DNA from: a virus | Direction: 5' to 3' (one strand) | Length of the DNA stretch: 32,563 nt | Virus record (IMG/VR): IMGVR_UViG_3300021961_010001 | Location: 1-32,563 of that record | Shown: in pieces, positions 1-32,563 of the stretch | How positions within the stretch are numbered: the first letter of the stretch is position 1 | Layout: the number at the start of each line of letters is the position of its first letter | Position numbers and translations under genes: made by a program | Notes under the pieces: model-generated | Databases searched by the model: none | Seen by the model: only the letters and a program-made list of their open reading frames with translations | What the model was told of the DNA's origin: nothing

Positions 1-694
1 ATTGCGCACTAACATTTAAAGTTTCATCAGATGATGCACTTGCACTATATGTGAATGTATCATAGATGTTAGATACACCTAATCGAATCAAATGTTCAAT
101 GCTAGTTAGATAAAAATTTTTGTTGCTTTCATAAAACACCACATTAGGTGCATTTTTATAACTTCTTGCACAAATCCAATTTATCAGTTTCAATGGAGAC
201 CAAAAAGGAGACACCACTGAAGTGCTAGATGCATGTTCTTCTAGAATTAACAAGTTCTTTTTATCCTTCAAATACTTATCAAAAATAGTTTGAATCATCT
301 CATGTGTTTTTCCAGAAAACTTTTTACTCACTCGTGTAATGTTATCTGTCAATGCTTCTATAGAAATTAAACTGATGCTATACAATTGTTGTGTGTTATC
401 TAAAATACGTTCTTCAACACCATTCACATAAAAAGTTTTTTGAATGGTAGCATTGTTGGTGTATTGTGGCGTTCTATATTTTATAGTAACTTGTTCCACA
501 CCTGATATAGGTAATTGCGTGATGAAACTGGCAGAATCACGCACTACAATATGACCCGTCATGACGTTAGAAAAGATATCTTCATAGATGGTAGTTTCTA
601 ACACAAGATTTCGGATGTCAAATTTTTTACCTTTGGATGTTATAGAAATTTCTTCTATTTTAACATCACCAGCTTTTTCTATCAATTCCGACAT
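1..694 (-). CDS. Baseplate hub protein, gp27-like (3' end beyond window)
   Basis: The frame opens with ATG at 694 and stays open to base 1, giving about 231 residues of an incomplete protein. The N-terminal part contains a stretch reading IYEDIFSNVMTGHIVVRDS, followed by alternating beta-strand-like segments and QLPISGVEQVTIKYRTP. This resembles the hub domains of gp27-like proteins that follow gp53/gp48 in marine T4-like phages. In T4, gp27 is a trimeric ring linking the spike to the tail tube. The gene lies 5 bases after the gp53 stop and is read in the same direction, so it belongs to the baseplate operon starting at 2587. The family call rests on recalled similarity and position. Another baseplate hub or wedge component is possible, and the C-terminus is not visible. 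Confidence 0.55.
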   Translation of the reverse strand, partial: MSELIEKAGDVKIEEISITSKGKKFDIRNLVLETTIYEDIFSNVMTGHIVVRDSASFITQLPISGVEQVTIKYRTPQYTNNATIQKTFYVNGVEERILDNTQQLYSISLISIEALTDNITRVSKKFSGKTHEMIQTIFDKYLKDKKNLLILEEHASSTSVVSPFWSPLKLINWICARSYKNAPNVVFYESNKNFYLTSIEHLIRLGVSNIYDTFTYSASASSDETLNVSAQ

Positions 695-699
695 TACAA

Positions 700-1398
700 T
701 TACCGGTTAATTAAATCTGTGAATTCTCTTGCCACAGTTTCTACATAAGATCCGTTCAATACTTTAATGACTCGTTTTTCATCATTTCTTTCACTTTCAT
801 AGGTGTAATTATTAACAGGTATAGTATTTACTGAATAATCTTCATCAACAATATATCCAAGTTCTGTGTCATAGTAATGATGAACATCTTCTTCTGGGTC
901 AATGATGGATGTTATGGTTAAATCTTCTGTTTCAGTTGTCACGTTAGTTAACGTGTTTGATGTTGTCAACAGAATTTTTCCAACTTGAGAACGCATATGA
1001 ACTACATCATCTACAACTTTACTTACTAGAAATTTTCCATCATTGTCAGATGTAATGACATCATTGGCAGCATATTCACTACCATCAGGAACTGTGATTT
1101 TGAAATCATATTTCAAGTACACTAAATCTGTCACCTTGGCATCTAAAATAGGCCATTCTTCACGTGGATTTGTGATGTCATTCACCATGAGAATTATCCA
1201 ATGATATTCAGGCTTCCCGTAGAAAATATTGCTAACCATTTCAGGTGTTTCTCCATCCTTCACTAGATACTCATCTAGAAATACCGTGTTTATCCGAAAC
1301 TTGTCAGATAATGATACACGACGGAGAAAATCTGTGATGATGATGGGTTTGTTATTGCTTTGTATTACAATTTGAGGAAATCGTGAAAAATAATCCAT
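700..1398 (-). CDS. 53: Baseplate wedge subunit gp53
   Basis: The product is 232 residues, against 196 for T4 gp53. It opens MDYFSRFPQI and contains the family pattern of a predicted wedge protein: FLDEYLVKDGETPEMVSNIF, then YGKPEYHWIILMVNDI, and a C-terminal segment with NNYTYESERNDEKRVIKVL. The NPREEWP stretch after the HWII motif is also typical. In T4, gp53 joins the wedge last and holds neighbouring wedges together around the hub. The gene starts 2 bases after the gp48 stop codon region and is followed closely by the gp27-like gene, so it sits in the middle of a three-gene minus-strand baseplate operon. The extra residues relative to T4 fall in the centre, around the SEYAANDVITSD stretch. 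No anomaly was seen. Confidence 0.85.
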   Translation of the reverse strand: MDYFSRFPQIVIQSNNKPIIITDFLRRVSLSDKFRINTVFLDEYLVKDGETPEMVSNIFYGKPEYHWIILMVNDITNPREEWPILDAKVTDLVYLKYDFKITVPDGSEYAANDVITSDNDGKFLVSKVVDDVVHMRSQVGKILLTTSNTLTNVTTETEDLTITSIIDPEEDVHHYYDTELGYIVDEDYSVNTIPVNNYTYESERNDEKRVIKVLNGSYVETVAREFTDLINR

Positions 1399-1399
1399 G

Positions 1400-2587
1400 T
1401 TAGAATCCTGCTTGTTGAATACGGTCGCGGTATATCAATTCCAATTCTGTGAATGTCAAGGACATTGATACTTCAGAAGGAGCACCAGCAGTATTTTTCA
1501 CTGTGATGAAATCATTACCTCCATATTCCACTTTCATGTTGGTAAGTGCACAACTACTGGTTCGAAACAAATAGGTGTTTGGACCTTCTCCTTTATAGTG
1601 AAATTCTATTTGAAATTCAGCAGGATAACTAACAAAGAATTTTTCTTCTCCTAGTGCAGGATGCATGTAATATTTGAATACATCAATGATGTTAAATATT
1701 TGGTCCAATTCTGTCGCATTTTTAGGAATGAATGTGTAATCAAAATTGAAGGTTCGAAAATTCATGTTTTTAAACAACTGACTTTTAAATGGATTCACAG
1801 CAGTGCCACTGAATGCACTAACAGCTGCAGCCGCCCCTCCTCCTAGCTCACCTAATGCTTTATCAGCATTGTTTAATGCCAAAGCAGCTCCAGCTCCTCC
1901 GACATTTTTCAAAGCATTTACTGCTGCATCCACACGACCAGCCATTCCTTCACCATTTCCTGTAAACACTCCACGAAGAGCTGCGGCCGCTTCTGATGTG
2001 ATGCCTCCGAACATTCCTAAATCAGTGTCGGCCCAGTTGGCGGCATATTCTGTTCGTGGTTTATTATTCAAGTATAATGCCACGCAATATTTCAATGTTT
2101 GAGCATCACGTGCTGAACCCCCTTCCGCCGTCACGACAGCAGCAGTTGTTCCAGCTCCAGCAACAGCAGTTGCACCTGTAGCTGTGGTAACAGCTATATT
2201 ACTAGCTGTTTGGCGCGCATTGTCAATGGTTTTAATACCTGTTCGAAGTGTTCTGTTAAAAATACCACTAGCACGTTTAGCCAATTTGTTACCCACGTAG
2301 CCAGCACCAGCACCACCAGCTACAGCTGCGACCGCGGCCTGCGCTACTGGACCCACTTGTGTTTCTGGACGAAATTGAGAGCTGGGTTCCACAGGAATGC
2401 TACCTTTAGGAGCTTCTAATTCTTCAGGAACTCGACCAGAGCGTTCTGTGATGTAAAACATCATGTAATGGGGTGTTGTATCACTACCCACATCTTCAGG
2501 ATATCTATACACTTCCAATCCTTTTTTACCCAGTTCAGTAATGGCTGAACCTACAGTAAGTGTTTTTGCGCTTTTAAAGTTGGCCAT
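1400..2587 (-). CDS. 48: Baseplate tail-tube cap, gp48-like
   Basis: The product is 395 residues (T4 gp48 has 364). The N-terminal part carries a Pro/Glu-rich stretch and an Ala/Gly-rich region (about residues 85-160 and 190-265) that looks flexible or membrane-like by composition. The conserved C-terminal third (about residues 268-395) has the tube-like fold signature: MNFRTFNFDYTFIPKNATE, MHPALGEEKFFVSYPAEF and a final SLTFTELELIYRDRI. In T4, gp48 and gp54 both have the gp19 tube fold and form the platform on which the tube polymerises. A gp54-like paralogue is encoded at 3729-4799, which supports gp48 here. A perfect late promoter octamer lies 30 bases upstream of the start. Assignment of gp48 rather than gp54 is by similarity of the C-terminal motif. 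Confidence 0.75.
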   Translation of the reverse strand: MANFKSAKTLTVGSAITELGKKGLEVYRYPEDVGSDTTPHYMMFYITERSGRVPEELEAPKGSIPVEPSSQFRPETQVGPVAQAAVAAVAGGAGAGYVGNKLAKRASGIFNRTLRTGIKTIDNARQTASNIAVTTATGATAVAGAGTTAAVVTAEGGSARDAQTLKYCVALYLNNKPRTEYAANWADTDLGMFGGITSEAAAALRGVFTGNGEGMAGRVDAAVNALKNVGGAGAALALNNADKALGELGGGAAAAVSAFSGTAVNPFKSQLFKNMNFRTFNFDYTFIPKNATELDQIFNIIDVFKYYMHPALGEEKFFVSYPAEFQIEFHYKGEGPNTYLFRTSSCALTNMKVEYGGNDFITVKNTAGAPSEVSMSLTFTELELIYRDRIQQAGF

Positions 2588-2616
2588 AAATAGTTTCCTT
2601 GGGTATACTTTACAGA

Positions 2617-2624
2617 TATTTATA
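2617..2624 (-). promoter_or_regulatory. T4-type late promoter TATAAATA for the gp48-gp53-gp27 operon
   Basis: The minus strand reads TATAAATA, a perfect match to the T4 late (gp55-sigma) promoter octamer. It ends 30 bases before the gp48 start at 2587. The phage also encodes gp33, the late-transcription coactivator. The octamer shares its last base with the ATG of the divergent gp4 gene at 2624. Confidence 0.7.
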
Positions 2625-3088
2625 TGGCTTACACCAAAGATACGTATAAAGGAAGATTCATACCAAAAAATCCCCAGAAATATGTCGGGGATCCCACGGA
2701 AATCATATATCGCAGCAGTTATGAATTGAAGTTCATGAAATGGTGTGATACCAGTGATTCGGTATTGAAATGGGCCAGTGAAGAAATTGTGATTCCCTAT
2801 GTCAGTCCCATGGACAACCTAGTTCATAGATATTTTGTGGACTTCTATGTGGAAGTCATGGAAAAAACTGGGAGAAGAAAAAAATATCTTGTGGAAGTGA
2901 AACCGTATAGATTCACGGTCCCTCCACAAGTTCCTCAAAGAAAAACACAGAGATTTATTTCCGAAGTGAAGCAATGGGGTGTAAACAACGCAAAATGGAG
3001 TGCGGCTCGGAGATTTGCTTCTCAGCACGGATGGGAATTCATGCTTGTCACAGAGAAGGACTTAGGAACTACTATAAATAGTAAGTAG
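2624..3088 (+). CDS. 4: Head completion protein gp4 (TnsA-like nuclease fold)
   Basis: The product is 154 residues, close to the 150 of T4 gp4 (also called gp50/65). It begins MAYTKDTYKG and contains the conserved blocks IYRSSYELKFMKWCD, HRYFVDFYVEV and KKYLVEVKPY. Candidate metal-binding residues are E34, D73, E91 and K93, the E...D...ExK arrangement of TnsA-type restriction-like nucleases. In T4, gp4 acts with gp50 and gp2 after packaging to complete the head so that the tail can join. The gene is the first of the plus-strand tail/head block and is divergent from gp48, with 36 bases between the two starts. A late promoter for the next gene lies within its last codons. Confidence 0.9.
   Translation: MAYTKDTYKGRFIPKNPQKYVGDPTEIIYRSSYELKFMKWCDTSDSVLKWASEEIVIPYVSPMDNLVHRYFVDFYVEVMEKTGRRKKYLVEVKPYRFTVPPQVPQRKTQRFISEVKQWGVNNAKWSAARRFASQHGWEFMLVTEKDLGTTINSK
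3073..3080 (+). promoter_or_regulatory. T4-type late promoter TATAAATA for the gp2-like/gp54/gp26 operon
   Basis: This is a perfect TATAAATA octamer on the plus strand, inside the last codons of gp4. It ends 82 bases upstream of the ATG at 3163. The intervening 74 bases from 3089 to 3162 hold no gene. They form the likely 5' leader, which shows no clear Shine-Dalgarno sequence. Confidence 0.65.
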
Positions 3089-3162
3089 TTTTTAACTTCA
3101 TACCGGACATAGTAAGTTTAACACCTTGTCAAGTAGTAGTCAAGTACTCAATTTTACCATTT

Positions 3163-3729
3163 ATGCCTCCTAACCAATCAGAAACAAATCGTCAACGTGA
3201 AACACCAGGAAGCACTGAACGGTGGTATCAAGACATGGTTAAACGACTTGGTGCTGGTAGAGGAAACAAAACGTTACAAAGTGATATTGGTGAATTTACA
3301 GGTACAGCACAAGTGGGAAGCATGTATGTGTTTTCCTATGATCCAAAGTTGTCTGATGTGCTTCCATACTATGACACGGTGCCAGTTGTAGTTCCATTTA
3401 GAATTGTATCAGATGGTTTTTATGGATTAAACTTCCATTATCTGGCACCCATGCTTCGAACAGCTTTGTTGGATAGAATGATTGATTTAACTGCTTCTCA
3501 ACCATTAACGAATACAACAAGAATGAGTTTAACATGGCGTTTGTTAAACAATGCTTCACGATTCCCAGGTGTCAACACCTCAGTGAAACGATATTTGTAT
3601 AGTCAAATAGGCTCACGTTTACTGAAAGTGTATCCAAAAGATTGGAAAAAAACCATTCTTTTACCAATAGACAATTTCGAAAAATCCTCAAGAACCAGTG
3701 TGTTCAGAAATTCACGGAGTAAAATTTAA
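3163..3729 (+). CDS. Conserved T4-like virion protein, probable DNA end protector (gp2-like)
   Basis: The product is 188 residues. After a charged N-terminus comes a conserved core: GSMYVFSYDPKLSDVLPYYD, then FRIVSDGFYGLNFHYLAPML, and a C-terminal part with KVYPKDWKKTILLPIDNFEK. Proteins with this MYVFSYDPK...LPYYD pattern are found in many marine T4-like phages and, as I recall, are annotated as DNA end protector gp2. T4 gp2 binds packaged DNA ends and blocks RecBCD. The protein is shorter than T4 gp2 (274 residues), so the functional equivalence is inference. It lies next to gp4, another head-completion gene, which fits. Its stop overlaps the gp54 start by one base (TAATG), implying coupled translation. 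Confidence 0.55.
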   Translation: MPPNQSETNRQRETPGSTERWYQDMVKRLGAGRGNKTLQSDIGEFTGTAQVGSMYVFSYDPKLSDVLPYYDTVPVVVPFRIVSDGFYGLNFHYLAPMLRTALLDRMIDLTASQPLTNTTRMSLTWRLLNNASRFPGVNTSVKRYLYSQIGSRLLKVYPKDWKKTILLPIDNFEKSSRTSVFRNSRSKI

Positions 3730-4799
3730 TGAGTATACTAAGCACAGTTGGTAGTCTTGGAAATATTGCCAGAAAAACAGGCAAGGGATTGGTTAATCTT
3801 ACCAAACCAGCACAACCTCAAACTGATGCTGGCACAGCAGCTGCAGCACCAAATGTTCGACAAATTGACAGTGTGGAGATTCCTTCACTAGAAAACTTCA
3901 TTGGGTTTGTTAAACAAAACAACTTTGCTCGTTCTGAAAGATTTTTCGTAACATTTGATGGATTGTCCAACCAAGAAGAATCTAAGACACTCACACTTCT
4001 GTGTCATCAAGCTTCATTGCCAGGAAAAAATATATCCACACGTAGTTTACGGATAAATGGTTTAGACAGACAATTCGCTCATACAGCTGATTACGGGCAA
4101 GAAATCACACTTGAATTTCTCATGGACACCGATTACACACCTCGAGCTGTTATGCAAAAGTGGATGGAAGATTGTGTGTCCAGTTATGAAAAAGATAGCA
4201 GCAATGAAGTGGGACTTCTTACTGATTATGCTAAAAACATCACATTCCATGTGTTGATTCCAGCTGGTATTCCCGGAGAAGCATTATTCAATTGGAGTCC
4301 CACATCAGTGGACTTGGGATTACGAGATAAAGTTGACACTAGTAAATTGGGACGAGGCGCCAACGTAGCCATAGACAAATTGATGGGACGTGGTAAGCGT
4401 TTAGTAGACAACAAGTTCAACAAAATTAAATCTCAAGCGTTTGGTGCCGTCAGTGGTATCGCAGCACCTTTATTGGATTTGTTAACTGAGTCTGACCAAA
4501 TTGTCTGTCAAGTGACATTGGTGGATGCTTGGCCCAAGAGTGTTGTTATGATACCATTAGGATGGGATAATGTGGGAATACAAAGGATGAGTGTGACATT
4601 CACCTATCATCATTGGGAACAAGCCATCGCTAAAATTTCATTGAATGGTGAAGAAACGGCAAACAACATTTCACAAAACATGAGTAATTTTGCCAAGAAG
4701 TACACAAATAAAATACCTAAGCAAGATATTGCTAAACTTGGTACTGATTTGAAAGCAGGAATAAAAAGTAGTGCAACTAGATTATTTGGACGTGGTTAA
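3729..4799 (+). CDS. 54: Baseplate tail-tube initiator gp54
   Basis: The product is 356 residues (T4 gp54 has 320). The N-terminal 45 residues are Ala/Thr-rich. The core begins IPSLENFIGFVKQNNFARSE and contains CHQASLPGKNISTRSLRING and HTADYGQEITLEFLMDTDYT. The tube-like ending is LVDAWPKSVVMIPLGWDN followed by VTFTYHHWEQ. In T4, gp54 caps the hub and starts tail-tube polymerisation. A GGAG sequence lies about 10 bases upstream of the ATG, and the gene overlaps the preceding stop by one base. About 45 residues after the fold-ending motif form a lysine-rich tail. The assignment is firm for the gp48/gp54 fold and good for gp54 specifically. Confidence 0.8.
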   Translation: MSILSTVGSLGNIARKTGKGLVNLTKPAQPQTDAGTAAAAPNVRQIDSVEIPSLENFIGFVKQNNFARSERFFVTFDGLSNQEESKTLTLLCHQASLPGKNISTRSLRINGLDRQFAHTADYGQEITLEFLMDTDYTPRAVMQKWMEDCVSSYEKDSSNEVGLLTDYAKNITFHVLIPAGIPGEALFNWSPTSVDLGLRDKVDTSKLGRGANVAIDKLMGRGKRLVDNKFNKIKSQAFGAVSGIAAPLLDLLTESDQIVCQVTLVDAWPKSVVMIPLGWDNVGIQRMSVTFTYHHWEQAIAKISLNGEETANNISQNMSNFAKKYTNKIPKQDIAKLGTDLKAGIKSSATRLFGRG

Positions 4800-4813
4800 C
4801 ACAAGGAGATGAC

Positions 4814-5512
4814 ATGAGTATACCTATGGTAAAAGTTCCGAAATTCACAACAACTCTTCCTGTCTCAGGAGAAAAAATAGAGTTTCGTCCCTTTTTAGTG
4901 AAAGAAGAAAAAATATTGTTATTGGCTAGTGAAAGTAATAAAACAGAAGATGCAGTAGTGGCATTGAAAGACATCATTGAAGCGTGTACATTTGGTAAAG
5001 TAGATATATCCAAGTATGGGTTAGCTGACATGCAATGGTTGTTTCTACAAATTCGTGGAAAGTCTGTGGGTGAAGAAATGGATTTATATCTCATCTGTGG
5101 GGGATGTGAAGCTAAACAACCCTATGTCATGAATGTATCTGATTTTGAAACTGTGGTGCCACCATTAAAAAACATCATCACATTAGATAGCTCCACGAAA
5201 GTTGAACTTCGATATCCCACACTTGAACATTATGCTGCGTTGTTTGAAACTAACTCAGAACAAACTTTATATTCAGTTGTAGCTGATTGTATTGTAAAGG
5301 TGTATAATGAAGATGAAATGTTTGTGAATGATGGAAACAGTCATGATGAGCTTTTAGAATTCATTGACAATCTCACACCTGAACAATTTGCTCCATTTGA
5401 AGGTTTCTATAAGAATATGCCAGTGTTGCGAAAAGACATAACATTTACATGCAAGAAATGTGAGCAAGAAAACAGAATTGTGTTGGATGGAATCAACCAT
5501 TTTTTCGAATAA
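4814..5512 (+). CDS. 26: Baseplate hub assembly protein gp26 (T4_baseplate family)
   Basis: The product is 232 residues (T4 gp26 has 208). It opens with MSIPMVKVPKFTTTLPVSGE and FRPFLVKEEKILLLA, the usual start of this family. Two CxxC pairs, ICGGCEAKQ near residue 95 and CKKCEQEN near residue 219, suggest a zinc ribbon. The Shine-Dalgarno AAGGAG is strong. In other phages the equivalent protein behaves as a tail assembly chaperone acting just upstream of the tape measure, and the layout is the same here. The last codons CAT TTT TTC GAA TAA form a canonical -1 slippery heptamer. The -1 frame is open into the downstream gp51-like gene, so a longer gp26-gp51 fusion may also be made. Confidence 0.85.
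   Translation: MSIPMVKVPKFTTTLPVSGEKIEFRPFLVKEEKILLLASESNKTEDAVVALKDIIEACTFGKVDISKYGLADMQWLFLQIRGKSVGEEMDLYLICGGCEAKQPYVMNVSDFETVVPPLKNIITLDSSTKVELRYPTLEHYAALFETNSEQTLYSVVADCIVKVYNEDEMFVNDGNSHDELLEFIDNLTPEQFAPFEGFYKNMPVLRKDITFTCKKCEQENRIVLDGINHFFE
5500..5506 (+). promoter_or_regulatory. Candidate programmed -1 frameshift site T TTT TTC
   Basis: Read in the gp26 frame, the heptamer is T-TTT-TTC, which fits the X XXY YYZ rule for simultaneous -1 slippage. The gp26 stop codon follows one codon later. The -1 frame from 5506 reads eight sense codons (RITLSHDN) and then joins in frame to the ATG at 5530. A weak hairpin can be drawn around CATG-ATAA-CATG at about 5521-5532. Shifted product: gp26 plus about 55 residues. 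Confidence 0.5.
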
Positions 5513-5529
5513 CTCTTTCTCATGATAAC

Positions 5530-5673
5530 ATGGTGAATTTTTACAAAACCAATTTTTTGTTGATGCATATTCACAAATATTCACTCACAGAAATTGAAAA
5601 CATGATGCCTTGGGAAAGAGAAACATATATAGGACTATTATTACAATTCCTCGAAAAGAAAAATAACGAGTAA
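5530..5673 (+). CDS. Small gp51-like baseplate hub assembly / tail-chaperone extension
   Basis: This is a 47-codon reading frame beginning MVNFYKTNFLLMHIHKY, followed by SLTEIENMMPWERETYIGLL. The 'MPWERE.Y..LL' pattern is characteristic of the small gp51-type proteins that follow gp26 in marine T4-like phages, and of the C-terminal part of tail assembly chaperones. T4 gp51 itself is about 249 residues, so this is either a minimal version or just the T extension of a frameshifted chaperone. The ATG has no convincing Shine-Dalgarno sequence. It lies 18 bases after the gp26 stop in the -1 frame relative to gp26, with no stop between. It ends 5 bases before the tape-measure candidate. Confidence 0.65.
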   Translation: MVNFYKTNFLLMHIHKYSLTEIENMMPWERETYIGLLLQFLEKKNNE

Positions 5674-5678
5674 CTTAC

Positions 5679-7436
5679 ATGGCTAAACCTAAAGCAGAAA
5701 AAACAATAAAGAAGTCTGATGTTGCAAAACGTATCCGTGAAGATATTTTAACTAGCAAGGATAAGCCTGCAGTTGATGAACTAAATCAATCCGTGGCAAC
5801 AGCACAAAATGTTGCTAAAGTTGCTGCTGCCATTGAAATGATGTCCAACGAACAGAATGATACTTTATTGGAAATTTTAAAGGCTTTAGAAAAAATTCCT
5901 GAAACACTTGAAGACCAAGAAAAACAAGCTTCTGATAATCTGGAAAAGTTAGTGGAAGTTATTGTTAAGTTGGAAAAGGATGCTGAAGAAGCTGAAAAAT
6001 CTGGTGACACGGAAAAAGCTGGCAAAATAAAAGCTCAAGTTGGAGTGTTGAAGGGAGAAGCTAACAAACAGCTAAAACTATCAACACAAACTTTAGATGC
6101 CGCTCCTAAGACATTTGGAGAAGGCATGGCTAGAATGATGGGTGTTGAACCTACACAACTGCGAGAACAGGGTGGTGGTATAAAGGGACTTGGTAAAGCT
6201 CTGTTTAAAGGAACCAGAGATTATGTCGGATCAATAACAAACCCCGACAAATTCAATCAATCATTTATTCCCACAGTTGATGAACGAATTCAAAAAGAAA
6301 AAGAGCAACAAACAGCAAAAGAAGCTATAGCGTCATCGTTAGGTGAAGCACGTAAGGGAGAAATTCGTGAAAAAATTAAGGATGTACCAGATTATCTACG
6401 TGTTAAAGTGGATTCAGAAACAGGTGAACGGTATCGTCAAACAAAGGACGGTGGTCGAATCAATGAAATGAATCCATCCGGTGAAAAGAATTCACGATTT
6501 GATTTTGGTACTACTGGACGTTTAGTTGAAGAAGAAACTGGAAAGGGGTATGATTATGGAGCAGGTGCTGTAGCAGCAGCTCCAGCTAAATCCACAGCTT
6601 CTTCAATATTTGAAGGTGAATCTGGTACCGATGAAGAAACCAAGGCTGGCAATGAAGAAGTAATAGATAAACTTGATGAAGTTAAAGAAGCAATCGAAGA
6701 ACTGAATGCCACACTGGAAAACAAAGAAATGGGTGGCGGTGGCGGTGGCCTGATGGACAATGCTCTGGATCTGGCAACTTCACGCGGCCGTCCAAACCTT
6801 GGCACAGCGTCCCGTGGTGCAAGTAGAGCTGCTTCTAAAGGAGCTACCCAAGCAGCCACTAAAGGTGGTGCCAAGGCGATATTTAAGGGTGCTTTGAAAG
6901 GTGGAGCAAAAATGGCAAGATTTCTTGGTCCAATAGGTGCTGCCGTAACATTGGGTATGGCCGCATATGATGCCACTCAAGGTGCAATGGCGGATCCAGA
7001 TGCATCCACAGGACAAAAACTTAAGAATGCGGGTAGTTCTTTGTTAAACAGCTTAACGTTCGGCTTGGTAGGAAAATCTGCAAATGAAATCCGAGAAGAA
7101 GCAGCACAAAAACAAGCAGCAGAAGCAGACGGACGGCAAACCACACCTGGTGCTGATGTAGAGGCTCAGGCGCGTGCTTCTGCTGCTCCCCCAGGTGCAA
7201 CACCACCGGTTCCTCCTTTCAGAAACCCAAATCGTCCTTCTGCTGCAGCACAAATGGAAGCAGCGGCCGCTGCATCTGCTGCTCCGGCCGCTGCTGCACC
7301 CATCATCATGGACAATTCACAAAAAGTAATGGCCCCACCAGCAGCAAGCTCTAGTGGGGCCAGTGTTACTACGATACGAGACACACGCAGCAGTCATTTA
7401 AGATTCAACGACCGCCGCATGGCTCGCGTGATGTAA
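5679..7436 (+). CDS. Probable tail tape-measure / hub protein (gp29 position)
   Basis: The product is 585 residues, almost the size of T4 gp29 (590). Residues 1-120 are charged and heptad-like (AIEMMSNEQNDTLLEILKAL, then Glu/Lys-rich), suggesting coiled coil. A poly-Gly run lies near residue 353. Residues about 403-440 hold a hydrophobic, Gly/Ala-rich segment (ARFLGPIGAAVTLGMAAYDA) of the kind found in tape measures. The C-terminal 120 residues are Ala/Pro-rich and end in a basic tail. Position directly after the gp26/gp51-like chaperone pair is the standard location of a tape measure. No sequence-level T4 gp29 match is claimed. A structural protein linked to the hub is the alternative. It converges with gp32: the two stop codons are adjacent at 7436/7437. 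Confidence 0.5.
   Translation: MAKPKAEKTIKKSDVAKRIREDILTSKDKPAVDELNQSVATAQNVAKVAAAIEMMSNEQNDTLLEILKALEKIPETLEDQEKQASDNLEKLVEVIVKLEKDAEEAEKSGDTEKAGKIKAQVGVLKGEANKQLKLSTQTLDAAPKTFGEGMARMMGVEPTQLREQGGGIKGLGKALFKGTRDYVGSITNPDKFNQSFIPTVDERIQKEKEQQTAKEAIASSLGEARKGEIREKIKDVPDYLRVKVDSETGERYRQTKDGGRINEMNPSGEKNSRFDFGTTGRLVEEETGKGYDYGAGAVAAAPAKSTASSIFEGESGTDEETKAGNEEVIDKLDEVKEAIEELNATLENKEMGGGGGGLMDNALDLATSRGRPNLGTASRGASRAASKGATQAATKGGAKAIFKGALKGGAKMARFLGPIGAAVTLGMAAYDATQGAMADPDASTGQKLKNAGSSLLNSLTFGLVGKSANEIREEAAQKQAAEADGRQTTPGADVEAQARASAAPPGATPPVPPFRNPNRPSAAAQMEAAAAASAAPAAAAPIIMDNSQKVMAPPAASSSGASVTTIRDTRSSHLRFNDRRMARVM
7321..7372 (-). terminator. Intrinsic terminator for gp32, inside the tape-measure gene
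   Basis: On the minus strand a 9-bp stem (TGGCCCCAC at 7372-7364 with GTGGGGCCA at 7338-7330) encloses a 25-base loop. It is followed by TTACTTTTT. It lies 65 bases beyond the gp32 stop, within the last 40 codons of the opposing gene (codons for the APPAASSSGAS stretch). The loop is longer than usual, so confidence is moderate. Confidence 0.5.
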
Positions 7437-8354
7437 TCAATCTTCAGCTAACTTACTGAAATAGCTGAGTGTATCATCCTCATCCTCATCGGGTGAGGAT
7501 GTTTTCATTTGTGGGGCCCGAGCAGCCCGAGGAGCTGGAGCCGCTGCCACCGGCTCATCTTCCATACGGCTTTCTGAAATCTTATCAGCAGTCACACCTG
7601 TCGGACTACCCTTTAGCACCATGTCCAACTTCTTCTTCAAGTCCTCGTAGCTCTTGAAGTTCTTGGCATCAGTGAATTCAGTCAAAGAATGTTGCTGATT
7701 CCAGATGGCTTCAATGGCTGAATCATCCTCAGCAATTGCCGATACAGCATCAAATTCCGACTTGTCATAGTTGCGATATCCTTCAACATTACGAATCTTC
7801 AACTTGAAGCTGGCACCCTTCCAGAAATCGAATGGATTGGTTGGATCCTCATCCTCGAACTGAGGTTGCATCACATCCTTAATCTTATCGAAAATCTTCT
7901 TGCCATACTTGTACAAGAACACCTTACCCTCGTTCTGAGGATTGGCTGAATCCTTGATGACAAGAATGTTGGAAATGTAAGTGAGCTTACGCTTCTGCTT
8001 CCGAGCAATTTCCTTGTTGCTCTCAATACCAGAGTTCCACAACTCATTGTTCAGCTCAGAAACAGGATCTGGAAGATTCAATGTGGTCAAGCTGTTCTCA
8101 ATGTACCAGCGACCTGAAGGACCTTGGAACCCATGATTCCAGATACGTACCCAAGGAAGCTCTTCTCCCTTTGGCGGCGGCAAGAACCGAATCACGGCAT
8201 ATCCATTGCCTGCCTTATCAACTGCCGGGCTCCAGAACCGGTCATCATCACGGCGTTCACCTGAAGCGGGCTTTGCAATCTTTTCCACCTCTTTCATGAG
8301 GTTGTCGAAGTTGCCACGACTCTTGCGTAAATCTGATAAACTACTGAATGTCAT
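7437..8354 (-). CDS. 32: Single-stranded DNA-binding protein gp32
   Basis: The product is 305 residues (T4 gp32 has 301). The basic N-terminus (MTFSSLSDLRKSRGNFDNL) corresponds to the cooperativity domain. The OB-fold core includes KAGNGYAVIRFLPPP, WVRIWNHGFQGPSGRWYIEN and RKLTYISNILVIKD. After KVFLYKYGKKIFDKI comes the second half of the core, then an Ala/Pro linker and an acidic tail (SSPDEDEDDTLSYF) that in T4 recruits gp59 and other replication proteins. The whole protein contains no cysteine. The T4 zinc-binding Cys residues fall where this protein has IENSLTTLNLPDPVSELNNE, so the structural zinc is apparently absent. The Shine-Dalgarno is AAGGAGA. Its leader has a direct repeat (8373-8394) that could bind gp32 in autoregulation. 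Confidence 0.93.
   Translation of the reverse strand: MTFSSLSDLRKSRGNFDNLMKEVEKIAKPASGERRDDDRFWSPAVDKAGNGYAVIRFLPPPKGEELPWVRIWNHGFQGPSGRWYIENSLTTLNLPDPVSELNNELWNSGIESNKEIARKQKRKLTYISNILVIKDSANPQNEGKVFLYKYGKKIFDKIKDVMQPQFEDEDPTNPFDFWKGASFKLKIRNVEGYRNYDKSEFDAVSAIAEDDSAIEAIWNQQHSLTEFTDAKNFKSYEDLKKKLDMVLKGSPTGVTADKISESRMEDEPVAAAPAPRAARAPQMKTSSPDEDEDDTLSYFSKLAED
7481..7505 (+). terminator. Intrinsic terminator of the tail operon, inside gp32
   Basis: The plus strand reads CATCCTCA, a five-base loop TCGGG, then TGAGGATG, followed by TTTT. The stem is a perfect 8 bp. It begins 45 bases past the tape-measure stop. The same bases encode the acidic PDEDEDD tail of gp32 on the other strand. Confidence 0.6.
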
Positions 8355-8372
8355 TGTATTTCTCCTTGTATG

Positions 8373-8394
8373 ACGGTGTATGAAACGGTGTATG
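8373..8394 (-). repeat. Direct repeat in the gp32 leader, possible autoregulatory operator
   Basis: The 10-mer CATACACCGT occurs twice on the minus strand (8394-8385 and 8382-8373), 12 bases apart. It lies immediately upstream of the AAGGAGA ribosome binding site of gp32. T4 gp32 represses its own translation by binding its mRNA leader. A similar role here is inference from position only. Confidence 0.35.
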
Positions 8395-8418
8395 TAATGT
8401 GTGTGCTACCATTACGAA

Positions 8419-8595
8419 TTAGTACTCCTCATCAAACTCATAACGAATGTTGTCCCCATAATCATCTTCATCCTCATCTTCTAGCATATCATAGATTGCT
8501 TTCCGATGCTTACCAAACTTGTCCTTCTCAATCTTCTTGGGACGTTTGAAGTCACGATAATCTTCTTCATAATCCCAATCACGTTGTTTACTCAT
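8419..8595 (-). CDS. Small acidic conserved-type protein
   Basis: This is a 58-codon frame, too short for most automatic calls. It starts MSKQRDWDYEEDYRDFKRPK, continues with a basic middle (KKIEKDKFGKHRKAIYDML) and ends with a very acidic stretch (EDEDEDDYGDN, then YEFDEEY). It overlaps the end of gp59 by 8 bases and precedes gp32, so it lies inside the replication operon gp33-gp59-this gene-gp32. I do not recognise a named family. The bipolar charge suggests a small DNA- or protein-binding accessory factor. It shows coding character: no stop through 58 codons, a tight overlap and sensible composition. Confidence 0.65.
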   Translation of the reverse strand: MSKQRDWDYEEDYRDFKRPKKIEKDKFGKHRKAIYDMLEDEDEDDYGDNIRYEFDEEY

Positions 8596-9169
8596 AAAAT
8601 GCCTTTGTGGTAATCATTGCCAGTTTGTCCTTCTCCACTTTGATGAAAGGTGAATACTTGTGTATCAATCGAGAAATGGAATTCCAAACCGGGTCAAAGA
8701 CTAGTTGTTCATCCACCTCTGATGTAAATTTATATAATTTATTTAGAATTACAAGTGTTTCTAGCCGACATCTTTTACCACAATATGCCTTTAAAATCAC
8801 GGGATGTCCTTGAGAACAATCCCAGACATCTTCCAATTTCGTGACTTGTGACGCCAAATATTGCACATCTTGTGTGTAGTTATATGTGAGACTTTCTTGA
8901 ATACGTTTCCATTCCAAGAATACTTCTGGACCGGTGTTCTCAAAAATGCCCCACTCATTACCATTCAGGAAGTTGGCCACTAGATAATTGATGAATTCTT
9001 CTTCCTGATAATTGTATTGCTTCATCAACATTTCCAACTTCTTTTTGAAACTGGTTTTCACACCTGCCTTGGGCTTTCTGGGAGTGATGCCACTTCGGAT
9101 ATCATAATTATCAGTTGTGAAGTGCAATCGTAAGGCGGTGTAAATCTTGTAAGCGTCAGTTACATTCAT
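8588..9169 (-). CDS. 59: Helicase loader gp59
   Basis: The product is 193 residues (T4 gp59 has 217). It opens MNVTDAYKIYTALRLHFTTD, the characteristic N-terminal half of gp59. It then has YDIRSGITPRKPKAGVKTSF, where in T4 a basic face contacts fork DNA. A second helical domain follows, with WDCSQGHPVILKAYCGKRCR and LNKLYKFTSEVDEQLVFDPV. In T4, gp59 binds gp32-coated fork DNA, loads the gp41 helicase and holds back premature polymerase action. It overlaps gp33 by 4 bases upstream and the small acidic gene by 8 bases downstream. Being cotranscribed with gp32, its direct partner, fits this role. Confidence 0.9.
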   Translation of the reverse strand: MNVTDAYKIYTALRLHFTTDNYDIRSGITPRKPKAGVKTSFKKKLEMLMKQYNYQEEEFINYLVANFLNGNEWGIFENTGPEVFLEWKRIQESLTYNYTQDVQYLASQVTKLEDVWDCSQGHPVILKAYCGKRCRLETLVILNKLYKFTSEVDEQLVFDPVWNSISRLIHKYSPFIKVEKDKLAMITTKAFYE

Positions 9170-9435
9170 ACAGGAAGTTTAGGTGTTTTCTTCAACAAGT
9201 TCATTTCTTCTGCTTCAGCTTGTATCTTGGCTTTCAATGAATTGGTAATCATCCCAGCCACAGCCACGGGTTCTATTCCTTTATTCTCACAATACTCCAA
9301 TAAGGCTTCAAAACATCCAATTTTTCTTTGTATGGCTTGTTTCTCAATGTGTATGGAAAATTCCGTGGAGTTGTTGAATTCTCGGGTGATGAGATATTCC
9401 ACGGTTAATGTTTTGGATTCTTCTGTTTCAGTCAT
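9166..9435 (-). CDS. 33: Late transcription coactivator gp33
   Basis: The product is 89 residues (T4 gp33 has 112). The core is a helical stretch with FSIHIEKQAIQRKIGCFEAL, then ALLEYCENKGIEPVAVAGMI, ending LKAKIQAEAEEMNLLKK. This 'cleared early helix, CE-x-GIE, Leu-rich end' pattern is that of gp33 in marine T4-like phages. T4 gp33 binds the beta-flap of host RNA polymerase and links it to the gp45 sliding clamp for activated late transcription. The window contains perfect TATAAATA late promoters, which agrees. The gene overlaps SleB upstream and gp59 downstream by 4 bases each. A sigma70-like promoter about 100 bases upstream (9539-9567) may drive gp33-gp59-gp32. Confidence 0.8.
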   Translation of the reverse strand: MTETEESKTLTVEYLITREFNNSTEFSIHIEKQAIQRKIGCFEALLEYCENKGIEPVAVAGMITNSLKAKIQAEAEEMNLLKKTPKLPV

Positions 9436-9911
9436 GTTATAGGCTCATAAAAAATATGTCCACCAATTTGAACTACAGGTCGTGCAAATGACCAATTGGG
9501 TTTCACTTTCGTGTTGTGAAAATATAGTGCATTATCTAAACTAACAACTTTAATGTTAGTTGTCAAGACCTTCTTGGCAATTTCCACAGATTGATTATAC
9601 AGGTTGTTGTTGAACCGTGCTTTGGGCCCGCAGGTCCAGGAAAATTGACAACCCCGTGAATTTCTTTGATATACAACGTCGCAAACCGTTTTGGGAAAAC
9701 CAGGGTGTCGGACGCGGTTCATAGTCACGGTCGCAACAGCTAGTTTTCCCAAATACGGTTCTGCGGGAGCTTCATAATAGATGTTTTTTGCCAAACAATT
9801 CACATCTTCCTGGGATATCTCAATTTCATCAACAACGGGAGCTATAGATTTAACACCATTAGTATTGGGAATTAACAAAAGAAACAATACAACAATTGCA
9901 ATATATCGCAT
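9432..9911 (-). CDS. SleB-type cell wall hydrolase (lysin)
   Basis: The product is 159 residues. The N-terminus (MRYIAIVVLFLLLIPNTNGV) is a signal peptide or signal anchor. The rest matches the Hydrolase_2/SleB family: LAKNIYYEAPAEPYLGKLAV, then VATVTMNRVRHPGFPKTVCD, and CQFSWTCG. Glu47 in IYYEA is the expected catalytic acid. Family members are lytic transglycosylases acting on peptidoglycan, and this is the only obvious lysin in the window. The N-terminal export signal would let it reach the periplasm without an endopeptidase motif, similar to SAR endolysins. It lies directly downstream of the subtilisin-like gene (17-base gap) and overlaps gp33 by 4 bases, joining a late-type gene to the replication operon. 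Confidence 0.85.
   Translation of the reverse strand: MRYIAIVVLFLLLIPNTNGVKSIAPVVDEIEISQEDVNCLAKNIYYEAPAEPYLGKLAVATVTMNRVRHPGFPKTVCDVVYQRNSRGCQFSWTCGPKARFNNNLYNQSVEIAKKVLTTNIKVVSLDNALYFHNTKVKPNWSFARPVVQIGGHIFYEPIT
9539..9567 (-). promoter_or_regulatory. Candidate sigma70-type promoter for gp33-gp59-gp32
   Basis: On the minus strand: TTGACA (9567-9562), a 17-base spacer, then TAGTTT (9544-9539). It shares TCTTGACAA and TGTTAG with the two other promoters at 14729-14757 and 17367-17395. It is inside SleB, about 100 bases before gp33. The weak -10 and coding location lower confidence. Confidence 0.4.
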
Positions 9912-9928
9912 ATCACCCCCATGTTAAA

Positions 9929-11434
9929 TTAGAATCCAGAACAGTTATTACCTCCACACCCACATTGTCCTTCCTTGAATTGTTCATAACATTCATAAGG
10001 ATAATATTGACAGGATTGTGTACAAGCGTCCAAACGAACCACAACTGTGTCACCTTGACGGCTATAATAAGTATCAGGTTGTCCTGCATCCACTTCTGTT
10101 TCATTTTCTTCATATACACCAAAACGAATTACATATATTTCCAGTTGTTCTCCATCAGCATTAACTGCTTCCAAGAACATACGATATCCGCCTACAGCTA
10201 AATCTGCTGGTGGTGCCACTACAAGATTACCATCTTCATTCTTTGAAACGAATGGTAAACAATCTCGAACGTGAGTACCCCAAAAAATGTCATCAATACG
10301 GACAGAAACAGCAGGTGATGAAACAGTTAAAGGAATAATCAATTCAGTTCCACGCTTCACCTTGTGATATGATTCTGATGGTGACAGGAACAACTCTCTG
10401 TGTGCCAATGCTTGAGCTAACAAATTGGGTGTGGTTCCATAAATGTTTTCATTACGGAACAACATATCAGGAATACCAGATGAAATGAATTCACTTTGAA
10501 TATCAGCTGCTGACTTTGTTGGCTCATCTGCAATATACTGACAAACTAAGCCGCTGACAAGGGCTGCAGCATAAGATGTTCCAGAACCTTCGGTCAATCC
10601 ACCTGCAATATTGGCGATTTCCACATCAATACCTGGTGCCGTGATGTCAACATCTGGTCCCCAGTTGGATCCTGCACCGGCTGACCAAGAAATGACACGG
10701 TCAAAAGCATCGGAAGCAGCAACACCAATCACAGTATTTAAACCAACAGGTGAAAGCGTGTTGGCATCTGAAATGGTGTTACCTGCTGAAGCCACCACTA
10801 CTAACCCAGCATCTTTCAATTCTTGAATTTTCAAATCAAGTACTAAACTTTTCGCAACTGACCAGGAACAATTCACAACCTTAACAACAGATGGTGTGAG
10901 ATTATGGTCAGCAAGAACGGCATCAAAAGCAGTTAGTAGATTGCTGACAGGAATTTCCACGCCAGTTTCAATTTTCACAGCCTTCAATAAAGCATGTTTA
11001 GATGCACCAACATTGGCTCCTGCAATCAAACTTGCAATTGCAGTTCCATGTCCTATTTCATCTTGAGGATCTTCATTATATGAATATAGTTGAATTACAG
11101 ATGTTTCAGAAAATTCTGAGTGGGTTCCATCAATACCAGAATCCATGACGTACACGGTAACATTTTCACCAAAATTCTTTGGTGTATAGACATTACGCAT
11201 AGGTAACATCTTGCTATTCAACCGATTCAAGGCCCAAGCACCAAGAACAGGTGTAGTGGTTACATCTTCTTCAACATGAGTGACTTGTGAATATGCTGAA
11301 AAATCTGAGCTTTCAGCAGTGACATTTAATACTTTGATAGCATCCAATGTCTTGTTAACAACAATGCCAGCAGATGTTAAACTAGAAACTAGTTCAGAAA
11401 CATTGCCGGTATACACAATATTATACGTAGCCAT
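9929..11434 (-). CDS. Subtilisin-like serine protease (S8 family) with C-terminal extension
   Basis: The product is 501 residues. Residues 1-60 look like an inhibitor I9-type propeptide. The catalytic domain shows all S8 motifs: VYVMDSGIDGTHSEF (Asp98), IGHGTAIASLIAGA (His129), ASAGN (oxyanion Asn219) and GSGTSYAAALVSGL (Ser287). Residues about 365-465 look like a beta-sandwich. The last 30 residues are Cys-rich (six Cys, ending CGCGGNNCSGF). No N-terminal signal peptide is visible. Phage prohead proteases normally belong to other folds (T4 gp21 is S78-like), so the role is open: processing of virion proteins, host surface or host regulators, or release. A late-type promoter CATAAATA lies about 40 bases upstream. 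The likely downstream partner is the SleB lysin, which would suit joint envelope degradation. Confidence 0.85.
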   Translation of the reverse strand: MATYNIVYTGNVSELVSSLTSAGIVVNKTLDAIKVLNVTAESSDFSAYSQVTHVEEDVTTTPVLGAWALNRLNSKMLPMRNVYTPKNFGENVTVYVMDSGIDGTHSEFSETSVIQLYSYNEDPQDEIGHGTAIASLIAGANVGASKHALLKAVKIETGVEIPVSNLLTAFDAVLADHNLTPSVVKVVNCSWSVAKSLVLDLKIQELKDAGLVVVASAGNTISDANTLSPVGLNTVIGVAASDAFDRVISWSAGAGSNWGPDVDITAPGIDVEIANIAGGLTEGSGTSYAAALVSGLVCQYIADEPTKSAADIQSEFISSGIPDMLFRNENIYGTTPNLLAQALAHRELFLSPSESYHKVKRGTELIIPLTVSSPAVSVRIDDIFWGTHVRDCLPFVSKNEDGNLVVAPPADLAVGGYRMFLEAVNADGEQLEIYVIRFGVYEENETEVDAGQPDTYYSRQGDTVVVRLDACTQSCQYYPYECYEQFKEGQCGCGGNNCSGF

Positions 11435-11449
11435 AAAATCTCCAAGTGG

Positions 11450-12046
11450 TTAAACTGACCGAGGTGTTTGTGTATTATTTATGTTATTTTTTACGGCCCA
11501 ATCACGCTCCATACAGAAAAAACATCCCCCACACGCTGCTACACGATTTTCTTGTTTTTTAGGGGCTCCACAAGAGAAAGTCAGAGAAAACAAGTCTAAA
11601 ATGTTTTCTTTGTGATATATTTTATATATTTCAGGCTTCAGTAAATCTATGAAGGGTCGTTTATGAAAATCATTGAATACTGAACCTCGTACTGGTGGTG
11701 TATCATAAGGAATATACACCGATGGGGTGAATTCATTTTCTGGGACTTTATTGCACCCCGTGTACACATAGCCAGGAAAATCCAAAAGAATGGATTCTAC
11801 TGCTGGGCGAATGAAAGTTTTACCCCAGATGTTTAAATGAATTTTTTTATTGAAATGGTTTTCCAACCAGGCATGACAATCATACATGAACGGACTTTGA
11901 AAATCCAATCTATGTTTCATGAAATGTAATGTCAATGATGTTTCCGGATGTTGTTTCAGTAACAAATAGGATAGTAATGTACTATCTGCACCGCCAGAAA
12001 ACAAAACATTAATGTGTGTACAGTCTTGTGATATCTCAATATTCAT
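11450..12046 (-). CDS. QueC-like PP-loop ATPase
   Basis: Translation is taken from ATG at 12046, giving 198 residues. A longer frame from 12094 would run through the tmRNA pseudoknot and is rejected. The N-terminus has the PP-loop SGGADST (residues 17-23). The C-terminal CGAPKKQENRVAACGGCFFC matches the four-cysteine zinc knuckle of QueC, although the gap between the first and second Cys is longer than in E. coli QueC. QueC makes preQ0 (7-cyano-7-deazaguanine) from carboxydeazaguanine, and phages use this pathway to modify DNA. No QueD, QueE or FolE homologue is present in the window, so the role could instead be another adenylating or thiolating reaction. It immediately follows the tmRNA and precedes the protease. 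The product shows no export signal. Confidence 0.7.
   Translation of the reverse strand: MNIEISQDCTHINVLFSGGADSTLLSYLLLKQHPETSLTLHFMKHRLDFQSPFMYDCHAWLENHFNKKIHLNIWGKTFIRPAVESILLDFPGYVYTGCNKVPENEFTPSVYIPYDTPPVRGSVFNDFHKRPFIDLLKPEIYKIYHKENILDLFSLTFSCGAPKKQENRVAACGGCFFCMERDWAVKNNINNTQTPRSV
11476..11483 (-). promoter_or_regulatory. Late-type promoter variant CATAAATA for the subtilisin gene
   Basis: The minus strand reads CATAAATA, one mismatch from TATAAATA. It ends 42 bases upstream of the protease start at 11434, inside the end of the PP-loop gene. AT-rich DNA yields such octamers by chance, so confidence is limited. Confidence 0.35.
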
Positions 12047-12053
12047 AAAATTT

Positions 12054-12300
12054 AGTGGGGTTTTCTGTTCCCAGGGAAACCCCGAACCCGGCATGCTGCC
12101 TAATTAGGCAGCTAATGCAAGAGGTGCGTTATATGCGCCTGTTAAATTTTTTGCTCTGCTTACGGCAGTCGCCTTTCGGGTAGCTCTCGCATCTAATCCT
12201 TAACCTGTCGAAACCAAGCACCCCCAAAACACTGCAATACATCAAGTGGAGGTGAGGGGAGTCGAACCCCTGTCCAAGCTATGTTTCAATTTGAGCTGTT
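12054..12300 (-). ncRNA. ssrA: Permuted (two-piece) tmRNA, ssrA
   Basis: Read on the minus strand, the acceptor half comes first. It has a T-arm (AGGGG-TTCGACT-CCCCT) and the 3' strand CACCTCC plus discriminator A at 12247, with no encoded CCA. Then, after 21 bases, the 5' half starts GGGGGTGCTTGGTTTCGACA at 12225. GGGGGTG and CACCTCC form a 7-bp acceptor stem with one G-U pair. The coding half carries the tag frame (12154-12104), whose stop lies in a perfect 18-base hairpin (12112-12095). A classical H-type pseudoknot follows at 12091-12057: CCGGG with CCTGG, GGGGTTT with AAACCCC. tmRNA with SmpB rescues stalled ribosomes and tags nascent chains for proteolysis. This piece order is that of two-piece tmRNAs. 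Exact mature ends are estimates. No SmpB gene lies in the window. Confidence 0.93.
12104..12154 (-). other. tmRNA proteolysis tag reading frame (AKNLTGAYNAPLALAA)
   Basis: The resume codon GCA at 12154 opens a 16-codon frame ending TAA at 12104. It encodes AKNLTGAYNAPLALAA. The initial Ala and the C-terminal LALAA are the hallmarks of ssrA tags, and the LAA end is recognised by ClpXP. The tag sequence is not the E. coli ANDENYALAA, so it is either host-matched or phage-specific. It is not an independent gene. Confidence 0.9.
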
Positions 12301-12307
12301 CTACTAC

Positions 12308-12338
12308 CATCCTACACTACTATTTATCATCATCCTAC
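12308..12338 (-). promoter_or_regulatory. Late-type promoter variant GATAAATA with flanking repeats, upstream of the tmRNA
   Basis: GATAAATA (12328-12321) lies just upstream of the acceptor piece of the tmRNA and would place a start near 12315. The 8-mer GTAGGATG occurs on each side (12338-12331 and 12315-12308), 23 bases apart. This could be a promoter with an operator, or processing sites for the two-piece RNA. The stretch from 12300 to 12343 has no gene. Confidence 0.35.
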
Positions 12339-12342
12339 GATA

Positions 12343-13431
12343 CTACTTCTCAAGAAAATGTTTCAATTCTTGTTGAACAAATTTCTTGTTCATGAAAGCT
12401 GATGTATGTTGCCAACACACTGAATTATCTAGGTATTTAATTAAATTTTCTTTAGTATGATTTCCTTGCTGCACTAAAAATATGTTCTCCATCCATAATA
12501 TATTGTGATTTTTATATATGGTTGGTGTAGTTATATCTTCATGTTCATAATTTTTTATGGTCCATTCCACTATACCCCCATATTTTGTGATACCTTCTTC
12601 TTGGTAGAACCAAAAATGATTTAAATCCACCATGTCGTAGAGAAATTTAACATACGGATTTGTAAATAAATCCTTATGGTCATTTTCCCAGGTATTAGGA
12701 ATATACTTTTCCTCCACCACGTGCCAACTTTCAGACCTTGGGCTATCTGCGGGCTTCCATAAAGGCCATCCTCGTTTTGAAGAGGAATATTCAAGTGATG
12801 TGTTGTTATGCATACTGAAACAGAGATAATCTATACCATGATATTTACAAAAATTTTGAACTAGTAAAACATTTTTAAAGTGTTCTATCAACCGTTCATC
12901 TAAAGAAAAAACATGGTCAACATAATCGTCATAATATTCTATGGCTGGTGCTAGTACATGGTCATATGAATATCCTCCAGACAAAATATAATAACCATGT
13001 TCACCAATATAATTTTTATCTGTTATAAAATCATTGACATGAGCAACATAATCTAAATCAGTAGAAGGATTTAAATTCTCATTGTTTATATTTTTAAGAA
13101 AATAATTTTTTTCTCTTTGTTTTTCAGGAGAAATGAAAACAGAATTTCTTGTCCAAGAAGACCATTGAATTATAACTTTTATATCAGAAGGAGAAACTCC
13201 ATCTTTTAACAATTTACCAACACCATATAGTACAGACTGTGCAATTAGATTGTTGTCATTGGTGGGGCATCCATAGCTTATAACTTTGTGTTCTGGATAT
13301 AATTCTTGAATATAATTAGGCCACTTTTTCATGTTATGAGGATCTTGCATAAAATCATATTCAGTGCCATCTATCCCAATTCTTTTACCCTGTCTAGTAA
13401 AAGAACACCCGGTCGTTATAATATATTTCAT
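12343..13431 (-). CDS. SGNH-fold hydrolase-like protein, long form
   Basis: The product is 362 residues. The N-terminus reads MKYIITTGCSFTRQG, with GCSFT in the position of the GDS nucleophile block of SGNH/GDSL hydrolases. It is followed by WPNYIQELYPEHKVISYGCP and a strand with IIQWSSWTRN that resembles block III. Related GCSFT proteins are common in T4-like phages of marine bacteria and have no fixed function. They are candidates for acyl or acetyl ester hydrolysis on surface glycans. It overlaps the next SGNH gene by 4 bases, so the two are likely coexpressed and may have arisen by duplication and divergence. I see no clear catalytic D-x-x-H at the C-terminus, so hydrolase activity is uncertain. 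Confidence 0.6.
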   Translation of the reverse strand: MKYIITTGCSFTRQGKRIGIDGTEYDFMQDPHNMKKWPNYIQELYPEHKVISYGCPTNDNNLIAQSVLYGVGKLLKDGVSPSDIKVIIQWSSWTRNSVFISPEKQREKNYFLKNINNENLNPSTDLDYVAHVNDFITDKNYIGEHGYYILSGGYSYDHVLAPAIEYYDDYVDHVFSLDERLIEHFKNVLLVQNFCKYHGIDYLCFSMHNNTSLEYSSSKRGWPLWKPADSPRSESWHVVEEKYIPNTWENDHKDLFTNPYVKFLYDMVDLNHFWFYQEEGITKYGGIVEWTIKNYEHEDITTPTIYKNHNILWMENIFLVQQGNHTKENLIKYLDNSVCWQHTSAFMNKKFVQQELKHFLEK

Positions 13432-14063
13432 TTCATGTCCAATAGTTTATTGTAAAAACGTTCATAAACATATTTATGGGCATTTTTATTGAAATGCCTA
13501 TCATTACCAGCCCAGTGATTAGGATTGCTAGTTATCATTCTCCAATCATCTGGATACAACACATAATGTTCTGCATATGATTTGAAAATATATTTTTCTA
13601 ATCTTGGGTCATCATCTACTGACCATAAAAGAAATCTAACATTTTTTTGTTTTAAAAAATCTATGATGAACTTAAACTTCAAAATGTCATGAGTGATGTA
13701 TGTGTCTAAATTATGGATATATTGAAGAAAAAAGTTGTAATCTTCTAACGTATTACTATCCATATTTTTATGGTCAGATTTATTAGAGATATCGTTTAAA
13801 AATATTGTACTATTTGTGAATGGATTTAATAACCTAGAAAAAAATCCAGTTTCTAGAATAACAACGTCATCGTTTCCTATTTCATGGTAATGAGAGATGA
13901 ACCGATTTATTATCTCACCGTTACACATTCCTGCACTTGCATAATTTTTCAAAGTACAATTCAATTTATTCGATAATAATGCTGGCCAACTATCTTCTAT
14001 TGAAACTGGTAAATCATTGGTATAGTTAGTTGAAAAAGAATCACCAAAAACAAACAAATTCAT
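13428..14063 (-). CDS. SGNH-fold hydrolase-like protein, short form
   Basis: The product is 211 residues. It starts MNLFVFGDSFSTNYTNDLPV, a clear GDS nucleophile block (Ser9 in GDSFS). It then has WPALLSNKLNCTLKNYASAG with the conserved Gly of block II, then a block III-like VVILETGFFSRL. Near the end is WAGNDRHFNKNAHKY, where the D-x-H of the catalytic dyad can be placed (DRH). The active-site set looks complete, unlike the neighbouring long form. Probable substrates are ester-linked decorations on host glycan or lipid, but this is inference. The gene overlaps the exonuclease gene upstream by 4 bases and the long SGNH gene downstream by 4 bases. A GATAAATA octamer lies 49 bases upstream. Confidence 0.7.
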   Translation of the reverse strand: MNLFVFGDSFSTNYTNDLPVSIEDSWPALLSNKLNCTLKNYASAGMCNGEIINRFISHYHEIGNDDVVILETGFFSRLLNPFTNSTIFLNDISNKSDHKNMDSNTLEDYNFFLQYIHNLDTYITHDILKFKFIIDFLKQKNVRFLLWSVDDDPRLEKYIFKSYAEHYVLYPDDWRMITSNPNHWAGNDRHFNKNAHKYVYERFYNKLLDMK

Positions 14064-14722
14064 TTGTTAAATGCCTCATATAAGTCTCTATAATACAGTA
14101 AGCTATTCACATATTTATCCCGCTTGCCTTGAAAGACTTGCATGAATCCATCTTCCACCACAATGGCAATCACCAACCGATTGATGGGAATCTTGGTTCG
14201 TTCTTCAAACATGATGGCATAGGCGGCAGCTTGCATATAGTAATGTTGAATATGCTCTTCATCCTTTTCTCGCCTTGCCGTTTTAAAGTCAATGACACTT
14301 AACTTGCCATCAAACTCGGCAATACAATCCACTCGTCCAGCCAAGCGAAGATGATGTGACCATAACGTGGATTCTTGCGCACGAATGTTATCAATTCTAT
14401 CCAACACAGGTTGTGCCACTTTGAACATCTCATAATCCATCAAAGAGAAATCACCACCAGTCAGTTCATTCTGTAGATATTTTTCCGCTAGAGTATGAAA
14501 TCTGGTGCCACGAAATGCCGCTTTTCTGGACACACGATTGGCTTCTTCTTCACCCACACGCTCACGCCATTCCAAGATGCCTTTCTTGGTATGGGCAGAA
14601 AGCACTGTGGTCACGGAGGGATAGAGTTTACCATCTGGTGTATGATATACTCTATTCCCATCCGTGCCAGTTGTGGCTTGTAATTCTTCTATTATTATTG
14701 GATTTCTGAGAAATGTTTTCAT
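14060..14722 (-). CDS. PD-(D/E)XK exonuclease (Cas4/RecB/MGME1-like)
   Basis: The product is 220 residues. It contains a full RecB-type nuclease set: RGTRFHTLAEKYL (His76), LAGRVDCIAEFDGKLSVIDF (Asp132 and Asp145) with FKTAR (Lys147), and HYYMQAAAYAIM (Gln164, Tyr168). The GRVD...IDFK pattern is that of the Cas4/MGME1 group. Such phage enzymes degrade or trim DNA ends during recombination-dependent replication or recycle host DNA. The ATG at 14722 has no Shine-Dalgarno. The -10 hexamer of a strong promoter ends only 6 bases before it, so the message would be almost leaderless. No closer in-frame start exists before the catalytic core. It overlaps the short SGNH gene by 4 bases. Confidence 0.9.
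   Translation of the reverse strand: MKTFLRNPIIIEELQATTGTDGNRVYHTPDGKLYPSVTTVLSAHTKKGILEWRERVGEEEANRVSRKAAFRGTRFHTLAEKYLQNELTGGDFSLMDYEMFKVAQPVLDRIDNIRAQESTLWSHHLRLAGRVDCIAEFDGKLSVIDFKTARREKDEEHIQHYYMQAAAYAIMFEERTKIPINRLVIAIVVEDGFMQVFQGKRDKYVNSLLYYRDLYEAFNK
14112..14119 (-). promoter_or_regulatory. Late-type promoter variant GATAAATA for the SGNH pair
   Basis: GATAAATA lies 49 bases upstream of the start at 14063, inside the exonuclease gene. It is one mismatch from the late octamer, and chance occurrence in AT-rich DNA cannot be ruled out. Confidence 0.3.
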
Positions 14723-14728
14723 ACTATA

Positions 14729-14757
14729 ATACTAACATCACTTTCCACATTTGTCAA
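14729..14757 (-). promoter_or_regulatory. Sigma70-type promoter TTGACA-N17-TAGTAT for the exonuclease gene
   Basis: TTGACA is at 14757-14752, the spacer is exactly 17 bases, and TAGTAT is at 14734-14729 with a TG just upstream (TGTTAG). The upstream PhoH stop codon TGA is embedded in the -35 hexamer. A start 7 bases after the -10 falls on the A of the ATG at 14722, predicting a leaderless transcript. Confidence 0.65.
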
Positions 14758-15512
14758 GAGGCGATTAGCATTTCCTCACATGCAAGTCTGGCGATGATGT
14801 ATTCTTTCACCAATGGTCCTCGAACAATGTCTTCCACATCAAATTCCACATGCCGGAATGATGGCATATGGTTGGCAATGGCCATGAACTTCTTTAACCC
14901 AGACATATCATGACGCTTTTGTAAATCGGTTTGTCGGAAGTCACCACAGAAAATGATTTTTGTGTTTTGGCCTACGCGGGTCATGATGCTGTTTAATTCC
15001 ATGTCATTCATGTTTTGTGCCTCATCCACAATCACAATACAATCATCTAAGGTTAAACCTCGAACATATGAAGTGACCATGAAATGAATTAAATTTTGTT
15101 CCTTCAACTTATTATAGGCACGTTCTCCAAAACGTGGAAATAAATCGGCACAAATTTCTTGATATGGTTGTGAATATACTTCCACTTTTTCCTTCTCGTT
15201 ACCTGGAAGGAATCCAATGTCTCGGGATGGTACTGCTGACCGAACAATCACAACTTTTTTATATCCTGAATTTTCTAAAATCTCCTTGAAAGCGCTATGC
15301 ATGGCAATATATGTTTTACCTGTGCCTGCCACACCATGACACAGAATGGCTTTATGTCCTTTTCGATAATAATTGAAAAAATTCTCCTGATTTTCTGTGA
15401 GGGCCCAAATTTCTTTTAAATCTGCGAGTTTAACTTTGTGCTTGGATTCTTGTTCCTCTTGGACAATGTACGTTTGTGAAGTAACCAATTTCAGGCGCTT
15501 TTTGCGTGACAT
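14754..15512 (-). CDS. phoH: PhoH-like ATPase
   Basis: The product is 252 residues, a usual length for phage PhoH. Walker A is GVAGTGKTY (60-68) and Walker B is IVIVDEAQN (DEAQ at 163-166). The family blocks VRSAVPSRDIGFLPG, TSYVRGLT and IFCGDFRQTD are present. PhoH is a P-loop ATPase with helicase-type motifs. It is widespread in marine phages and named for phosphate-starvation induction in E. coli, but its function in phages is not settled. A terminator lies just upstream of the gene (15537-15571), so expression may depend on readthrough. Its TGA stop lies inside the -35 element of the next promoter. The start codon follows the terminator tail by 24 bases. Confidence 0.93.
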   Translation of the reverse strand: MSRKKRLKLVTSQTYIVQEEQESKHKVKLADLKEIWALTENQENFFNYYRKGHKAILCHGVAGTGKTYIAMHSAFKEILENSGYKKVVIVRSAVPSRDIGFLPGNEKEKVEVYSQPYQEICADLFPRFGERAYNKLKEQNLIHFMVTSYVRGLTLDDCIVIVDEAQNMNDMELNSIMTRVGQNTKIIFCGDFRQTDLQKRHDMSGLKKFMAIANHMPSFRHVEFDVEDIVRGPLVKEYIIARLACEEMLIAS

Positions 15513-15536
15513 AAACCACTCGCTTAGTTAGGGGGT

Positions 15537-15571
15537 AAAAAACTCCGATGAGGCGTTAGCCCCACCGGAGT
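15537..15571 (-). terminator. Intrinsic terminator after the zinc-ribbon gene
   Basis: On the minus strand ACTCCG (15571-15566) pairs with CGGAGT (15547-15542). An internal GGC/GCC pair closes the loop, and six T follow directly. It is 20 bases beyond the stop at 15592 and separates the ligase/zinc-ribbon operon from PhoH. This 79-base gap (15513-15591) holds no gene. Confidence 0.75.
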
Positions 15572-15591
15572 GAAGAATGGACGGAGAGTCC

Positions 15592-15858
15592 TTAGATGTA
15601 ACTACTATTGTTTTTAAGTGTTGAGCCGGGAGTTCTTTCATGAATCTTTTGTAATACCTCTTTGAATCCATTGTCAGGCCGTCGAATTCGTAATCGAACA
15701 GCATCTCCGATAGTTGGTGCAGTGAACATCACCTTTTGCACCCTTATCTCGCCGCAGTTAGGACACGCTTCCTCCGTAGGCTGATTCATGTTAGGTATAC
15801 TAAGAAACTTCGTGAAATACTCCTCACAAGCCTCACACTGGTATTCGTATGTTGGCAT
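15592..15858 (-). CDS. FmdB-type zinc-ribbon protein
   Basis: Translation starts at the ATG at 15858, giving 88 residues and the canonical FmdB opening MPTYEYQCEACEEYFTKFLS. The frame is open further upstream to 15915, but that part runs through the preceding small gene. Two CxxC pairs, CEAC and CPNC, about 30 residues apart, form a zinc ribbon. The C-terminal half is basic (RLRIRRPDNGFKEV). FmdB-family proteins are small putative regulatory proteins with a single ribbon. A nucleic-acid or transcription-factor role is inferred. It is the last gene before a strong terminator. Gene order ligase, small protein, FmdB points to cotranscription. Confidence 0.8.
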   Translation of the reverse strand: MPTYEYQCEACEEYFTKFLSIPNMNQPTEEACPNCGEIRVQKVMFTAPTIGDAVRLRIRRPDNGFKEVLQKIHERTPGSTLKNNSSYI

Positions 15859-15866
15859 ATTTTTAT

Positions 15867-16046
15867 TTATCTTTCGTAGTTTTCTGCAACACGTTGCATT
15901 GTGTCCCGTACCCATTGCAACAACATCACAGCAGATTCATTTCCATGTACTAAACGTTCAATATTATCCAATTCTTCATGCATATCCGTGACAAAGTAAC
16001 GAATTCTGTTATCCACTTCTTGATAATATTCTTCATGCTTGTCCAT
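15867..16046 (-). CDS. Small hypothetical protein (59 aa)
   Basis: This frame is supported by a strong ribosome binding site: TAGGAGG lies 5 bases before the ATG at 16046. The product starts MDKHEEYYQEVDNRIRYF and ends VRDTMQRVAENYER. It appears all-helical with Glu and Arg rich repeats, possibly a short coiled coil. It follows the ligase stop by 8 bases and precedes FmdB by 8 bases. No family is recognised. It could be a small regulator or partner of the ligase or PhoH operon products, which cannot be settled from sequence. Confidence 0.7.
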   Translation of the reverse strand: MDKHEEYYQEVDNRIRYFVTDMHEELDNIERLVHGNESAVMLLQWVRDTMQRVAENYER

Positions 16047-16054
16047 ACATCCTC

Positions 16055-17341
16055 CTACTTGATGGAGGATAAAGAATCGGCAACATCCTTATCCTCACGA
16101 AGTTCAATGAACACAGGAAGAAAAAGACTGAATTCACCTGTCTTTTTATCCTGAATTTTGGCGTTATACTTCACCGCCACAATCTTGCCAACGGTGTTCT
16201 TCTTTGTGTATTTATCTCGCTGTTCGTCAGTGAAACCAGAACCCACGTTCACTTTCACCAGTTTATCTGAGGATTCCAACACCAAGGCACCCAACTTGCC
16301 TACATTCTTACCAGTGCCTTCTTGCCAATCCACACACAATAAATCACATTCCAATTCTCCCTTGAATTTCACTTGATGCTTCACTCGCTTATCTTCCCAG
16401 CCTTTGGTGATGTCCTTGAGAATGATACCCTCTTCTCCTTTATTGAAATATTCCTCGAATATATGATGTGCCTCATCTTCAGAGGCCACTTCAATGTTTT
16501 CAATCAATGATACACGCCATGGCATTTCCAATGATTCAAGAATTTGAAAGCGATGCTCATATGGAAGCTTAAATTCACCTTGCTTGAAATGTTGTAGTAA
16601 AATCAAGTCCCAAATCACAGCTTCAACTTGAGCAGCTTCACTTGAAGATATAGTTCCTTTCACGGCCTTGTTCAGGATGCCATTGCCCTTCTGACGATTC
16701 ATGATGACACCAGACTTTTCTCTAACAATCAACTCACCATCAAACACCACAGGAAGTTCACCTGCCATGGCCAGAAATTCTTGTTCAAGATTTCCCAACA
16801 AATCAATGCTCTTACCATTACGGGAACGGAAATCCACCTTGCCATTCTGCACAATGGCGTTGAAACGCATCCCGTCCAACTTTAATTGAACATAGGCAGG
16901 ATACGTCATCTTGTTCATAATCTTTTCATCAAATCCAGATGCCAACATCACGGGATACGTGGGAATTAAATCAGGCCAAATCTTGTTCACGGTGGCCTCG
17001 GATACACCACACTTCAAATCCTTTTCAATGATGCGTTCAATCACCTTGGCTTTTTCGGCAGGCAAATTACACAACACATTTTTCAAATGTCCAATGGCAG
17101 CATTACCGGTTATTGTCCTACTAGACAACAGATGCAGCTGATTCAGTGATTCTTCTAGTCCAATATCAGTATTACCAATTTGCTCATATTGTGGAATTTT
17201 ACGAATGTAGAATTGCGTGTACGGGTCAAGAGCAAGAAACAACACACGCTTCAATGTTTCATTGGCGTGATGCTTCTTTAAAATGGCTTCTTTTTCTAAA
17301 CGACTGCTTGTGGCAGCAAGTTCTGTAAAAATGGATTCCAT
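16055..17341 (-). CDS. 30: ATP-dependent DNA ligase (gp30-like)
   Basis: The start is set at 17341, where AGGAGA lies 6 bases upstream, giving 428 residues. An earlier ATG at 17380 would lie inside the promoter spacer and is rejected. Motif I reads QLKLDGMRF, with the adenylated lysine at about residue 154 (T4 Lys159). Further ligase signatures include VVFDGELIV (motif III), KGEEGIILKDI (motif IV) and a C-terminal OB domain with QVKFKGELECDLL. The enzyme seals nicks and joins Okazaki fragments using ATP. The length is slightly shorter than T4 ligase (487). A sigma70-type promoter lies directly upstream. The gene heads an operon with the small protein and FmdB. Confidence 0.93.
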   Translation of the reverse strand: MESIFTELAATSSRLEKEAILKKHHANETLKRVLFLALDPYTQFYIRKIPQYEQIGNTDIGLEESLNQLHLLSSRTITGNAAIGHLKNVLCNLPAEKAKVIERIIEKDLKCGVSEATVNKIWPDLIPTYPVMLASGFDEKIMNKMTYPAYVQLKLDGMRFNAIVQNGKVDFRSRNGKSIDLLGNLEQEFLAMAGELPVVFDGELIVREKSGVIMNRQKGNGILNKAVKGTISSSEAAQVEAVIWDLILLQHFKQGEFKLPYEHRFQILESLEMPWRVSLIENIEVASEDEAHHIFEEYFNKGEEGIILKDITKGWEDKRVKHQVKFKGELECDLLCVDWQEGTGKNVGKLGALVLESSDKLVKVNVGSGFTDEQRDKYTKKNTVGKIVAVKYNAKIQDKKTGEFSLFLPVFIELREDKDVADSLSSIK

Positions 17342-17366
17342 AGTATCTCCTGTTGAGTTACTATGG

Positions 17367-17395
17367 AATCTAACATCCAACTATTGGTTTGTCAA
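17367..17395 (-). promoter_or_regulatory. Sigma70-type promoter TTGACA-N17-TAGATT for DNA ligase
   Basis: TTGACA at 17395-17390 is followed by a 17-base spacer and TAGATT at 17372-17367, again preceded by TGT. The TGA stop of the upstream radical SAM gene lies inside the -35. Predicted start is near 17360, giving a leader of about 20 bases with AGGAGA before the ligase ATG. Confidence 0.7.
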
Positions 17396-18495
17396 GACCC
17401 AGGAATTAAATGGTGGAAATTGTGACCTACCACTGCACCTAAATTGGTTTTTTTCCCATGAATTTTCATAAGTTCTTGAAGGAAGTCGGTATGTTTTGGA
17501 TGATGAGGATTGAAAACGGAAATGTTTTTCACTTCGCTAGGAGAATAAACACCGGTCTCCCAATGAACATGCTGGCGATAATGAATATGTAAGCTTATTT
17601 TAGACTCAGCAAAAATTTCATTAAACACATTGTAGAATTGTTCCATTTCTGTATAGTTATACTCACTAACAACCATAGACACAATAAAATGTTTTATGCT
17701 ATCCTGAGTGCTTAAAAATTTAATGTTGGCTAACAACTTGTGCCAATCACCATTCAACCGAGTAACATTTTCATATGTGTTCTGCGTCCCAGCATCCACA
17801 CTAATTTCTATTCTTTTAATGAAAGGTCTAGCACCTAAGCTATGCCACATCTTCTCGGTTAACAAATTTCCATTGGTGATAATTTGTATTTCTTCTAATT
17901 TTGGATATTTTTTTGGATCAAAATCTATCAAGTAATTTCTATATAACTTGGAGTAGAAGGGATCACCACTACCTGTTATCATCAATCTTTTTACATTAGA
18001 GGCAAATTTTTCTTCAATTTGCTCTAGTAAAAACACTTCTCTTTTAAACCGGTCGGAATCAATGTGTGCATTGGGAACTTGTTCCTTTCTACAAGAAGGA
18101 CATCGTAAGTTGCAACTACGGTCGAATCCAAAAAGAATATATTCTGGCAACCCTTGATAATTCTCAACATCTTCAGCAGAAGTTATATTAAAAGTTTTTA
18201 AAAATTCTTCCTTCTCTATGAATTCTTCTGGTACTTCATCGGTGTTTATAAGTTTAGAAAGAGCTGGACATATGGTATGATTACAATGCCGATAAGAACC
18301 ATCTAACATGGATTTTCTTATATCTAACACCTTTTCACCACGCCAGTTATTTAATAAATCTTCATCTTTGGCCATGGTTTCCAATCTAATATCTGTAGGG
18401 GCCCAACTTGGACAACAAATCCATTGACTTGTATATTGCACATCCAAATAAGTAAAAGGATTTCTACAGACATATTTTTGTAGTTTTTCTGACAT
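17392..18495 (-). CDS. Radical SAM enzyme with N-terminal SPASM-like cysteine cluster
   Basis: Translation is taken from the ATG at 18495, overlapping the E1-alpha stop by one base (TAATG), giving 367 residues. The radical SAM motif is CNLRCPSC (C128, C132, C135). An N-terminal region carries C10, C27-C28, C71 and C76 with IRKSMLDGSYRHCNHTIC. This resembles the Cys pattern of a SPASM-type auxiliary iron-sulfur domain, here placed N-terminal. The barrel continues with TGSGDPFYSKL (GGE-like) and QIITNGNLLT. Radical SAM/SPASM enzymes modify peptides or sugars by radical chemistry. It is the last gene of the glycan cassette before the ligase promoter. A sugar-modifying role is inferred from neighbours. 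Confidence 0.85.
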   Translation of the reverse strand: MSEKLQKYVCRNPFTYLDVQYTSQWICCPSWAPTDIRLETMAKDEDLLNNWRGEKVLDIRKSMLDGSYRHCNHTICPALSKLINTDEVPEEFIEKEEFLKTFNITSAEDVENYQGLPEYILFGFDRSCNLRCPSCRKEQVPNAHIDSDRFKREVFLLEQIEEKFASNVKRLMITGSGDPFYSKLYRNYLIDFDPKKYPKLEEIQIITNGNLLTEKMWHSLGARPFIKRIEISVDAGTQNTYENVTRLNGDWHKLLANIKFLSTQDSIKHFIVSMVVSEYNYTEMEQFYNVFNEIFAESKISLHIHYRQHVHWETGVYSPSEVKNISVFNPHHPKHTDFLQELMKIHGKKTNLGAVVGHNFHHLIPGS

Positions 18496-19124
18496 TAGAA
18501 CGCCACCCATTTTCCAGATCCATAATGTGGATACTTAGATTTATATGTATAATGTATTACATCAGCTGGAACTTCTCTCTTAACACCCCAAGTAGCTTCG
18601 GTAGGAGTATAAGTAGAAATTCCATTATCTTCCACAACAAAGTATAAAGGCAAATCAAAATTTCTGGCATACTTATGAACTTCATAAAATATTCCAGTCT
18701 CAAAACACATATCTCCAACAAAACACCATACCTTATCTGAACCATTACTCATCTTGATAGATTTAGCTACACCTAAAGCTAACGGCAAAGTTGCTGTCAC
18801 AATTGCGGATGCATAAAATTTTTCATCTATGTTACATAAAGTGATGGATTTACCTTTAAGAATTTCCTGTTCTATCCATTGGGAATCAATTCCTTTAAGA
18901 AATGCGTGATAATGAGAACGCCAGGTAGAAAACACCCAATCTGAGGGTTTAATTCTTTTGAAAATTTCAATGAGTTGGTTCTCATTGCCGTTGGAAAGAT
19001 GCACAGGTCCACGAATTTTTCCGGACTCCCAATGCTGTACAATATCTTCTTCAAACTGGATTAAATCCTGTTCGCTAAAGGCAACATCTCTTACGATAGG
19101 GTGAAAATCAAGGTTTCTAATCAT
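18495..19124 (-). CDS. Thiamine-diphosphate enzyme E1 alpha-like subunit
   Basis: The product is 209 residues. It shows the TPP-binding signature GD-x25ish-N: VGDMCFETGIFYEVHKYA and VVEDNGIST (Asp138, Asn167). Upstream, FSTWRSHYHAFLKG resembles the active-site His loop of E1 alpha subunits. At this length it covers only the TPP-binding core (full E1 alpha is about 330-400 residues). The complementary PYR domain is encoded at 20847-21380, so the two genes can together form an alpha2-beta2 enzyme. Such split transketolase/E1-type enzymes occur in surface-polysaccharide gene clusters of bacteria, which fits the neighbours here. The exact substrate (2-oxo acid or ketose transfer) is unknown. The gene overlaps the radical SAM gene by one base and adjoins the RmlC gene. 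Confidence 0.8.
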   Translation of the reverse strand: MIRNLDFHPIVRDVAFSEQDLIQFEEDIVQHWESGKIRGPVHLSNGNENQLIEIFKRIKPSDWVFSTWRSHYHAFLKGIDSQWIEQEILKGKSITLCNIDEKFYASAIVTATLPLALGVAKSIKMSNGSDKVWCFVGDMCFETGIFYEVHKYARNFDLPLYFVVEDNGISTYTPTEATWGVKREVPADVIHYTYKSKYPHYGSGKWVAF

Positions 19125-19673
19125 TTATGAATCTCTTTTTTGTAATGTAGGAGAAGATGTAGGCCATTCCATGTTAAATCTTGAATCATTCCATTTTACC
19201 ACATGTTGTTGACGTTCATCAACATATTTACCTTCATAGAATAAATTATAATGAAAAATACAATCTGTCAAGGCGTAATGGCCGTTAGCAAAACCAGGGG
19301 GAACAAGAACTTGGTCTCTGGTTTTTTCTGTGATTATATAAGATTCCCATTTTCCGTAGGTGAGAGACTCCTCACGCATATCTAGTACAACAAGATATAT
19401 ATCTCCAACTAACGCTTGAACTAGTTTCCATGTTTTTGTATCATAATGCAACCCTCGTAAAACACCTTGGTAAGACTTGGAAAATCTAGTATGCGCAGAA
19501 CAATTTTTTGGTAATAAATTGTTAACCGGATGTTCATAATTGTGATATGTGGTGAATATTTCTCCGCGATATTCACGATACACAGAAGGACTGTAAACAG
19601 GAACTTCGGTGTCAAAGGTGTTAAGATGACTTACAGAAAAATGATTCCATCTATTATTTTTATAATTTGTCAT
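19125..19673 (-). CDS. RmlC-type dTDP-sugar 3,5-epimerase
   Basis: The start chosen is the ATG at 19673, 1 base after the upstream stop and preceded by GAGGCAG. It gives 182 residues. The family hallmarks are all present: GVLRGLHYD (His76), KLVQALVGDIYLVVLDMRE, VPPGFANGHYALTD, FHYN (Tyr142) and VKWNDSRFNMEWP (Asp163). These correspond to the catalytic His, Tyr and Asp of RmlC. The enzyme inverts carbons 3 and 5 of a dTDP-4-keto-sugar. No RmlA, RmlB or RmlD in strict form is present, so the keto-sugar substrate may come from the host or from a neighbouring epimerase or dehydratase. It sits between a glycosyltransferase-like gene and E1 alpha. Confidence 0.85.
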   Translation of the reverse strand: MTNYKNNRWNHFSVSHLNTFDTEVPVYSPSVYREYRGEIFTTYHNYEHPVNNLLPKNCSAHTRFSKSYQGVLRGLHYDTKTWKLVQALVGDIYLVVLDMREESLTYGKWESYIITEKTRDQVLVPPGFANGHYALTDCIFHYNLFYEGKYVDERQQHVVKWNDSRFNMEWPTSSPTLQKRDS

Positions 19674-19674
19674 T

Positions 19675-20850
19675 TTAAGCTGCCTCATATATTCGTAAAA
19701 TTTGTTCAGAAAAAAGTTCAACATACATACGTCTAAAATTGTTTCCAGTGAATATGTTATACTCTCGTTTAAATTCAGCCAACTCTTTTTTATCTAGCTC
19801 AAAAACTTTTTTCGTAAATTTTTCAATTTCACAAAATCTTGCAACATCATCTTCAATAGAATCATAGGCATGGTCCCAAAAATCATATCTATATTGTAAT
19901 CCTAGTTTTTCTAATGCAGAGATTGTGTTAGGTTTAGACAACAATATAAAAGGATGTCCTACAAATGTAGGTCTTAATACTTTTTCAGTAATATTATTCC
20001 AGGTAGATTGTGTGTCAATCATACCACCTTGATTTTGAACATGGAAAAATTTTGTCTCTGTTGCTATTTCAAAGTATGTATCCAAGTAGGTAACAAAATT
20101 AAAACTGTTACCGCGTTGACGATAATGAGAATATCCTGAGTAATCATAAAAATGAGGCAAAATTTTCAACACAGGAAAACTGTCAAATTCTTGTCTAAAA
20201 CACTGCGGAACCAACTCATTCATTAGTCCAGAATCATAATCTGGAGCAGTTGAGGCCCATAACAAATCTTTTAAGTAATCATTTTCATGAAGAAAATTTA
20301 AAAATTTAATTTTATGATATCTAGAATGTCCTACATGGAACATTCCTTTGTATTTTCTTAAAAAATTTGTTTGTTCTCTTTCAATTCTTCTAAATGCAGA
20401 AAATGCATCATAATTAGCTGAAGTATTCTCTACATAGTGAGCAAATAGTACTTCAAACCAAAAATGATTATCTCTTTTAGATATCAAATTTTTAGTTATG
20501 AAAAATATAGGTACATCACTTATAGTTTCAAGTTCATCTAAAAAAACTTCAGGAATATCTTGATTGTCATAAGTAGAAAAATCTATAAAAATGTTTTTAC
20601 ACACACGCCCACGCAACTCATTTTTTAGTGCGGCTACTTGATGTTCATGCTGATGGAAACTTTCCATTGAAATGAACAAACTAGTATCTTTATCTAAAAA
20701 ATCATAATGTACTTGTTCAAATTTAAGAAATTTTCTAAAAGAAATGGGAAGTTCCTGAAAGATGTCTCGGTCAGGATTCAATGTCCATTTATGCTTAGCT
20801 TGATTTTTGCTTGAATAGGTGTAGAAATGAACAAAACAAAACTTTTTCAT
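19675..20850 (-). CDS. Glycosyltransferase-like protein (GT10-type C-terminal motif)
   Basis: The product is 391 residues. The N-terminal half is not recognised. The C-terminal part has NNITEKVLRPTFVGHPFILL and LGLQYRYDFWDHAYDSIEDD. This matches the 'SEK/TEK...P...PF...LGF' block seen in alpha-1,3-fucosyltransferase-type (GT10) enzymes. The other GT-like gene at 26586-27947 shares the same block (FISEKICNPIIVLQPFIVVA and IDESYDD), indicating paralogy. No signal peptide or membrane anchor is evident, so it would act in the cytoplasm with nucleotide-sugar donors. It overlaps E1 beta by 4 bases and is separated from RmlC by a single base. The donor sugar cannot be inferred. Confidence 0.6.
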   Translation of the reverse strand: MKKFCFVHFYTYSSKNQAKHKWTLNPDRDIFQELPISFRKFLKFEQVHYDFLDKDTSLFISMESFHQHEHQVAALKNELRGRVCKNIFIDFSTYDNQDIPEVFLDELETISDVPIFFITKNLISKRDNHFWFEVLFAHYVENTSANYDAFSAFRRIEREQTNFLRKYKGMFHVGHSRYHKIKFLNFLHENDYLKDLLWASTAPDYDSGLMNELVPQCFRQEFDSFPVLKILPHFYDYSGYSHYRQRGNSFNFVTYLDTYFEIATETKFFHVQNQGGMIDTQSTWNNITEKVLRPTFVGHPFILLSKPNTISALEKLGLQYRYDFWDHAYDSIEDDVARFCEIEKFTKKVFELDKKELAEFKREYNIFTGNNFRRMYVELFSEQILRIYEAA

Positions 20851-21380
20851 ACATAATACAATTCTGGATATTCTACAAGAACGTGGATGCCTCCCTGTGA
20901 AGCTTCCTTATAGCTCTTTGAAATATCTTCAGGAGTTTTTAAATTATGAAACGTGATGTTTTTACACATACTAGAAAATTCTTGGAAGTAATTTCCTTTG
21001 TGTTGATGGCCTGGATCCAATGGTTTATCTGACCCTTTTCCTAAACGAATTAATAAATCAATTGATTTACTAGTCATAAGAGTGTACTTATCTACATGAT
21101 TTATCAGTTGATTTGCCGCTAAGATGATAAAATCCCATCTAGGATAAAAAGTTATGACCTTTTTACCTGTCATCGCCATGCCTAGTGACATCCCCATTTG
21201 AGTTTCTTCCATGACAGGAACTTCCACCATGGTTTCTTTAGATACTTTAGATAATGTAGTGCTCATAGGATTACCTGCATATACAATTTGCTGGCCTATG
21301 AAGATGAAATTTTTTTCTGCTAAATCACCCATAGCATCCGTCAAAGCATCTTTATATGGTGTATATTCTATGTTACTCAT
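20847..21380 (-). CDS. Thiamine-diphosphate enzyme E1 beta-like subunit (PYR domain)
   Basis: The product is 177 residues. It resembles the transketolase/E1 beta pyrimidine domain: VPVMEETQMGMSLGMAMTGK places Glu58 at the position of the cofactor-activating glutamate. The following TFYPRWDFIILAANQLINHV matches the 'PV.E...DF...A.DQ..N' block. It lacks the C-terminal domain of full E1 beta (about 330 residues), so it is a minimal PYR unit that must pair with the PP subunit at 18495-19124. Coupled overlaps (4 bases with the GT downstream and the SGNH gene upstream) suggest equal expression. Function as part of a sugar or 2-oxo acid pathway is inference. Confidence 0.8.
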   Translation of the reverse strand: MSNIEYTPYKDALTDAMGDLAEKNFIFIGQQIVYAGNPMSTTLSKVSKETMVEVPVMEETQMGMSLGMAMTGKKVITFYPRWDFIILAANQLINHVDKYTLMTSKSIDLLIRLGKGSDKPLDPGHQHKGNYFQEFSSMCKNITFHNLKTPEDISKSYKEASQGGIHVLVEYPELYYV

Positions 21381-22315
21381 TGACGAGGCCTATGGATATG
21401 GGATGAATCTATTTTTTGAATTAATGCATCTGCTACAACTTGATGCGCCATCAATGAAGGATGATGGTCCCCTGGTGTTACTTTAAAATGTCTTGTATCT
21501 GTGTCTATTTTCATCTCAGGAACTTCCATCAATGTATTATAGGTAGGATAATCTTTATTCAAATATTTAAATTGTACTAGTCTTTCTTTTAACCAAGGAT
21601 CTTCCTCAACATATTTTAACCCATCATATGGCCAAACAGTTACTAAAGCTCTAACACCATGCATTTCAAAATTCTGTAAAAATTTTTTCACACGTGCAGT
21701 TGTTTGCCTATTATGTAACTCTTGCCATTGTTCATAGGTCATTTCACGGTCCAATAACCATTCTAGGAATGCATTAAATCCTTCTTCCTCACTCTGAGAT
21801 CCATTTCTTGCATAATGAACATTGAAGTTGTAAGTTTTACCCTTCCATTCAAATTTAAATCTTGTTCTTTCTAATTGAGTGAATTGATACACAATATAGG
21901 CAAAATCATCATAATCATACCACGGATCCGAAACGCTGAAAATACCGTCATCATTCATGTGCCTATTTTTGTTGTGTAGATAAGGTTTTCTGGATGGATC
22001 AAATGCCCGTTCCCAGAAATCTAGAATGGACTCATCAGATCCTCCATTATATGGATGTACCGCTTCAAACGTTTTGAAATGACTAGCCACCAAACGAGGC
22101 ATGCGTACAGATTCCATAAAAGCTATATGAGAACTGTTTACTAAAACTCTTTCAAAATGATTGGGCTGGGGTTCTCGTATGGATGGCAAATTGCTGTAAT
22201 AATACAATCCTTGCCCCCAAGTAAAGGAACATCCCGCAAACACTATCCCGCGTGTTACCTTAGGATTTTGTGTTACAAACTTAGTGTATTCCTTTCCATC
22301 TATTGCAGTCGTCAT
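21377..22315 (-). CDS. SGNH-fold protein of the glycan cassette
   Basis: The product is 312 residues. The first block is IVFAGCSFTWGQGLY with Ser in GCSFT. The C-terminal HFKVTPGDHHPSLMAHQVVA gives the D-x-x-H catalytic pair (GDHHPS), so the active site looks complete. Related GCSFTWGQG proteins are frequent in marine T4-like phages. A role as sugar O-acetyl or acyl esterase is plausible beside the transferases and epimerases. It overlaps the E1 beta gene by 4 bases and the epimerase gene by 4 bases. It is the third SGNH-like protein in this window. The others at 12343 and 13428 are outside this operon. Confidence 0.65.
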   Translation of the reverse strand: MTTAIDGKEYTKFVTQNPKVTRGIVFAGCSFTWGQGLYYYSNLPSIREPQPNHFERVLVNSSHIAFMESVRMPRLVASHFKTFEAVHPYNGGSDESILDFWERAFDPSRKPYLHNKNRHMNDDGIFSVSDPWYDYDDFAYIVYQFTQLERTRFKFEWKGKTYNFNVHYARNGSQSEEEGFNAFLEWLLDREMTYEQWQELHNRQTTARVKKFLQNFEMHGVRALVTVWPYDGLKYVEEDPWLKERLVQFKYLNKDYPTYNTLMEVPEMKIDTDTRHFKVTPGDHHPSLMAHQVVADALIQKIDSSHIHRPRQ

Positions 22316-23289
22316 TTCGGTCTAAATTCCCAAGCGTGTTCAGTGTACCAATCATATGTTTTCTTTAATCCTTCCTCTAATGATGTCTTGGCTTCCCATC
22401 CTAAAATATTTTTAATCTTGTTGGAATCAATTCTTCTAACTGGAATCATTGACGGCTTACCTGAAACATATTCCACAGGATTTTCATTTCCTACCAAGCG
22501 CTTCATGGTATGTAGCACTTCATTAACAGAATACACTTTATTGGAACCCACATTGAATACATCATAGGTATCTTGTTTTTGAATTATCATTTCAATGGCT
22601 TCAACAAAATCATCAATGTATACTAAATCTCGCAACTCAGAACCATCACCCCAAACAGGGATAGGATTTATTCCATCTGCAACTTTTCTGATGGTGGCAG
22701 GTGTGACATGACACTTGTTGAAATCAAATTTATCATGTGGTCCATATAAATTGGCTGGCCGAACCACAACAGTGGTCATGGGATTAGGAAGATACTTGGA
22801 ATACAATTCACATTGTACTTCAGCATATCGCTTCATCCATCCTACAGGAAAATATACTGGATATGGAGCATCGAATAGAAAATCAGTTTCTACTACTGGC
22901 TCATCACCCTTAGGAGGATATACAGTATTAGAGGACAAGAAAATGTATTTCTTTACCATATTTCTATATGAGGCATCAATCAAAAAATTGTTCATCGTCA
23001 CATTTGGCGTTACGTGCGCCAAAGGATCATTGACAGTATCCACTGCATTAGAAGTGGACGCTGCGGCATGAACAACAACATCTATATTTTCTGTGATTCT
23101 TAAGCAACTTTGATAGTCACTTAATTCTGCTTCCCAATAAAATACCCCATCATAAAACTTTCTAGGTTTGCTTTTGTGTAGAGGTACTCGGATGTTTTTA
23201 TATCCCTGTTCTACCAAATATCTGGTCAAGTTTTGTCCTACTAATCCACTTCCACCTGTAATCAATATTCTTGCATTCTTATCCATCAT
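22312..23289 (-). CDS. NAD(P)-dependent sugar epimerase/reductase, GDP-fucose synthase-like
   Basis: The product is 325 residues, an extended short-chain dehydrogenase. It has the Rossmann signature ITGGSGLVGQN, the serine block YIFLSSNTVYPP and the substrate block VVVRPANLYGPHDKFDFNKC. It also has the ending LGWEAKTSLEEGLKKTYDWY. The usual catalytic YxxxK is read here as VGWMK (Lys153, Val149 at the Tyr position), so the catalytic Tyr is missing from its canonical place. Overall similarity is closest to Fcl/WcaG-like enzymes. The product may be an epimerase that works without the redox Tyr, or the family may have moved the Tyr. It overlaps the SGNH gene by 4 bases and lies 24 bases after the oxygenase stop. 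Substrate unknown. Confidence 0.8.
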   Translation of the reverse strand: MMDKNARILITGGSGLVGQNLTRYLVEQGYKNIRVPLHKSKPRKFYDGVFYWEAELSDYQSCLRITENIDVVVHAAASTSNAVDTVNDPLAHVTPNVTMNNFLIDASYRNMVKKYIFLSSNTVYPPKGDEPVVETDFLFDAPYPVYFPVGWMKRYAEVQCELYSKYLPNPMTTVVVRPANLYGPHDKFDFNKCHVTPATIRKVADGINPIPVWGDGSELRDLVYIDDFVEAIEMIIQKQDTYDVFNVGSNKVYSVNEVLHTMKRLVGNENPVEYVSGKPSMIPVRRIDSNKIKNILGWEAKTSLEEGLKKTYDWYTEHAWEFRPK

Positions 23290-23313
23290 AATAAATCACC
23301 CTAAAAATGTATG

Positions 23314-24048
23314 TTAATGTGAATCTTCCACTGAACCTGGTTGTCCTTCTTGTCTTACAAAGTTTAAATATGACCATCTCTTGAATCCGTTCTTGACTGG
23401 CAATACTTCATGCCATGCATCATGACGGCTGAAATCTAACACCACAAAGTTGCCACGAACCGGGATAATTTTATCGGATACAGGATTTTGATCCACATCT
23501 GTTCCACATAAAAATTCTCCTCCCCCATCTTGCCAAGTTTCAGCAGGTGTCATGTATATGATTATAGCCATGAATTTTCCTAATTGTCCATCTCTATGGC
23601 GAGAAATGAAGCATCCATTATCATCATATAAGGCATAACAATCATTATGACGAACCTTTTCAAGTGGAATATATGGGTATGCCTTCTCCACAAATTTCAA
23701 AGTTAACCCTCGGAAATATTCATGCTTAATGCGACCTATTTCATCTCGTTCGTATAGTAAACGATACCATTTTTGGTCAAAGGTCATTCCGTTTTCAGCA
23801 CAATACTTGTCTCGTGCAGGTACATCTGCTAAAGGAATGATAGAAGGCCATTGTTCCTGATGTTTATGAAACTCAATACCATTTGGTCTTGGGTCTCTTA
23901 AAGGATAAAAACAATCCCATTGGTCAATTGGATATTCATAATTCATAATGATGTCTGAATACCTATTGAATTGATCCTGGTCAGATACTAGTTCTTCTAA
24001 TTTGCCAACATAAAAGCCGTTTTTTAATAATGTCTCTTGAATAGTCAT
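23314..24048 (-). CDS. 2OG-Fe(II) oxygenase
   Basis: The product is 244 residues. The iron-binding facial triad is HRD (His151, Asp153) in FISRHRDGQLG and His213 in HDAWHEVLPVK. Arg224 in FKRWSYLNF is positioned to bind 2-oxoglutarate. Such enzymes hydroxylate small molecules, sugars or proteins with iron and 2-oxoglutarate. They are common in cyanophages and other marine phages but their substrates are mostly unknown. A perfect late promoter lies 26 bases upstream (24074-24081), so this gene and those after it may be expressed late. It overlaps the epimerase upstream by one base. It is placed between two related sugar epimerases, which suggests oxidation of a sugar or its carrier. Confidence 0.85.
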   Translation of the reverse strand: MTIQETLLKNGFYVGKLEELVSDQDQFNRYSDIIMNYEYPIDQWDCFYPLRDPRPNGIEFHKHQEQWPSIIPLADVPARDKYCAENGMTFDQKWYRLLYERDEIGRIKHEYFRGLTLKFVEKAYPYIPLEKVRHNDCYALYDDNGCFISRHRDGQLGKFMAIIIYMTPAETWQDGGGEFLCGTDVDQNPVSDKIIPVRGNFVVLDFSRHDAWHEVLPVKNGFKRWSYLNFVRQEGQPGSVEDSH

Positions 24049-25040
24049 TATACCTTCCTTGTGTGTTTATTTTTATTTATATAAGATAAGATAGAGTGTT
24101 TTATCCCTTGTTGTAATGTGGTTTTCGGGAGTATATCATACTTTTCTTGTCTCTCCACACTTAAACAGCGTAACGCATCACCATTGGGTTTACTTTCATC
24201 CCAAACAATATTCTTTTCTATCCCAGTAATTTCTTTATATTGATTTACAATTGTTTCTATTGTGTGTTTTATACTGACAGCTTCTCCACAACCAAAGTTT
24301 ACAACATCATTAATTTCTTTCTTTACAGAATTAATAGTAGCTTCAGCGACATCTTCACTGAACACAAAGTCTCTTTTAGATGATCCATTACCCCAGCAAA
24401 TCATTTCTTCCGTGTTCAACAATTTCCATATATTGGAACTAATAACTGTGGCGTCTGGTGAGAAATTATCATTTGGGCCGTAAATGTTGGAGGGACGAAG
24501 CACAGTCCAATTTTTCCAATCATACTGTACTTTTAATGCATCCAAGGCCAGCTCACCCATCCGTTTAGACCAACCCGGATGCCAGTCGTTTTTTGATGGC
24601 ATAGTTTGCCACACACTATCTTCATACATGACATCAGCGGGACTATACACACCTACCGATGACAGATAAACAAACCAATCTACATCTGCATCAAATGATG
24701 CTTTTATCATATTGGTGTTAAACATCAGCATGGGGAAAAGATAATCGGCCGGACATTTGGCAGTTCTAGATGGTGATCCTTTTATTCCTGCAATATGTAA
24801 GACTACATGGATTTTTTCAACTTGAAATAGACTTTCACAATTGTTAAGATATTGTAAATCCATTTCAATTAATTTAAGCTGCCCACGGCTGTCTAAGGCC
24901 CATTCACGCATTTCATCAGAAAATCTAAGATCCACAGCATAAACAGTGTTGGCGCCTTCTTCCATACATTTGCGCACAGTAGGCATACCTACTAGACCAT
25001 TTGCACCCGTCACAATTATATTTTTACCCTTCAGTTCCAT
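24048..25040 (-). CDS. NAD(P)-dependent sugar epimerase/dehydratase
   Basis: The product is 330 residues, an extended SDR. Rossmann block IIVTGANGLVGMP, serine block VYLSSVGVYSPA and substrate block VLRPSNIYGPNDNFSPDATV are all visible. As in the paralogue at 22312-23289, the Tyr-x3-Lys motif is altered: HPGWSKRMGEL gives Lys159 with Pro155 at the Tyr position. Both proteins share the GW-x-KR sequence, so they probably form one phage subfamily. Function as NDP-sugar epimerase is inferred. The C-terminus overlaps the oxygenase start by one base and contains the late promoter TATAAATA. It follows DUF2061 by only 2 bases. Confidence 0.8.
   Translation of the reverse strand: MELKGKNIIVTGANGLVGMPTVRKCMEEGANTVYAVDLRFSDEMREWALDSRGQLKLIEMDLQYLNNCESLFQVEKIHVVLHIAGIKGSPSRTAKCPADYLFPMLMFNTNMIKASFDADVDWFVYLSSVGVYSPADVMYEDSVWQTMPSKNDWHPGWSKRMGELALDALKVQYDWKNWTVLRPSNIYGPNDNFSPDATVISSNIWKLLNTEEMICWGNGSSKRDFVFSEDVAEATINSVKKEINDVVNFGCGEAVSIKHTIETIVNQYKEITGIEKNIVWDESKPNGDALRCLSVERQEKYDILPKTTLQQGIKHSILSYINKNKHTRKV
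24074..24081 (-). promoter_or_regulatory. T4-type late promoter TATAAATA inside the glycan cassette
   Basis: A perfect TATAAATA octamer lies on the minus strand at 24081-24074, 26 bases before the oxygenase start at 24048. It sits in the final codons of the upstream epimerase. It would give late expression to the downstream part of the cassette (24048 to about 17400). Confidence 0.6.
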
Positions 25041-25042
25041 AA

Positions 25043-25255
25043 TTACTCCTGGTAGTATCTACCATAATTAATTTTACTCCACAATCTCTCAAAAAAATAA
25101 AAAGCAAAGAACCCAGTCAAGTTCATCAACAATGCATTGGTGAAATTAGAGGCACTTAATGCCAGAGTCAATATCATCCATGAGTTTAGTATTGCTACTA
25201 ATCTCCAGGTGATAGCCTTAATCGTTGTTCTTTTCTTTGTTTCTATTATCGCCAT
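25043..25255 (-). CDS. DUF2061-type small membrane protein
   Basis: The product is 70 residues with two predicted membrane segments, around LVAILNSWMILTLALSA and NALLMNLTGFFAFYF. The opening KKRTTIKAITWRLVAI and the ending FERLWSKINYGRYY match the DUF2061 pattern. Proteins of this family are small, often sit next to sulfate or surface-polysaccharide genes and have no assigned activity. Its start overlaps the preceding gene by 38 bases, which is longer than the 1-4 base overlaps of its neighbours. A membrane partner for the glycan enzymes is plausible but unproven. Confidence 0.7.
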   Translation of the reverse strand: MAIIETKKRTTIKAITWRLVAILNSWMILTLALSASNFTNALLMNLTGFFAFYFFERLWSKINYGRYYQE

Positions 25256-25658
25256 TCCAACTTACTTCCCAGTCTTTAAAGTCCGCAGCCAAGCAATCCA
25301 CCTTATAATCCTTTCGACCCCCAACTACTTCCTGAATCACATTTTTTGCAGTATTTCGAATGCCATTCAACCCGTGAGTAAGTTCAAGATTGTTGCCATC
25401 TTTAATACCACGACGATAATTGGATTCATTATGCCAAATATGTAAATTCATCTGAGCTACTACTACAATTGCTCGAATAGTTTCTGCCGTAATAGGCTGC
25501 TCAGAATCATCTAAAATAAGTTGTATGTCATGCACAATGTCTTGAATTTCTTGTGCGTATTCACTCTTATATTCTGGAATGAATACTTCTTTAAGTTGTA
25601 CAATACTCAACCGGTCAACTAAATCACCTAAAGTGTGTAGATATTTTCTAGTGCTCAT
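25218..25658 (-). CDS. Hypothetical protein, DUF4254-like
   Basis: The product is 146 residues. Its central part LGDLVDRLSIVQLKEVF and MNLHIWHNESNYRRG, then LELTHGLNGIRNTAKNVIQE, recalls DUF4254 proteins (IW-x-E...R, LN-x-x-RN patterns), often found with glycan genes. The rest is helical and charged and ends in a Lys/Asn-rich tail. No catalytic motif is evident. It starts at an ATGA overlap with the upstream epimerase stop and overlaps DUF2061 by 38 bases. The family link is a recollection from pattern and should be tested with a profile search. Confidence 0.45.
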   Translation of the reverse strand: MSTRKYLHTLGDLVDRLSIVQLKEVFIPEYKSEYAQEIQDIVHDIQLILDDSEQPITAETIRAIVVVAQMNLHIWHNESNYRRGIKDGNNLELTHGLNGIRNTAKNVIQEVVGGRKDYKVDCLAADFKDWEVSWNGDNRNKEKNND

Positions 25659-26602
25659 AAATTTGTAAAATTCCTGTTGTTATGGTTAATGATGAAACTA
25701 TATCCTTCAATAAGTTGTCGAATACCAAAGTCTAAATCAAAGACAGGTAACCAACCTAAACTTTCCAACTTTCTATTAGACACAATGTAATTTCTTTTGT
25801 CAAAGTCTTCCTTGAAATCATCTTGCTTTATTACCAAGGATGGAATATACTTTTTAATTTTTTCAGCTAGTTCCAATTTACTTAAATTGGCTTCAGATAG
25901 CCCAACATTAAAAGCCTGTCCCTTGCATTTTTCATAGTTTTCAATGACAAATTGAAATGTACGAGCAATGTCTTGTATATGTATATAGTTTCGTTTGAAA
26001 TGTCCTTCAAACAATACAAGATACCCATCCACTAAAGCTTTATACACAAAATCATTTACTAATAAATCTTGACGCATTCTTGGTGAAACACCAAACACTG
26101 TTGCCAATCTTAAAGATACACCATTTCCATTTTCTAACATGGCATTTTCTGCATCACATTTAGTTTTAGCGTACAATGACAATGGCTTAAAAGGGCTTTC
26201 TTCTGTTATTACAGCTTCAGATGAACCATATTGGCTATTTGTGTTTGGAAGAATTAATTTTTGGTTAGGAGTAAGAACCTCTAGAATATTTTCAATTTGA
26301 TGAAAATTTAAATCTATGGCAAGTTGCGGATTTTTATCACAAGCTGGCATACCTACTATTGCAGCTAAAGGAATAATGATGTCATGTTCTTTAACTAATG
26401 TTTGTAGTAGAGTTTTATTTCTTACATCATTTAAAATGAATTTAAGATTGTTGTTTTTAAATAGATGTAATAATGATAGTTGTTTATATGTTAAACTATC
26501 TAATACAGTTACAGAATAGCCTGCGGATAATAAATGTTCCGTGACAACAGAACCTAGATATCCTGCACCGCCTGTAATTAATACTTTATTCTGTGCTAAC
26601 AT
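25655..26602 (-). CDS. NAD(P)-dependent sugar epimerase with intact YxxxK
   Basis: The start is set at the ATG at 26602, where GGGAG lies about 10 bases upstream, giving 315 residues. It has VLITGGAGYLGSV (11-17), serine/threonine block PNTNSQYGSSEA, and the intact catalytic SLYAKTKCDAE (Tyr144, Lys148). The substrate block is LRLATVFGVSPRM. This looks like a UDP- or GDP-sugar 4-epimerase/dehydratase. Because it keeps the Tyr, it is the likeliest of the three SDRs here to do the redox chemistry. It overlaps DUF4254-like downstream by 4 bases and the GT gene upstream by 17. Confidence 0.85.
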   Translation of the reverse strand: MLAQNKVLITGGAGYLGSVVTEHLLSAGYSVTVLDSLTYKQLSLLHLFKNNNLKFILNDVRNKTLLQTLVKEHDIIIPLAAIVGMPACDKNPQLAIDLNFHQIENILEVLTPNQKLILPNTNSQYGSSEAVITEESPFKPLSLYAKTKCDAENAMLENGNGVSLRLATVFGVSPRMRQDLLVNDFVYKALVDGYLVLFEGHFKRNYIHIQDIARTFQFVIENYEKCKGQAFNVGLSEANLSKLELAEKIKKYIPSLVIKQDDFKEDFDKRNYIVSNRKLESLGWLPVFDLDFGIRQLIEGYSFIINHNNRNFTNL

Positions 26603-27947
26603 TTTTACACTCCCGTACAAATTTTTCTAGATTGTCAATGTAAAGCTCGCGCCTTGCATATTTTTCAGACAACAAATTTCTATTGTGTATTACAATTGGT
26701 TTTATAGATTGATACCAATTATGTAAATCTTCGATAGGCATATTGGAAATTCTTTCAATTTCTTTAAGAATAGCTCTCATTCTTTCATGATTGTTTACAA
26801 TATCATCATAGCTTTCATCAATAAATCCATTAAATGTTTTAAACCCTAAGTCTCTAAGATATTTTAAATAACCAGGGCCAGCCACTACGATAAAAGGTTG
26901 TAATACGATAATAGGATTACAAATTTTTTCAGAAATGAAAACATCATCATTGAATACAGTTTCAGTGACAATGTATATGTAGGAATTTAGATACAGTTCT
27001 TTCTTAAAGGATCGAGTTGTTGGAATTTCTTCAGGTGCGAATCCGTGTGAATCCAGAACAATGGGCATTTTTTCGAAAAGTTTTTCTTTGGCAATCTTTA
27101 GCTCATTATCTAAAATATCATCACCTGTCAAAGTTGGGCTGAGATTTCCAGTTTGTAAAAAACTAGCATAAACCTTATCCCACATATTTTTACTTTCAAA
27201 CAAACATCCAATTGAAAGTCTATGTGGTTTTTGTGTTTTGTTCATAGTGATGAAATGTTTCTCACGCAATGTATCTAACTCATGCTCATGAATCAGTTCG
27301 CTTTTAAATCCTATAGAAGGAATAGCACGAATCTTCATTTCTTCTAGAACATTAGCACAATCCGTCATCGGTGTATTTTCACAGATGATGTTATATTTTC
27401 CTTTAGTTTCTGGATGTCGGTCAAAAAAATTAGAAGATCCTACAAAAAACAAGAAATCTTTCTCTAAAGATAATTGATAGATGTCTAAATCTTTTTGAAA
27501 TCTCTTTAAAAAATTGTAATCACTAAAAGGTTCATGAGCATAGTTAACGACAAATTTAAGTTGCCCATTTCTACACAAATTAATTGCGGTTGGTGATACG
27601 TTGTTCAAGAATCCTACATTATACTGTACGCCAGAAGAAGAAGTTTTATAACCACTAGAAGCTAATAAGTTGTTGTGGTCACCGTATAATCCAAAAGTAT
27701 ATAAAAAGAAATCATCACGGTTAATGTTAACAGGATGTTTATTTAAAATAACAGTTTCATACTTCTGTGGGAGATATTGCCAAAATTGTCCCAACGTGGT
27801 TTTTAAAGGAAAGGGCGTGGGGGGATCATATCTCAATATCTCCTCTACTGGATTACTATTGTAATATTCCCGCACAGCTTTAGGTGTTAAATTAGGAAAA
27901 GGTTCTTTTCTTCTCTCGTCGTAATAATCAAAAGCTAATTTTATCAT
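26586..27947 (-). CDS. Glycosyltransferase-like protein (GT10-type C-terminal motif), long form
   Basis: The product is 453 residues. The first half has KLAFDYYDERRKEPFPNLTP and is not recognised. The C-terminal part contains VTETVFNDDVFISEKICNPI, LQPFIVVAGPGYLKYLRDLG and IDESYDDIVNNHERM. This shares the SEK...P...PF...LG...IDESYD block with the protein at 19675-20850. The pattern is typical of GT10-like fucosyltransferases and related phage transferases. No membrane anchor is visible. It overlaps the carbamoyltransferase gene by 4 bases. A transfer of the pathway's unusual sugar to an acceptor is the natural hypothesis. Confidence 0.6.
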   Translation of the reverse strand: MIKLAFDYYDERRKEPFPNLTPKAVREYYNSNPVEEILRYDPPTPFPLKTTLGQFWQYLPQKYETVILNKHPVNINRDDFFLYTFGLYGDHNNLLASSGYKTSSSGVQYNVGFLNNVSPTAINLCRNGQLKFVVNYAHEPFSDYNFLKRFQKDLDIYQLSLEKDFLFFVGSSNFFDRHPETKGKYNIICENTPMTDCANVLEEMKIRAIPSIGFKSELIHEHELDTLREKHFITMNKTQKPHRLSIGCLFESKNMWDKVYASFLQTGNLSPTLTGDDILDNELKIAKEKLFEKMPIVLDSHGFAPEEIPTTRSFKKELYLNSYIYIVTETVFNDDVFISEKICNPIIVLQPFIVVAGPGYLKYLRDLGFKTFNGFIDESYDDIVNNHERMRAILKEIERISNMPIEDLHNWYQSIKPIVIHNRNLLSEKYARRELYIDNLEKFVRECKNVSTE

Positions 27948-29401
27948 AACACTTTAACCCCATATGTTTTTTCAAAGTCTAAGGCATCCTTTCTATCATT
28001 CACCATAGGCTTACCCTTAATATTCAAACTGGTGTTCAACACCATAGGACATCCTGTTTCATGATACCATTCTTGAAGAAATTCATAGAAGTATGGTGAG
28101 TCTGTCTTAGACACGGTTTGAACACGGGATGTTCCATCAGCATGAATGATAGCGGGAAATTCTAAAGGACGTTTACATAATGCCGTGTATTGCATATATG
28201 GACTTTCTGCGGTCGGCATATGGAAATATTCATGAGCATGTTCAGCAAGAATGGCAGGAGCAAATGGACGGAACTTCTGACGTTTCTTGATGGCGTTCAC
28301 CTTGTCTTTGATGTCATCCCCCCGGGGGTCTGCCAACAAACTTCTGTGACCTAATGCTCTGGGTCCAAATTCAGCACGACCAAATGCCACACCCGCAATT
28401 TGTTCAGTTTGTAATGTATCAATTAATTGTTCGGTGGGATATTTTGTTCCAATATCTAACCCTAAGTAGGGACCATGCCAATTTAAAAATTCTTGTTGAT
28501 AGGCAGCTACAGCACCTAAACTATTGCCTGCATCTCCTGGATTTGGCATAATCCAGACATTATCAAAATATTGAAATGCGATGCTGTTGGCAACACAATT
28601 TAAGGCACATCCACCACCCAACACCAGATTTTTGCTTCCCGTCAACTTCTTGGCTTCATCTAGTAAATCATGAAAAGACATCTCATAGATGAATTGGGTA
28701 GCAGCGGCAATATCATATTTGTCTTGTTCGGTGTTTAATTCTGGACGCCACCACATACACCCACGATGAAGATTGTGATTCATCTTCAACATATGTTTAC
28801 TATCAAAGAAATCTTCCAATATCATGGCGGTGTATTTCAATGGGTCACCATATGCTGCCATACCCATCAAAATGTATTCTTCTTCATTGGGTTTCAATCC
28901 CACACGTTGAGTCATGGCGGAATACCATAATCCCAAACTATGAGGATATTTCAGAGAAAACTTCTTTTCTAATTTTGTGCCTGTACCATGCCAAATAGAG
29001 GTAGTGTCAAATTCGCCAATGGCGTCAATCACTAATACAGCAGCTTCTTGATAGGGAGAAGTGTAATATCCTCCTGCGGCATGACTATGATGATGTCCCA
29101 CAGAGGTGACTGGAGTATCAATATTAAACTGACGCATGTATACATCTGGCTCATTACTAAAGAAATTGAAACCTTGACCAGCTCGTATTTGCCGAAGTGA
29201 CTTCAACCAGGATTTTTCATACCAGACAATGACATCAGGTTCACCATAACGCTTGGCATCATCAATAATTTCAAAGTTTAAATGTGCATCATTCTTCACA
29301 CCAGAATATCGTTCTGATTGTGAAGCAAATAATATTTCTTTATCTTCCACCACCGTGATGGCAGCGTCATGGCTATTGGCTGAGATTCCCCAAATTATCA
29401 T
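27944..29401 (-). CDS. Carbamoyltransferase (NodU/CmcH/TobZ family)
   Basis: The product is 485 residues. It opens MIIWGISANSHDAAITVVED (YrdC/Kae1-like ASKHA start) and has the metal-binding GHHHSHAAG (His103-107), LGGGCALNCVAN, GRAEFGPRALGHRSLLADPR, KRQKFRPFAPA and NTSLNIKGKPMV. These are the diagnostic blocks of O-carbamoyltransferases, which use carbamoyl phosphate and ATP to carbamoylate hydroxyl groups of sugars or antibiotics. Placed among sugar genes, it would carbamoylate a glycan. It overlaps the GT gene and the radical SAM gene by 4 bases each. The length is shorter than NodU (about 570), but all core blocks are present. Confidence 0.92.
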   Translation of the reverse strand: MIIWGISANSHDAAITVVEDKEILFASQSERYSGVKNDAHLNFEIIDDAKRYGEPDVIVWYEKSWLKSLRQIRAGQGFNFFSNEPDVYMRQFNIDTPVTSVGHHHSHAAGGYYTSPYQEAAVLVIDAIGEFDTTSIWHGTGTKLEKKFSLKYPHSLGLWYSAMTQRVGLKPNEEEYILMGMAAYGDPLKYTAMILEDFFDSKHMLKMNHNLHRGCMWWRPELNTEQDKYDIAAATQFIYEMSFHDLLDEAKKLTGSKNLVLGGGCALNCVANSIAFQYFDNVWIMPNPGDAGNSLGAVAAYQQEFLNWHGPYLGLDIGTKYPTEQLIDTLQTEQIAGVAFGRAEFGPRALGHRSLLADPRGDDIKDKVNAIKKRQKFRPFAPAILAEHAHEYFHMPTAESPYMQYTALCKRPLEFPAIIHADGTSRVQTVSKTDSPYFYEFLQEWYHETGCPMVLNTSLNIKGKPMVNDRKDALDFEKTYGVKVL

Positions 29402-30858
29402 ACTTGTTTCGTCATGGTTAATTGAATGTCCTCGTTACCGGGTACAATAGTTTCTTTGCAGTAGTGATAGAAGTCTGCATATTCAGGAAACACTTGAAGG
29501 AAATTTGTTCCACGGCGCTTATCATACTCATCAACAAACATTGCAAAGTTTTTTCTAGCTTGTAAATTTTTATATGTGTTCCCCATTTGCTCAGCACACA
29601 ATGAATGTATTCTGCGCATTCTATGAATTTCATGGTCATAAAATCCACGATTCTGCATTGGGAACCAATCTGTGATTTCTTGGTTCTTATACATTAGAGT
29701 TACACAATCTTCTATGTAGGACATGAAATTTTCTGTTGCTATCCAAGGAGCCAACCATTCTGGATGTCGAAGATACGGTACATCCACACTTAACGGAAGT
29801 AATCTGTTGTTAGTGGCATAGGTATTTTTAATAGTTAGCATGTCCTGTAAAAAGTCCTGAAAGGATGACAAAGATAGAACATTGAAAGTAGACATGATGG
29901 TTACTTTAGATGTTTCTAACCGACTAAGTATGGAATTTACGTTGGCTAACCATTCCTTATAATTTAAACCAAATCTAATGTATTCTGCTTTTTCTCCATG
30001 AGCTTCACAACTTGTGTACACATGGATGGCCTTCACAGCTTTCTTTTGCTCAAGAACTTGTAATTTTTCTATAAACTTCTCAATAATTTCTGGGGGTGAT
30101 CCAAGATTGGAGTTCACAGAAAACACCAATTGTGGTTGTGGATTTTCAGCTAAAAAGTCTAACACACGGAAAGTATGTTTGCTTAATAGGGGTTCTCCCC
30201 CTGTGATTCTGAAAGTATGCATATGTGTGACAGCCTCTGGCCACCATTTCCAAAATGCTTCAATGTAAGGATTTTCTTCAGATTGAAGAATAGGTAATCC
30301 TTTTCCTTTCGTTAAATCACTTATGTCGTTGAACCCCACTCCATCCAGCAAGTAAGGACCATGCTGCTTGATTTCCTGCATCCATGTAGTTGAGTATAAT
30401 GGGGAACAATAAGCACATTTAAAATTACAGGTGGTGTCGAAATCCACTTCAACATAAGTAGGATACACATCAGCATCCCAAGGCATTGCAGCAATTTTTG
30501 TTAAATGAGGGGATGCCCATAACTCAGAACTTTTAGTGATACGGTCGCTGTATACATTTGGTTGATTTTTTGTGGAATCTTCCACGCGCCAGCAATAATC
30601 ACATTCTCCGGGCCGAGTTCCTTCCTTCATCTGTTTTCTAAGCTGCTTTTTATATTCTGTGTTATGTAACGCAGCCGGACTTTTTTCCAATTCTTCCAGT
30701 GGGATTAAATGAACCTTAGGATGGTGGCAGCTATGATTAGTACCTGTGCTAAGATGCAATGTTACTTGAAGCCATTTTGCGGCACAAAATGTTGGACTTA
30801 TAGCTGCTAATTTTCTATCTGTATCTTGAAAAATTGTTAATGCTTGTTTATATGACAT
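29398..30858 (-). CDS. Twitch-domain radical SAM protein
   Basis: The product is 486 residues. The radical SAM cluster is CNFKCAYC (C144, C148, C151), with a GGEP-like ITGGEPLLSKH. Preceding it are Cys residues C25, C44, C86 and C89 (including PGECDYCWRVED), which fit an N-terminal twitch/SPASM auxiliary site. The remaining barrel contains VFSVNSNLGS and VYTSCEAHGEKAEYI. Twitch-type radical SAM proteins are widely found in marine phages with no proven substrate. With the carbamoyltransferase and GT downstream, a radical modification of a sugar or small peptide is inferred. It overlaps the carbamoyltransferase start by 4 bases. Confidence 0.85.
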   Translation of the reverse strand: MSYKQALTIFQDTDRKLAAISPTFCAAKWLQVTLHLSTGTNHSCHHPKVHLIPLEELEKSPAALHNTEYKKQLRKQMKEGTRPGECDYCWRVEDSTKNQPNVYSDRITKSSELWASPHLTKIAAMPWDADVYPTYVEVDFDTTCNFKCAYCSPLYSTTWMQEIKQHGPYLLDGVGFNDISDLTKGKGLPILQSEENPYIEAFWKWWPEAVTHMHTFRITGGEPLLSKHTFRVLDFLAENPQPQLVFSVNSNLGSPPEIIEKFIEKLQVLEQKKAVKAIHVYTSCEAHGEKAEYIRFGLNYKEWLANVNSILSRLETSKVTIMSTFNVLSLSSFQDFLQDMLTIKNTYATNNRLLPLSVDVPYLRHPEWLAPWIATENFMSYIEDCVTLMYKNQEITDWFPMQNRGFYDHEIHRMRRIHSLCAEQMGNTYKNLQARKNFAMFVDEYDKRRGTNFLQVFPEYADFYHYCKETIVPGNEDIQLTMTKQV

Positions 30859-30872
30859 GACAAAACCTCAAA

Positions 30873-31745
30873 TTAAAATATTTTATATCCCACGGTCATA
30901 AATCTATGGAATTGTGTACAGTCTAGCAATTTTGAATATTGTATATTTTGTAACTTATGTACTTGATTGAATTCATGTAAAGTTTTCTGGCACCGAATAT
31001 GATCCTCACAATTGAAAAAATTGTTTCCTTGTAAAATGATAGGTATACCTATTGGTAACAATTCTAACCACTCATCATATTCTTCTTGTGTCATATGTTC
31101 TGTACTAGTATTTATTATGACAGATACATCGTCTGCAGTTCCTTTAAAGTTATTACTGTTGTAAACTTTTCTTCTGGCATCATTCAAAGCAAATCCATGA
31201 TGAAAATTTTCCAAATCTTCTTTTGTTAAAGTTACCATTTCTTCCGTTACGGGAGTACTGGCATAGCTATCTTGAATGTTTTCATGATAGAAAGCGTCTG
31301 AGCCTACATTAAAGCTAAAATCATAACGTACACCATCAATACTGCCAGGATCTCCAACCAGAAAATTTTTAGCTTCAGAATGAACAAATTCTATTCTTCG
31401 GTCCCACCAACTTAATCTTTGACCTATGTTTTTACAATTTTCGTCACGGTCTATACTATAAACTTTTTGAATGTTAGTGTTATCCAATAACATTTGAGCT
31501 AAAAGACCATACCAACCACCCACAACATATGCGTTTCCAGAAATATTTGGATATAATAAATTTAAAACATTTACAAGCCAAGCTTTACTTCTAACTTGAC
31601 TTGGCCAAAAGTTTTCTAGAATTCTAAATGGGTCTTTATCACGCATCTGTTCATCACGAATTAAATTCATCCATCCTATAATTCTTTGTGAAGGGAACGC
31701 AATACTATCCAATGATTCTGTAGGAATTTCTTCAATACTATTCAT
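30873..31745 (-). CDS. Probable class I methyltransferase
   Basis: The product is 290 residues. A Rossmann-like start is visible at NAYVVGGWYGLLAQMLLDN, followed by YSIDRDENC, where an acidic residue ends strand 2 as in SAM-dependent methyltransferases. The canonical GxGxG is replaced by GGWYG. The C-terminal part has VSVIINTSTEHMTQEEYDEW and IPIILQGNNFF. These fit a methyltransferase fold, but no catalytic residue can be named. It lies 14 bases after the small gene at 31747 and 14 bases before the radical SAM gene, all on the same strand. It is the first enzyme of the cassette after the GMP reductase. Confidence 0.55.
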   Translation of the reverse strand: MNSIEEIPTESLDSIAFPSQRIIGWMNLIRDEQMRDKDPFRILENFWPSQVRSKAWLVNVLNLLYPNISGNAYVVGGWYGLLAQMLLDNTNIQKVYSIDRDENCKNIGQRLSWWDRRIEFVHSEAKNFLVGDPGSIDGVRYDFSFNVGSDAFYHENIQDSYASTPVTEEMVTLTKEDLENFHHGFALNDARRKVYNSNNFKGTADDVSVIINTSTEHMTQEEYDEWLELLPIGIPIILQGNNFFNCEDHIRCQKTLHEFNQVHKLQNIQYSKLLDCTQFHRFMTVGYKIF

Positions 31746-31746
31746 A

Positions 31747-31860
31747 TTAATGGTAAATAAAGGGATCCCTTTTTCTTAATTCTGCTAATTTCCTTTTAGT
31801 TTTATACTTCATGAGGTGTTTTAGTAGGAAATCTACAATTTTATCAATAAGTTTCATCAT
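31747..31860 (-). CDS. Small basic hypothetical protein (37 aa)
   Basis: This short frame starts at ATG 31860, overlapping the GMP reductase stop by ATGA, and ends TAA at 31747, just 1 base before the methyltransferase start. The product begins MMKLIDKIVDFLLKHLMKYK and then turns strongly basic (TKRKLAELRKRDPF). It may be an amphipathic helix. The tight overlaps with both neighbours argue for real translation, though such a short frame could also be a spacer peptide that couples translation. No family is recognised. Confidence 0.5.
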   Translation of the reverse strand: MMKLIDKIVDFLLKHLMKYKTKRKLAELRKRDPFIYH

Positions 31861-32563
31861 TTCACCGTGTAAGGCTCTAAGGAGCGGTTAAGGACATTGT
31901 TTACCTGAATAAATTTCGCCTTTTCAGACAATTCCGATATATTTAGTGCATCAACATAGGCACAAGTTGAACGAATACCTCCTAAAATATCAGAAATGGT
32001 GTGTTCCACCAATCCTTTATATGGAAGTTGAACAACTCTACCCTCGGATGCACGATATTTTTTGTGTTGATTGTGTTTTTCTTGGGCTGCATGACTGCTC
32101 ATCCCGTAAAAAATGACTTTTCCATCACGCACTTCCTGTTCTGACTCCTCATGACCAGCAAAAATACTGCCGGCCATCACCATTTTGGCCCCTGCAGCCA
32201 AAGCTTTTGAAAAATCCCCAGGAAAAACACATCCTCCGTCACTTTGCACACCTCCACCAACACTAGCAGCGGCGGGAACACACTCTTGCAAGGCGGAAAA
32301 TTGTGGATACCCGACACCTGCGACTCGCCGAGTCGTGCAAACTGCCCCTGTCCCAATGCCAACCCGAGCTAAATCAGCTCCGGACAAGATTATTCTTTCA
32401 ACTGCTTCGGGAGTAACTACAGTTCCTGCCATGATATAGGCATCAGGAACAGTATCACGAACCTTTTTAATGAAATCATAGAAAGAATTCATGTATCCAT
32501 TAGCCACATCAATGACAATTTTAGGAACAAATGTGGTATCTCGTAGTTTCCAGTGTTGAATGA
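31857..32563 (-). CDS. guaC: GMP reductase (GuaC), 5' end beyond the window
   Basis: The frame is open from the right edge; the N-terminus is cut off. Visible residues include KIVIDVANGYMNSFYDF, then GTGAVCTTRRVAGVGYPQFS with the catalytic Cys of the IMPDH/GMPR loop. Further blocks are SDGGCVFPGDFSKALAAGAK, IFYGMSSHAAQ, YRASEGR and LGGIRSTCAYV. The order and the IFYGMSS/YRASEG motifs fit GMP reductase better than IMP dehydrogenase, which carries CBS domains. GMP reductase deaminates GMP to IMP using NADPH and so shifts guanine nucleotides to adenine precursors. It overlaps the small gene downstream by 4 bases. In an AT-rich phage genome, converting host GMP to IMP may help match nucleotide supply; this is inference. 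Confidence 0.9.
   Translation of the reverse strand, partial: IQHWKLRDTTFVPKIVIDVANGYMNSFYDFIKKVRDTVPDAYIMAGTVVTPEAVERIILSGADLARVGIGTGAVCTTRRVAGVGYPQFSALQECVPAAASVGGGVQSDGGCVFPGDFSKALAAGAKMVMAGSIFAGHEESEQEVRDGKVIFYGMSSHAAQEKHNQHKKYRASEGRVVQLPYKGLVEHTISDILGGIRSTCAYVDALNISELSEKAKFIQVNNVLNRSLEPYTVK

Follow-up and report, generated by a model that had tools for sequence, protein, structure and literature searches.

A complete, evolutionarily maintained two-piece tmRNA gene with a predicted tag of its own in an environmental T4-like phage

Judged by its sequence, an environmental T4-like phage (IMG/VR record IMGVR_UViG_3300021961_010001, analyzed over all 32,563 nucleotides, hereafter the window) carries a complete, evolutionarily maintained two-piece gene for tmRNA, which frees stalled ribosomes and marks the incomplete proteins on them with a tag, and the predicted tag is its own. 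We consider it quite probable that the gene yields a functional, phage-maintained permuted tmRNA that serves in ordinary trans-translation during the late stage of infection. Phage permuted tmRNAs have already been published, including that of the T4-like phage Melnitz at the same position; new in the lineage represented by the window are its tags, a late-promoter motif, the lack of an encoded CCA, and how general the exonuclease-gp33 locus is.

RESULTS

Identity and architecture of the tmRNA gene

The complete permuted gene occupies approximately positions 12315–12057 on the minus strand (Table 1), and its match to tmRNA models is far beyond chance. The Rfam model RF04321 (tmRNA_permuted) is matched over its entire length (model positions 1 to 213 of 213) with 109.3 bits and an E value of 1e-20 (cutoff, 47), and RF01850 (beta_tmRNA) is matched with 98.8 bits and an E value of 4e-29 (cutoff, 84); relatives score between 84.2 and 98.9 bits against the latter. 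ARAGORN calls a permuted tmRNA with the tag GAYNAPLALAA. The proposal of a permuted, two-piece tmRNA on a phage, made in an initial annotation that named an Infernal search as its check, is thus borne out by both models, each above its cutoff, and by ARAGORN. Its affiliation with the alpha_tmRNA or cyano_tmRNA models did not hold: RF01850 is the top model within the tmRNA clan for this RNA, on which ground an alphaproteobacterial or cyanobacterial origin was rejected. The betaproteobacterial-type ANDE tag is nevertheless absent (GAYNAPLALAA versus ANDERFALAA and similar tags).

The acceptor/T half precedes the coding half, and the two form between them helix 2 and an acceptor stem of 7 bp that includes a G3-U70 wobble, the alanine identity pair. 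The T-arm, the acceptor strand CACCTCC, and the 7-bp pairing were all found on the minus strand where they had been placed from the letters alone, and the 18-base hairpin around the stop codon and the H-type pseudoknot were likewise located. The acceptor piece comprises the 5' strand of P2, the T-arm, the acceptor 3' strand, and discriminator A, and is followed directly by CTT, so that CCA is not encoded. The spacer between the pieces varies among relatives in both sequence and length, an indirect sign at most of processing into two RNAs. The coding half opens with GGGGGTGCTTGGTTTCGACA at 12225 and contains the acceptor 5' strand GGGGGTG, the D-loop GGTTTCGACAGG, the 3' strand of P2, the PK1 region, the tag frame, the stop hairpin, and the terminal pseudoknot.

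Table 1. Features of the tmRNA gene and its surroundings in the window
Feature	Position	Strand	Basis or remark
PhoH	14754-15512	-	PHROGs
PD-(D/E)XK exonuclease	14060-14722	-	PHROGs, synteny; left border of the shared tmRNA locus, with PhoH
T4-type late promoter motif GATAAATA (consensus NATAAATA)	12321..12328	-	~6 nt before the conserved RNA start
Acceptor piece, ~69 nt, CCA to be added	12247..12315	-	RF04321/RF01850; conserved from GTAGGATGGTAG onward
T-arm AGGGG-TTCGACT-CCCCT	12255-12271	-	Sequence
Acceptor 3' strand CACCTCC plus A	12247-12254	-	Sequence
Intervening spacer, 21 nt, predicted to be cut out	12226..12246	-	Least conserved block of the 16-relative alignment
Coding piece, ~169 nt	12057..12225	-	Rfam, alignment, fold
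Tag frame GAYNAPLALAA-stop, resume codon GGC	12104..12139	-	ARAGORN; comparative resume context; pN/pS
Hairpin around the tag stop codon, 18 bases, GCTGCCTAATTAGGCAGC	12095..12112	-	Paired changes in relatives
Terminal H-type pseudoknot, CCGGG/CCTGG and GGGGTTT/AAACCCC	12057..12091	-	Sequence
QueC-like ATP-pyrophosphatase, directly after the tmRNA	11450..12046	-	PHROGs/Pfam
gp33 late-transcription coactivator	9166-9435	-	PHROGs (phrog_254, phrog_269, phrog_224 for the gp33/gp59/gp32 set)
gp59 helicase loader	8588-9169	-	PHROGs
gp32 SSB	7437-8354	-	PHROGs; gp33/gp59/gp32 form the downstream border of the locus

Fold conservation in relatives

The window lineage comprises 18 viral records, window included, which were aligned together. 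The RNAalifold consensus fold of 16 relatives has 44 pairs, 11 of them with both sides changed yet pairing kept, and these two-sided changes fall in the T-stem, the acceptor stem, helix 2, and the terminal pseudoknot. Compensatory changes occur in the acceptor stem and T-stem of L006 and in helix 2 of L111, the second pseudoknot stem of which has a wholly different sequence (GGTAGTTTGG/CCAAACTACC) that pairs over 10 bp by eye. Changes in the stop-codon hairpin are paired, both in L008 (GCTGCGTAATCGCAGC) and in the group L026, L086, and L092 (GCTGCTTAATTAAGTAGC), and G3-U70 is G-U in all 16 aligned sequences.

In the window's nearest relative, L056 (same contig as L228), the tmRNA ends inside the tag and is fused to the downstream QueC-like gene; this loss of the tag end and pseudoknot could be real decay or deletion, or an assembly error.

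Tag peptide and reading frame

The true tag consists of the last 11 codons, GGC to TAA, which encode GAYNAPLALAA. The initial annotation had proposed a 16-residue tag ending LALAA: a tag of its own with that end stands, but the length does not, since relatives do not keep its first five codons in frame. All 16 codons can be read through in the window itself; in L016, L037, and L115, the spacing between the upstream GCA and the resume codon is 16 nt instead of 15, and the frame runs into TGA, on which evidence the 16-residue tag was rejected. A 10-residue tag starting at GCA (AYNAPLALAA) was discarded too, since the UAA context is conserved and, together with the GAC or GGC codons that relatives align at this point, sets the start at GGC. 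That resume codon, GGC or GAC in relatives, lies five bases past the conserved UAA (UAA at −5 to −3), in agreement with the known preference for AUAA or AUAG upstream of the resume codon (PMC4236655). The start of a tag is thus best set comparatively: the earlier reading and ARAGORN differ, and the relatives side with ARAGORN.

The same tag sequence occurs in seven viral loci, and related tags in relatives include GTFNSPLALAA, GTYNAPLALAA, GTNNMPLALAA, DNNYMSFATSYALAA, DNSYMSYANYSYALAA, and GNQYGSYMSSGYALAA. Within the G..N.PLALAA group, the tag has a pN/pS of 0.22 (four distinct coding sequences, a small sample), a value in the direction of purifying selection on the peptide. The degenerate pattern [A]YNAPLALAA has no match in the genomes of 84,980 species, among which the phage host may not be included. 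L115 combines a body of the GTFNSPLALAA type (as in L026 and L086) with a DNNYMSFATSYALAA-type tag and looks as though its tag segment had been swapped by recombination.

A non-host tag might do more than add rescue capacity, in that it could let tagged proteins escape or change their fate, sparing phage products or dodging a host adaptor. Three observations would fit such retargeting: the window tag does not begin with AND[N/E], as nearly all of the alpha- and betaproteobacterial tags sampled do, [A]YNAPLALAA is found in no genome of the collection, and tags appear to be exchanged, L115 joining a DNNYMS-type tag to a GTFNSPL-type body. LALAA, however, is a standard ClpX-type degron, and bacterial tags also vary ahead of their end, and we think this reading unlikely.

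Promoter motif and CCA

ATAAATA stands at one fixed place upstream of the gene in 18 of 18 aligned family records, though the sequence further upstream differs, and the late-promoter motif is present in all 15 nonredundant family tmRNAs versus 18 of 91 other viral tmRNAs. In T4-like cyanophages, the consensus NATAAATA has been described as the late promoter (PMC2984593). Because ATAAATA is not overrepresented across the window as a whole (11 found versus 12.3 expected), the case for a promoter rests on positional conservation. Weak sigma-70-like matches also lie upstream of the window tmRNA, at chance level; several other phage tmRNAs have near-perfect sigma-70-type promoters instead. A late promoter probably drives the window tmRNA, and it is from this motif that we infer late timing. 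CCA is encoded in no family member and in many other viral tmRNAs (the latter count is approximate, as the pattern may match an earlier site).

Genome context and a shared locus

The window is assigned to a T4-like phage because of its genes for gp53, gp4, gp2, a baseplate hub, gp32, gp33, gp59, PhoH, an exonuclease, and a ligase; gp53, gp4, gp2, gp33, gp59, gp32, and PhoH confirm the initial annotation on this point. Among the isolate matches listed for the window SSB, the best are cyanophages, at ~57% identity.

In the window, the exonuclease and gp33 bracket the tmRNA, and the identical order and strand recur in viral contigs with other tags and in phage Melnitz. A sample of this locus that did not select on the tmRNA consisted of 80 viral loci fetched by the exonuclease alone, 49 of which span from the exonuclease to a downstream gp33/gp59/gp32 gene. 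A permuted tmRNA lies in the exonuclease-gp33 interval of 30 of the 49 spanning contigs, a count that excludes the truncated L228 copy and another that was spotted by eye (L231, same contig as L085). None of the contigs with <50 nt between the exonuclease and the downstream border gene has a tmRNA, and cyanophage S-CREM1 has the same gene order without one.

The QueC-like gene is present in many but not all relatives; its likely start is 12046, since a longer open reading frame would overlap the pseudoknot. Between the exonuclease and the tmRNA, the window encodes two adjacent proteins (12343-14063) that are not at that place in most relatives; neither has a PHROGs or Pfam match, and their GCSFT and GDSFS motifs suggest SGNH-type hydrolases. 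Downstream of the tmRNA is a subtilase (Peptidase_S8) gene with a cysteine-rich C terminus (9929-11434). A long series of epimerase-like, radical-SAM, carbamoyltransferase, and thiamine-enzyme-like genes (17392-31745; some checked against families) is apparently a surface-sugar biosynthesis cluster.

Relation to known tmRNAs

The closest published parallel is Melnitz, a Methylophilales phage (MZ577096; PMC9004378) that carries a permuted tmRNA on a T4-like Kyanoviridae genome in the order PhoH, PD-(D/E)XK nuclease, tmRNA, gp33, gp59, gp32, as in the window locus. Its tag is different (ANDNYVPVDYALAA), its CCA is encoded, and it was published as alphaproteobacterial-like, beside a glutamine riboswitch and downstream of an early promoter (PMC9004378); the window lineage differs from it in its beta-model score, its late-promoter motif, and its lack of an encoded CCA.

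Among bacterial tmRNAs, the betaproteobacterial permuted type (RF01850) has a nearly identical T-arm/acceptor block (GGACAGGGGTTCGA.TCCCCTCACCTCCA, compared with L159/L160), and the T/acceptor arms of the window are 97% identical over 30 nt to some betaproteobacterial tmRNAs. These bacterial tmRNAs differ in their tags (ANDERFALAA and ANDEHFAIAA), in their diverged coding half and 3' part, and in having no phage late promoter. Variovorax, Roseateles, and Caldimonas (L128, L134, L139, L141, and L149) possess an additional permuted tmRNA, which has a PK1 segment (GGCGACTGCCGTAAGCAGAGCAA) identical to that of the window and, in a suggestive tmRNA tree (149 columns, without alphaproteobacterial sequences), is sister to the phage family with a support of 0.92; it differs in its tags (e.g., ANDSFYLKQA), its encoded CCA, and its acceptor (CAGCTCC/GGGGCTG). 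Tags in these five loci end in KQA or KRA rather than LAA, which may alter or abolish degradation, and another tmRNA-model match, weaker in most cases, is present in four of the five genomes.

Similarity to betaproteobacterial arms, the shortened copy of the nearest relative, and the common use of ssrA as an integration site are also what might be seen if the gene had simply been acquired from a bacterium, in the way that happens where ssrA serves for integration, and carried along without functional maintenance. Such a passenger is very improbable in view of the compensatory changes, the selection on the tag, the invariant late-promoter motif, and the recurrence at one locus in many phages, and no integrase is among the window genes examined. 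Nor is recent capture from the present host the simplest reading (capture from the host was one of two options in the initial annotation), because permuted tmRNAs occupy the exonuclease-gp33 interval in many other T4-like contigs; the window lineage itself extends over 18 viral records, most with the same gene order. As for the other option, the phage may take over rescue with its own tag.

A blastn search for cultured relatives returned nothing except a 36-nt match in Synechococcus phage S-CBWM1 (MG450654), and psbA, sought as a pointer to the host, is absent from the family's records, which are mostly fragments, so that its absence carries no information. S-CBWM1 also bears a permuted tmRNA, similar in its T-arm and acceptor but different in its tag (ANKIVAFHRQAVSCA) and coding half; it is unannotated in MG450654 (at 1444-1761 of locus L152, which covers 22442-25477). 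Many other viral contigs contain short permuted tmRNAs with tags of the form G[E/K/T]QVE[L/M/Y]AMAA and the resume codon GGC (L011, L025, L027, L028, L030, L039, L046, L048, L067, L069, L082, L089, L102, L104, L109, L118, and L120), apparently another phage-only lineage.

DISCUSSION

Ordinary trans-translation by a phage-maintained tmRNA offers the best explanation of the gene, fold, tag frame, selection, position, and promoter motif described above, and its processing, charging, use of SmpB, timing, and benefit would be as follows. The late promoter probably yields one precursor, from which host RNase P and 3'-processing enzymes would release an acceptor piece of ~70 nt and a coding piece of ~169 nt, held together through the 7-bp acceptor stem and helix 2. 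The host CCA-adding enzyme and alanyl-tRNA synthetase, the latter recognizing G3-U70, would charge the RNA, and host SmpB would deliver it to ribosomes stalled on mRNA that is broken or has no stop codon. The ribosome would then resume at GGC, add (A)GAYNAPLALAA, and terminate, and the LALAA end should route the product to ClpXP-type proteases. The probable gain is that ribosomes stay available in late infection, a time at which demand is raised by mRNA decay, synthesis load, and lost host transcription.

No SmpB gene was detected on 26 viral records, mostly fragments (10 of the control genomes matched), so that host SmpB would have to be used. The lack of SmpB on phage records would also suit an RNA that ties up host SmpB, alanyl-tRNA synthetase, or stalled ribosomes and so blunts host trans-translation, its tag being incidental. 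We regard a decoy of this kind as decidedly unlikely, since it has no need of a tag frame, a resume context, a stop codon, or an LALAA end, yet all four are preserved and the changes are mostly synonymous.

Among phage genomes surveyed up to January 2021, 53 two-piece tmRNAs were suggested, 50 of them marine or aquatic (PMC9004378), and a 2025 database holds 79 phage tmRNA sequences (PMC11915505). In the literature searched, we found no experiments on the role of a phage tmRNA during infection, and the window lineage provides a testable case: its late-promoter motif is conserved, its tag is found in none of the bacterial genomes searched, and its place in the T4-like genome is fixed and common to many phages. 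Tentatively, and as a possibility rather than an expectation, T4-like aquatic phages might have a standing ssrA locus between the exonuclease and gp33, and one phage-only lineage might have brought its tmRNA under late phage transcription, lost the encoded CCA, and taken up non-host tags that phages exchange, which would make a phage-controlled channel for ribosome rescue and proteolysis, separate from that of the host, during virion production.
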